DNA of 64,000 nucleotides from Arenicola marina. Lineage: Eukaryota > Annelida > Polychaeta > Arenicolidae. A program made the translations under genes and the position numbers. This document shows positions 1-64,000 of the stretch, one piece after another (within the stretch, counting starts at the first letter, position 1; each line of letters starts with the position of its first letter). Location: the NCBI GenBank assembly GCA_964019135.1, contig OZ025249.1, forward strand, positions 15,463,088 through 15,527,087. The letters are read 5' to 3'. The notes under the pieces are model-generated. The model ran no database searches, was not told where the DNA came from, and saw only the letters and a list, made by a program, of their open reading frames with translations.

Positions 1-2290
1 GTTTGGTAGCTCACCATAGTACGATCCAGTCCCAGCATTGTTTGGCAGCTCACCATAGTAAGATCCAGTCTCAACATTGTTTGGCAGCTCACCATAGTAA
101 GATCCAGTCTCAACATTGTTTGGTAGCTCACCATAGTACGATCCAGTCCCAGCATTGTTTGGTAGCTCACCATAGTACGATCCAGTCCCAGCATTGTTTG
201 GTAGCTCACCATAGTAAGATGCAGTCCCAGCATTATTTGGTAGCTCACCATAGTAAGATCCAGTCTCAACATTGTTTGGTAGCTCACCATAGTAAGATCC
301 AGTCTAAACATTGTTTGGTAGCTCACCATAGTACGATCTAGTCTCAACATTGTTTGGTAGCTCACCATAGTACGATCCAGTCCCAGCATTGTTTGGTAGC
401 TCACCATAGTAAGATCCAGTCCCAGCATTGTTTGGTAGCTCACCATAGTACGATCCAGTCTCAACATTGTTTGGTAGCTCACCATAGTAAGATCCAGTCT
501 CAACATTTTTTGGTAGCTCACCATAGTACGATCCAGTCTCAACATTGTTTGGTAGCTCACCATAGTACGATCCAGTCCCAGCATTGTTTGGTAGCTCACC
601 ATAGTACAATCCAGTCCCAGCATTGTTTGGCAGCTCACCATAGTAAGATCCAGTCTCAACATTGTGTGGCAGCTCACCATAATAAGGTCCAGTCCCAGCA
701 TTGTTTGGGAGCTCACCATAGTACGATCCAGTCCCAGCATTGTTTGGTAGCTCACCATAGTAAGATCCAGTCCCAGCATTGTTTGGCAGCTCACCATAGT
801 AAGATCAAGTCCCAGCATTGTTTGGCAGCTCACCATAGTAAGATCCAGTCCCAGCATTGTTTGGCAGCTCACCATAGTAAGCTCCAGTCCCAGCATTGTT
901 TGGCAGCTCACCATAGTAAGATCCAGTTCCAGCATTGTTTGGCAGCTCACCATAGTAAGATCCAGTCCCAGCATTGTTTGGCAGCTCACCATAGTAAGAT
1001 CCAGTCCCAGCATTGTTTGGTAGCTCACCATAGTACGATCCAGTCCCAGCATTGTTTGGCAGCTCACCATAGTAAGATCCAGTCTCAACATTGTTTGGCA
1101 GCTCACCATAGTAAGATCCAGTCTCAACATTGTTTGGTAGCTCACCATAGTACGATCCAGTCCCAGCATTGTTTGGTAGCTCACCATAGTACGATCCAGT
1201 CCCAGCATTGTTTGGTAGCTCACCATAGTAAGATGCAGTCCCAGCATTATTTGGTAGCTCACCATAGTAAGATCCAGTCTCAACATTGTTTGGTAGCTCA
1301 CCATAGTAAGATCCAGTCTAAACATTGTTTGGTAGCTCACCATAGTACGATCTAGTCTCAACATTGTTTGGTAGCTCACCATAGTACGATCCAGTCCCAG
1401 CATTGTTTGGTAGCTCACCATAGTAAGATCCAGTCCCAGCATTGTTTGGTAGCTCACCATAGTACGATCCAGTCTCAACATTGTTTGGTAGCTCACCATA
1501 GTAAGATCCAGTCTCAACATTTTTTGGTAGCTCACCATAGTACGATCCAGTCTCAACATTGTTTGGTAGCTCACCATAGTACGATCCAGTCCCAGCATTG
1601 TTTGGTAGCTCACCATAGTAAGATCCAGTCTCAACATTGTGTGGCAGCTCACCATAATAAGGTCCAGTCCCAGCATTGTTTGGGAGCTCACCATAGTACG
1701 ATCCAGTCCCAGCATTGTTTGGTAGCTCACCATAGTAAGATCCAGTCCCAGCATTGTTTGGCAGCTCACCATAGTAAGATCAAGTCCCAGCATTGTTTGG
1801 CAGCTCACCATAGTAAGATCCAGTCCCAGCATTGTTTGGCAGCTCACCATAGTAAGATCCAGTCCCAGCATTGTTTGGTAGCTCACCATAGTACGATCCA
1901 GTCCCAGCATTGTTTGGCAGCTCACCATAGTAAGATCCAGTCCCAGCATTGTTTGGTAGCTCACCATAGTACGATCCAGTCCCAGCATTGTTTGGTAGCT
2001 CACCATAGTACGATCCAGTCCCAGCATTGTTTGGTAGCTCACCATAGTAAGATCCAGTTCCAGCATTGTTTGGCAGCTCACCATAGTAAGATCCAGTCCC
2101 AGCATTGTTTGGCAGCTCACCATAGTAAGATCCAGTCCCAGCATTGTTTGGCAGCTCACCATAGTAAGCTCCAGTCCCAGCATTGTTTGGCAGCTCACCA
2201 TAGTAAGATCCAGTTCCAGCATTGTTTGGCAGCTCACCATAGTAAGATCCAGTCTCAACATTGTTTGGCAGCTCACCATAGTAAGCTGAA
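1..2290. repeat. 39-bp minisatellite (about 58 copies)
   Basis: Tandem array of a 39-bp unit containing the phrase TAGCTCACCATAGTA; it is already under way at base 1, so its left edge is outside the window. Variants differ mainly at a few sites (GTACGATCC or GTAAGATCC; CCCAGCATT or CTCAACATT). Because 39 is 13 codons, one forward frame is open for hundreds of residues with a 13-residue period. That frame is closed twice, exactly 1014 bp apart (26 units), by the same variant unit, so a 1014-bp block is itself duplicated. There is no codon-level sign of selection, so I read it as non-coding. Confidence 0.95.
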
Positions 2291-2392
2291 TGAAGTCTGC
2301 CGCTCTACTTTTTGGGGGTTGATCATCTGTGTGAATATATATCGATGGCCTCTTTTGTTAACGATGTCTTAGATTAATGTCACCGTGGAAGA
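2291..2392. other. unique junction between two minisatellites
   Basis: About 100 bp of non-repetitive sequence between the 39-bp and 79-bp arrays. No gene or site recognised. Confidence 0.6.
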
Positions 2393-5300
2393 CTGTTGAT
2401 AGCGTGTACTGATTGTGGGGATCAAGGCCGCTTGGTCAGTGATAGGTTGTCAGTGGATGGCTATTCAGAACGTGGACTGATTTTAAGGTTATTTTAGGGA
2501 GAAAGGCCGCTGGGTTGGTTGGTTATTCAGGACGCTTGAACCACTTTTGGTCATATCGCGTCGATGGGAGAAGGAAGGGAGAGTGGAGCCCTGTCTCCGG
2601 GGGTAACCCCCTACTCTGTGTGAAGAAAGACACGGGATCTTTATCCTGCGACCACATAGACATGGCCACAGCAGGGCTCGAACCATCGATCCACGCGCCG
2701 TTAGGCTTTCAGGTGACCGGAACACTCAATGCGAGCGCCCTAGCCCACTGAGCTATCGCGCCGGCCCCAGAAAGGCCGCTTAGTCAGTGATAGGTTGTCC
2801 GTGGGTGGCTGTTTACAGCGTGGACTGATTTTAAGATTATTGTGGGAAGGAAGGCAGTTTGGTCAGTGATAGCTTGTCCGTGGATGGCTGTTTACAGCGT
2901 GAACTGATTTTAAGATTATTGTGGGAAGGAAGGCAGTTTGGTCAGTGATAGCTTGTCCGTGGGTGGCTGTTTACAGCGTGGACTGATTTTAAGATTATTG
3001 TGGGAAGGAAGGCAGTTTGGTCAGTGATAGCTTGTCCGTGGATGGCTGTTTACAGCGTGAACTGATTTTAAGATTATTGTGGGAAGGAAGGCAGTTTGGT
3101 CAGTGATAGCTTGTCCGTGGGTGGCTGTTCACAGCGTGGACTGATTTTAAGATTATTGTGGGAAGGAAGGCAGTTTGGTCAGTGATAGCTTGTCCGTGGA
3201 TGGCTGTTTACAGCGTGAACTGATTTTAAGATTATTGTGGGAAGGAAGGCAGTTTGGTCAGTGATAGCTTGTCCGTGGGTGGCTGTTTACAGCGTGGACT
3301 GATTTTGAGATTATTGTGGGAAGGAAGGCGGCTTGGTCAGTGATAGGTTGTCCGAGGGTGGCTGTTTACAGCGTGGACTGATTTTGAGATTATTGTGGGA
3401 AGGAAGGCAGTTTGGTCAGTGATAGCTTGTCCGTGGGTGGCTGTTTACAGCGTGGACTGATTTTAAGATTATTGTGGGAAGGAAGGCAGTTTGGTCAGTG
3501 ATAGCTTGTCCGTGGGTGGCTGTTTACAGCGTGGACTGATTTTGAGATTATTGTGGGAAGGAAGGCAGTTTGGTCAGTGATAGCTAGTCCGTGGGTGGCT
3601 GTTTACAGCGTGGACTGATTTTAAGATTATTGTGGGAAGGAAGGCAGTTTGGTCAGTGATAGCTAGTCCGTGGGTGGCTGTTTACAGCGTGGACTGATTT
3701 TGAGATTATTGTGGGAAGGAAGGCAGTTTGGTCAGTGATAGCTAGTCCGTGGGTGGCTGTTTACAGCGTGGACTGATTTTGAGATTATTGTGGGAAGGAA
3801 GGCAGTTTGGTCAGTGATAGCTAGTCCGTGGGTGGCTGTTTACAGCGTGGACTGATTTTGAGATTATTGTGGGAAGGAAGGCAGTTTGGTCAGTGATAGC
3901 TTGTCCGTGGGTGGCTGTTTACAGCGTGGACTGATTTTGAGATTATTGTGGGAAGGAAGGCGGCTTGGTCAGTGATAGCTTGTCCGTGGGTGGCTGTTTA
4001 CAGCGTGGACTGATTTTGAGATTATTGTGGGAAGGAAGGCAGTTTGGTCAGTGATAGCTTGTCCGTGGGTGGCTGTTTACAGCGTGGACTGATTTTAAGA
4101 TTATTGTGGGAAGGAAGGCAGTTTGGTCAGTGATAGCTTGTCCGTGGGTGGCTGTTTACAGCGTGGACTGATTTTGAGATTATTGTGGGAAGGAAGGCAG
4201 TTTGGTCAGTGATAGCTAGTCCGTGGGTGGCTGTTTACAGCGTGGACTGATTTTAAGATTATTGTGGGAAGGAAGGCAGTTTGGTCAGTGATAGCTAGTC
4301 CGTGGGTGGCTGTTTACAGCGTGGACTGATTTTGAGATTATTGTGGGAAGGAAGGCAGTTTGGTCAGTGATAGCTTGTCCGTGGATGGCTGTTTACAGCG
4401 TGAACTGATTTTAAGGTTATTGTGGGAAGGAAGGCAGTTTGGTCAGTGATAGCTAGTCCGTGGGTGGCTGTTTACAGCGTGAACTGATTTTAAGATTATT
4501 GTGGGAAGGAAGGCAGTTTGGTCAGTGATAGGTTGTCCGTGGGTGGCTGTTTACAGCGTGAACTGATTTTAAGATTATTGTGGGAAGGAAGGCAGTTTGG
4601 TCAGTGATAGCTTGTCCGTGGATGGCTGTTTACAGCGTGGACTGATTTTAAGGTTATTGTGGGAAGGAAGGCTGTTTGGTCAGTGATAGGTTGTCCGTGG
4701 GTGGCTGTTTACAGCGTGAACTGATTTTAAGATTATTGTGGGAAGGAAGGCAGTTTGGTCAGTGATAGCTTGTCCGTGGATGGCTGTTTACAGCGTGGAC
4801 TGATTTTGAGATTATTGTGGGAAGGAAGGCAGTTTGGTCAGTGATAGCTTGTCCGTGGATGGCTGTTTACAGCGTGGACTGATTTTGAGGTTATTGTGGG
4901 AAGGAAGGCAGTTTGGTCAGTGATAGCTTGTCCGTGGATGGCTGTTTACAGCGTGGACTGATTTTGAGATTATTGTGGGAAGGAAGGCAGTTTGGTCAGT
5001 GATAGCTTGTCCGTGGATGGCTGTTTACAGCGTGGACTGATTTTAAGGTTATTGTGGGAAGGAAGGCCGTTTGGTCAGTGATAGCTTGTCCGTGGATGGC
5101 TGTTTACAGCGTGGACTGATTTTGAGGTTATTGTGGGAAGGAAGGCAGTTTGGTCAGTGATAGCTTGTCCATGGATGGCTGTTTACAGCGTGGACTGATT
5201 TTGAGATTATTGTGGGAAGGAAGGCGGCTTGGTCAGTGATAGCTTGTCCGTGGATGGCTGTTTACAGCGTGGACTGATTTTGAGGTTATTGTGGGAAGGA

Positions 5301-6890
5301 AGGCAGTTTGGTCAGTGATAGCTTGTCCGTGGATGGCTGTTTACAGCGTGGACTGATTTTGAGATTATTGTGGGAAGGAAGGCAGTTTGGTCAGTGATAG
5401 CTTGTCCGTGGATGGCTGTTTACAGCGTGGACTGATTTTAAGGTTATTGTGGGAAGGAAGGCAGTTTGGTCAGTGATAGCTTGTCCGTGGATGGTTGTTT
5501 ACAGCGTGGACTGATTTTAAGGTTATTGTGGGAAGGAAGGCAGTTTGGTCAGTGATAGCTTGTCCGTGGGTGGCTATTTACAGCGTGGACTGATTTTAAG
5601 GTTATTGTGGGAAGGAAGGCAGTTTGGTCAGTGATAGCTTGTCCGTGGATGGCTGTTTACAGCGTGGACTGATTTTGAGATTATTGTGGGAAGGAAGGCA
5701 GTTTGGTCGGTGATAGCTTGTCCGTGGATGGCTGTTTACAGCGTGGACTGATTTTGAGATTATTGTGGGAAGGAAGGCAGTTTGGTCAGTGATAGCTAGT
5801 CCGTGGGTGGCTGTTTACAGCCTGGACTGATTTTAAGGTTATTGTGGGAAGGAAGGCAGTTTGGTCAGTGATAGCTTGTCCGTGGATGGCTGTTTACAGC
5901 GTGGACTGATTTTGAGATTATTGTGGGAAGGAAGGCAGTTTGGTCAGTGATAGCTTGTCCGTGGATGGCTGTTTACAGCGTGGACTGATTTTGAGATTAT
6001 TGTGGGAAGGAAGGCAGTTTGGTCAGTGATAGCTTGTCCGTGGATGGCTGTTTACAGCGTGGACTGATTTTGAGATTATTGTGGGAAGGAAGGCAGTTTG
6101 GTCAGTGATAGCTTGTCCGTGGGTGGCTGTTTACAGCGTGGACTGATTTTGAGATTATTGTGGGAAGGAAGGCAGTTTGGTCAGTGATAGCTTGTCCGTG
6201 GATGGCTGTTTACAGCGTGGACTGATTTTAAGGTTATTGTGGGAAGGAAGGCAGTTTGGTCAGTGATAGCTTGTCCGTGGATGGCTGTTTACAGCGTGGA
6301 CTGATTTTGAGATTATTGTGGGAAGGAAGGCAGTTTGGTCAGTGATAGCTTGTCCGTGGGTGGCTGTTTACAGCGTGGACTGATTTTAAGGTTATTGTGG
6401 GAAGGAAGGCAGTTTGGTCAGTGATAGCTTGTCCGTAGATGGCTGTTTACATCGTGGACTGATTTTGAGATTATTGTGGGAAGGAAGGCAGTTTGGTCAG
6501 TGATAGCTTGTCCGTGGGTGGCTGTTTACAGCGTGGACTGATTTTAAGGTTATTGTGGGAAGGAAAGCAGTTTGGTCAGTGATAGCTTGTCCGTGGATGG
6601 CTGTTTACAGCGTGGACTGATTTTGAGATTATTGTGGGAAGGAAGGCAGTTTGGTCAGTGATAGCTTGTCCGTGGATGGCTGTTTACAGCGTGGACTGAT
6701 TTTGAGATTATTGTGGGAAGGAAGGCAGTTTGGTCAGTGATAGCTAGTCCGTGGGTGGCTGTTTACAGCCTGGACTGATTGTAAGGTTATTGTGGGGCGG
6801 AAGGCCGCTTGGTCAGTGATAGCTGGTCCGTGGATGGCTATTGACATGGTGGACTGACTCTTATGGAGAGGAAGGGGGTTGGTTCGTGAT
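2393..6890. repeat. 79-bp minisatellite (about 54 copies)
   Basis: Tandem array of a 79-bp unit containing GGTCAGTGATAGCTTGTCCG and TGGGAAGGAAGGC. Edge units (2393-2511 and 6770-6890) are diverged and central units are nearly identical, the usual pattern when homogenisation is strongest in the middle. Alternating variants (GTGGGTGG or GTGGATGG, AGCTTG or AGCTAG, AAGATT or GAGATT) suggest multi-unit duplications. A SINE is inserted in one of the first units (2512-2768). No coding potential. Confidence 0.95.
2500..2780 (-). mobile_element. tRNA-derived SINE, copy A, with 12-bp target-site duplication
   Basis: On the minus strand, the element runs from 2768 down to 2512. It opens with a tRNA-like head: A-box TAGCTCAGTGGGCTAG and B-box GGTTCGAGCCC. 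A ~150-bp body follows (GGATAAAGATCC, GGGGGTTACC, GACGCGATATGACC) and then an ACCAACCAACC-type tail. The direct repeat AGAAAGGCCGCT flanks it at 2500-2511 and 2769-2780, which proves insertion into an existing unit of the 79-bp minisatellite. The array therefore predates this insertion. Three other copies occur at 16631, 39122 and 46251. Confidence 0.9.
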
Positions 6891-6935
6891 ACGCTATGCT
6901 GGTTGATTTGCTGAAGGGCCAGACAACGCGAGACG

Positions 6936-7010
6936 ATGAAGGCGGTGGCGGCGGCGGTGGCGGCGGTGGCGGCGGTAGCGGCGGCGGCGGCAGTGGCCTT
7001 GAATGAGAGC
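6936..7010. repeat. GGC/GGT trinucleotide tract
   Basis: Imperfect run of GGCGGT and GGCGGC triplets, CpG-rich, just upstream of the CTCF-like array. It reads as poly-Ala/Val in one frame. It could belong to a GC-rich 5' region of the downstream phosphatase gene, but I see no splice donor or initiator that would support an exon. Confidence 0.7.
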
Positions 7011-7107
7011 GCCGCCCCCGGGAGTCTGTTGTTCATACAAGATGGCTTGGGATCGGCTTGTCTGCTTCCAATACCGTACAATATGGACTGCACCCAGCAC
7101 TGGAGCC

Positions 7108-8146
7108 GGGCCCCTAACGCGTCAAGCCGCAGGGCGGCTAGCAACATCAGCTATCACTAGATGGCGACGCGTCAAGCCGCAGGGTGGCTAGTAACATCAG
7201 CCGTCACTAGATGGCGACGCGTTAAAGCCGCAGGGTGGCTAGTAACATCAGCCGTCACTAGATGGCGACGCGTTAAAGCCGCAGGGTGGCTAGTAACACC
7301 AGCCATCACTAGATGGCGACGCGTCAAGCCGCAGGGTGGCTAGTAACATCAGCCGTCACTAGATGGCGACGCGTCAAGCCGGAGAGTGGCTAGTAACATC
7401 AGCCGTCACTAGATGGCGACGCGTTAAAGCCGCAGGGTGGCTAGTAACATCAGCCGTCACTAGATGGCGACGCGTCAAGCCGCAGGGTGGCTAGTAACAT
7501 CAGCCGTCACTAGATGGCGACGCGTTAAAGCCGCAGGGTGGCTAGTAACATCAGCCGTCACTAGATGGCGACGCGTTAAAGCCGCAGGGTGGCTAGTAAC
7601 ATCAGCCGTCACTAGATGGCGACGCGTCAAGCCGCAGGGTGGCTAGTAACATCAGCCGTCACTAGATGGCGACGCGTCAAGCCGCAGGTGGCTAGTAACA
7701 TCAGCCGTCACTAGATGGCGACGCGTCAAGCCGGAGGGTGGCTAGTAACATCAGCCGTCACTAGATGGCGACGCGTTAAAGCCGCAGGGTGGCTAGTAAC
7801 ATCAGCCGTCACTGGATGGCGACGCGTCAAGCCGCAGGGTGGCTAGTAACATCAGCTATCACTAGATGGCGACGCGTCAAGCCGCAAGGTGGCTAGTAAC
7901 ATCAGCCGTCACTAGATGGCGACGCGTTAAAGCCGCAGGGTGGCTAGTAACATCAGCCATCACTAGATGGCGACGCGTCAAGCCGCAGGGTGGCTAGTAA
8001 CATCAGCCGTCACTAGATGGCGACGCGTCAAGCCGCAGGGTGGCTAGTAACATCAGCCATCACTAGATGGCGACGCGTTAAAACCGCAGGGTGGGTAGTA
8101 ACATCAGCCGTCACTAGATGGCGACGCGTTAAAACCGCTGGGTGGC
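7108..8146 (+). repeat. 50/51-bp minisatellite carrying a CTCF-like motif in every unit
   Basis: About 20 tandem units of 50 or 51 bp (GCGTCAAGCC or GCGTTAAAGCC variants), each containing TCACTAGATGGCGACGCG. The core fits the metazoan CTCF consensus CCASYAGRKGGCRSY at 13 of 15 positions, always in the same orientation, one site per ~50 bp. It ends about 730 bp upstream of the first recognised exon of the CTDSPL2-like gene. That it is a repeat is certain; CTCF binding is an inference from the motif. Confidence 0.9.
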
Positions 8147-8547
8147 TTTGAACGTGAACAGAGAGGTTCAAGATATGTTTGATGTGATATACCAACCTTC
8201 GCGGTTTAGGACATTTCTCGAAGCCGGCCATTCATTATGTTTTGGGACAACACTGATGTGTCTGGCGACAAAAGTGATGTTTTCCTGGCGACAAACCTGA
8301 TGTCTTTTTTGGATCAAAACTGATGTAATCCTTGTATACTTGATTTGCCAACATTTATCTTCTACATCAAAAAGTGATAGTATCCATGTAAATATGCATA
8401 AAATCTGACCAGTTAATGAACGGCGTTTGTGGATAGAGGATTATTGAGTTACCTCAGGGATATGGCTGCACTATGCCATGGATCTTCCACATGGACACGA
8501 TATGACTCACAGGCTTAACCCTGTCCTTCTCCACGATGCAGGGAAAC
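8147..8547. other. unique sequence upstream of the phosphatase gene
   Basis: No gene recognised. A short degenerate phrase (GGCGACAAA...CTGATGT) recurs three or four times at 8240-8330. A promoter is expected hereabouts for the downstream gene but I cannot point to one. Confidence 0.4.
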
Positions 8548-8722
8548 CTCCCTGGTGTAGTAGTTAGCACAACGGCCCGCCGATCATTAGGACCTGGGTT
8601 CTAAACGGGGCCCAGGTACCTAATCTGCAGCATGTTTTATCCAATGATCCTTCATCCTCGCGGCATTGTTCCTTGGTGGGTTTAACCCTCATGTGCACGA
8701 AAGCGGCCTTAAACATCATTTC
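8548..8722 (+). mobile_element. second SINE-like family, copy 1
   Basis: tRNA-like head (AGTAGTTAGCAC, then CTGGGTTCTAAAC as a weak B-box), followed by a tail with CATGTTTTATCCAATGATCC and GTGCACGAAAGCGGCC. The tail architecture recurs at 43668-43800 and partly at 17036-17065. No clean target-site duplication seen, so the ends are approximate. Confidence 0.45.
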
Positions 8723-8875
8723 ATTTGAAACCCACCAACCACCCCACCAAGCTGTACCTGCTCTTGTTACTTAGTCTGTAATGCCAGTCACTGGGTTCGC
8801 ATTCGTTGCCACGATAGCGATCCCTGCTACCTTGTGACCTCCATATTAATGTCTGTCCCTTTGTGTCGCCCACAG

Positions 8876-9082
8876 GAGTTTGAACGGCATGTTGAAGACA
8901 AGATGCGATTACGGCAGAAAGCGATCCAATCGGCATCAGAAGAAGGAATGATGACGAGGCCGCAGCGTTCGGCGCGAGCCAATGACAAGTCGAGGAGCAA
9001 AGGTCACACACTGCGCGGACGCGGCGTCAAGCGGAAGTGCCCCGAACCAGAACCGGAAGTGAAAGAAAACAAGACCCAGAAG
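8876..9082 (+). CDS. CTDSPL2: CTDSPL2-like exon 1 (5' UTR plus residues 1-60)
   Basis: An acceptor-like CACAG precedes 8876, so an upstream untranslated exon is likely but not found. I chose ATG 8903 because it opens MRLRQKA, matching the family N-terminus (MRLRTRK). Donor AAG|GTAAGG, phase 0. Confidence 0.85.
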
Positions 9083-12000
9083 GTAAGGACAATTTGCGCC
9101 GTCTCTATGGAGACGCAGCTCGTTGACCCCGGGGATTGGCGTTCAGTTCTTGATCCTAATTGATTTATGATTTAGTTACGTTGTTTCTGTGAATAAGTAC
9201 ACTGGGAAGACACTTTTTTTTTTAATTTGTGGCGAGTACTTTCGGTCATTCTTAAGGTTGTGAAAGGAATTATCGCCCCCAATGGATACGTTTCTTTTAT
9301 TCGCGGTGTTTTAATAGAGTGCGATACATGTCTGTGATTATGGCTGGCGCAATCTCTGGGTCACGAATCTGATGCCTGGCGTGCATGACAGTGCCTGAAA
9401 CGTGTTCAATATTATTATTAGATGCATCGTGTTCATCTCATTCACTTCTGATGCCTGGCACCACTGTAACCGCTCATTAGAAAGCCTCTGGTTGAATCGA
9501 TAGCACATTGGGCTTCTGGGTTCGGCATTTGATTCTAGGAGTTGTTTCTTTAAATATAGGCGAGTTCCTTATCCCTGATTTCTTGCCCCGGTTTACCCCT
9601 CATTATAGCATTATAGTCTAGATGTCGATGGACGAAATAGTAATGGGTGAACTGTACCCATAGGGTCAACACCCCACTCCGGGGGGGCGGGTGGTTACTT
9701 CGAAATACTATTTGCTGTCGTGGTTTGTTTAGATATGTTAATGATTTGTTAAATCGCATGTTTTCGTCAGCACCTTATACATGTCTATATTAAATTGATA
9801 ATATCACAAACTCGATTTTTCTCAGAAATGACGTGATAGTGTTCTATGAATGAGTGAATGGCTGGACTAGTTACTCATTATGTGTCTCCGTCGGCGCTAC
9901 TTTTGCTGCGATTGAAAATAACATAAAATGTCATTTGAGCCAAACACACTTTATCGTATATTATAGTCCCTGTCTGCACCTAGATTCGTGTTTCCGTAGT
10001 GATCAATATATATTTCTATCATGTTATGTGTTACCCATGTCAAACCTTCCCTTTGAGTTTGGACCAAATTATTCTTTTATTCTACATATCGATTGTATTA
10101 CCATTTCTCCCACCCGTGCCCAACCCCCTCCCTTCCCGTTTTCCTCCCCGTTCTACTGGTTGCCCCGTCGCCCTCCTGGGTGGCTTCTCGTGGCCAGGAG
10201 TCGCGTGGTACCACCCTTAGCGATAGTGTCCCCGTGAGGAAGCGAGCCAGGCGCAGTCTGCTAGAGGGGGTCAGACAGGTGTGGTCCAGGGCGCTAGAGT
10301 GGGTGAGTGTGGATGTCAAAGAGTTGTAAGTCCTATGAGTGATGGCTTCTCCACGTCGCTCCGAACCCATCATTCCCCCTCATCTCTTCTCTGATGTTCT
10401 TCTCGCGGCTTCTCTACTCCTATTCTCGCTTTCCTTGTCTTTCAACCTCCCTACCAAGTCAGTAACCCCCGCTACTAGGTTGATCAGCCACTCATCACTG
10501 CTCCAGGTCACCTCTTGCTATGCAATACGTAAGTTTGTTATTATGGTGCGGGGGTCTTATTTTTTATTTATGTGTCCCTCCATATGATCAAAGGTGAATC
10601 TCGTTTGCGATCCATTTGATCCGGAAAATCACGCTACTTGGTGTGTGTGAACGCCCTTTTCTGTGAATATGGATGCTTCATGACTTCAGTAGCAACGTAA
10701 TGGGTTAAAAAATGTACCATCTAAACAAATTAGCTTGATTCTGTTACGCCAAATTTGCTTTGCTCTAATGCCCCAAATCGTACTACAAACCCCTTAAGTT
10801 CTTACTCTTTTTAATTTGCTTACAACTTTTGCAATATTTAAAGTTAAACGGTGACGTGAAACGTGTCTGGCTTAACTGAAGTGTTCCCTGCAGTTGAGTT
10901 TACGGCTGGATGGTCTTAGTTTTCTGTATGATGTTAAAGCGTCGCCCTTCCTCAGCGCTCAGTGCGCTGTGGCCAAGCAGAGTTTCAATGCTCAGTGCGG
11001 CTCTACACCTAACAAATTCGCTAAAGATACGTAACGTTCTCACGTTTTATTAACAGTCATTGCTCAATTACTAACACAAAATAGAGAGAAAAAGCTTTTC
11101 TATATCTGGTGTTAATTTGCAAATTAACGCGAATTTGCACATTCAGTAAAGCGTTATCTGGTTTTACGGCTGATTTGTATAAAACATCCATGGTTTACCA
11201 GGAAAACTCTTCCTGTAATTTATATTAGGTTCACCCTTCCCAATTCACACTAAAAAGTCCCTTGCAAAACTGACTTTTAGGAAAGACATAACTATTCCTG
11301 GAAGTGGGGTCCTGAAGTGGCTTCCAAAATGGTTTAGGGTACATAGGCAGCCTTATATGTGTGTTGGAATGTGCATGTGTGGCTTGAATGTGAGCGATTG
11401 TTTTGTTGCACAAGTGTTCCGTGATAATCCCAATAATTATTTTTACTTTGGTAGTTATGTTCTGTGCACATAGATTTTGCATTTAAACAATACATGTATG
11501 CTAAATGTGTTTGAACTGCATGGTATGGTGGGAAGGGATGTTGTTTCTGACAACTATGACACATACCTGTGGAATTCACCCTTAGTTGTATTCGATGTTC
11601 ATGTGGCATCTGTATTAACTTATTTTTGATGTTTGTTCTATGTATTGTGTGTATCTTTATATATGTTGCCTGTTCCTATCATTCTCGTAACTCAGATATT
11701 GTATTGCGTTAAAAAATGCTTAATTCTGTTTGCTTTTCGGATCTTTACTCAGACACGATTTGAAATAACTGTATATCCTGTGTGGATGACGATGTAACAT
11801 TCCGGTAAATCTGAGTCGTGTGTGGATGATGTAGCGTTATATTGTGCCCACGCAATTTGTGGACAACTGGGTATCATTTTGGTCCATCTACGTGAGGTAC
11901 TACGATAGTGTATCATTCTCATAGGTCTGTGTCATGCTTGAACAATAGTGTATCTTCTCATATATGTGCATAAAATTTGATGTTTGAATGTGTAGCCGAT

Positions 12001-15000
12001 AATTTTTAATAGTTGTGCACTGTGGACGATAGTCCATCATTCTCAGGAATCCATATATACACTTAGAGGACAGCTGTATCATTCTCGTGGATGTACGTAA
12101 TGTGTGGACGATGGTGTATTATTCTCGTAATGTGTGGACGATGGTGTATCATTCTCGTGGATGTACGTAATGTGTGGACGATGGTGTGTCATTCTCGCGG
12201 ATGTACGTAATGTGTGGACGATTGTGTATCATTCTCGTAATGTGTGGACGATGGTGTATCATTCCCGGGGATGTACGTAATGTGTTCACCAAGGTGTATT
12301 AATTGTGATAGGGTTTACGTAACGTCTGGACGATAGCGTATGTTTTTCGTGTATCTGCGGAACGTATGGACGAAACTGTAGCCTCATCTATCTCTTTCAT
12401 GTGTGGACGAAAATGTTTTACTTCTGGTTCACCCACGTGATGTGTAACATGCCCACCCTTGGCTACCCTATTCAGGCGACAGGCCCCACGGCTAAATGCC
12501 GAACCCCGGCCTCCGTGCAGACAGACCCAACGGGCCCGGGACTCATCTCCTCCACCCCGTACACCCACCGTAAGACCCCGGCAACCGCCGGGGCCCCCAC
12601 CCCGGGGGGGAGCGCCCCCGCAGCGGTGGCTAACCACGTGGTGAAAGACACGAACGCCAACATGGTCGCCGCGGCCGTCCTGCCCAGGAAGAGCGGGCGA
12701 GCCAAGGGCCGGGGGAGGAACACTCGCGGCAAGGCCGAAACGCAGGGTAAATGCTTGCTCTGGTCACGTGATGCGCACACACACACGCCAATAGATATGG
12801 CGCTACCTGGGTACAATGCTTCTGTTTCCCCACCACGACAGACATCAATAATGTACTATGTCGGTACAGTTCTTACCTGTTACCCCACGACGACAGACAT
12901 CAATATTGTACTATATTGGTAGTCGACAGACATGCATATTTCCCTATATTGATACAATTCCTACCTGTTTCCCCCACCCCCACCCCGACAGAAAAACATG
13001 TAGTACTATATTGGTACAATTCCTACCTGTTTCTCCCACGCCGACAGAAAACATATAGTACAATTCCCACCGGGTTCCCCCACCCCGACAGACATACATA
13101 TAGTACTGCATTGGTACAATTCCCACCGGGTTCCCCCACCCCGACAGACATACATATAGTACTGCATTGGTACAATTCCCACCGGGTTCCCCCACCCCGA
13201 CAGACATACATATAGTACTACATTGGTACAATTCCCACCGGGTTCCCCCACCCCGACAGACATACATATAGTACTGCATTGGTACAATTCCCACCGGGTT
13301 CCCCCACCCCGACAGACATACATATAGTACTGCATTGGTACAATTCCCACCGGGTTCCCCCACCCCGACAGACATACATATAGTACTGCATTGGTACAAT
13401 TCCCACCGGGTTCCCCCACCCCGACAGACATACATATAGTACTACATTGGTACAATTCCCACCGGGTTCCCCCACCCCGACAGACATACATATAGTACTG
13501 CATTGGTACAACTCCCACCGGGTTCCCCCACCCCGACAGACATACATATAGTACTGCATTGGTACAATTCCCACCGGGTTCCCCCACCCCGACAGGCATA
13601 CATATAGTACTGCATTGGTACAATTCCCACCGGGTTCCCCCACCCCGACAGACATACATATAGTACTACATTGGTACAATGCCCACCGGGTTCCCCCACC
13701 CCGACAGGCATACATATAGTACTGCATTGGTACCTTTCCCACCTGGTTTCTCCCACGACGACATATGAATCTCCCCTCACCTCGTGTTTCCAGGTGCATG
13801 TCACGGCGTGAAGCCTGCGGAGGCGGCGTCAGACTGCCCCGAGGCGGCCAGTCCGGCCAGAACAACCCTGCTGGGAACCATCTTCTCACCTATGTTTCAA
13901 CTCTTCGGAAACCAAAACAGTAAGCTACACAGAAATCCATGTTTCTCGCCCTCTCATTCAGTGACACTACCATGTCACCCTTTGATATTAAACAGATAAT
14001 TTAATATATCTTATAGTAAACCGTCTAAGGGGTCCAGAGGACGTCAATGACATGAGCATGTATTGTGATACAGATAAATCGGTGATAATTTCAATGACCA
14101 AGGTCTTATTGATTTGGTAATGTTACGTTTAGTACGTCGGTGATAATTAAATGATCAAGGTCTTATTGATTCGCTAATGTTATGTTTAGTACGTCCATGA
14201 TACTTTAAATAGACAAATGTCTCACTGATTCGATAGTGTTACTTTTGGTAAAAGAAGGAAAAACAGGCATTGTCTTGTTGCGCAATAATTTTGATCTCGT
14301 ATGAGGTCGAGGCGAGGGATACATGTGAGGATACGTCTCTTTTTAGACAACAATGAGGGTGAAAAGGAACTGGAAGAACTCGCCCAGAAACTGAACCTGG
14401 ATGCGCTGGCCGACTCGTCCGAAAGCGAGGCTGAGAGTGCCTCGTCCAGCGGATCAGCGTCAAGTGAGTAACAATATCCTCTCGTCACCATACTGTTTTT
14501 CCGACAGGTGTAAATATGCGGTAAAATAAATAAGTAATAATAATAGAAAAAAAATTGACGGACGTTATGGTCAAGACGTGTTTCCATATCTTCCATCCAG
14601 TAAATGTCTCGCTGTCCATTATAATAACCACTATATATAGATGTATTTCATTGCCCCCTGCAGGTAAAGAGAACGTAGCCCCTGAAGTGTGTCTGACCAC
14701 GCCGCCGGAGTACGTCCCCGAGCTGGTTCCAGTCACTGGTGGCGAGGTGGAGATTCCGCTTACGCCGGAGGAAGACTACATCAGTCCCGTAATAGGGGGC
14801 GCTGCGGGTGACGGTCAGGGGTTACGGGCGTCCGACGCGGCGCCGGCTCCAACAGAGGCGGCGGTGGCGACAGCGACTGCGGCGGCAGCAGCGGCGGCAG
14901 CAGCGGCGGCGCCGACAGTGGCGCCAGCAGCGGCGGCGGCCGAGACTCGAACGGAGGAATGGGACCACGAGGTGTTTGACCCGTAAGTTGATAACACTGC

Positions 15001-18000
15001 TATAGTATTATCACATTAACTATAACACTCCAATAATATTGTCAAACGATCAGAATATTGATTATTGTCACAGTAACTATAACACCACAATAATAGCACA
15101 GTAACTATAAAACCAATAATATCACAGTGACTATCACCCCAATAATATCACAGTAACTATAACACCAATAATATCAGACTATATCACCCCAATAATATCA
15201 CAGTAACTATAACACCACAATAATAGTACAGTGACTATAACACCACAATAATATCACAGTAAATATAACACCAATAATATCAGACTATATCACCCCAATA
15301 ATATCACAGTAACTATAACACCACAATAATAGTACAGTGACTATAACACCACAATAATATCACAGTAAATATAACACCAATAATATCAGACTATATCACC
15401 CCAATAATATCAGAGTAACTATAACACCACAATAATAGTACAGTGACTATAACCACAATAATATCACAGTAAATATAACACCAATAATATCACAGTAACT
15501 ATAACAACAATAATATCACAGTAATTGTAACAACAATAATATCGCAGTAACTAGAACAACAATAATATCACAGTAACTGTAACACAACAATAATACCACG
15601 GTAGCTATTATTATTTATTTTTACGGTAACTGTCGTATTATTTATTATCAAGGTAACTATAATACTGCAATAATAACGCTACGAGGACATGATCTCAAAA
15701 ACTATAACATGAGATATCACCGCCCCTTGTGTTCCTTGACGAATAATGTTCAGATCGATTCTTTACTATGCAGTCTACAAGCAGCGATATTCAATAAGAC
15801 TAGACACATGGAATATTTCATATGACATAACGCAGCCGAAGGACTGTTCCGAAAATACAGTATAAGCAGGGAAACCGCATGTCTTCACCCGATGTTTGGC
15901 TGTCCCTGGCAGGTACTTCTTCATCAAGCACCTGCCACCCCTGACTGAGGAGATGAGGGCCCGAGCGCCCGCCCTGCCGCTGAAGACACGCAGCACACCC
16001 GAGTTCTCGCTCGTCCTCGATCTCGTACGTCCTACTTACCAAATCTCGTACTTGCCCGAGATATGGGTCTTGTTCAAACAAAATTAAAATACCGAAATTT
16101 TGCGCACAATTTTGGATATAGACTAGCGTACGTTATGATCTGGTGAAACTTTATTGTAATGATCATAACGTTTCTTATAAAATGTGTTTGCACTTTCGTT
16201 TTTCAATAAGTTATGTAACCATGGGAACTTTACTTTGGAGCCCACACGCTGAATGGTTTACTACAATACTGGGCGGTTTTACCTTTTATTTACATAATAT
16301 GTTTGCATGAAGTTAAACCTATTGTTTTTAGTTGACCGCGTATTTGTGTTGCTATATGCTGTATCAAGTTATTTGATCCATATTCTTCTGACGTAATCAA
16401 CGCTAATAAATGTGTAAAATTTACATTGGTGAATATCCTGGAGGTTACATTTTGATGGACAGGATACTACTTTGTGAGATATCTGCTGTTTTTGTTACAT
16501 GGTGTTTGCCTTTGGTTTCTCAGGATGAGACTCTGGTCCACTGCAGCCTGAACGAGCTGGAGGACGCGGCCTTCTCCTTCCCAGTCCTCTTCCAGGAGGT
16601 CACCTATCAGGTCGGTCCAAGACGCTGTCAGGAGCCGCCCCGATAGCTCAGTGGGCTAGACCGCTCGCATTGAGTGATCTGGCCACCTGAGAGCCTAACG
16701 GCAGGTGGTTCGATGGTTCGAGCCCTGCTGTGGCCATGTCTGTGGTCGCAGGATAAAGATCCCGTCTTCGTAAAGAGTAGGGCGTTACCCGGGGGACATG
16801 GCTCCACTCTCTCTTCCTTCTCCCATTGACACGATATTACCGAAAGTGATTAAAGCGTCCTGAATAACAAACCAACCAAGACGCTGTCATGTTTCCGCAC
16901 TTATTGAATCCATGGACCGGTATTTCTCGAAATCACTCCCCAGCTCAGTTGGTAAGCACGCTGAGCTGGAGCTCAACCAATAGGTCGTGGGTTCGCGCCC
17001 TAGGCTGCAGACCAATAGGTCGTGGGTTCGCGCCCTGGCACCCGCATCCTTAAGCATGCTTCATCCAACCTCCTATCGTTGACCCGGCAGGTTTCTGCAC
17101 ACAGTGATAACTTCCATTTCATAACTTGCTAACACCGATATTTCTTTACCCATGTTGTTGTTGTTACTGTCAGGTGTTCGTGCGCACCAGACCACACTTC
17201 AGGGAGTTCTTGGAGCGAGTCTCCAAGCTGTACGAAGTCACCGTCTTTACGGCCTCCAAGAAAGTCTACGCCGACAAGCTAATGAACCTCTTGGACCCCG
17301 ACCACATACTTATTAAGTACGCATCGCATCCATTGCCCATAGCAACTTTCGTCGCGGAGAAAGGCAACTTTCGTATCACTGATCAGCTTTTGATATCACG
17401 CAAGTCGATCGAACAAGAATTGCTGTAGTAGTATTTAACATGAAATTGTTTATATTTAACCTTTAAATAGACCGCAGTTTGAATCTAAAATAATAAGTTT
17501 ATGAAACATATTTATATATATTGTGTATAAGTGGGTAAAAAGACGTAACAATGGTGTGTTGCAGCTGATCTGCATTGTAATATTCCCCTTGACGTGTTTT
17601 CAGGCACCGGCTGTTTAGAGAGCATTGTGTTTGTGTGAACGGCAACTACATAAAAGATCTCAATATACTGGGTAGAGACTTGTCCAAAACCATCATCATT
17701 GACAATTCTCCCCAAGCGTTTGGCTATCAGGTAAGTCCATCAATGATATAATATTAACAATTACATTTTCTTAGACTTGAATAAGATGGGTTATTTTTGC
17801 ATGGCTTTCCATAATTTCGGGTTGCCACGAGATGACGTCAACAACTCCCGCCGTTCAGTGACAGTGTAGTTAATGCGGCTTAGACCGTTTTTTGTATCCG
17901 ACACATTAATAAATTGAAGGCTAACTTCTTTTATGTCTGCTATAACACTTGGTGTATCTACAGCAGTTGTTTGGGATATCCTAACTGAGTCACTGACTTG

Positions 18001-21000
18001 TGCCTTGCAGCTCCAGAATGGGATTCCCATCGAGAGCTGGTTCATGGATCCCTGCGATGTGGAGCTGCTGAAGCTGTTGCCATTCCTGGATCAGTTGGCT
18101 GCCCTGGTAAGTAACCCCACCCCCCACCCCCCACCCCTAATCACACAGGCTGGTGCATAAACCCTTCCACCCACCCGGTCGTCACCCCGACGGTCGTGGT
18201 AGTGGGTTTGAACTCGGGCATCTGCATCTGGGGCATGTTCCATCAGACCCATGTCATTGTCCCGGGAGGGGTCTGGGGCATGTTCCATCCGCCCCATGTC
18301 ATTGTCCCGGGAGGGGTCTGGGGCATGTTCCATCCGACCCATGTCATTGTCCCGGGAGGGGTCTGGGGCATGTTCCATCCGACCCATGTCATTGTCCCGG
18401 GAGGGGTCTGGGGCATGTTCCATCCGCCCCATGTCATTGTCCCGGGCGGGGTCTGGGGCATGTTCCATCCGACCCATGTCATTGTCCCGGGAGGGGTCTG
18501 GGGCATGTTCCATCCGACCCATGTCATTGTCCCGGGAGGGGTCTGGGGCATGTTCCATCCGACCCATGTCATTGTCCCGGGAGGGGTCTGGGGCATGTTC
18601 CATCCGACCCCATGTCATTGTCCCGGGAGGGGTCTGGGGCATGTTCCATCCGACCCATGTCATTGTCCCGGGAGGGGTCTGGGGCATGTTCCATCCGTCC
18701 CCATGTCATTGTCCCGGGCGGGGTCTGGGGCATGTTCCATCCGCCCCATGTCATTGTCCCGGGAGGGGTCTGGGGCATGTTCCATCCGCCCCATGTCATT
18801 GTCCCGGGAGGGGTCTGGGGCATGTTCCATCCGACCCATGTCATTGTCCCGGGAGGGGTCTGGGGCATGTTCCATCCGCCCCATGTCATTGTCCCGGGAG
18901 GGGTCTGGGGCATGTTCCATCCGCCCCATGTCATTGTCCCGGGAGGGGTCTGGGGCATGTTCCATCCGCCCCATGTCATTGTCCCGGGCGGGGTCTGGGG
19001 CATGTTCCAGCCGACCCCATGTCATTGTCCCGGGAGGGGTCTGGGGCATGTTCCATCCGCCCCATGTCATTGTCCCGGGCGGGGTCTAAGGCATGTTCCA
19101 TCCGACCCCATGTCATTGCCCCGGGAGGGGTCTGGGGCATGTTCCATCCGACCCCATGTCATTGTCCCGGGCGGGGTCTGGGGCATGTTCCATCCGACCC
19201 CATGTCATTGCCCCGGGAGGGGTCTGGGGCATGTTCCATCCGACCCCATGTCATTGTCCCGGGAGGGGTCTGGGGCATGTTCCATCCGACCCCATGTCAT
19301 TGTCCCGGGAGGGGTCTGGGGCATGTTCCATCCGCCCCATGTCATTGTCCTGGGAGGGGTCTGGGACATGTTCCATCCGACCCCATGTCATTGTCCCGGG
19401 AGGGGTCTGGGGCATGTTCCATCCGACCCCATGTCATTGCCCCGGGCGGGGTCTGGGGCATGTTCCATCCGACCCCATGTCATTGCCCCGGGAGGGGTCT
19501 GGGGCATGTTCCATCCGACCCCATGTCATTGTCCCGGGCGGGGTCTGGGGCATGTTCCATCCGACCCCATGTCATTGCCCCGGGAGGGGTCTGGGGCATG
19601 TTCCATCCGACCCCATGTCATTGTCCCGGGAGGGGTCTGGGGCATGTTCCATCCGACCCCATGTCATTGTCCCGGGAGGGGTCTGGGACATGTTCCATCC
19701 GCCCCATGTCATTGTCCCGGGAGGGGTGTGGGACATGTTCCATCCGACCCCATGTCATTGTCCCGGGAGGGGTCTGGGGCATGTTCCATCCGACCCATGT
19801 CATTGTCCCGGGAGGGGTCTGGGGCATGTTCCATCCGCCCCATGTCATTGTCCCGGGAGGGGTCTGGGGCATGTTCCATCCGCCCCATGTCATTGTCCCG
19901 GGAGGGGTCTGGGGCATGTTCCATCCGCCCCATGTCATTGTCCCGGGCGGGGTCTGGGGCATGTTCCAGCCGACCCCATGTCATTGTCCCGGGAGGGGTC
20001 TGGGGCATGTTCCATCCGCCCCATGTCATTGTCCCGGGCGGGGTCTAAGGCATGTTCCATCCGACCCCATGTCATTGCCCCGGGAGGGGTCTGGGGCATG
20101 TTCCATCCGACCCCATGTCATTGTCCCGGGCGGGGTCTGGGGCATGTTCCATCCGACCCCATGTCATTGCCCCGGGAGGGGTCTGGGGCATGTTCCATCC
20201 GACCCCATGTCATTGTCCCGGGAGGGGTCTGGGGCATGTTCCATCCGACCCCATGTCATTGTCCCGGGAGGGGTCTGGGGCATGTTCCATCCGCCCCATG
20301 TCATTGTCCTGGGAGGGGTCTGGGACATGTTCCATCCGACCCCATGTCATTGTCCCGGGAGGGGTCTGGGGCATGTTCCATCCGACCCCATGTCATTGCC
20401 CCGGGCGGGGTCTGGGGCATGTTCCATCCGACCCCATGTCATTGCCCCGGGAGGGGTCTGGGGCATGTTCCATCCGACCCCATGTCATTGTCCCGGGCGG
20501 GGTCTGGGGCATGTTCCATCCGACCCCATGTCATTGCCCCGGGAGGGGTCTGGGGCATGTTCCATCCGACCCCATGTCATTGTCCCGGGAGGGGTCTGGG
20601 GCATGTTCCATCCGACCCCATGTCATTGTCCCGGGAGGGGTCTGGGACATGTTCCATCCGCCCCATGTCATTGTCCCGGGAGGGGTCTGGGACATGTTCC
20701 ATCCGACCCCATGTCATTGTCCCGGGAGGGGTCTGGGGCATGTTCCATCCGACCCCATGTCATTGCCCCGGGAGGGGTCTGGGGCATGTTCCATCCGACC
20801 CCATGTCATTGTCCCGGGAGGGGTCTGGGGCATGTTCCATCCGACCCCATGTCATTGTCCCGGGAGGGGTCTGGGGCATGTTCCATCCGACCCCATGTCA
20901 TTGTCCCGGGAGGGGTCTGGGACATGTTCCATCCGACCCCATGTCATTTTCACGGGAGGGGTCTGGGGCATGTTCCATCCGACCCCATGTCATTGTCCCG

Positions 21001-24000
21001 GGCGGGGTCTGGGACATGTTCCATCCGACCCATGTCATTGTCCCGGGCGGGGTCTGGGGCATGTTCCATCCGGCCCCATGTCATTGTCCCGGGAGGGGTC
21101 TGGGGCATGTTTCATCCGACCCCATGTCATTGTCCCGGGAGGGGTCTGGGACATGTTCCATCCGACCCCATGTCATTGTCCCGGGAGGGGTCTGGGGCAT
21201 GTTCCATCCGCCCCATGTCATTTTCCCGGGAGGGGTGTGGGACATGTTCCATCCGACCCCATGTCATTGTCCCGGGAGGGGTCTGGGACATGTTCCATCC
21301 GCCCCATGTCATTGTCCCGGGAGGGGTCTGGGGCATGTTCCATCCGACCCCATGTCATTGTCCCGGGGGGGGTCTGGGGCATGTTCCATCCGACCCCATG
21401 TCATTGTCCCGGGAGGGGTCTGGGGCATGTTCCATCCGCCCCATGTCATTTTCCCGGGAGTGGTCTGGGACATGTTCCATCCGACCCCATGTCATTGTCC
21501 CGGGAGGGGTCTGGGGCATGTTCCATCCGCCCCATGTCATTTTCCCGGGAGGGGTGTGGGACATGTTCCATCCGACCCCATGTCATTGTCCCGGGAGGGG
21601 TCTGGGACATGTTCCATCCGCCCCATGTCATTGTCCCGGTAGGGGTCTGGGACATGTTCCATCCGCCCCATGTCATTGTCCCGGGAGGGGTCTGGGACAT
21701 GTTCCATCCGCCCCATGTCATTGTCCCGGGAGGGGTCTGGGACATGTTCCATCCGACCCCATGTCATTGTCCCGGGAGGGGTCTGGGGCATGTTCCATCC
21801 GCCCCATGTCATTGTCCCGGGCGGGGTCTGGGGCATGTTCCATCCGACCCCATGTCATTGTCCCGGGAGGGGTCTGGGACATGTTCCATCCGACCCCATG
21901 TCATTGTCCCGGGAGGGGTCTGGGGCATGTTCCATCCGACCCCATGTCATTGTCCCGGGAGGGGTCTGGGGCATGTTTCATCCGACCCCATGTCATTGTC
22001 TCGGGAGGGGTCTGGGACAGGTTTCATCCGACCCCATGTCATTGTCCCGGGCGGGGTTTGGGGCATGTTCCATCCGACCCCATGTCATTGTCCCGGGCGG
22101 GGTCTGGGACATGTTCCATCCGCCCCATGTCATTGTCCCGGGCGGGGTCTGGGACATGTTCCATCCGACCCCATGTCATTGTCCCGGGAGGGGTCTGGGA
22201 CATGTTCCATCCGCCCCATGTCATTGTCCCGGGAGGGGTCTGGGGCGTGTTCCATCCGACCCCATGTCATTGTCCCGGGAGGGGTCAGGGACATGTTCCA
22301 TCCGACCCCATGTCATTGTCCCGGGAGGGGTCTGGGGCATGTTCCATCCGACCCCATGTCATTGCCCCGGGCGGGGTCTGGGGCATGTTCCATCCGACCC
22401 CATGTCATTGCCCCGGGAGGGGTCTGGGGCATGTTCCATCCGACCCCATGTCATTGTCCCGGGCGGGGTCTGGGGCATGTTCCATCCGACCCCATGTCAT
22501 TGCCCCGGGAGGGGTCTGGGGCATGTTCCATCCGACCCCATGTCATTGTCCCGGGAGGGGTCTGGGGCATGTTCCATCCGACCCCATGTCATTGTCCCGG
22601 GAGGGGTCTGGGACATGTTCCATCCGCCCCATGTCATTGTCCCGGGAGGGGTCTGGGACATGTTCCATCCGACCCCATGTCATTGTCCCGGGAGGGGTCT
22701 GGGGCATGTTCCATCCGACCCCATGTCATTGCCCCGGGAGGGGTCTGGGGCATGTTCCATCCGACCCCATGTCATTGTCCCGGGAGGGGTCTGGGGCATG
22801 TTCCATCCGACCCCATGTCATTGTCCCGGGAGGGGTCTGGGGCATGTTCCATCCGACCCCATGTCATTGTCCCGGGAGGGGTCTGGGACATGTTCCATCC
22901 GACCCCATGTCATTTTCACGGGAGGGGTCTGGGGCATGTTCCATCCGACCCCATGTCATTGTCCCGGGCGGGGTCTGGGACATGTTCCATCCGACCCATG
23001 TCATTGTCCCGGGCGGGGTCTGGGGCATGTTCCATCCGGCCCCATGTCATTGTCCCGGGAGGGGTCTGGGGCATGTTTCATCCGACCCCATGTCATTGTC
23101 CCGGGAGGGGTCTGGGACATGTTCCATCCGACCCCATGTCATTGTCCCGGGAGGGGTCTGGGGCATGTTCCATCCGCCCCATGTCATTTTCCCGGGAGGG
23201 GTGTGGGACATGTTCCATCCGACCCCATGTCATTGTCCCGGGAGGGGTCTGGGACATGTTCCATCCGCCCCATGTCATTGTCCCGGGAGGGGTCTGGGGC
23301 ATGTTCCATCCGACCCCATGTCATTGTCCCGGGGGGGGTCTGGGGCATGTTCCATCCGACCCCATGTCATTGTCCCGGGAGGGGTCTGGGGCATGTTCCA
23401 TCCGCCCCATGTCATTTTCCCGGGAGTGGTCTGGGACATGTTCCATCCGACCCCATGTCATTGTCCCGGGAGGGGTCTGGGGCATGTTCCATCCGCCCCA
23501 TGTCATTTTCCCGGGAGGGGTGTGGGACATGTTCCATCCGACCCCATGTCATTGTCCCGGGAGGGGTCTGGGACATGTTCCATCCGCCCCATGTCATTGT
23601 CCCGGTAGGGGTCTGGGACATGTTCCATCCGCCCCATGTCATTGTCCCGGGAGGGGTCTGGGACATGTTCCATCCGCCCCATGTCATTGTCCCGGGAGGG
23701 GTCTGGGACATGTTCCATCCGACCCCATGTCATTGTCCCGGGAGGGGTCTGGGGCATGTTCCATCCGCCCCATGTCATTGTCCCGGGCGGGGTCTGGGGC
23801 ATGTTCCATCCGACCCCATGTCATTGTCCCGGGAGGGGTCTGGGACATGTTCCATCCGACCCCATGTCATTGTCCCGGGAGGGGTCTGGGGCATGTTCCA
23901 TCCGACCCCATGTCATTGTCCCGGGAGGGGTCTGGGGCATGTTTCATCCGACCCCATGTCATTGTCTCGGGAGGGGTCTGGGACAGGTTTCATCCGACCC

Positions 24001-25617
24001 CATGTCATTGTCCCGGGCGGGGTTTGGGGCATGTTCCATCCGACCCCATGTCATTGTCCCGGGCGGGGTCTGGGACATGTTCCATCCGCCCCATGTCATT
24101 GTCCCGGGCGGGGTCTGGGACATGTTCCATCCGACCCCATGTCATTGTCCCGGGAGGGGTCTGGGACATGTTCCATCCGCCCCATGTCATTGTCCCGGGA
24201 GGGGTCTGGGGCGTGTTCCATCCGACCCCATGTCATTGTCCCGGGAGGGGTCAGGGACATGTTCCATCCGACCCCATGTCATTGTCCCGGGAGGGGTCCG
24301 GGACATGTTCCATCCGCCCCATGTCATTGTCCCGGGCGGGGTCTGGGGCATGTTCCATCCGCCTCATGTCATTTTCACGGGCGGGGTCTGGGGCATGTTC
24401 CATCCGACCCATGTCATTGTCCCGGGAGGGGTCTGGGGCATGTTCCATCCGACCCATGTCATTGTCCCGGGCGGGGTCTGGGACATGTTCCATCCGCCCC
24501 ATGTCATTGTCCCGGGCGGGGTCTGGGGCATGTTCCATCCGCCCCATGTCATTTTCACGGGAGGGGTCTGGGGCATGTTCCATCCGACCCCATGTCATTG
24601 TCCCGGGAGGGGTCTGGGGCATGTTCCATCCGCCCCATGTCATTGTCCCGGGAGGGGTCTGGGGCATGTTCCATCCGCCCCATGTCATTGTCCCGGGCGG
24701 GGTCTGGGGCATGTTCCATCCGACCCATGTCATTGTCCCGGGCGGGGTCTGGGGCATGTTCCATCCGACCCCATGTCATTGTCCCGGGAGGGGTCTGGGG
24801 CATGTTCCATCCGACCCATGTTATTGTCCCGGGCGGGGTCTGGGACATGTTCCATCCGCCCCATGTCATTGTCCCGGGCGGGGTCTGGGGCATGTTCCAT
24901 CCGACCCCATGTCATTGTCCCTGGCGGGGTCTGGGGCATGTTCCATCCGACCCATGTCATTTTCCCGGGCGGGGTCTGGGGCCTGTTCCATCCGACCCCA
25001 TGTCATTTTCACGGGAGGGGTCTGGGGCATGTTCCATCCGACCCCATGTCATTGTCCCGGAAGGGGTCTGGGGCATGTTCCATCCGCCCCATGTCATTGT
25101 CCCAGGCGGGGTCTAGGGCATGTTCCATCCGACCCATGTCATTGTCCCGGGCGGGGTCTGGGGCATGTTCCATCCGACCCCATGTCATTGTCCCGGGCGG
25201 GGTCTGGGGCATGTTCCATCCGCCCCATGTCATTGTCTCTGGCGGGGTCTGGGGCATGTTCCATCCGACCCCGTGTCATTGTCCCGGGAGGGTTTTTGGG
25301 TGTCATTTAGCCTTCCAAGTGCATAAAGGGGCCGAAAACAACCAAGATTTCATTGTGTATGCATCTTTAATGTCATAAGTATTATCAGTTACCTGATGAT
25401 TTTTGAATGCATAGCCTTTTCTGATGTGGAAGCAAATGTAAACTAATTTGCTGTTGCACGTATTGTCGTTTTCTTCCCTCTGAAATGGCAATTAATATTA
25501 TTACATTTATGTATAGTGAGGTAAACCGGTTCGCCATTGGCCTTATTACAGAGAGAAGACGTTCGGCCGCACATCATAGAAAACTGGCGTCTCCACGAGT
25601 TATTACCCCCGGACTAA
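8876..25617 (+). CDS. CTDSPL2: CTD small phosphatase-like protein 2 (CTDSPL2-like), complete 12-exon gene
   Basis: Predicted FCP1/SCP-type protein phosphatase of the HAD superfamily, which acts on phosphoserine proteins; SCP relatives act on the RNA polymerase II CTD and on SMADs. Exons 8876-9082, 10198-10302, 12476-12746, 13794-13919, 14347-14463, 14664-14982, 15913-16024, 16524-16610, 17174-17316, 17604-17730, 18011-18106 and 25552-25617 have GT-AG borders and matching phases throughout. From ATG 8903 to TAA 25615-25617 this gives 582 aa; the vertebrate protein is about 466. The variable N-terminus is basic. A conserved [11 protein letters not shown] block lies near residues 208-218 and an Ala-rich tract at about 325-359. 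The catalytic DLDET is at 409-413 (split by intron 7), FTAS at 464-467 and IIIDNSP at 517-523, so all HAD motifs are intact. It ends in the family's LLPPD. The extra length comes from the N-terminal linker. Much intron length is minisatellite. Confidence 0.93.
9083..10197 (+). other. CTDSPL2-like intron 1
   Basis: AT-rich intron with no gene. A tRNA-like stretch at about 9485-9542 (GAATCGATAGCACATTGGGC, then GGGTTCGGCATTTGATTC) may be an old SINE head. A strong pyrimidine tract (10115-10190) precedes exon 2. Confidence 0.5.
10198..10302 (+). CDS. CTDSPL2: CTDSPL2-like exon 2 (residues 61-95)
   Basis: 105 nt, phase 0 on both sides, acceptor GGCCAG|GAG and donor TGG|GTGAGT. Encodes a basic stretch ([17 protein letters not shown]) resembling the KRKY...LLSSIKKFI part of the vertebrate protein. 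The exon call rests on splice signals, phase and this weak similarity. Confidence 0.7.
10303..11769 (+). other. CTDSPL2-like intron 2, unique part
   Basis: AT-rich, no exon, RNA gene or recognisable mobile element seen. Confidence 0.5.
11770..12410. repeat. ~40-bp intronic minisatellite (intron 2)
   Basis: Imperfect tandem repeats of GTGTGGACGATGGTGTATCA and TTCTCGTGGATGTACGTAAT, with shorter units of about 23 bp lacking the second half. Cleanest at 12080-12290, strongly diverged toward 11770 and 12410. Ends about 65 bp before the exon 3 acceptor. Confidence 0.8.
12476..12746 (+). CDS. CTDSPL2: CTDSPL2-like exon 3 (residues 96-186, first base of 186)
   Basis: 271 nt, phase 0 in and phase 1 out; acceptor TATTCAG|GCG, donor CAGG|GTAAAT. 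Pro/Ala/Thr-rich linker ending in a basic [18 protein letters not shown]. Low conservation is normal for this part of the family. An alternative acceptor (GTGCAG at about 12520) also exists. Confidence 0.75.
12826..13770. repeat. 56-bp intronic minisatellite (intron 3), about 16 copies
   Basis: Unit with ACATACATATAGTACTGCAT and GGTTCCCCCACCCCGACAG. Diverged copies at 12826-13060, near-identical copies from 13070 to 13730. It fills almost all of intron 3 (12747-13793). Each unit presents a pyrimidine tract followed by GACAG, i.e. an acceptor-like signal upstream of the true acceptor TTTCCAG at 13793. Minus-strand frames through it are open by periodicity only. Confidence 0.92.
13794..13919 (+). 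CDS. CTDSPL2: CTDSPL2-like exon 4 (residues 186-228)
   Basis: 126 nt, phase 1 in and out. Encodes [18 protein letters not shown], almost identical to the conserved [17 protein letters not shown] block of vertebrate CTDSPL2, which anchors the gene identity in the N-terminal half. Donor ACA|GTAAGC. Confidence 0.92.
14077..14245. repeat. 58-bp repeat, three copies (intron 4)
   Basis: Three diverging copies of a 58-bp unit with AAGGTCTTATTGATT and TGTTATGTTTAGTACGTC. A short, old minisatellite in intron 4 (13920-14346). Confidence 0.75.
14347..14463 (+). CDS. CTDSPL2: CTDSPL2-like exon 5 (residues 228-267)
   Basis: 117 nt, phase 1 both sides; acceptor TTTTTAG, donor TCAA|GTGAGT. Acidic/Ser-rich: [20 protein letters not shown], comparable to the EEIVKQLDMEQVDE stretch of the vertebrate protein. 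Confidence 0.85.
14664..14982 (+). CDS. CTDSPL2: CTDSPL2-like exon 6 (residues 267-373), Ala-rich
   Basis: 319 nt, phase 1 in, phase 2 out; acceptor CTGCAG, donor CC|GTAAGT. Contains an Ala-rich tract written with mixed GCG/GCA codons (residues ~325-359) and ends [10 protein letters not shown], which matches the WEVFDP that leads into the phosphatase domain. The Ala tract is a local expansion and accounts for part of the extra length. Confidence 0.9.
15003..15670. repeat. AT-rich ~26-30-bp minisatellite (intron 6)
   Basis: Irregular tandem repeats of TAACTATAACACCA and CAATAATATCACAG, with a larger period of roughly 120 bp visible at 15180-15480. It begins about 20 bp inside intron 6, and the phrase AGTAACTATAACAC resembles the intron's own start (GTAAGTTGATAACAC), so it may have grown out of the 5' splice-site region. 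Confidence 0.85.
15913..16024 (+). CDS. CTDSPL2: CTDSPL2-like exon 7 (residues 373-410)
   Basis: 112 nt, phase 2 in and 0 out. Encodes [13 protein letters not shown] and [12 protein letters not shown]. The exon ends after the first Asp and Leu of the catalytic DLDET. Acceptor CTGGCAG, donor CTC|GTACGT. Confidence 0.95.
16025..16523 (+). other. CTDSPL2-like intron 7
   Basis: 499 bp, AT-rich, no repeat or element recognised. It interrupts the catalytic motif. Confidence 0.7.
16524..16610 (+). CDS. CTDSPL2: CTDSPL2-like exon 8 (residues 411-439)
   Basis: 87 nt, phase 0 both sides. Encodes [20 protein letters not shown], completing the DxDx(T/V) catalytic motif. The donor is CAG|GTCGGT, weaker than its neighbours, and a SINE lies 20 bp downstream. 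Confidence 0.95.
16617..16889 (+). mobile_element. tRNA-derived SINE, copy B, with 14-bp target-site duplication
   Basis: Element 16631-16875: A-box TAGCTCAGTGGGCTAG, B-box GGTTCGAGCCC, body GGATAAAGATCCC and GGGCGTTACC, tail AACAAACCAACC. Flanked by CCAAGACGCTGTCA at 16617-16630 and 16876-16889. Inserted 20 bp after the exon 8 splice donor, in sense orientation. Confidence 0.93.
16935..17065 (+). mobile_element. second SINE-like family, copy 2, with duplicated B-box
   Basis: tRNA-like head GCTCAGTTGGTAAGCACGCT and B-box GGGTTCGCGCCC. A phrase of about 34 bp ending in that B-box (ACCAATAGGTCGTGGGTTCG) is present twice in tandem (about 16976 and 17011). A short tail with AAGCATGCTTCATCCAAC follows. 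Acceptor stem and anticodon arm do not fold as a real tRNA. Confidence 0.5.
17174..17316 (+). CDS. CTDSPL2: CTDSPL2-like exon 9 (residues 440-487)
   Basis: 143 nt, phase 0 in and 2 out. Encodes [19 protein letters not shown] and [18 protein letters not shown], the HAD motif II region and the helix after it. Confidence 0.95.
17604..17730 (+). CDS. CTDSPL2: CTDSPL2-like exon 10 (residues 487-529)
   Basis: 127 nt, phase 2 in and 0 out. Encodes [19 protein letters not shown] and [17 protein letters not shown]: the conserved lysine and the DNSP motif of HAD motif III are present. Confidence 0.96.
18011..18106 (+). CDS. CTDSPL2: CTDSPL2-like exon 11 (residues 530-561)
   Basis: 96 nt, phase 0 both sides. 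Encodes [20 protein letters not shown], the conserved C-terminal part of the phosphatase fold. The donor CTG|GTAAGT opens the 7.4-kb last intron. Confidence 0.96.
18225..25297. repeat. 45/46-bp minisatellite, about 155 copies, in the last CTDSPL2 intron
   Basis: Unit with CATGTCATTGTCCCGGGAGG and GTCTGGGGCATGTTCCATCC; 45-bp (GACCC or GCCCC) and 46-bp (GACCCC) forms alternate. Higher-order structure is visible. A ~959-bp block is repeated in tandem (about 18830-19789 and 19790-20748). A 1966-bp block is also repeated in tandem (about 20320-22285 and 22286-24251), judged by shared rare variants such as GTCCCGGTAGGGG (21633/23599) and TTTTCACGGG (20947/22913). All three forward frames lack stops over long stretches, giving apparent proteins up to 1785 residues; these are artefacts of periodicity. 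The array fills intron 11 (18107-25551). Confidence 0.97.
25552..25617 (+). CDS. CTDSPL2: CTDSPL2-like exon 12 (residues 562-582 and stop)
   Basis: 66 nt after acceptor TATTACAG, phase 0. Encodes [20 protein letters not shown] then TAA. Vertebrate CTDSPL2 ends [20 protein letters not shown], so the end of the gene is certain despite the 7.4-kb intron before it. A CTCF-like motif starts directly after the stop codon. Confidence 0.96.
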   Translation, partial: REDVRPHIIENWRLHELLPPD

Positions 25618-28600
25618 CCGGCAGATGGCGCTACCGATCCAGGCGCGGCACGGGTGACAAGTTTGGAGACGCGGTCACGTGACTTAGCGAACCGATCACG
25701 TGACTTGTGTTTCTCGTCCTCCTGGTCAGCGTCTGGATGTGTTTATGGACACCACGACGTGTTGCGCGTCCTGCTCGGCCGTCAACCCAACAGGCTATGG
25801 TATCCTCTGCACTGGGCGTCACTTGAGAACTCTCCACGACACTTCGTCCTCAGAGACCCGGATCTTATTCAACTAGTGTTCTTCTTCTGCGTTTGGAAAT
25901 AACGCTAAGCACACAATGTAGCGAAATGTTCTCCACCCTTTTTTTTTATACAAAAAACAACAATACAAAACTGACTGAAAAACAAGCATTTTGCTCTCAA
26001 AGGCAGGAATAGATTTCTAGAAATGTGTAACAGTTGGCTTATTATTGCGTGGGTATCCTACATGTATGGCCTTTTATTTTGTGTATTTAAAAGATTAAGC
26101 TTCTCATTGTTTGCATATGACGCATGTTATATTATATTGGCACTCTCAACCATTGATTAACTTCGCCTGCTGTTTGCCATAGAAGTTGCTTTGCTGTCTC
26201 GTCAGTGCCATTTCTGTTTGTGTTCACTGGAAATCTCTTGTGTAGCCTGCGAAGCTTTTATTTGGAAGTTTGTGTCAAAAACCCCAACGCTGGTCCCCCG
26301 AAAACATACGTAAATGCCTGACGGATGTGCTGGGGTATGCTAGTTTCACGAACTTATATGTAACATCTTGAGGGTTTCATGGTCTATCTTTCTCTTGGTT
26401 CACTGAAACGAGAACGCCACTGTGTGTGCGAGCGGGGGATGTTCTATTCGATCATACGGTGACAGTCTCTGAAAGGTCGAAAGAAATATATCACGACAGA
26501 TTACACTTGGTAATCGGTAACCGATAATTTGTATACTAACTTGCACTTGGTAATCGGTAGAGTAAACACTGGGCATTAGCGACAATTAGTTTATTAACTT
26601 TTTTGTTCAACCAATGTCAAGTAAAACAACAACCATGTATAATAGATTGAGATATGTTACCTACAGTTGAGTGCCTTGAGTGGAATAGACCCCTCTCGGA
26701 TGTGCTCCCGGCTGGGCTGGTTAGACTAGTTTGTGCGATAGAAACGGCGCCAGAACTGTGAACCTTGTAAGCACTGCTCCAAAACTGAATGCAATAATAT
26801 TTTGTAGTCCTTTTCCTACGGTTTCAAACAGCTCCATATCACTACATTTCGCAGGGATTTCTTGCACGGTACCGACTGTTTCTCTAATGCGGACTTCGAT
26901 AATACATGTTTCTCTGCGCGCTTGATATTCTTTTCTATTTTTTCTCTCCGTCTCTCTCTCTCTTTGCCTCTTAAACCTGTAGTAATGTCGATGGTGCCGC
27001 AGCGTCAGCTAACACAACGTAAGCAGGTATCTGCTCTGTTTTATTGAACACTTATTTAGAGCAGAATTATTGGTGACCTGATTGTATGTGGCACCTGCGA
27101 TGGGGGTAGCATTGTCAGATTAAGGCGTCCCGATGGTTAAGTCCCTCTTACCATTATCAACCCAACACCAATGTTATTAGGTGACAAAGTTTGTTTGGTT
27201 TGAACCAGGGAATTATTTCTTATTATCCGTCGACCCCATGTTTTACGAAAAGTCCTTACATTAATATTGATGGGAAAGTTATATTCCTGTTTCAGGCTTC
27301 CTTCGTATCGTAAGAAGATTTTAGTGTTTATCGATTTCTCTGTCGGAACAAATTGGCACAGAAGAGAGAACGGACATAAACAAAAAAGGATATTTGTACT
27401 AATTTGTGTAAAGGTTCACTTGCTCGACCAGCGAGAAGTAAATTTATGGTTGATAGTATGCCACCATCGTTGATTCTGTGAGCAACATGAGAAGCGTTGG
27501 TTTCGGGTCAGACAGAACCATTATTTTTACAGTGGAAAAAACAACTGTTTTTAGCCAATTTTTTTACACTGGAATCAAACTGTATAATGTATATACAAAT
27601 ATTACCACATCATATTAATTTTATATTTGTAGAAGATGCATGTACATAGCGAATGCTTTACGTTATTCTATTTTAGCTCTCGCTATATATTCGCATACAT
27701 GACTATATATAGCGTGTAAATACTCGGATAAAGCCGTTGTGTATTTTATGGTATCTTTATTTTAACTAGGACAGATTTGTTTGTTTGTCTATATACAAGT
27801 CTTTATAAGTATCCTGTAGCTCATGCAAAGGGCAGCATTGGTATCTACGTGAGAGACACGGGTTGGATACGTGGCGGGGTTGGCATGGAAACGAATAGCA
27901 CTTGGTTTGGTTGCTTATTTGGTATTCAGTGAGGGGCGCGGCGTTAGTCAGCGCGGACGGCTATTGTATTGTTATGGGGGAGGGGGGGGGAGGGTGGGCA
28001 TCGAGCCGCTCGTTTTGTTTGTCTCCATAGATTGTTGACATGCGTTTACTGTAGCGAGAAGATTCACTTTAAAGTTTGTTTTTTTATATTCATTTTCATT
28101 CTGGAGGTCAATTGTTGTTTACAGATTTTTGTGAGTTTTTTGGGGTGGTATGTATGCGAGCGATAATCTCTAGAAAGGAAACAATGTAACCGTATGTCCG
28201 GTACCATTGCAATGTAATATGTTCTCGCCACGCATTTCTCTCATTCAAAGAAAGTTTAACTGGACTGGGATTTCAAATTCGGCCCTTTGAGTGTCAAAAC
28301 AGCTGTGAGGCAATATCTTTAACTGAGTCTCAGTTTGAAATTGGCTGATCGATACGCCTTTTGTTCTAAACCGTGGATGATAACCTATTATTACTGTAGA
28401 TGACTTGAAATAAGTGAATGAAAGCCTCGTGTGCGGTGATACACCGGAGACAACAAACCCTATTTTGTGTCACACAACTGAGGTCTCGAAACTGACAAAC
28501 CCCTGGTTATTGATGGTACGTTTAATCCATTCAAGTTTTAAGACAGAAAAAATTCACCCAGACCCCTGTATAATGTTAAGAAATGAGGGTTCTTATCTTT

Positions 28601-28785
28601 GTTTGTTTAAGGCAATCTTGTTTTGTTACTGGGAACCAGCGTAGTACCGAAAGGTCCTGTACAGAGTATCTACCTGTTACTTGTGTTGATATGTAATATA
28701 TGTACATGCGTTTAACACAGTTAAATGGAATTTTCTATTGTACATAGCTGATCGTTCGGGTTTAACTACCCGACCAGCAACACAT
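25618..28785. other. 3' UTR and intergenic DNA
   Basis: The 3' UTR must begin at 25618, but I find no AATAAA in the next 1.4 kb. The rest is AT-rich with no convincing gene. One possible small exon (26983-27018, after a long pyrimidine tract and TGTAG, before GTAAGC; reads MSMVPQRQLTQ) has no partner exon. A G-run (27976-27998) could form a quadruplex. Confidence 0.4.
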
Positions 28786-28976
28786 GTAGATATATAAATA
28801 TATATCTATCTATATATATATATATATCTATTCCCGAGATAAGGTTGTTTCGTGTATTGGTATTCTGTCGTTCTGTTGCTCTGTGGTTTTGACTTCTGAG
28901 TATCCATCGGCAGTAAACAGAGGTTTATGGTCCCCGTATATATATATATATAAATACAATTATATATATATATATG
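28786..28976. repeat. TA-rich microsatellites
   Basis: Two (TA)n blocks, at about 28790-28830 and 28937-28976, with interspersed TATC. Simple-sequence DNA. Confidence 0.9.
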
Positions 28977-31067
28977 CAAACAGTGTGCGGTGTGTACCAC
29001 GCTGGTACCACTCATCGTGTGTACAGTGTTGACCGTCTGTTGAGTTGTTGACTACATGAGTCCTATTATAGGGATGTAGGTGGTCGCTATGGAAACGGCT
29101 TCGCAGGACTTGTTTCTGCGTCCGGCGCTTGGAGGGGAGAGGGCGCGGGTGTGAAGTTGTGGAGCCTGTGGGTGGGGTGGGCGGAATAGTAGGGGTCATT
29201 GGCGGCTTTGGGGCAGAAACAACTATAACCGACCCACGTTTTATTGTTCATGTTTCGGTCTGACCTGGGAGGGGCCTCCCTTGCTGGTTCTGTTGAGCTG
29301 CAGAGCGCCAGGTGTTAGAGGTTGGCGCCTATGTGGGTACCTGTATCGGCGGCAGTGTTCGAGAAGTCTCTGGGGGCAACTTTAACCTTCACGATTGCGC
29401 ACTGGCCTCCGGTGTACATCTTACGCCAAAGTGGAGCTTGGATGTATCTGTCAATGTTAAGTAGCAGCGTAAAATTAAGATGTTTACGTATGGGCGCAGC
29501 GGTGAGAGATGTAGTTATCAGGTAGAGAGTAGACCCCCTAGTCCCCATCAGGCCCTTTCGACACCCTCTTCCATCAGTTGCATTCCCCACTCCACCCCAT
29601 ACCGCCCTTCCTCTCTCACACGGCGACCTGGAGAACTATGGACTCTGTTGTACCTTGGTAATGTTAGTCGACTGTCGAAATAAGTTCACCATTTCAAATT
29701 TGATGTTATTTTAGAATAAAAATGGAATCGGAGCTGCTTGTGTTTTTGTTATGTTTTGTTGGGGGTTAGACCCATCCATATGGACGCTGAGGCGGGACTG
29801 GTGCCTCTGAGCGAAGGGAACCCCAACGTACATTATCGGGGATAGTGAAAGCACCTTGTGTCCAGATACTTTTCTGGACTTGATATACAAATGATTAATC
29901 AGTTAAATGCGGTCTGCTGGCATAATTAAATTAGACCACAAAGCCCGTACACGATATTCTTAAACTATGTGCATACACATTATGATGTCACTGGCGGAGG
30001 TCTCTCCCAATACTCCCAGACAGCATATATACTAGTTTCATAAAGCACTGGTTTTTGAGACTAGTCCATAGCGCTCTTTCCCTGGCGGACGGTTACATTA
30101 TGACGAACACTGCACTTTTGGCCACTAGATGGCACCACTGTCACGGTTGTCACGCGTTGATTATTTTCCCGCCACCTGGCGAGCTGATAAAGAGGTAAAC
30201 ACTCTCCTGTCTGGATCGTCACCCAGGGATGTGTCTTTGGACCATCGACTTGGAGTACAAACTACACGTGTATATAGTACAAGTACCATAAACATTATCA
30301 ATCTGGTTCATAACGTGCGTCATATGTATGTTCGACTTCAAGATGTCTAGATCAGATATTAGGCTAGTTGTATATATATCAGCCGTCGTCGATCACCACC
30401 AAGTGGGACACCCGTGCGAGCACACTGATGTAAATACACCCACCCCCACTCACCTCTCACACATTTTCACCCTTATATATGTAGCCTAGCTGTGATTTAT
30501 CTGATAGCAAATGTCAAGGTCGTTCTATGGACCGTTGGTCCGGAATTTGGCTCGCTCGGTTCGTTGTCTATATATGTGATTGGCTAGTCTTAGACTCCCT
30601 CTGTCTATCTTACCAAACAACCTTCTAAAACTGAAGCAATTTGCACTACATTTAAACATATGGCTTAAATGTAGAGGCAGGTTATAAGTTCATATCCTAC
30701 GGGGGAATAAGATCAATCCATATTGTAAGACAGAAGAGAGAGGAACGTTAATTAGGTTTCACCTTTAACGCGGCACCCTGCCCCGGGTTTCGCTAAGCAT
30801 CTGCTGATGACTTCACACCAAATTTGACAATTCAACAACAGATGCTGGGTTGCCCACATTACACGTACATAAATGTAACTATAATGGATAATGCAGCGTC
30901 ATAAACACAACCTGAAATGCTCCTGTGCATCGGAATTCAATTGCTTTCTGGAATGTATAATTATGACGCGATATAACGTTGCAAACATATGGACTGGGGC
31001 TCCACATTTAATTATTGAATTGCATTGCAAAGCGGGTGTACGCTAAAAAAATTGATATAGTGGGGGT
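28977..31067. other. intergenic DNA
   Basis: No gene recognised; open frames are short and lack codon structure. Contains an isolated CTCF-like match (CCACTAGATGGCACC, 30122-30136). Confidence 0.4.
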
Positions 31068-31069
31068 CA

Positions 31070-31294
31070 GGGGCCGTATTCATAATCGCCATTTAGGCAT
31101 CGCCTAATCGAGCAATTATCGGGTTCAAAAGACATACGTAATCACCCAAGAAGTGGTTTCTGAATAAAGAAAGTGCTAAAATTATATTGAAGAGGATTTC
31201 TTAATCATGAGAACCACCACAACGAGCTGGTCAGGCTACGACGAAAATGCGCTTTTCGTGCGTAACTTACGAGGGGATTATGAATACGGCCCCT
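31070..31294. mobile_element. MITE-like element with ~18-bp terminal inverted repeats
   Basis: Begins GGGGCCGTATTCATAATC and ends GATTATGAATACGGCCCC, about 225 bp with no coding capacity: a short non-autonomous DNA transposon. The flanks share an imperfect direct repeat (ACGCTAAAAAA followed by a T/G-rich stretch, at about 31040 and 31297), too diverged to be a fresh target-site duplication. Superfamily not determined. Confidence 0.75.
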
Positions 31295-32014
31295 ACACGC
31301 TAAAAAATAAAGTAGGGTTGGGGCCCTGACAGCCCATACACCCCCCCCCCCTTCCCCTCCCCCATCCGGGAGGACCGTCAGTGCATCGGGCAAGTGCCAG
31401 AGTAGTGTGTAATAGTGTTTATTATTATCATCAGAACATGTACTTCATGATCTTATCTGAGAGCGACTTTTGGTCTTGAAACCTAAGGTCCAGCGGTTAA
31501 CAGTGTTCGCCGACCGCTCTTAGAACCGGTTACAACGGTCGTCATGAACTGGGTTAATGAGAGGACGTTGGGGGGTCGGTCATTTACTTTCAGGGTTGAG
31601 CTGAGGGGTAGAGGGGAATGGGGGCGAGCCACAATCGGCTGCGTATTTATTTTCACTCAAGCAATTTTAATATGTTTTGGCTGAGGTATGAGCAGTGTTA
31701 TGGCGAAGATTTCAGGGATACTATTGTCTTAAAAAAATCGTCCATCCGCTTTTCTTGGTGAATATGCAATGACTACCACTGCCTTCGTCAAGTTCCGATA
31801 GGGTTACATTAGAGACAGGATCTTGCAGAGCGCCACCGTGCGGGGAGCTTGCATGGATTGATTGATACATCTTTAGCAGACCTTGCCGGGGCAAGGTTCT
31901 CCAGCGCTCTGGGCCAATGATAACTCGCTGACAAGTGGCCGCGATCTTGACCGGCTCAGATGACGGTCAACAACAAACTAAACATAAATAAATTGTCTAT
32001 GTTGGCATATATGT

Positions 32015-32175
32015 GCCACTCGCGTTCTCGCATTTTCGCCTTGCACACCCTGAGACGAGAATGCGAGAATGCGCGAGGCGAGAAGGCGCGAGGCGAAAAC
32101 GCGAAAATGCGCGAGGCGAGAAAGCAAGAATGCGCGAGGCGAGATTAATCTCGCATTCTCGCCTAACAGTTCTCT
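32015..32175. repeat. GCGAGA-rich short repeats forming an inverted cluster
   Basis: Repeats of GAATGCGCGAGGCGAGAA with period ~17-18, flanked on both sides by the inverse phrase (CTCGCATTTTCGCC at about 32028; CTCGCATTCTCGCC at about 32150). The strand should fold into long hairpins. No coding role evident. Confidence 0.7.
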
Positions 32176-32937
32176 CCTCACGTTTTCTCGCTTTGAAGAT
32201 GGTAACATGCATCAGCAGCACTGTTTAGTTATGATTAAAAATTGATGCAAAAGTGTTATTGCCATCATAGTCTATGCTCTCTCCTCTCGTTTTGCTCAGT
32301 CGTCTCCTCCGTTTTTCTCTCTCTCCTTCATTTCGGCTCATTTTGTAATGTCACGGATTTCCGCCCTTTATATCTCGGCACCATCAGAATTCCCCCTCCC
32401 GCCTGGATGCGCTGGCCACATCCAGCTACGTTTCACTGGTAGACCTACATTGCTTAACCCACCCCTGTGACCACCCTGGAACCTTCCTTGGGGGTTCTCT
32501 GGATCCATCTCGAACAACCAGGGTATCTCCATGATAGGGGGAACTCTGATGGTGCCGGGGTCTTCCGAGTAGAGGGCGGGATATTACCGACAAAATTATC
32601 CGGACTGGGAGAGAGAAGCTCGGAGGAGAGGACTGGGAGAAGCGAGAGGAGAGAGCATGGACCAGGATCGAATCGAATAACTCCAGGGTTACACTTAAAG
32701 TCCATCTCTTATGTCCTATGTTACTTTGCATATATTTGATCCATTATTAACGAAATTCCATACGCACTGAATTTATTTGCCACCAATATTAACAATGTTA
32801 GCCATTTTATCACAGACCTACCCAAAAAAGTAGAAGATAGACAGGGGCAAGTTTTTCATTGTTTCGTGACGTCACAAGATGAACCGGTTTCGTTGCGTAA
32901 TATACGGTAAACGCGACTTTTGAGCATGGCCTCTATA

Positions 32938-33884
32938 GGGCTATAAAGTCTCGTTCGATTAGACTTCCGGTTTACTCATTTTGGGGACAAACAAAGGAAG
33001 CATGTGTTCGGAACGAGTTTAGAATCTCTGCGCACACTGGTATCCTGACTATCTGTGACGTAGGCGTGACGTGTATGTTACGCAAAGAGAGAAACTGGGA
33101 ACCAGACTACCTGCGCAAAAGCCAGGCGCCGAGGGGTGGGTCCATTGCGGAAAGCCTAGCGCTATGATTAAGAATATTTAAGAAATATAGCTTCACAAAA
33201 CGGATAGATGACATATTTTTTATTCGTTTACGCCATCACAATGACGAATATTTGTTACGACGGGACAATACGACTGAGAAACTAACGTTTTTTTGCATTT
33301 CCTACGAAAACGAGGCATTATGACGTCACACGGATTCTCCCCGGTGACAACGTTGGCGCAACGCTTCAAACAGAAAACTTACAAAAATGAAGAAACTTGG
33401 TCTTTTCGTGATCCAAAAGTGATACGAAAACATCCAACTGGTCTTATTTTATCTTTACCATGTGGTTTAATGACGCACCCGTGTGTTGTTACTCCATGCA
33501 CTGCACATTTTGACAGCGGTCGCTCACTTGCTCTCGCCATTTTTGTTACCGCGGAGGCACGCGAAACTCTGTGACGTCACTCTCTGTTTGGTGAACTTGC
33601 GAAAGCCCGGGTGCAGGGCTAAATTTAGAACGTTATTTTTAGCTTTCGAGTGTTTTGAAGACGGATTTTTCCTTGTATATTTCCAAAGTTCTGCGCTTCA
33701 TCGCCTCCAAATATTTTAACCTATATCTCCCATAGCCATGTTTAGTGAAGTGGTACTCATAGTCTTTAGAATAAACCTGGAAAGAAATTGACTTGTAGCT
33801 GCCTATACTTCAACATGGAGCACGTGTGTTTGTTTGTCCCCAAAACTGAAGTCTCGCGGCCCGATCGCGAGAACTGTATAGCCC
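32938..33884 (+). mobile_element. ~947-bp non-autonomous DNA element, left copy of an inverted pair
   Basis: Ends are GGGCTATAAAGTCTCG and CTGTATAGCCC, and both ends continue inward to TTTTGGGGACAAACAAA, so the element has degenerate terminal inverted repeats of about 65 bp. It is flanked by TATA on both sides (32934-32937 and 33885-33888), a possible 4-bp target-site duplication. Inner sequence has no transposase. Two perfect CRE octamers (TGACGTCA) lie inside. A second copy in opposite orientation follows at once. Confidence 0.7.
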
Positions 33885-33888
33885 TATA

Positions 33889-34797
33889 GCTATACAGTTC
33901 TCGCGATCAGGCCGCGAGACTTTAGTTTTGGGGACAAACAAACACAAGTGCTCCATGTTGAAGTATAGGCAGCTGTAAGTCAATTTCTTTCCAGGTTTAT
34001 TCTAAAGACTATGGGTACCATTTCACTAAACATGGCTATGGGAGATATACGTTAAAATATTTCAAAACACTCGAAAGCTAAAAATAACGTTCTAAATTCA
34101 GCCCTGCACCCGGGCTTTCGAAAGTTCCTCAAAGAGCGAGTGACGTCACAGACGTTCACGTGCCTCCGCGGTAACAAAAATGGCGAGAGCAAGTGGTCGA
34201 CTTAACCATTCCGCTGTCAAAATGTCCAGTACATGGAGTACCGTACAGCACACGGATGCATCATTAAACCACATGGTAAAGATACAATAAGACCAGTTGG
34301 ATGTTTTCGTATCACTTTTGGATCACAAAAAGACCAAGGATCTTCATTTTTGTAAGTTTTCTGTTTGAGGCCTAGCGCCAACGTTGTCACCGGGGAGAAT
34401 CCGTGTGACGTCATAATGCCTCGTTTTCGTAGGAAATGCAAAAAAACGTTAATTTCTCAGTCGTATTGTCCCGTCGTAACAAATATTCGTCATTGTGATG
34501 GCGCAAACGAATAAAAAATATGTCGTCTATCCGTCTTGTGAAGCTATATTTCTTAAATATTCTTAATCATATCGCTAGGCCTTCCGCAATGGACCCAGCC
34601 CTCGGCGCCTGGCTTTTGCGCAGGTAGTCTGGTTCCCAGTCTCTCTCTTTGCGTAACATACACGTCACGCCTACGTCACAGATAGTCAGGATACCAGTGT
34701 GTGCAGAGATTCTAAACTCATTCCGAACACGTGCTTCGTGTGTTTGTCCCCAAAATGAGTAAACCGGAAGTCTAAGCGAACGAGACTTTATAGCCCT
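33889..34797 (-). mobile_element. ~909-bp second copy of the same element, inverted
   Basis: Reverse complement of 32938-33884 at roughly 90-95% by eye. It lacks a ~55-bp segment found in the left copy (around 33665-33715). The two copies meet with an 8-base spacer between GAACTGTATAG and CTATACAGTTC, giving a 1.86-kb near-perfect palindrome. No TATA repeat at its far end. Also carries two TGACGTCA octamers. Confidence 0.75.
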
Positions 34798-34827
34798 TCG
34801 TCTTTCCGCATCGCTCGGGATGCAGCG

Positions 34828-34974
34828 ATGCCAGCACGATTATTTGGAATTAATGATAGTGAGAATGAAGAAGAACAAGTGGAGATATTCGGGCAACCGG
34901 AGCATGTGTTCTGCCGCCGTACGTATCGCTTCGAGCCATCTCGACTGAGATTGCTTAGGAACGGTAAAAGTTAA
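34828..34974 (+). CDS. short open frame, possible exon or gene fragment
   Basis: ATG to TAA, 48 codons, too short for standard ORF lists. Reads MPARLFGINDSENEEEQVE then FGQPEHVFCRRTYRFEPSR. The amino-acid composition (acidic stretch, then Arg/Phe-rich) looks protein-like and unlike the surrounding DNA, and a GTAAAA at 34961 could be a splice donor. It starts 30 bp beyond the inverted element pair. It might be the 5' end of a transposase or host gene whose remainder is gone. I do not recognise the family. Confidence 0.25.
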   Translation: MPARLFGINDSENEEEQVEIFGQPEHVFCRRTYRFEPSRLRLLRNGKS

Positions 34975-35317
34975 AAGGTTACAAATGACGAAGTATTTTA
35001 GCCAAGGCCAGCCTACCAATCATTCTTGCTCTTATCAAGCAAAGATATATCTTCGACATGATCACTTGACTGCCCATCAGTGAGGGTGGTGCGAGGTGGA
35101 ACGGTAATCTCAATTAGCTATGGTTAGGTGCAATTAGACATGGAAGGTCATCTTGGAGACTCCTGAGTAATGGTCAAGACCAAACAACAGGATATCAAGG
35201 CGGTCAACAAAGATGGTCAATCGGCGATTGAGAGGGAAGACGAAAATCGGGAGGATGGGACCAATTCGAATATATAAAGACCGACCAAAAATCTCGTTAC
35301 GACGAAAAACAGGTTTC
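34975..35317. other. intergenic DNA
   Basis: Nothing recognised. A TATATAAA box-like string lies at 35270-35277, with no gene clearly following it. Confidence 0.35.
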
Positions 35318-35640
35318 GTGACCTTGACGTTGCTGTGACATTGACCTTAATCAATATACGTAATCCGCGATTAAATAATATTGTTATGTTGTACGCATGG
35401 TGTCACTTACCTGACTTGTATCCTTCGCGGAGAAACTGGGAAAATGCTCTCATAGTTTGCTCTCAAAAACTAAAAGTCGGAATATTTGTCAAATTTAAAT
35501 GCGGCGTACCTATGGTAGGCGTTACCTAAGGCGTTCGACAGTTATCGCCCGTCATTAGGCCTACCCACAACCTCACGGACGCACAGACAGACAAACAGAA
35601 AACACCGTTATAACACTTCGATCAATTCCTGTGTCACTGC
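35318..35640 (+). repeat. interspersed repeat with GACCTTGAC head and CGGACGCACAGACAGAC tail
   Basis: Matches the general form of a repeat common in marine invertebrate genomes: TGACCTTGAC phrases, a GTTCGACAGTTATCGCCCGT stretch, then GGACGCACAGACAGACAAAC and a short AC-rich end. Recognised from memory of the pattern, not by comparison. No coding capacity. Confidence 0.5.
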
Positions 35641-35714
35641 CAGAACCCTATCAGTTGGCCACATAAGCAGTCGACTGAGCCGACCACGTCAGCGAACCGG
35701 GAAGAAGCACTCTG

Positions 35715-35729
35715 CCAGCAGAGGGCGCT
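35715..35729 (+). promoter_or_regulatory. consensus CTCF-like motif
   Basis: CCAGCAGAGGGCGCT fits CCASYAGRKGGCRSY at all 15 positions. Lies in the intergenic region between the two genes. Confidence 0.5.
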
Positions 35730-36682
35730 CGTTCCTCACATCACCTCTGCCCCACGTCACCGCCCACCTCACGGTTGACCCCAACGGTCCTGGGGTCACA
35801 AATGGTTTTAGAGGGTTTGTTTAGATTGAATATTGAATCTTCGAAGCAGAATTTGAAAAATATAGACAATGGAAGAGTTAAGCGAAAAATTATTTCAAAA
35901 TAACACGGGGTCAAAGTTCAGAACGCTTCACGCCTTTGACCTCGACCGCACTCGAAAATATAGTTCGTAAGTAACATGGCTTCAAAGTAATCAAACTCAA
36001 ATGCATTCTTCATGTATGGTACCAATGGCACAGTAAACGCTAAACAGCGGTGTATTTGATGCTAAACCGCGAATTTATCTTCGGTTAGATTCATTTCAAT
36101 TTTCACGTATGAAGGATAATTCTGATGGTTAAATTTGACGTGCGGAAGAGGGACTATGGCGCAAGCGTAACGCGCTCTGCCGGGAAATCGGGGAAGAAGT
36201 TGACGCTGGTTCCCTGGTAGGCATACGCACGTCTCGAGAAATTGAAAAGGCGCACAGATGGGTCAGGGAACCAGCAAATTTCATAGCAGCAAAAAAAGAA
36301 GTAAATGCTGAGATTTACGTCAAACAAACAAAAAAGTCGCTTATCACAATCACGACAATAACTGTGGTGCAAATCACGATCACAAGTGATACGGCTGACA
36401 CGAATCACGAAAATAATAGATCCCCATCGCACATCACGGATTTGCAGTTTTACGAAAATCGCGACCGCAATAATTGCTTCGATCACGGATCACGAAAATA
36501 AATTTCCTCAGTTCCCGATCACTATAATAATTTTAGGTGCAATCACGGATCTTGAAAGTCACACCTCTCTGAGAGTGGTCAGAACCAAGACCCATGATGA
36601 ACCTTCAGCCTATATTAGTGTCGCCAAATCTGTAAACGATTCCGGTTGTAGTAAAAACAAAACGCAATAGTATGGATCGGGA
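35730..36682. other. intergenic DNA with degenerate ATCACGA phrases
   Basis: No gene. From 36370 to 36550 the phrase AATCACGGATC / AATCACGAAAAT recurs about six times without fixed spacing. Confidence 0.4.
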
Positions 36683-36870
36683 AGGGGTAAATGGCGACAT
36701 GCGGTCGACACTGGCATATCTGTGAAAAATCGACATTCGACATTGACCCTCAAATTCCGAGACTGAGGATCTACAAACGCGACACATAACGTCGTGAAAA
36801 ATCAACGTTTGACACTGCGAATGTTTTTTAAATTGACACTGGACACCCCCCACCCCTTCCAGACCCCTGG
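36683..36870 (+). repeat. dispersed repeat, copy 1
   Basis: Contains AAATGGCGACATGCGGTCGA, ATTGACCCTCAAATTCCGAG and CATAACGTCGTGAAAAATC. The reverse-complement relative lies in the first intron of the nrf-6-like gene at 39530-39690. Internally degenerate, with repeated TCGACATT/TTGACACT phrases. Confidence 0.6.
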
Positions 36871-37424
36871 TCGTGACACCGGTTGACAAATAATTAAATC
36901 TGTATTCTGCTATTCATTCTACTCAACATATAACTGTGACGTATGACCAGACATCGAGTGCGATGTTCACCGGGACAGGTCATATTTATGCATTGACTCC
37001 CCCTGTACATAATTATCTACGGTCAATAAACCATGTCAATAATAACATGGATGCTGGAGATCCATGATATCACCAGCCGAATGAAGCACGTCTATCTCTG
37101 CCATATCTCTATCCAGGGGATGGGGGGGGGTAACTTCTTCTAATGATGCGTTTATATACAGATGACAACATCGGTCCTTTTGACAGTGAAGTATGCCCCC
37201 ACCCCCCCTCCTACCCCGCGGCCCATTTTCTTCGACGCCAGCGTTTTCTGCCATTATCATTGAGTCGGACAAGCTGGGCCCGTGACCGCCCTTACCCAGG
37301 GGCCCAACATGCCTTGCGCAATGATGCGTTATCCTGCCTCATATTTGAGGGAAGCTTGTTAAGCCGCACATAGTATAAACGCAGACGGAGTCCCATGCAG
37401 ATAAGTCGGATCCGCAATTTTGAT
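36871..37424. other. intergenic DNA
   Basis: Nothing recognised apart from short G- and C-runs. Confidence 0.4.
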
Positions 37425-37540
37425 GAAGCGGGGTGGGGGGACATGGATATCGACCCTGAACCCGCCGATTCCCGTAACCCAGGGAATCGAACCCGGTCTG
37501 GTTTGCAACTGTGTGCTACCGACTGAACTACATAGGCTCC
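37425..37540 (-). mobile_element. tRNA-derived SINE-like element
   Basis: On the minus strand: GGAGCCTATGTAGTTCAGTC, then GGTAGCACACAGTTGC and a perfect B-box GGGTTCGATTCCC. The 5' heptamer does not pair with the sequence after the T-arm, so it is a tRNA-derived head and not a functional tRNA. Confidence 0.55.
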
Positions 37541-38287
37541 TTAATTTAAGGATGTCGAAGTTTCAAATATTAACTTGACTGATCACACAAATTAAAATTT
37601 GTATCATGGCAAATTCCGTGTTGATGGCGATTGCAATATAAACCGTACTATTATCTGACGTAACCAGAGATTCCATTTTCATTTGATGTTTATAATTATC
37701 ATCTCTCTGACATCACAATATTTATTTACACGTATTATTATTAATTATCTATAATTAGTATCTATACTATTTCGATTAAGGAATACCGATACAGCCAGGG
37801 TCTATATGCGTTACACCTGATACTAGGTAGCAAAGTATAAAACATGTCATCGCAAAGTAAGCCGCCGTCAAGTAGTATCGTCATAGTCCTCGCAAAATTG
37901 ACCTTTACTTGTTGGCCCGTGTTACCGCTTGACTCTTGCGCTGTCCTATAATCAAGTCACTCACACATATATCACCTGACACAATTATGACAACAGTAAA
38001 CTTGACTGACCATCATCATGCCATATAAAGGTTAAGTGACAATACCGTTGACTGGCGTGATAGATCAATCTTGTAAAGAAGTATATCAGCGGCTTGGTCT
38101 TGTTTTGCAGACCAACAAGCCTCTCTTGAGGAAATAAGTGCGGCAAGGCGCGAGACGGTGAGACCGTCTCACAGAAGGCACACTGGCGATGATCCACCGG
38201 GTTTGAGCATCAGCCCGAGAACGATCGATTTCATATTTCTGATTTAGAAGTAGTAATTATTTTGGTTGGCTTTTCCCGCCCTTCGTG
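37541..38287. other. upstream region of the nrf-6-like gene
   Basis: AT-rich intergenic sequence. The promoter and any 5' UTR exon of the downstream gene should be here, but no TATA box or initiator is convincing. Confidence 0.4.
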
Positions 38288-38972
38288 ATGATGTCGTCTG
38301 CGCGTCGCCCCGCGCTCTTTTGCCTCGCGCTGTGCCTCCTGCACGCTTCTCCGCTGGGCGCAGAAGAATCTTCGGTTGACACATCAAGGATGTTGCATCC
38401 CGAGTGGCCAGACTTTGGGAGTGTTTGGGCTGACAACGCCCCGAACGATTATTCTACCGCGGACGACAAGGAACATCAGGCCAAGATTGCATACATTCGA
38501 GAAGTATTCAGACAGGTCCCAATGATGGAAAACCTTAGAAGACATATATACGAAACTCCCGATCCCTTTGATTTTGACATTCCGAATTTTTCGGTAGATT
38601 CCCTTTGGCGAGAAATCGAATTGCAGATTCTTCCCGATGAGACGGAAACCGAGCTCTTCCTGGACATGGTGCGCAGCTATTTGGAACGTCGGGTGTCTCT
38701 AGCTTCGCATGGGAAGGCCGGTGTAAAGTCTTCCAGCAGACCGTCACATGCTCCTAGCACCCGGGCACAGATCGGGGGATACGAAGGCTGCGCGCGAGAC
38801 TACAACGCGTACATTCTCCCCGTCACAGATAACATTCTGCGAGCGTTGATTCTGCGGTGGAACGCCTACGTTGTGAAGGCGTGTAGCGTCAAGCCTAACC
38901 CCGCTTTGTGCGAGGCCCTTTTGATTCAAGAGCCACCAGCTTCTGCAAATTCACCTCCATGGGCTGCTCGAC
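38288..38972 (+). CDS. nrf-6-like exon 1: signal peptide and start of NRF domain
   Basis: 685 nt. ATG 38288 (a second ATG follows directly) opens a hydrophobic signal peptide (LFCLALCLLHASPLGA). Then comes an acidic stalk and, from ~residue 164, GYEGCARDYNAYI, the first conserved Cys of the NRF domain. Donor CGAC|GTAAGT, phase 1. Confidence 0.88.
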
Positions 38973-41900
38973 GTAAGTTATACAGAGTGGTATTGAAATA
39001 TGGGAAGTATGGGAAAAACAAGCGGCTTTGCGCCCATCATAACGCCATAATAACCTTGCTCCTTTGAGGCTAATCTAACATATTATGACCTGCTACGTAC
39101 GTTTCACCTTCTTTAATCGTGGGGACCGGCCGCGATAGCTCAGTGGGCTAGAACGCTCGCATTGAGTGCTCTGATCACCTGAGAGCCGAATGGCACGTGG
39201 ATCGGTGGTTCGAGCCCTGCTGTGGACATGTCTGTGTGGTGGCAGGATAAAGATACCATGTCCTTCTTCGCAAAGAGTCGGGGGTTACCCCCGGGGACAT
39301 GGCTCCACTCTCCCTCCCCTCTCTCATTGACGCGATATGACCAAAAGTGGTTAAAGCGTCATGAATAACCAATCAACCAACCTTTAATCGTGTTGCTTCG
39401 GCAAAAAATTATATAACTCTAAATCTGTATCTCTTTAGGTAATGATATTTTAATAATTGTATAATTCTACAATGTAGAATCCCGCTTAATTCGTCCTCCT
39501 GCAATATACGGTTCATTCTCGATCAAAATATCTGGAAGGGAGGGGAGGGGGGGCGTCCATGTTCCGTGTCACAATCTGTGTCTATGTCGCTTTTTCAGTC
39601 TCGGAATTTGTGGGTCAATGTCGACATTCACGTTTTCAAAGATGCCTGTTTTGCGTGTCGCCATTTATACCATCCAGACCCATTTAGATAACGATTTGCC
39701 CAAAATCTCAAAGAGAACTTTAATAGTGCAAGCATTTTTTTATGGGCTGGTACTTACAATATCAGACAATATGCCCAGTACGGTTTAAAAAATGATTTAA
39801 AGGTCATAATATATTTGGAAAATTGCTAACAACCAAACCGTTGTTCCATCAGTGCTGGACTCGCACGGTGCAACCCCACCGACTGGAGTACTGGCCGGCA
39901 AGCCGCACTGGGTGGGGACCCAAGAGGAGTGCAGTAAGAGTACGATCCAATACAACTATTCCACACCGACTGACTTCGAGCAAAGAACCTTCGATGGCTT
40001 TTACTGTCGGCTGAACCTCTCACATAAGGTATGTAACTCATATTGAGTTCATTACAGTGAAATGTACCATTATGGATAATCATGTTGGCCCAATGTCTTT
40101 CCATTCAGGGCTTAATCTATATATACCTTTCGTGACCATTTAATTGATGTTTATTATGAATATATTGTTACATATTGAAGACGAATGTTTTGATTTAGTT
40201 TTAAAAGGCGTGTGACGTTCTTAATTTAATTTAATAACCAATGCATTTACTGTCGATTTGCCTTCAACAAGGAATCATATATTTCAGACGAGAAACTCGA
40301 CTATTTACCCGCTGCAGTTTGGGATGTGTTTCCCCGACACATGTACTAAGGAAAACATATCATATTACCTTGAAGAAGGTAGGACCAATAATTGTAACTG
40401 ACTTCGTCCATGAACGACACATTCACGGGGATTATAACGGTGAACGTTCTTCCCATGGGGCGGTATTCCTCAAAATGGCGCACGAAAAGTGCTTTTCTTC
40501 AGCTTCTTCTAAATGGTATTCGAGGCTATTCAAACAATTGTTTCCCGCCCAAATCATGTCAGAATTTAAAACTGTAACATGTTATGGCCAGATTAGCGTA
40601 ATAAGTCTATTCTTGTCGCTAAAATTCATTGTCTGAAGCATGCGCATCAAATAAAATTAAAAAAGTGCAATGAAACAGTAGACTTTACACAAATATTTGA
40701 CGTAGTTCGTTTAGCTCCCAACCTACGATCAGCTGTCTAGTAAAAACCCTTCTTCTGCCACATTCACTATTCCATTTGAAGGCTATACTTCTATGAATTG
40801 TGAATGTCATGTTACTATGTAATTATTGCATAGATTAATTAACGCTCGACAAAATTTATCCTTATAGTGTCGATTTGCGTAGTAATAAGTAGGGTTTGTT
40901 TAGGAATATCAGCTTTGACCGGGATTCATAAACCATATACTGAACGCTATAGTAGACTATAAACCGGAAACCGTAGTTTGCCGAAATAGAACAGAAAAAT
41001 GCCACGTGCCAAATTCTGAGTCGACAACTACTTGTGATTCTGAACACTGCCACTAAGACCGTGAGAGGCTACAGAGGAAAGCCGTTTTTCAAGCTTAACG
41101 TTCGCCAATGAATACCGCATAAAAGTAGGCCCTATATCGTTTCACACACGTATATCTCTATTTATCCAATTTAAACAATTTAGTTTCCGAGTGCAAATAG
41201 TGAATCATATTTATAGCAATGACAATCGTCCTTTCGAAATTATTACTGGTCTTCTTTTGTTTGTTGCAGAAAACAACGTGACGCAATTAATCCTTCGACT
41301 GTTAAGACGTAACATCACTAACGTCTACTGCGGGTTGGGTCCAGACATATCCACCGACATATATGGAAAAATCGCCTTGTGAGTATAAGTTCTTTCCATA
41401 TTTGGATAGCCATTGAAAATTTCATGTTTTCTGTGTCCGGTCGCATAGCACAAGAACCTCTTGACTGGCAGAGAAAGAAACCTCGGTGTGATCAGGCCAC
41501 TTTTGTGCACATGATTACTAAACTGTGCCCAGACAACTCGCGGGTCAATGACATGGAGTTAGGTGAAATGTGGCCCAGTTTCAGGTATCCCGACGCGAAC
41601 CAACCGCCTATGACTGTGAAGTTAGCTATTAGGATCCACTTGTTGGTAGAAATAGCGCAAACAAAAATGATGTGATCAAGAAATAATTGCGATACTTCGG
41701 CACTGCGTTGCTTAATATAATATATAAATCTCTTCATCATGTGTTTCCGTATGGAAGGCCAAATGTCTGTGTTTGTCTCTACCGGTACCGTGGCTACACA
41801 GCGGACTGACCTTCGCCATCGTAGGTGTTGTGATTGTGGCGACGTGCTACGACGGCTGGGGCCGCAAGAACTACGTCCTCAGGCAGATCAGGAAAAGGGT

Positions 41901-44900
41901 GGCCACGCCGCACGACATAGTGAGGCAGGGTGAGTATGTTAAGGGTGGCCACGCCGCACGACATAGTGAGGCGGGGTGAGTATGTTAAGGGTGGCCACGC
42001 CGCACGACATAGTGAGGCGGGGTGAGTATGTTAAGGGTGGTCACGCCGCACGACATAGTGAGGCGGGGTGAGTATGTTAAGGGTGGTCACGCCGCACGAC
42101 ATAGCGAGGCAGGGTGAGTATGTTAAGGGTGGTCACGCCGCACGACATAGTGAGGCAGGGTGAGTATGTTAAGGGTGGCCACGCCGCACGACATAGTGAG
42201 GCGGGGTGAGTATGTTAAGGGTGGTCACGCCGCACGACATAGTGAGGCGGGGTGAGTATGTTAAGGGTGGCCACGCCGCACGACATAGTGAGGCGGGGTG
42301 AGTATGTTAAGGGTGGCCACGCCGCACGACATAGTGAGGCAGGGTGAGTATGTTAAGGGTGGCCACGCCGCACGACATAGTGAGGCGGGGTGAGTATGTT
42401 AAGGGTGGTCACGCCGCACGACATAGTGAGGCAGGGTGAGTATGTTAAGGGTGGCCACGCCGCACGACATAGTGAGGCGGGGTGAGTATGTTAAGGGTGG
42501 TCACGCCGCACGACATAGTGAGGCAGGGTGAGTATGTTAAGGGTGGCCACGCCGCACGACATAGTGAGGCAGGGTGAGTATGTTACTGTTGCCACGCCGC
42601 ACGACTTAGTGAAGCAGGGTGAGTATGCTAAGGGTGGCCACGCCGCGCGGTCTGTGGTGCGCAGTCTGTGGTGGATCTCTGTCTCTTTACTGCGACCTAA
42701 GCAAACATTAGATGCACTGTTAAAGCCGAGATACTTTGGGAAGGTGCACTGTCGCGATCGGTGTACGAAACATGCGCTCTTTAGGTCCAAATGTTTTTTT
42801 TAAGAACTGGACATATTCTGGGAATGTCCATATCAGGTAACAGTTAGGTATCAACATTCTAGTCTTATACACTACATGTGTTAACTTGTTAACCAGCGTT
42901 TGGTATATTTTACATTGTTAACACTAGCGAATTTGAAGTATTGTTATACAATGGATGATTTTTCCTGCCAGGCAAACGGCCGAACCATGACGTCAGAGGG
43001 CGGTGGGGTATACGTCCTGGACGGGGACTCAGATCACTGCTGGCACAGAAACCAAGTAAGCCCAGAAAGGCACACGCAGTCTGTGGTGGATCTCTGTCTC
43101 TTTACTGCGACCCTATTCACCATATGGCGACGCTGTTCGTCTTTAAATCGATTAATAGAGTGGCCAGCAAAGTACGCGCATAGTACCGCCATCTGGTGAG
43201 CTATTTCGTAGTTAGCTGGTGCAGTGTGCTTCCATTTAGTGGGTCATTTGGTAACAATATATTGTAACGGTGCGACGAGACGATACCGTCTGCTGCAGAC
43301 AGGTTGGACCCAGAATGGAGTCCGACTCAAAAGTTTTCTCAAAAGTGTTTGCGGGGGTGGGGGGGGCTATGGAGGAGGTACGATAGGGGGGATTACGAAT
43401 ACTGATCTCGATATTTGCCCCGCATTTATGCCAAAATTCCAACTGCCAAGCACCTTTTAAAATAACAATTAGGTCGTAAGTTTCTATATCATGCTGTATA
43501 ATGCTGTATTTGCTTATCGATATGCTTTATGTGTTATGTCTGCTATGTATTGTCTTCTGTCGTGTCATATTCTGTCATCATTATAGAATATCCCATTGCC
43601 TGTTATGTAATGTTATGCTTCGCATTCTATCTGTGGTCTATTCGTATATATGCCTACAGATCAATGAATGAATCCTGGGTTGGAATCCGGGCCCCGACAC
43701 CTACCCTGGGGGCACATTTCATCCATTCATCTCTCATCGTCCACCCCGATATGTTCCTTGTCCCAGTTTAGCTCCGCTGTGTGCATAAAAGCAGCCTATA
43801 ACAATATTCGCATATATGCATGCGTTATATCTTTGTCGTACCCCAGCGTTTGCCGACCGCATGGAGGTGTGCTGGGTCGGCTTCTCCATGTACAGCAACA
43901 TACGTCACATGTTCAGCACAGAGACACGCTCGGACCGCGCCAGATCGCTGGACGGCCTACGCACCCTCGCCCTCCTCTGGCTCATCTCCGGAATGACGTG
44001 GGTCTTCTCTATAGTCTACTTCGAGTCGTGGACAACGCGTGAGTTCCATAGACGAACAGACAGTGCGTGAACGCTATAACCCCCCCCCCCCCTTTGATCG
44101 TTTACTGACGGGTTCATTTTGTTGTCGAATCCCAGTAAAAAGTCCTGATTATATGAACAAATATGACACATGATATGTATATATTATTAAATATGTATAT
44201 ATTGTTATTTGAGATAAATTTGTGGTGCGGCACACGTGTTTGGTGACGGCAATCGATCAATAGGCTTGGTGGCCATAGTCGGTCGACATCGACGATTCAT
44301 GGATTCAAATCCATTGCCGATTGATTCATGTTCATTATAATATCCTGTGACTGTACACAAGCAATATCCTAATCCTTGATGAGGTGATAACAAAGCGGTT
44401 CCATCGTGATTTTTAGATTTCTTTTGCCCTGTAGACAATTTACTTCAAGCGGCGACGACGTTCCCCAAGGAATGGAGGTTCATGACAACCTTAGGGGTGT
44501 ATCACTGTCATGATCTTTTCCTTGTTGTCAGGTTAGTGGAGACAAATTGTGGAAATACATGGAATATTTATGAATGTGGGACTGATTTTTTAAACACTGT
44601 AACTGGTCGTTTTTCTAATGTTAGGGCGAACCATTGCTTCTGTAGAGTTCACGTATTGATCACGCTGTATATTTAGTACAATATGATTGACTTCGTGGAA
44701 AGATGGATTCAACTTCAAACTTTATGTCCTCGACCGGATCATGTTCCTTGTAGGTCAGATGTGCTAAATAATTTAACCCGTCCGTCGGATTGACTGTTCG
44801 GCGTCTTTCGAAGTGATGTTGGGTTGCTGTGTGAATCTATCTCCATGTCGCTTATCAATTGCTCCATGCAGTGGCGCAGCCTGTGTGCTGGCCTACTACC

Positions 44901-47310
44901 GGAAGTGGGAAGAAAATGACCGCAAGATGACGGTTTGGTTCTTTTTCCGGTTCTTCCTTAACCGCTACTGGTTGTAAGTGCATTCTAGCCTGTCTTATTT
45001 CATTATAATATTTTTTTACTTTAAATTTCATCGTTAATAATATATCTTACATTATATGAAGAATAGCCAATGTTTGTTTCCCCGTTGGCCACTACTTCAT
45101 GGCATTAGTACATTTCCTTCGTGAATCTCTGACAGCGTGTCGCATACGGTCATAGCAACACCGATATATGATCCACAGCAACATTCATCTATGATTCATA
45201 GCAACAACCGTATATGATCCATAACAACACATATATATGATCCATAGCAACAGCCGTATATGATCCATAGCAACATCCATATATGATCCATAGCAACACC
45301 TATATATGATCCATCCCAACAGCTATATATGATCCATAACAACACCTATATATGATCCATATTAACAACCGTATATGATCCAAGACAACACCTATATATG
45401 ATCCATAGCAACAGCCATATATTTATACATACAGCAGCCGTGTATTAGTCATAGCAATACCAATATTTAATTCAATCTACACTAATAAATCATGCATAGC
45501 AACACATAAATGTGACCCATAGCAACTCAAAACGGACTTAATTGCCGCTTCCTGACAGCTTCATGCCGGGCTTTATGCTGGCGCTGAACCTGTACATGAA
45601 TGGCTACGAGTACCTGGGAGACGGCCCCCTGAACCCTCACGTCAACTCGGACGGCAAGAACTGCGAGACCACGTGGTGGGTTGTCCTCCTGCAGCTCCAA
45701 AACGTGGTCAAGACAGACCAACAGGTAGGAGGAGGAATAGTGGGATCCATTTCAGGGAAACGTCGTTAAATAAATGATTTTTTTTTTTTGAAATACGAAA
45801 ACATTGTATAAATGTAAAACTATCCTGAAGTTATAGGACACGCACATAACTAGACCGTCGTGTTAAATGTTCATCTTTATTGACATCATCACCTGTCTCG
45901 ATCACCACATGTTTAAAAGCCAGGATACATATCTCTATCTCGACAGTGCTTTGGCTGGTCCTGGGGCTTTGCGATGATCTTCCAGCTGAATATAGCCTCC
46001 TTCGCCGTCCTTATACCGCTGATGCTGTGAGTAATTCTCTGTTTGAAACAATGTTTCTGGAATTTAACATTTTGTTTTTTTTAACATTATTTATGAACGA
46101 CTATAATACAAGAATTTTGATTGTGTGTGATATCATTTTAATTATTACCTCACATGGAAGCAGTTTCTGATCAACATACATGGACGTTGTGAAGTCACTT
46201 ATCATCCTACCCATGGTCTGTCACGTGGTTTACGTCTTCTGCTTCCGGTCAGTCGGGGCCGGCCCGATAGCTTTGTGGGTTAGGGCGCTCGCATTGAATG
46301 CTCTGGTCACCTGAGAGCCTAACGGCATGTGGATCGATGGTTCGAGCTGGTTCGCGGGGTCGCAGGATAAAGATCCCATGCCCTTCTTCGCAAAGAGTAG
46401 GGGGTTATTCCCGGGGGCATGGCTCCACTCTCCTTTCCTTCTCCCATCGACGCGATATGACCAAAAGTGGTTAAAGCGTCCTGAACATACAACCAACCAA
46501 CCAATCTGCTTCCGGTCGTCTTGCAGCGTTCCTGTCCTGGGCTATGTCGTCATCGTCGCCTTTTTCATCGTCGGCATTGTGACCTCAGCCATATACAACA
46601 TGAAAGCGTGAGTAAAACATGTCATCCGTTAGCTTACGTTTGTAATTCTTATGGATAGTGCAACACCAGCGACTAGACAGATTAAGTGGCGCGCACGGTA
46701 GTAATGTAATACGCGTTAGAACGATGGGATGGTATTTAGACATTTCTGATATATGTACGTGTGCCATTTACGTACTGGGAATTTAATAATGGATAATTTA
46801 ACGTTCGCTGTCCATTTTTAGACGCCAGAATGCATAACAATTTGTATATTTATAAGTATATATAATATAATTAGGGCTTTATTTATAACTATGGTTATAA
46901 ATAAAACCTTATGTTATCTATACTTATAAATATATAAATAGTCATGCGTTCTGACAATTATCTATACTGTTTTATTTATAGATATAGTTAGTATTATTAT
47001 ATAGGTTTTATTTATGACCATATATACTAGTTTATAATGTAATTTTCCTTCAGACATGCGTCCTCAGCGTAATAATATTTTGTAAAAGGGAGCAACTTTC
47101 ACGTGAATGTCGGACACACTAGTACGCGATGATTACATATCATAACGTGTTGGTGTATGCTTCCCTTTCGCGACCGACAGGAGGGAGGGGGAGGCTGGCT
47201 GGTACATAGATGTGCTGCAAGCCCCCTGGTGTAACGCCGGACAGTACGCTATCGGGCTCGCCCTCGGCGTCCTGCTCCACAAAAAGAAGGGCAAGGCCAA
47301 GATGCACCCG
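38288..47310 (+). CDS. nrf-6-like (nose resistant to fluoxetine) multipass acyltransferase, 5' part, 3' end beyond window
   Basis: Predicted membrane protein of the NRF/acyltransferase-3 family (C. elegans nrf-6/ndg-4, Drosophila drop dead), thought to move acyl groups or lipids across membranes. Exons 38288-38972, 39853-40028, 40288-40378, 41270-41378, 41802-41929, (42972-43055, uncertain), 43847-44038, 44435-44531, 44872-44973, 45559-45724, 45947-46026, 46527-46607 and 47181-47310 join in phase without a stop. They give 679 codons without exon 6. A signal peptide is followed by the extracellular NRF domain (GYEGCARDY, HWVGTQEEC, GMCFPDTC), a membrane segment (GLTFAIVGVVIVAT), then family landmarks FSMYSN, LDGLRTLALLW, LFLVVSG, YLGDGPLNP and CFGWSW. 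The usual GH after the first catalytic-helix motif reads GM (Met at ~446), suggesting lost or altered catalysis. At least the last two or three helices are missing beyond base 64000. Confidence 0.88.
39111..39392 (+). mobile_element. tRNA-derived SINE, copy C, with 11-bp target-site duplication
   Basis: Element 39122-39381 with A-box TAGCTCAGTGGGCTAG, B-box GGTTCGAGCCC and a tail AACCAATCAACCAAC. Flanked by CTTTAATCGTG at 39111-39121 and 39382-39392. Lies in intron 1 of the nrf-6-like gene, sense orientation. Confidence 0.93.
39530..39690 (-). repeat. dispersed repeat, copy 2 (inverse of 36683-36870)
   Basis: Shares CAGTCTCGGAATTTG, GGGTCAATGTCGA and GTGTCGCCATTTA with the reverse complement of the intergenic copy. 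In intron 1 of the nrf-6-like gene. Confidence 0.6.
39853..40028 (+). CDS. nrf-6-like exon 2 (residues 229-287)
   Basis: 176 nt, phase 1 in and 0 out. Encodes LDSHGATPPTGVLAGKPHWV and GTQEECSKS, the classic NRF-domain pattern (LDASGKPPSG...W.G.YDECL). Confidence 0.92.
40288..40378 (+). CDS. nrf-6-like exon 3 (residues 288-318)
   Basis: 91 nt, phase 0 in and 1 out; acceptor TATTTCAG, donor GAAG|GTAGGA. Encodes PLQFGMCFPDTCTKENISYY, the family's LGLCVPSSCS-type Cys pair. Too short to appear as a long ORF. Confidence 0.88.
40379..41269 (+). other. nrf-6-like intron 3
   Basis: 891 bp, no exon. A stretch from 40457 (GGGGCGGTATTCCTCAAAAT, then GCACGAAAAGTGC) loosely resembles the end of the 31070 MITE-like element, but a matching far end is not seen. 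Confidence 0.45.
41270..41378 (+). CDS. nrf-6-like exon 4 (residues 318-354)
   Basis: 109 nt, phase 1 in and 2 out; acceptor TTGTTGCAG, donor TT|GTGAGT. Encodes RRNITNVYCGLGPDISTDIY, the segment leading to the first transmembrane helix. Confidence 0.82.
41379..41801 (+). other. nrf-6-like intron 4
   Basis: 423 bp. It contains an open stretch that runs through the splice donor (41379-41675), but that frame is out of phase with the following exon and has no family similarity. Confidence 0.5.
41802..41929 (+). CDS. nrf-6-like exon 5 (residues 354-397), first transmembrane helix
   Basis: 128 nt, phase 2 in and 1 out; acceptor CTACACAG. Encodes FGLTFAIVGVVIVATCYDGW, then a basic tail (RQIRKRVATPHDIVRQ). 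The last ~34 nt and the donor G|GTGAGTATGTTA are the first unit of the minisatellite that follows. Confidence 0.9.
41894..42640 (+). repeat. 46-bp minisatellite made from the exon 5 end and its 5' splice site, about 16 copies
   Basis: Each unit consists of GGTGGCCACGCCGCACGACA, TAGTGAGGCRG and GGTGAGTATGTTA. The first unit is the real coding exon end plus donor; ~15 more follow in intron 5 with GTGAGT every 46 bp from 41930 to 42619. Copies differ at only two or three sites (GGCCACG/GGTCACG, GCAGG/GCGGG). Use of any later donor would add 46n nt and shift the frame, because TGA lies in the shifted frame. Confidence 0.95.
42660..43112 (+). repeat. 38-bp direct repeat flanking the candidate exon 6
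   Basis: An identical 38-bp sequence beginning CGCAGTCTGTGGTGGATCTC occurs at 42660-42697 and 43075-43112. The first copy sits just after the 46-bp array; the second starts 19 bp downstream of the candidate exon 6 donor. Confidence 0.9.
42972..43055 (+). CDS. nrf-6-like candidate exon 6 (28 codons, symmetric, possibly optional)
   Basis: 84 nt between CTGCCAG and GTAAGC. With the phase-1 join it reads GKRPNHDVRGRWGIRPGRGL, basic and stop-free, in the cytoplasmic loop after the first helix, where the family is variable. Exon 5 also splices to exon 7 in phase without it, so it may be a cassette exon or no exon at all. Confidence 0.4.
43113..43667 (+). other. nrf-6-like intron 6, unique part
   Basis: No gene. 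Contains a minus-strand CTCF-like motif (43185-43199) and a G-rich run (43352-43395). Confidence 0.45.
43668..43800 (+). mobile_element. second SINE-like family, copy 3 (tail part)
   Basis: B-box-like GGGTTGGAATCC followed by ACATTTCATCCATTCATC, GATATGTTCCTTGTCCCA and GTGTGCATAAAAGCAGCC. Layout parallels 8600-8722. Ends immediately before the exon 7 acceptor region. Confidence 0.4.
43847..44038 (+). CDS. nrf-6-like exon 7: FSMYSN motif and first catalytic-domain helix
   Basis: 192 nt, phase 1 both sides. Encodes VCWVGFSMYSNIRHMFSTET and SLDGLRTLALLWLISGMTW. Family members read FSLYTN...LxGxRxxSMxWVxxGH; here the histidine position is Met (ATG 43993-43995). Confidence 0.92.
44435..44531 (+). 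CDS. nrf-6-like exon 8 (residues 461-493)
   Basis: 97 nt, phase 1 in and 2 out; acceptor CCTGTAG, donor GTCAG|GTTAGT. Encodes EWRFMTTLGVYHCHDLFLVV, corresponding to the family's ...VDTFFFLSG stretch. Intron 7 before it (44039-44434) holds a tRNA-like SINE fragment at about 44262-44330 (GGATTCAAATCC). Confidence 0.82.
44872..44973 (+). CDS. nrf-6-like exon 9 (residues 493-527)
   Basis: 102 nt, phase 2 both sides. Encodes SGAACVLAYYRKWEENDRKM and TVWFFFRFFLNRYW, matching the SGFLVAY...RYxR region of the family. Confidence 0.9.
45149..45510. repeat. ~24-bp minisatellite (intron 9), about 15 copies
   Basis: Repeats of TATATATGATCCATAGCAACA with small length variation; AT-rich. In intron 9 (44974-45558), ending ~50 bp before the exon 10 acceptor. 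Confidence 0.85.
45559..45724 (+). CDS. nrf-6-like exon 10 (residues 527-582)
   Basis: 166 nt, phase 2 in and 0 out. Encodes FMPGFMLALNLYMNGYEYLG, GDGPLNPHV and CETTWWVVLLQLQNVV: the family's YLGSGPLW...C..NWWTNLLYINN block. Confidence 0.93.
45947..46026 (+). CDS. nrf-6-like exon 11 (residues 583-609)
   Basis: 80 nt, phase 0 in and 2 out. Encodes CFGWSWGFAMIFQLNIASFA. The family usually reads C.GW.WYLANDMQF; the Asn-Asp pair is not kept here, another sign of divergence. Confidence 0.9.
46238..46517 (+). mobile_element. tRNA-derived SINE, copy D, with 13-bp target-site duplication next to a splice acceptor
   Basis: Element 46251-46504: GATAGCTTTGTGGGTTAG head with the B-box decayed (GGTTCGAGCTGG), body GGATAAAGATCCC and GGGGTTATTCCC, tail ACCAACCAACCAA. 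Flanked by TCTGCTTCCGGTC at 46238-46250 and 46505-46517. Only 9 bp of intron separate the second duplication from exon 12. Confidence 0.93.
46527..46607 (+). CDS. nrf-6-like exon 12 (residues 609-636), transmembrane helix
   Basis: 81 nt, phase 2 both sides; acceptor GTCTTGCAG, donor GC|GTGAGT. Encodes VPVLGYVVIVAFFIVGIVTS, a membrane helix. Confidence 0.9.
46818..46962. repeat. AT-rich inverted repeat (hairpin, MITE-like) in intron 12
   Basis: Arms of about 70 bp meet at GTTATAAATAAA with a 4-base loop (TATG). The inner part is near-perfect (46845-46934) and the outer part (CCAGAATGCAT against ATGCGTTCTGA) imperfect. Either a short foldback element or a structured intron segment. Confidence 0.65.
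47181..47310 (+). CDS. nrf-6-like exon 13 (residues 636-679), last exon in window
   Basis: 130 nt, phase 2 in and 0 out. Encodes GWYIDVLQAPWCNAGQYAIG and LALGVLLHKKKGKAKMHP, matching the family's PW.R.GPYLIGMLLGYLLHK helix. Donor CCG|GTAAGG. Confidence 0.92.
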
Positions 47311-47651
47311 GTAAGGCTGGGCATTGTAGCCATTGAGGATTGTTGGGGGGGGGGGGGGTCTGTATCCCAGAGGGGTGGGGCGCTGTCTCAGAAGGACGCG
47401 GGGGGGGGGGAACGGTTAAACAAATCTGATGTGTGTGTTCTTCGGGTGCCCCTGGATGACTGGGGGAGCGGACATTTGTAATGAAAAAAATGTACCCCTT
47501 TAGAGCGGATATTTTAAAACTTACGACCGGGGGAGCAGGAGTGACTGAAAAAGTGCATTGATGGAATGGGTTTGCCTGGGAAAAAAGTAAACCGAGCTGG
47601 TCAACGCCAAAAAAAACCCGCCCCTTCCGAGCGGCGTTTGGCGGTAAAACG
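47311..47651 (+). other. start of nrf-6-like intron 13
   Basis: About 340 bp with long G runs (47344-47358, 47400-47410), then A-rich sequence. No exon. The G runs may form quadruplexes and are error-prone to sequence. Confidence 0.6.
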
Positions 47652-50600
47652 CACCAGGATCACCTGTCTCTGGATGTCCTTACCACTGATATAACAATGT
47701 ATCCCCACCCCCAGGCCGGGATCACCTGTCTCTGGATGTCCTTAATTACCACTGATATAACAATGTATCTCAACCCCCAGGCCGGGATCACCTGTCTCTG
47801 GATATCCTTACCACTGATATAACAATGTATCTCCACCCCCAGGCCGGGATCACCTGTCTGGATGTCCTTACCCCCGATATAACAATGTATCCCCTCCCCC
47901 AGGCCCGGATCACCTGTCTCTGGATGTCCTTACCACTGATATAACAATGTATCCCCACCCCCAGTCGGGGTCACCTGTCACTGGATTTCCTTACCGCTGA
48001 TATAGCAATGTATCCCCACGCCCAGGCCGGGATCACCTGTCTCTGGATGTTCTTACCACTGATATAACAATGTATCCCCACCCCAGGCCGGGATCACCTG
48101 TCTCTGGATGTCCTTACCACTGATCTAACAATGTATCCCCACCCCCAGACCGGGATCACCTGTCTCTGGATGTCCTTACCACTGATATAACAATGTATCC
48201 CCACCCCCAGGCCGGGATCACCTGTCCCTGGATGTCCTTACCACTGATATAACAATGTATCCCCACCCCCAGGCCGGGATCACCTGTCCCTGGATGTCCT
48301 TACCACTGATATAACAATGTATCCCCACCCCCAGGCCGGGATCACCTGTCTCTGGATGTCTTTACCACGGATATAACAATGTATCCCCACCCCCAGGCCG
48401 GGATCACCTGTCCCTGGATGTCCTTACCACTGATATAACAATGTATCCCCACCCCCAGGCTGGGATCACCTGTCTCTGGATGTCCTTACCACTGATGTAA
48501 CAATGTATCTCCACCCCCAGGCCGGGATCACCTGTCCCTGGATGTCCTTATCACTGATATAACAATGTATCCCCACCCCAGGCTGGGATCACCTGTCTCT
48601 GGATGTCCTTACCACTGATGTAACAATGTATCTCCACCCCCAGGCCGGGATCACCTGTCCCTGGATGTCCTTACCACTGATATAACAATGTATCCCCACC
48701 CCCAGGCCGGGATCACCTGTCTCTGGATGTCCTTACCACTGATATAGCAATGTATCCCCACCCCCAGGCCGGGATCACCTGTCTCTGGATGTCCTTACCA
48801 CTGATATAACAATGTATCCTCACCCCCAGGCCGAGATCACCTGTCTCTGGATGTCCTTACCACTGATATAACAATGTCTCCCCTCCCCCAGGCCGGGATC
48901 ACGTGTCTCTGGATGTCCTTACCACTGATATAACAATGTATCTTCACCCCCAGGCCGGGATCACCTGTCTGGATGTCTTTACCACTGATATAACAATGTA
49001 TCCCGACCCCCAGGCCGGGATCACCTGTCTCTGGGTGTCCTTACCACTGATATAACCATGTCTCCCCTCCTCCAGGCCGGGATCACCTGTCTCTGGATGT
49101 CCTTACTACTGATATAACAATGTATCCCCACCCCCAGGCCGGGATCACCTGTCTCTGGATGTCCTTACCACTGATATAACAATGTATCTCCACCCCCAGG
49201 CCGAGATCACCTGTCTCTGGATGTCCTTACCACTGATATAACAATGTATCCCCACCCCCAGGCCGGGATCACCTGTCTCTGGATGTCCTTACCACTGATA
49301 TAACCATGTCTCCCCTCCTCCAGGCCGGGATCACCTGTCTCTGGATGTCCTTACTACTGATATAACAATGTATCCCCACCCCCAGGCCGGGATCACCTGT
49401 CTGGATGTCCTTACCACTGATTTAACAATGTATCCCCACCCCAAGGCCGGGATCACCTGTCTCTGGATGTCCTTACCACTGATATAGCAACGTATCTCCA
49501 CCCCCAGGCCGGGATCACCTGTCTCTGGATGTCCTTACCACTGATATAACAATGTATCCCCACCCCCAGGCCGGGGTCACCTGTCTGTGGATGTCCCTAC
49601 CAATGATATAGCAATGTATTTCCACCTCCAGGCCGGGATCACCTGTCTCTGGATGTCCTTACCACTGATATAGCAATGTATCAACACCCCCAGACCGGGA
49701 TCACCTGTCTGTGGATGTCCTTACCACTGATATAACAATGTATCCCCACCCCCAGACCGGGATCACCTGTCTCTGGATGTCTTTACCACTGATATAACAA
49801 TGTATCCCCACCCCCAGACCGGGATCACCTGTCTCTGGATGTCCTTACCACTGATATAACAATGTATCCCAAGCCCCAGACCGGGATCACCTGTCTCTGG
49901 ATGTCTTTACCACTGATAGGACAATGTATCCCCACCCCCAGGCCGGGATCACCTGTCTCTGGATGTCCTTACCACTGATATAACAATGTATCCCCACCCC
50001 CAGGCTGGGATCACCTGTCTCTGGATGTCCTTACCACTGATAGAACAATGTATCCCCACCCCCAGGCCGGGATCACCTGTCTCTGGATGTCCTTACAACT
50101 GATATAACAATGTATCCCAACCCCCAGACCGGGATCACCTGTCTCTGGATGTCTTTACCACTGATAGGACAATGTATCCCCACCCCCAGGCCGGGATCAC
50201 CTGTCTCTGGATGTCCTTACCACTGATAGAACAATGTATCCCCACCCCCAGGCTGGGATCACCTGTCTCTGGATGTCCTTACCACTGATGTAACAATGTA
50301 TCTCCACCCCCAGGCCGGGATCACCTTTCCCTGGATGTCCTTATCACTGATATAACAATGTATCCCCACCCCAGGCTGGGATCACCTGTCTCTGGATGTC
50401 CTTACCACTGATGTAACAATGTATCTCCACCCCCAGGCCGGGATCACCTGTCCCTGGATGTCCTTACCACTGATATAACAATGTATCCCCACCCCCAGGC
50501 CGGGATCACCTGTCTCTGGATGTCCTTACCACTGATATAGCAATGTATCCCCACCCCCAGGCCGGGATCACCTGTCTCTGGATGTCCTTACCACTGATAT

Positions 50601-53600
50601 AACAATGTATCCTCACCCCCAGGCCGAGATCACCTGTCTCTGGATGTCCTTACCACTGATATAACAATGTCTCCCCTCCCCCAGGCCGGGATCACGTGTC
50701 TCTGGATGTCCTTACCACTGATATAACAATGTATCTTCACCCCCAGGCCGGGATCACCTGTCTGGATGTCTTTACCACTGATATAACAATGTATCCCCAC
50801 CCCCAGGACGGGATCACCTGTCTCTGGGTGTCCTTACCACTGATATAACCATGTCTCCCCTCCTCCAGGCCGGGATCACCTGTCTCTGGATGTCCTTACT
50901 ACTGATATAACAATGTATCCCCACCCCCAGGCCGGGATCACCTGTCTCTGGATGTCCTTACCACTGATATAACAATGTATCTCCACCCCCAGGCCGAGAT
51001 CACCTGTCTCTGGATGTCCTTACCACTGATATAACAATGTATCCCCACCCCCAGGCCGGGGTCACCTGTCTGTGGATGTCCCTACCAATGATATAGCAAT
51101 GTATTTCCACCTCCAGGCCGGGATCACCTGTCTCTGGATGTCCTTACCACTGATATAGCAATGTATCAACACCCCCAGACCGGGATCACCTGTCTGTGGA
51201 TGTCCTTACCACTGATATAACAATGTATCCCCACCCCCAGACCGGGATCACCTGTCTCTGGATGTCTTTACCACTGATATAACAATGTATCCCCACCCCC
51301 AGACCGGGATCACCTGTCTCTGGATGTCCTTACCACTGATATAACAATGTATCCCAAGCCCCAGACCGGGATCACCTGTCTCTGGATGTCTTTACCACTG
51401 ATAGGACAATGTATCCCCACCCCCAGGCCGGGATCACCTGTCTCTGGATGTCCTTACCACTGATATAACAATGTATCCCCACCCCCAGGCTGGGATCACC
51501 TGTCCCTGGATGTCCTTACCACTGATAGAACAATGTATCCCCACCCCCAGGCCGGGATCACCTGTCTCTAGATGTCCTTACAACTGATATAACAATGTAC
51601 CCCAACCCCCAGACCGGGATCACCTGTCTCTGGATGTCTTTACCACTGATAGGACAATGTATCCCCACCCCCAGGCCGGGATCACCTGTCTCTGGATGTC
51701 CTTACCACTGATAGAACAATGTATCCCCACCCCAGGCCGGGATCACCTGTCTCTGGATGTCCTTACCACTGATAGAACAATGTATCCCCACCCCCAGGCG
51801 GGGATCACCTGTCTCTGGTTGTCCTTACCACTGATGTAACAATGTATCCCCACCCCCTGACCGGGATCACCTGTCTCTGGATGTCTTTACCACTGATATG
51901 ACAATGTATCCCACCCCCAGGCCGGGATCACCTGTCTCTGGATGTCCTTACCACTGATAGAACAATGTATCCCCACCCCCAGGCCGGGATCACCTGTCTC
52001 TGGATGTCCTTACCACTGATAGAACAATGTATCCCCACCCTCAGGCCGGGATCACCTGTCTCTGGATGTCCTTACCACTGATATAAAAATGTATCCCCAC
52101 CCCCAGGCTGGGATCACCTGTCTCTGGATGTCCTTACCACTGATGTAACAATGTATCCCCACCCCCAGGCCGGGATCACCTGTCCCTGGATGTCCTTACC
52201 ACTGATATAACAATGTATCCCCACCCCCAGGCCGGGATCACCTGTCTCTGGATGTCCTTACCACTGATATAACAATGTATCCCCACCCCCAGGCCCCCGA
52301 TCACCTGTCTCTGGATGTCCTTACCACTGATGTAGTAATGTATCCCCACCCCCAGGCCGGGATCACCTGTCTCTGGATGTCCTTACCACTAATATAACAA
52401 TGTCTCCCCTCCCCCAGGCCGGGATCACCTGTCTCTGGATGTCCTTACCACTGATATAACAATGTATCCCCACCCCCAGACCGGGATAACCTGTCTCTGG
52501 ATGTCTTGACCACTGATAGAACAATGTATCCCCACCCCAGGCCGGGATCACCTGTCTCTGGATGTCCATACCACTGATATAAAAATTGTATCCCCCCCCC
52601 CAGGCTGGGATCACCTGTCTCTGGATGTTCTTACCACTGATATAGCAATGTATCCCCACCCCCAGACCGGGATCACCTGTCTCTGGATGTCTTTACCACT
52701 GATATAACAATGTATCCCACCCCCAGGCCGGGATCACCTGTCTCTGGATGTCCTTACCACTGATAGAACAATGTATCCCCACCCCCAGGCCGGGATCACC
52801 TGTCTCTGGATGTCCTTACCACTGATAGAACAATGTATCCCCACCCCCAGGCCGGGATCACCTGTCTCTGGATGTCCTTACCACTGATATAGCAATGTAT
52901 CCTCACCCCCAGGCCGGGACCACCTGTCTCTGGATGTTCTTACCACTGATATAACAATGTATCCCCACCCCAGGCCGGGATCACCTGTCTCTGGATGTCC
53001 TTACCACTGATCTAACAATGTATCCCCACCCTCAGGCGAGGATCACCTGCCTCTGGATGTCCTTACCACTGATAAAACAATGTATCCCCACCCCCAGGCC
53101 GGTATCACGTGTCTCTGGATGTCCTTACCACTGATATAACAATGTATCCCCACCTCAGGCCGGGATCACCTGTCTCTGGATGTCCTTACCACTGATATAA
53201 CAATGTATTTCCACCCCCAGGCCGGGATCACCTGTCTCTGGATGTTCTTACCACTGATATAACAATGTATCCCCACCCCCAGGCAGGGGTCACCTGTCTG
53301 TGGATGTCCTTACCACTGATGTAACAATGTATCTCCACCCCCAGGCCGGGATCACCTGTCCCTGGATGTCCTTACCACTGATATAACAATGTATCCCCAC
53401 CCCCAGGCCGGGATCACCTGTCTCTGGATGTCCTTACCACTGATATAGCAATGTATCCCCACCCCCAGGCCGGGATCACCTGTCTCTGGATGTCCTTACC
53501 ACTGATATAACAATGTATCCTCACCCCCAGGCCGAGATCACCTGTCTCTGGATGTCCTTACCACTGATATAACAATGTCTCCCCTCCCCCAGGCCGGGAT

Positions 53601-56600
53601 CACGTGTCTCTGGATGTCCTTACCACTGATATAACAATGTATCTTCACCCCCAGGCCGGGATCACCTGTCTGGATGTCTTTACCACTGATATAACAATGT
53701 ATCCCCACCCCCAGGCCGGGATCACCTGTCTCTGGGTGTCCTTACCACTGATATAACCATGTCTCCCCTCCTCCAGGCCGGGATCACCTGTCTCTGGATG
53801 TCCTTACTACTGATATAACAATGTATCCCCACCCCCAGGCCGGGATCACCTGTCTCTGGATGTCCTTACCACTGATATAACAATGTATCTCCACCCCCAG
53901 GCCGAGATCACCTGTCTCTGGATGTCCTTACCACTGATATAACAATGTATCCCAACCCCCAGGCCGGGATCACCTGTCTCTGGATGTCCTTACCACTGAT
54001 ATAACCATGTCTCCCCTCCTCCAGGCCGGGATCACCTGTCTCTGGATGTCCTTACTACTGATATAACAATGTATCCCCACCCCCAGGCCGGGATCACCTG
54101 TCTCTGGATGTCCTTACCACTGATATAACAATGTATCCCCACCCCCAGGCCGAGATCACCTGTCTCTGGATGTCCTTACCACTGATATAATAATGTCTCC
54201 CCTCCCCCAGGCCGGGATCACGTGTCTCTGGATGTCCTTACCACTGATATAACAATGTATCTTCACCCCCAGGCCGGGATCACCTGTCTGGATGTCCTTA
54301 CCACTGATATAACAATGTATCCCCACCCCCAGGCCGGGATCACCTGTCTCTGGATGTCCTTACAACTGATATAACCATATCTCCCCTCCTCCAGGCCGGG
54401 ATCACCTGTCTCTGGATGTCCTTACCACTGATATAACCATGTCTCCCCTCCTCCAGGCCGGGATCACCTGTCTCTGGATGTCCTTACTACTGATATAACA
54501 ATGTATCCCCACCCCCAGGCCGGGATCACCTGTCTGGATGTCCTTACCACTGATTTAACAATGTATCCCCACCCCAAGGCCGGGATCACCTGTCTCTTGA
54601 TGTCCTTACCACTGATATAACAACGTATCTCCACCCCCAGGCCGGGATCACCTGTCTCTGGATGTCCTTACCACTGATATAACAATGTATCCCCACCCCC
54701 AGGCCGGGGTCACCTGTCTGTGGATGTCCCTACCAATGATATAGCAATGTATTTCCACCTCCAGGCCGGGATCACCTGTCTCTGGATGTCCTTACCACTG
54801 ATATAGCAATGTATCAACACCCCCAGACCGGGATCACCTGTCTGTGGATGTCCTTACCACTGATATAACAATGTATCCCCACCCCCAGACCGGGATCACC
54901 TGTCTCTGGATGTCTTTACCACTGATATAACAATGTATCCCCACCCCCAGACCGGGATCACCTGTCTCTGGATTTCCTTAACACTGATATAACAATGTAT
55001 CCCAAGCCCCAGACCGGGATCACCTGTCTCTGGATGTCTTTACCACTGATAGGACAATGTATCCCCACCCCCAGGCCGGGATCACCTGTCTCTGGATGTC
55101 CTTACCACTGATATAACAATGTATCCCCACCCCCAGGCTGGGATCACCTGTCTCTGGATGTCCTTACCACTGATAGAACAATGTATCCCCACCCCCAGGC
55201 CGGGATCACCTGTCTCTGGATGTCCTTACAACTGATATAACAATGTATCCCAACCCCCAGACCGGGATCACCTGTCTCTGGATGTCTTTACCACTGATAG
55301 GACAATGTATCCCCACCCCCAGGCCGGGATCACCTGTCTCTGGATGTCCTTACCACTGATAGAACAATGTATCCCCACCCCAGGCCGGGATCACCTGTCT
55401 CTGGATGTCCTTACCACTGATAGAACAATGTATCCCCACCCCCAGGCTGGGATCACCTGTCTCTGGTTGTCCTTACCACTGATGTAACAATGTATCCCCA
55501 CCCCCAGACCGGGATCACCTGTCTCTGGATGTCTTTACCACTGATATGACAATGTATCCCACCCCCAGGCCGGGATCACCTGTCTCTGGATGTCCTTACC
55601 ACTGATAGAACAATGTATCCCCACCCCCAGGCCGGGATCACCTGTCTCTGGATGTCCTTACCACTGATAGAACAATGTATCCCCACCCCCAGGCCGGGAT
55701 CACCTGTCTCTGGATGTCCTTACCACTGATATAAAAATGTATCCCCACCCCCAGGCTGGGATCACCTATCTCTGGATGTCCTTACCACTGATGTAACAAA
55801 GTATCCCCACCCCCAGGCCGGGATCACCTGTCCCTGGATGTCTTTACCACTGATATAACAATGTATCCCCACCCCCAGGCCGGGATCACCTGTCTCTGGA
55901 TGTCCTTACCACTGATATAACAATGTATCCCCACCCCCAGGCCGGGATCACCTGTCTCTGGATGTCCTTACCACTGATGTAGCAATGTATCCCCACCCCC
56001 AGGCCGGGATCACCTGTCTCTGGATGTCCTTACCACTAATATAACAATGTCTCCCCTCCCCCAGGCCGGGATCACCTGTCTCTGGATGTCCTTACCACTG
56101 ATATAACAATGTATCCCCACCCCCAGACCGGGATAACCTGTCTCTGGATGTCTTGACCACTGATAGAACAATGTATCCCCACCCCCAGGCCGGGATCACC
56201 TGTCTCTGGATGTCCTTACCACTGATATAAAAATTGTATCCCCCCCCCAGGCTGGGATCACCTGTCTCTGGATGTTCTTACCACTGATATAGCAGTGTAT
56301 CCCCACCCCCAGACCGGGATCACCTGTCTCTGGATGTCTTTACCACTGATATAACAATGTATCCCACCCCCAGGCCGGGATCACCTGTCTCTGGATGTCC
56401 TTACCACTGATAGAACAATGTATCCCCACCCCCAGGCCGGGATCACCTGTCTCTGGATGTCCTTACCACTGATAGAACAATGTATCCCCACCCCCAGGCC
56501 GGGATCACCTGTCTCTGGATGTCCTTACCACTGATATAGCAATGTATCCTCACCCCCAGGCCGGGACCACCTGTCTCTGGATGTTCTTACCACTGATATA

Positions 56601-59600
56601 ACAATGTATCCCCACCCCAGGCCGGGATCACCTGTCTCTGGATGTCCTGACCACTGATCTAACAATGTATCCCCACCCCCAGGCGAGGATCACCTGTCTC
56701 TGGATGTCTTTACCACTGATATAACAATGTATCCCCACCCCCAGGCCGGGATCACCTGCCTCTGAATGTCCTTACCACTGATGTAACAATGTATCTCCAC
56801 CTCAAGGCCGGGATCACCTGTCTCTGGATGTCCTTACCACTGATAGAACAATGTATCCCCACCCCCAGGCCGGGATCACCTGTCTCTGGATGTCCTTACC
56901 ACTGATAGAACAATGTATCCCCACCCCCAGGCCGGGATCACCTGTCTCTGGATGTCCTTACCACTGATATAGCAATGTATCCTCACCCCCAGGCCGGGAC
57001 CACCTGTCTCTGGATGTTCTTACCACTGATATAACAATGTATCCCCACCCCAGGCCGGGATCACCTGTCTCTGGATGTCCTGACCACTGATCTAACAATG
57101 TATCCCCACCCCCAGGCGAGGATCACCTGTCTCTGGATGTCTTTACCACTGATATAACAATGTATCCCCACCCCCAGGCTGGGATCACCTGCCTCTGAAT
57201 GTCCTTACCACTGATATAACAATGTATCCCCACCCCCAGGCCGGTATCACGTGTCTCTGGATGTCCTTACCACTGATATAACAATGTATCCCCACCCCCA
57301 GGCCGGGATCACCTGTCTCTGGATGTCCTTACCACTGATATAACAATGTATTTCCACCCCCAGGCCGGGATCACCTGTCTCTGGATGTCCTTACCACTGA
57401 TAAAACAATGTATCCCCACCCCCAGGCCGGTATCACCTGTCTCTGGATGTCCTTACCACTAATATAACAATGTCTCCCCTCCCCCAGGCCGGGATCACCT
57501 GTCTCTGGATGTCCTTACCACTGATATAACAATGTATCCCCACCCCCAGACCGGGATAACCTGTCTCTGGATGTCTTGACCACTGATAGAACAATGTATC
57601 CCCACCCCCAGGCCGGGATCACCTGTCTCTGGATGTCCTTACCACTGATATAAAAATTGTATCCCCCCCCCAGGCTGGGATCACCTGTCTCTGGATGTTC
57701 TTACCACTGATATAGCAGTGTATCCCCACCCCCAGACCGGGATCACCTGTCTCTGGATGTCTTTACCACTGATATAACAATGTATCCCACCCCCAGGCCG
57801 GGATCACCTGTCTCTGGATGTCCTTACCACTGATAGAACAATGTATCCCCACCCCCAGGCCGGGATCACCTGTCTCTGGATGTCCTTACCACTGATAGAA
57901 CAATGTATCCCCACCCCCAGGCCGGGATCACCTGTCTCTGGATGTCCTTACCACTGATATAGCAATGTATCCTCACCCCCAGGCCGGGACCACCTGTCTC
58001 TGGATGTTCTTACCACTGATATAACAATGTATCCCCACCCCAGGCCGGGATCACCTGTCTCTGGATGTCCTGACCACTGATCTAACAATGTATCCCCACC
58101 CCCAGGCTGGGATCACCTGTCTCTGGATGTCCTTACCACTGATGTAACAATGTATCTCCACCTCAAGGCCGGGATCACCTGTCTCTGGATGTCCTTACCA
58201 CTAATATAACAATGTATCCCCACCCCCAGACCGGGATCACCTGTCTCTGGATGTCTTTACCACTGATATAACAATGTATCCCACCCCCAGGCCGGGATCA
58301 CCTGTCTCTGGATGTCCTTACCACTGATAGAACAATGTATCCCCACCCCCAGGCCGGGATCACCTGTCTCTGGATGTCCTTACCACTGATAGAACAATGT
58401 ATCCCCACCCCCAGGCCGGGATCACCTGTCTCTGGATGTCTTTACCACTGATATAACAATGTATCCCACCCCCAGGCCGGGATCACCTGTCTCTGGATGT
58501 CCTTACCACTGATATAACAATGTATCCCACCCCCAGGCCGGGATCACCTGTCTCTGGATGTCCTTACCACTGATAGAACAATGTATCCCCACCCCCAGGC
58601 CGGGATCACCTGTCTCTGGATGTCCTTACCACTGATATAGCAATGTATCCTCACCCCCAGGCCGGGACCACCTGTCTCTGGATGTTCTTACCACTGATAT
58701 AACAATGTATCCCCACCCCAGGCCGGGATCACCTGTCTCTGGATGTCCTGACCACTGATCTAACAATGTATCCCCACCCCCAGGCGAGGATCACCTGTCT
58801 CTGGATGTCTTTACCACTGATATAACAATATATCCCCACCCCCAGGCCGGGATCACCTGTCTCTGGATGTCCTTACCACTGATATAACAATATATCCCCA
58901 CCCCCAGGCTGGGATCACCTGCCTCTGAATGTCCTTACCACTGATGTAACAATGTATCTCCATCTCAAGGCCGGGATCACCTGTCTCTGGATGTCCTTAC
59001 CACTGATGTAGCAATGTATCCCCACCCCCAGGCCGGGATCACGTGTCTCTGGATGTCCTTACCACTGATATAACAATGTATCCCCACCCCCAGGCCGGGA
59101 TCACCTGCCTCTGGATGTCCGTACCACTGATGTAGCAATGTATCCCCACCCCCAGGCCGGGATCACGTGTCTCTGGATGTCCTTACCACTGATAAAACAA
59201 TGTATCCCCACCCCCAGGCCGGTATCACGTGTCTCTGGATGTCCTTACCACTGATATAACAATGTATCCCCACCCCCAGGCCGGGATCACCTGTCTCTGG
59301 ATGTCCTTACCACTGATATAACAATGTATTTCCACCCCCAGGCCGGGATCACCTGTCTCTGGATGTCCTTACCACTGATAAAACAATGTATCCCCACCCC
59401 CAGGCCGGTATCACGTGTCTCTGGATGTCCTTACCACTGATATAACAATGTATCCCCACCCCCAGGCCGGGATCACCTGTCTCTGGATGTCCTTACCACT
59501 GATATAACAATGTATCCCCACCCCCAGGCCGGGATCACCTGTCTCTGGATGTCCTTACCACTGATGTAGCAATGTATCCCCACCCCCAGGCCGGGATCAC

Positions 59601-62600
59601 CTGTCTCTGGATGTCCTTACCACTAATATAACAATGTCTCCCCTCCCCCAGGCCGGGATCACCTGTCTCTGGATGTCCTTACCACTGATATAACAATGTA
59701 TCCCCACCCCCAGACCGGGATAACCTGTCTCTGGATGTCTTGACCACTGATAGAACAATGTATCCCCACCCCCAGGCCGGGATCACCTGTCTCTGGATGT
59801 CCTTACCACTGATATAAAAATTGTATCCCCCCCCAGGCTGGGATCACCTGTCTCTGGATGTTCTTACCACTGATATAGCAATGTATCCCCACCCCCAGAC
59901 CGGGATCACCTGTCTCTGGATGTCTTTACCACTGATATAACAATGTATCCCACCCCCAGGCCGGGATCACCTGTCTCTGGATGTCCTTACCACTGATAGA
60001 ACAATGTATCCCCACCCCCAGGCCGGGATCACCTGTCTCTGGATGTCCTTACCACTGATAGAACAATGTATCCCCACCCCCAGGCCGGGATCACCTGTCT
60101 CTGGATGTCCTTACCACTGATATAGCAATGTATCCTCACCCCCAGGCCGGGACCACCTGTCTCTGGATGTCCTTACCACTGATATAACAATGTATCCCCA
60201 CCCCCAGGCTGGGATCACCTGTCTCTGGATGTCCTTACCACTGATAGAACAATGTATCCCCACCCCCAGGCCGGGATCACCTGTCTCTGGATGTCCTTAC
60301 AACTGATATAACAATGTATCCCAACCCCCAGACCGGGATCACCTGTCTCTGGATGTCTTTACCACTGATAGGACAATGTATCCCCTCCCCCAGGCCGGGA
60401 TCACCTGTCTCTGGATGTCCTTACCACTGATAGAACAATGTATCCCCACCCCAGGCCGGGATCACCTGTCTCTGGATGTCCTTACCACTGATAGAACAAT
60501 GTATCCCCACCCCCAGGCTGGGATCACCTGTCTCTGGTTGTCCTTACCACTGATGTAACAATGTATCCCCACCCCCAGACCGGGATCACCTGTCTCTGGA
60601 TGTCTTTACCACTGATATGACAATGTATCCCACCCCCAGGCCGGGATCACCTGTCTCTGGATGTCCTTACCACTGATAGAACAATGTATCCCCACCCCCA
60701 GGCCGGGATCACCTGTCTCTGGATGTCCTTACCACTGATAGAACAATGTATCCCCACCCCCAGGCCGGGATCACCTGTCTCTGGATGTCCTTACCACTGA
60801 TATAAAAATGTATCCCCACCCCCAGGCTGGGATCACCTATCTCTGGATGTCCTTACCACTGATGTAACAAAGTATCCCCACCCCCAGGCCGGGATCACCT
60901 GTCCCTGGATGTCTTTACCACTGATATAACAATGTATCCCCACCCCCAGGCCGGGATCACCTGTCTCTGGATGTCCTTACCACTGATATAACAATGTATC
61001 CCCACCCCCAGGCCGGGATCACCTGTCTCTGGATGTCCTTACCACTGATGTAGCAATGTATCCCCACCCCCAGGCCGGGATCACCTGTCTCTGGATGTCC
61101 TTACCACTAATATAACAATGTCTCCCCTCCCCCAGGCCGGGATCACCTGTCTCTGGATGTCCTTACCACTGATATAACAATGTATCCCCACCCCCAGACC
61201 GGGATAACCTGTCTCTGGATGTCTTGACCACTGATAGAACAATGTATCCCCACCCCCAGGCCGGGATCACCTGTCTCTGGATGTCCTTACCACTGATATA
61301 AAAATTGTATCCCCCCCCCAGGCTGAGATCACCTGTCTCTGGATGTTCTTACCACTGATATAGCAATGTATCCCCACCCCCAGACCGGGATCACCTGTCT
61401 CTGGATGTCTTTACCACTGATATAACAATGTATCCCACCCCCAGGCCGGGATCACCTGTCTCTGGATGTCCTTACCACTGATAGAACAATGTATCCCCAC
61501 CCCCAGGCCGGGATCACCTGTCTCTGGATGTCCTTACCACTGATAGAACAATGTATCCCCACCCCCAGGCCGGGATCACCTGTCTCTGGATGTCCTTACC
61601 ACTGATATAGCAATGTATCCTCACCCCCAGGCCGGGACCACCTGTCTCTGGATGTTCTTACCACTGATATAACAATGTATCCCCACCCCAGGCCGGGATC
61701 ACCTGTCTCTGGATGTCCTGACCACTGATCTAACAATGTATCCCCACCCCCAGGCGAGGATCACCTGTCTCTGGATGTCTTTACCACTGATATAACAATA
61801 TATCCCCACCCCCAGGCTGGGATCACCTGTCTCTGAATGTCCTTACCACTGATGTAACAATGTATCTCCACCTCAAGGCCGGGATCACCTGCCTCTGGAT
61901 GTCCGTACCACTGATATAGCAATGTATCCCCACCCCCAGGCCGGGATCACGTGTCTCTGGATGTCCTTACCACTGATAAAACAATGTATCCCCACCCCCA
62001 GGCCGGTATCACGTGTCTCTGGATGTCCTTACCACTGATATAACAATGTATCCCCACCCCCAGGCCGGGATCACCTGTCTCTGGATGTCCTTACCACTGA
62101 TATAACAATGTATTTCCACCCCCAGGCCGGGATCACCTGTCTCTGGATGTCCTTACCACTGATAAAACAATGTATCCCCACCCCCAGGCCGGTATCACGT
62201 GTCTCTGGATGTCCTTACCACTGATATAACAATGTATCCCCACCCCCAGGCCGGGATCACCTGTCTCTGGATGTCCTTACCACTGATATAACAATGTATC
62301 CCCACCCCCAGGCCGGGATCACCTGTCTCTGGATGTCCTTACCACTGATGTAGCAATGTATCCCCACCCCCAGGCCGGGATCACCTGTCTCTGGATGTCC
62401 TTACCACTAATATAACAATGTCTCCCCTCCCCCAGGCCGGGATCACCTGTCTCTGGATGTCCTTACCACTGATATAACAATGTATCCCCACCCCCAGACC
62501 GGGATAACCTGTCTCTGGATGTCTTGACCACTGATAGAACAATGTATCCCCACCCCCAGGCCGGGATCACCTGTCTCTGGATGTCCTTACCACTGATATA

Positions 62601-64000
62601 AAAATTGTATCCCCCCCCAGGCTGGGATCACCTGTCTCTGGATGTTCTTACCACTGATATAGCAATGTATCCCCACCCCCAGACCGGGATCACCTGTCTC
62701 TGGATGTCTTTACCACTGATATAACAATGTATCCCACCCCCAGGCCGGGATCACCTGTCTCTGGATGTCCTTACCACCGATATAACAATGTATCAACACC
62801 CCCAGACTAGGGTCACCTGTCTCTGGATGTCCTTACCACTGATCTAACAATGTATCCCCACCCCAAGACCGGGATCACGTGTCTCTGGATGTCCTTACCA
62901 CTGATATAACAATGTATCCCCACCCCCAGGCTGGGATCACCTGTCTCTGGATGTCCTTACCACTGATGTAACAATGTATCTCCACCCCCAGGCCGGGATC
63001 ACCTGTCCCTGGATGTCCTTATCACTGATATAACAATGTATCCCCACCCCCAGGCTGGGATCACCTGTCTCTGGATGTCCTTACCACTGATGTAACAATG
63101 TATCTCCACCCCCAGGCCGGGATCACCTGTCCCTGGATGTCCTTACCACTGATATAACAATGTATCCCCACCCCCAGGCCGGGATCACCTGTCTCTGGAT
63201 GTCCTTACCACTGATATAGCAATATATCCCCACCCCCAGGCCGGGATCACCTGTCTCTGGATGTCCTTACCACTGATATAACAATGTATCCTCACCCCCA
63301 GGCCGAGATCACCTGTCTCTGGATGTCCTTACCACTGATATAACAATGTCTCCCCTCCCCCAGGCCGGGATCACGTGTCTCTGGATGTCCTTACCACTGA
63401 TATAACAATGTATCTTCACCCCCAGGCCGGGATCACCTGTCTGGATGTCTTTACCACTGATATAACAATGTATCCCCACCCCCAGGCCGGGATCACCTGT
63501 CTCTGGGTGTCCTTACCACTGATATAACCATGTCTCCCCTCCTCCAGGCCGGGATCACCTGTCTCTGGATGTCCTTACTACTGATATAACAATGTATCCC
63601 CACCCCCAGGCCGGGATCACCTGTCTCTGGATGTCCTTACCACTGATATAACAATGTATCTCCACCCCCAGGCCGAGATCACCTGTCTCTGGATGTCCTT
63701 ACCACTGATATAACAATGTATCCCCACCCCCAGGCCGGGATCACCTGTCTCTGGATGTTCTTACCACTGATATAACCATGTCTCCCCTCCTCCAGGTCGG
63801 GATCACCTGTCTCTGGATGTCCTTACTACTGATATAACAATGTATCCCCACCCCCAGGCCGGGATCACCTGTCTCTGGATGTCCTTACCACTGATATAAC
63901 AATGTATCCCCACCCCCAGGCCGAGATCACCTGTCTCTGGATGTCCTTACCACTGATATAACAATGTCTCCCCTCCCCCAGGCCGGGATCACCTGTCTGG
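47652..64000 (+). repeat. 62-bp minisatellite carrying a 3' splice-site-like block, ~260 copies, runs off the window
   Basis: Unit: ACTGATATAACAATGTATCC, CCACCCCCAG, then GCCGGGATCACCTGTCTC and TGGATGTCCTTACC. Occasional 57-61-bp units lack CTCT or a C. It lies in intron 13 of the nrf-6-like gene and is still going at 64000. Each unit has a branch-point-like CTGAT ~25 nt before a C-rich tract and CAG, followed by a stop-free stretch reading AGITCLWMSLPLI. Higher-order blocks of ~1.49 kb and ~3.65 kb are visible from rare variants: CCAAGCCCC at 49868, 51354 and 55004; AAAAATTGTATCC near 52580, 56230, 57655, 59815, 61303 and 62599. Confidence 0.96.

Follow-up and report, generated by a model that had tools for sequence, protein, structure and literature searches.

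Intron 12 of an NRF-like gene of Arenicola marina is almost filled by a tandem array of a 62-bp unit, each copy of which reproduces the boundary between that intron and exon 13; 667 decoy boundaries precede the genuine one, over 41 kb. By its structure the array is a mirage minisatellite, a kind already known, and its size is extraordinary, the copy number being roughly a hundredfold that which we found described in the sources cited below.

The window, that is the whole stretch of 64,000 nucleotides analysed (C2:15463088-15527087, in an assembly of 867 Mb and 762 contigs), contains the 5' part of the array at 47657..64000 on the plus strand. Tandem Repeats Finder called 264.2 copies at 47657-63998 with 92% matches, in agreement with the original prediction of an intronic array of some 260 units of 62 bp. 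The array is indeed giant, as had been claimed, and its full length is about 2.5 times that of the part within the window: when the window was joined to the adjoining next 50 kb of the contig, a single array of 668.3 copies (92% matches) was called at 47657-89037 in extended window coordinates, the final 21 nt of the call being exon 13 itself. In contig coordinates the array ends at C2:15552103 and exon 13 starts at C2:15552104. The array is preceded by a unique 5' part of the intron of 346 nt (47311..47656, plus strand), measures 41.4 kb in this one assembly and ends directly at a real exon; it makes up 99% of an intron of 41,706 nt in total. Alignment to the cyclic unit gave 669 entries, comprising one partial unit, 667 full decoys of 59-67 nt and the true boundary. 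The unit consists of 41 nt of intron end, ATGTCCTTACCACTGATATAACAATGTATCCCCACCCCCAG, and 21 nt of exon start, GCCGGGATCACCTGTCTCTGG. The 669 units comprise 248 distinct sequences, with a mean of 2.5 deviations per unit, and blocks of 6 to 18 consecutive units are repeated exactly at distances of 16 to 338 units. This exact recurrence therefore points to growth of the array by repeated block duplication.

At 89017 the last copy becomes protein-coding exon. The sequence there reads ...ATCTCCACCCCCAG/GCCGGTGTCACCTGTCTCTGGCTGCTGGCCATCACC (the slash marking the boundary) and is translated as AGVTCLWLLAIT; in an array unit, ...ATCCCCACCCCCAG/GCCGGGATCACCTGTCTCTGG is followed by a return to ATGTCCTTACC. 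Exon 13 starts with GCCGGTGTCACCTGTCTCTGG (AGVTCLW), from which the unit consensus differs at two bases (19 of 21 identical), and none of the 667 decoys has the TG that the exon itself carries at unit columns 47-48. Because the array abuts an in-frame exon 13 with the same start, with no unique intron between them, the unit is an amplified intron/exon boundary. The tandem unit thus straddles the boundary, adjoins the exon and keeps its splice signals across the copies. This bears out the prediction, made from the window, that the unit copies an intron/exon boundary: the last unit runs into an exon that continues the NRF-like protein, and extension past 64000 shows it passing straight into that exon. 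The next exon had been expected beyond the window with a start of ~37 nt in common; it was found there, and the shared stretch is 21 nt. Likewise, the exon-like stretch of ~37-40 nt ascribed to each unit shrinks to the 21 nt that follow the AG, the rest of the 13-codon reading being intron. According to the sequence and the gene model, the true boundary is in each case the copy closest to the exon, the last one for exon 13 and the first one for exon 5, at which a second array was found (see below).

The host gene was modelled by hand as 15 exons encoding 913 residues (2,742 coding bases including the stop), with GT-AG in all 14 introns and a span of 52 kb. Exons 1-12 lie at 38288..47310 on the plus strand; exons 13-15 lie outside the window, at 89017-89209, 89582-89724 and 90014-90382 in extended coordinates. 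Exon 12 (47181..47310, plus strand) ends at 47310, in phase 0, and the donor GTAAGG at 47311 is the partner of the acceptors; phase and donor had been predicted correctly, while the exon, counted then as 13, is number 12 in the model. Exon 13, of 193 nt, extends the NRF-like protein in frame and shifts the frame if skipped. Across the whole 913-residue model, residues 221-313 matched the Pfam family PF20146 (NRF, nose resistant to fluoxetine, N-terminal) with an E-value of 3e-11 and a score of 44.2 bits (cut-off 27); nothing besides NRF matched at E up to 10, Acyltransferase_3 (PF01757) included, and we therefore call the gene NRF-like and claim no enzyme activity for it. Among the best 7,999 candidates scored, a protein search returned a single homolog, P0001 (E 1.9e-5, 21% identity), which is listed with PF01757 and PF20146 and whose BLASTP alignment covers the region in question and spans the exon 12/13 junction. 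Between exons 5 and 6, the 84 nt at 42972-43055, preceded by AG and followed by GTAAGC, may be an in-frame cassette exon; they are not part of the gene model.

The decoys retain much of an acceptor. An AG is present in 658 of the 668 units and a YAG in 638; 169 of the 668 carry a further AG at most 23 nt upstream, which may have weakened or shifted their acceptors. Pyrimidine content before the AG averages 0.79 in decoys, as compared with 0.80 at the true site. It had been claimed that every unit reads in frame for 13 residues up to a stop. This holds for 512 of the 657 decoys with an AG (213 of them encoding exactly AGITCLWMSLPLI), and fails for the remaining 145, which read for 6 to 54 residues. 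On the face of these signals the spliceosome would have to choose among hundreds of acceptors. Divergence per site is 4.1% in the intronic part of the unit and 4.0% in the exonic part, an equality that would be expected of unused copies. The AG ranks fourth in conservation among the 62 dinucleotides of the unit, better kept than most, and four unit positions are invariant, among them column 16, which may be a branch-point A. Given the common ancestry of the units, we do not take AG retention and the invariant positions as proof of use; they may reflect chance. Selective constraint on the decoys was rejected in view of the equal divergence of the two parts and the fourth place of the AG among 62 dinucleotides.

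Donors are scarce where acceptors abound. On a crude score based on human frequencies, the 14 real donors of the gene score 1.8 to 6.1, and the best of the 2,158 GT dinucleotides in the array scores 0.79, against 1.8 for the weakest real donor. Background sequence from the same locus (20.7 kb, in which eight of the gene's real donors lie) has 35 sites scoring at least 1.8. Neither AATAAA nor ATTAAA occurs anywhere in the array. The lack of donors is unremarkable in itself, since 180 of 500 column-permuted arrays were equally without them; we therefore reject it as evidence of selection against donors within the array, and it would represent helpful luck rather than a demonstrated adaptation. 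Nevertheless, because the decoys have neither a partner donor nor a common poly(A) signal, while exon 13 offers its donor after 193 nt, the last acceptor is the one that exon definition would pick out, and probably does.

We propose that the boundary stretch at intron 12/exon 13 (41 nt of intron and 21 nt of exon) was duplicated head to tail, and that repeated duplication of blocks would have grown the array to its 667 decoy copies until the intron was filled. The genuine acceptor would be that of the last copy, which runs on into exon 13. That acceptor alone would precede a real exon, whose usable donor lies 193 nt further on, and the decoys would be unpairable either as internal or as terminal exons. 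Boundary arrays of this kind probably arise in a genome that amplifies short sequences almost anywhere, some of the seeds straddling a boundary by chance. We consider it likely that this explanation is right as a whole, namely a giant mirage minisatellite built by block duplication of a boundary, seeded by chance and passed over in favour of its last acceptor by exon definition.

The explanations that compete with it concern both the behaviour of the array and its origin. If decoys were noticeably used, truncated proteins or decayed transcripts would result, and array length could tune the output of the gene, much as exon skipping in human ABCA7 is tuned by the length of a VNTR. The near-universal AG (658 of 668 units), a mean pyrimidine richness like that of the true site, the stop after 13 codons in 512 of 657 AG decoys and the frameshift caused by skipping the 193-nt exon 13 all fit such a reading, as does the ABCA7 precedent, in which skipping of exon 19 increases with the length of the VNTR in intron 18 (PMC5954066). 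In the same gene, however, retention of repeat units is independent of VNTR length and exon skipping alone changed (PMC5954066), and published mirages are reported to leave regular splicing undisturbed in the genes examined (PMC3087553; PMC3902484). As the array here lacks a donor by which a decoy exon could be defined, and as the decoys have diverged equally in their exonic and intronic portions, we regard noticeable decoy use as unlikely. A composite of such ideas, in which array length would serve as a rheostat for correct splicing, the hundreds of acceptors vary between animals or cells, and runaway minisatellites routinely capture boundaries that splicing tolerates, seems to us improbable. 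Stepwise removal of the intron by recursive splicing could in principle exploit the repeated acceptors, given that one intron of 41.7 kb holds hundreds of them and that four sites read CAG/GTCGGG. A ratchet site requires AG/GT together with a usable donor, though, and the unit consensus reads AG/GCC; those four sites, the best of the AG/GT class, score 0.79, below every real donor, and on the human matrix every GT of the array falls below the weakest of these. We hold recursive splicing to be highly improbable.

Whether the array is real, and which way the copying went, can be judged from its ends and from a related gene. Large exact recurrences of blocks, of up to 18 units, in a single assembly could mean that a short array was inflated by misassembly. 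We think this very unlikely in view of the 248 distinct sequences among the 669 units and of the large arrays that are common in the grid sample described below, and a true array of small size would nevertheless count as a mirage, since both ends lie in unique sequence. No second haplotype was seen: matches to exon 13 in the assembly are confined to its own locus and a paralog. The paralog starts ~9 kb downstream; its corresponding intron measures 585 nt, lacks an array and has an unrelated 3' end, and exon 13 of that gene begins AWVTILW, with A-VT-LW in common. As the paralog has the same junction and a similar exon start but lacks the array, the exon is older than the repeat; by this comparison of sequences, the coding start of exon 13 came first, and the repeat is a derived copy. 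The reverse, recruitment of the exon start from a pre-existing satellite, could appeal to an array much larger than the exon piece; it is contradicted by the matching residues at the same intron position in an array-less gene, on which ground we rejected it, and it is scarcely credible also because the unit matched nowhere except at its own locus, in a weak search that scored one of two candidates and skipped common words.

The preferred account, a boundary amplified by block duplication and spliced at its last copy, has close relatives in amphioxus, as the original prediction recognized; the likeness is right in kind. Mirage minisatellites have been described in the amphioxus globin genes BflGb6 and BflGb9, with Adh3 cited alongside (PMC3087553), and further in PGBD5 and troponin C (PMC3902484). 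They share with the present array the tandem copies of a boundary, of 3' or 5' type, many units carrying AG/GT, and are reported to be unstable in length (PMC3087553; PMC3902484). The mirages of Adh and troponin C reportedly produce no aberrant mRNAs (PMC3902484). The copy numbers described for BflGb6 (3 and 6 units) and PGBD5 (2 to 7) lie between 2 and 7 (PMC3087553, PMC3902484), in contrast to the 667 decoys over 41 kb here, and the gene that holds these has a further mirage of the 5' type. Among the matches listed, no title or abstract opening describes a mirage of such size. Transcript evidence, from RT-PCR or mRNA, is cited for amphioxus Adh3 and the globins (PMC3087553; PMC3902484).

The ABCA7 VNTR resembles our array in being large, intronic, adjacent to an exon and furnished with splice-site bases, its 25-bp units starting with those of a splice donor (PMC5954066). 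It differs in lying on the donor side, in its 25-bp period and in having been studied in patients, the array here being on the acceptor side with a period of 62 bp; the longest ABCA7 allele named is 9,711 bp, about a quarter of the length of the present array (PMC5954066). Models of intron gain hold that tandem duplication of boundary or AG/GT sequences could found new introns (PMC3087553). Boundary arrays would be raw material for the model put forward from the amphioxus globins (PMC3087553), although in our gene model there is no sign of a decoy delimiting an additional exon.

The second mirage mirrors the array of intron 12. At the boundary of exon 5 (41802..41929, plus strand) with intron 5, a 46-bp unit made up of the last 35 nt of the exon and 11 nt of intron is repeated 16.4 times at 41895..42646 (plus strand). 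Sixteen GTGAGT donors follow one another (41930-42619), the first being the donor of the gene model; 14 of the 15 decoys would lead to a stop and one to a frameshift. Splice-site choice is usually studied with few competing sites, and one gene with ~667 near-identical acceptors and 15 decoy donors would allow exon definition to be tested directly against first-come choice of acceptor.

Minisatellites, defined by a period of at least 10 and at least 3 copies, account for 44.9% of a 200-kb sample taken as 20 stretches of 10 kb at fixed grid positions (C1-C7, L016-L035), the share per stretch ranging from 1.7% to 100%. If the grid sample is typical, such repeats would occupy ~390 of the 867 Mb of the assembly. 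With nearly half of the sampled sequence in minisatellites, splice traps of this sort may therefore be common. One further case was recognized among the 33 grid-sample arrays that passed a filter, a count that is a lower bound, exons having been recognized by eye with Pfam applied to a few. A 70-bp unit repeated 14 times (L017:8767-9755, minus strand) lies across an exon/intron boundary of a gene for WASH complex subunit 7, which we take to be WASHC4; 13 GTAAGT donors stand in a row, the first copy being the model donor. The exon before the array matches PF14744 (4.8e-10), and joined open-frame pieces after it match PF14746 (1.3e-42). Random seeding predicts that 4-6% of arrays should be mirages, assuming 20,000-30,000 genes of 8-9 exons, and the observed 1 in 33 therefore calls for no special targeting of boundaries. 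Three donor-bearing arrays were inspected, at L017, L018 and L028; that at L017 is the mirage, and no exon was recognized at the other two on inspection. Donor-like sites scoring at least 4 occur in 9 of 44 arrays, as compared with 3.85 +/- 2.1 in mononucleotide shuffles; this enrichment in minisatellite units is suggestive only, the 44 including the arrays of the present locus, and a single repeat family (L033) being counted in two rows. For acceptor-like sites no clear enrichment was seen.

Other repeats were noted in the course of the analysis. Within the window, 155 copies of a 46-bp unit at 18227-25292 lie in an intron of a NIF-domain gene, presumably CTD phosphatase-like, whose exons at 17111-25620 (plus strand) stand on either side; this array ends short of the flanking exons. 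A large inverted repeat occupies 32937-34797, with arm pieces of 553, 174 and 141 nt, 92-96% complementarity and a centre near 33885. A similar dispersed element is found at 39121-39370, 46256-46500 and about 2560-2780; by reading, its start appears tRNA-like (GCGATAGCTCAGTGGGCTAGAACGCTCGCATTGA), and one copy ends near exon 11 of the NRF-like gene. In the grid sample, an open frame of ~2,590 codons (L026:3-7775) contains two tandem arrays, one of 48 bp in 85 copies and the other of 66 bp in 22.
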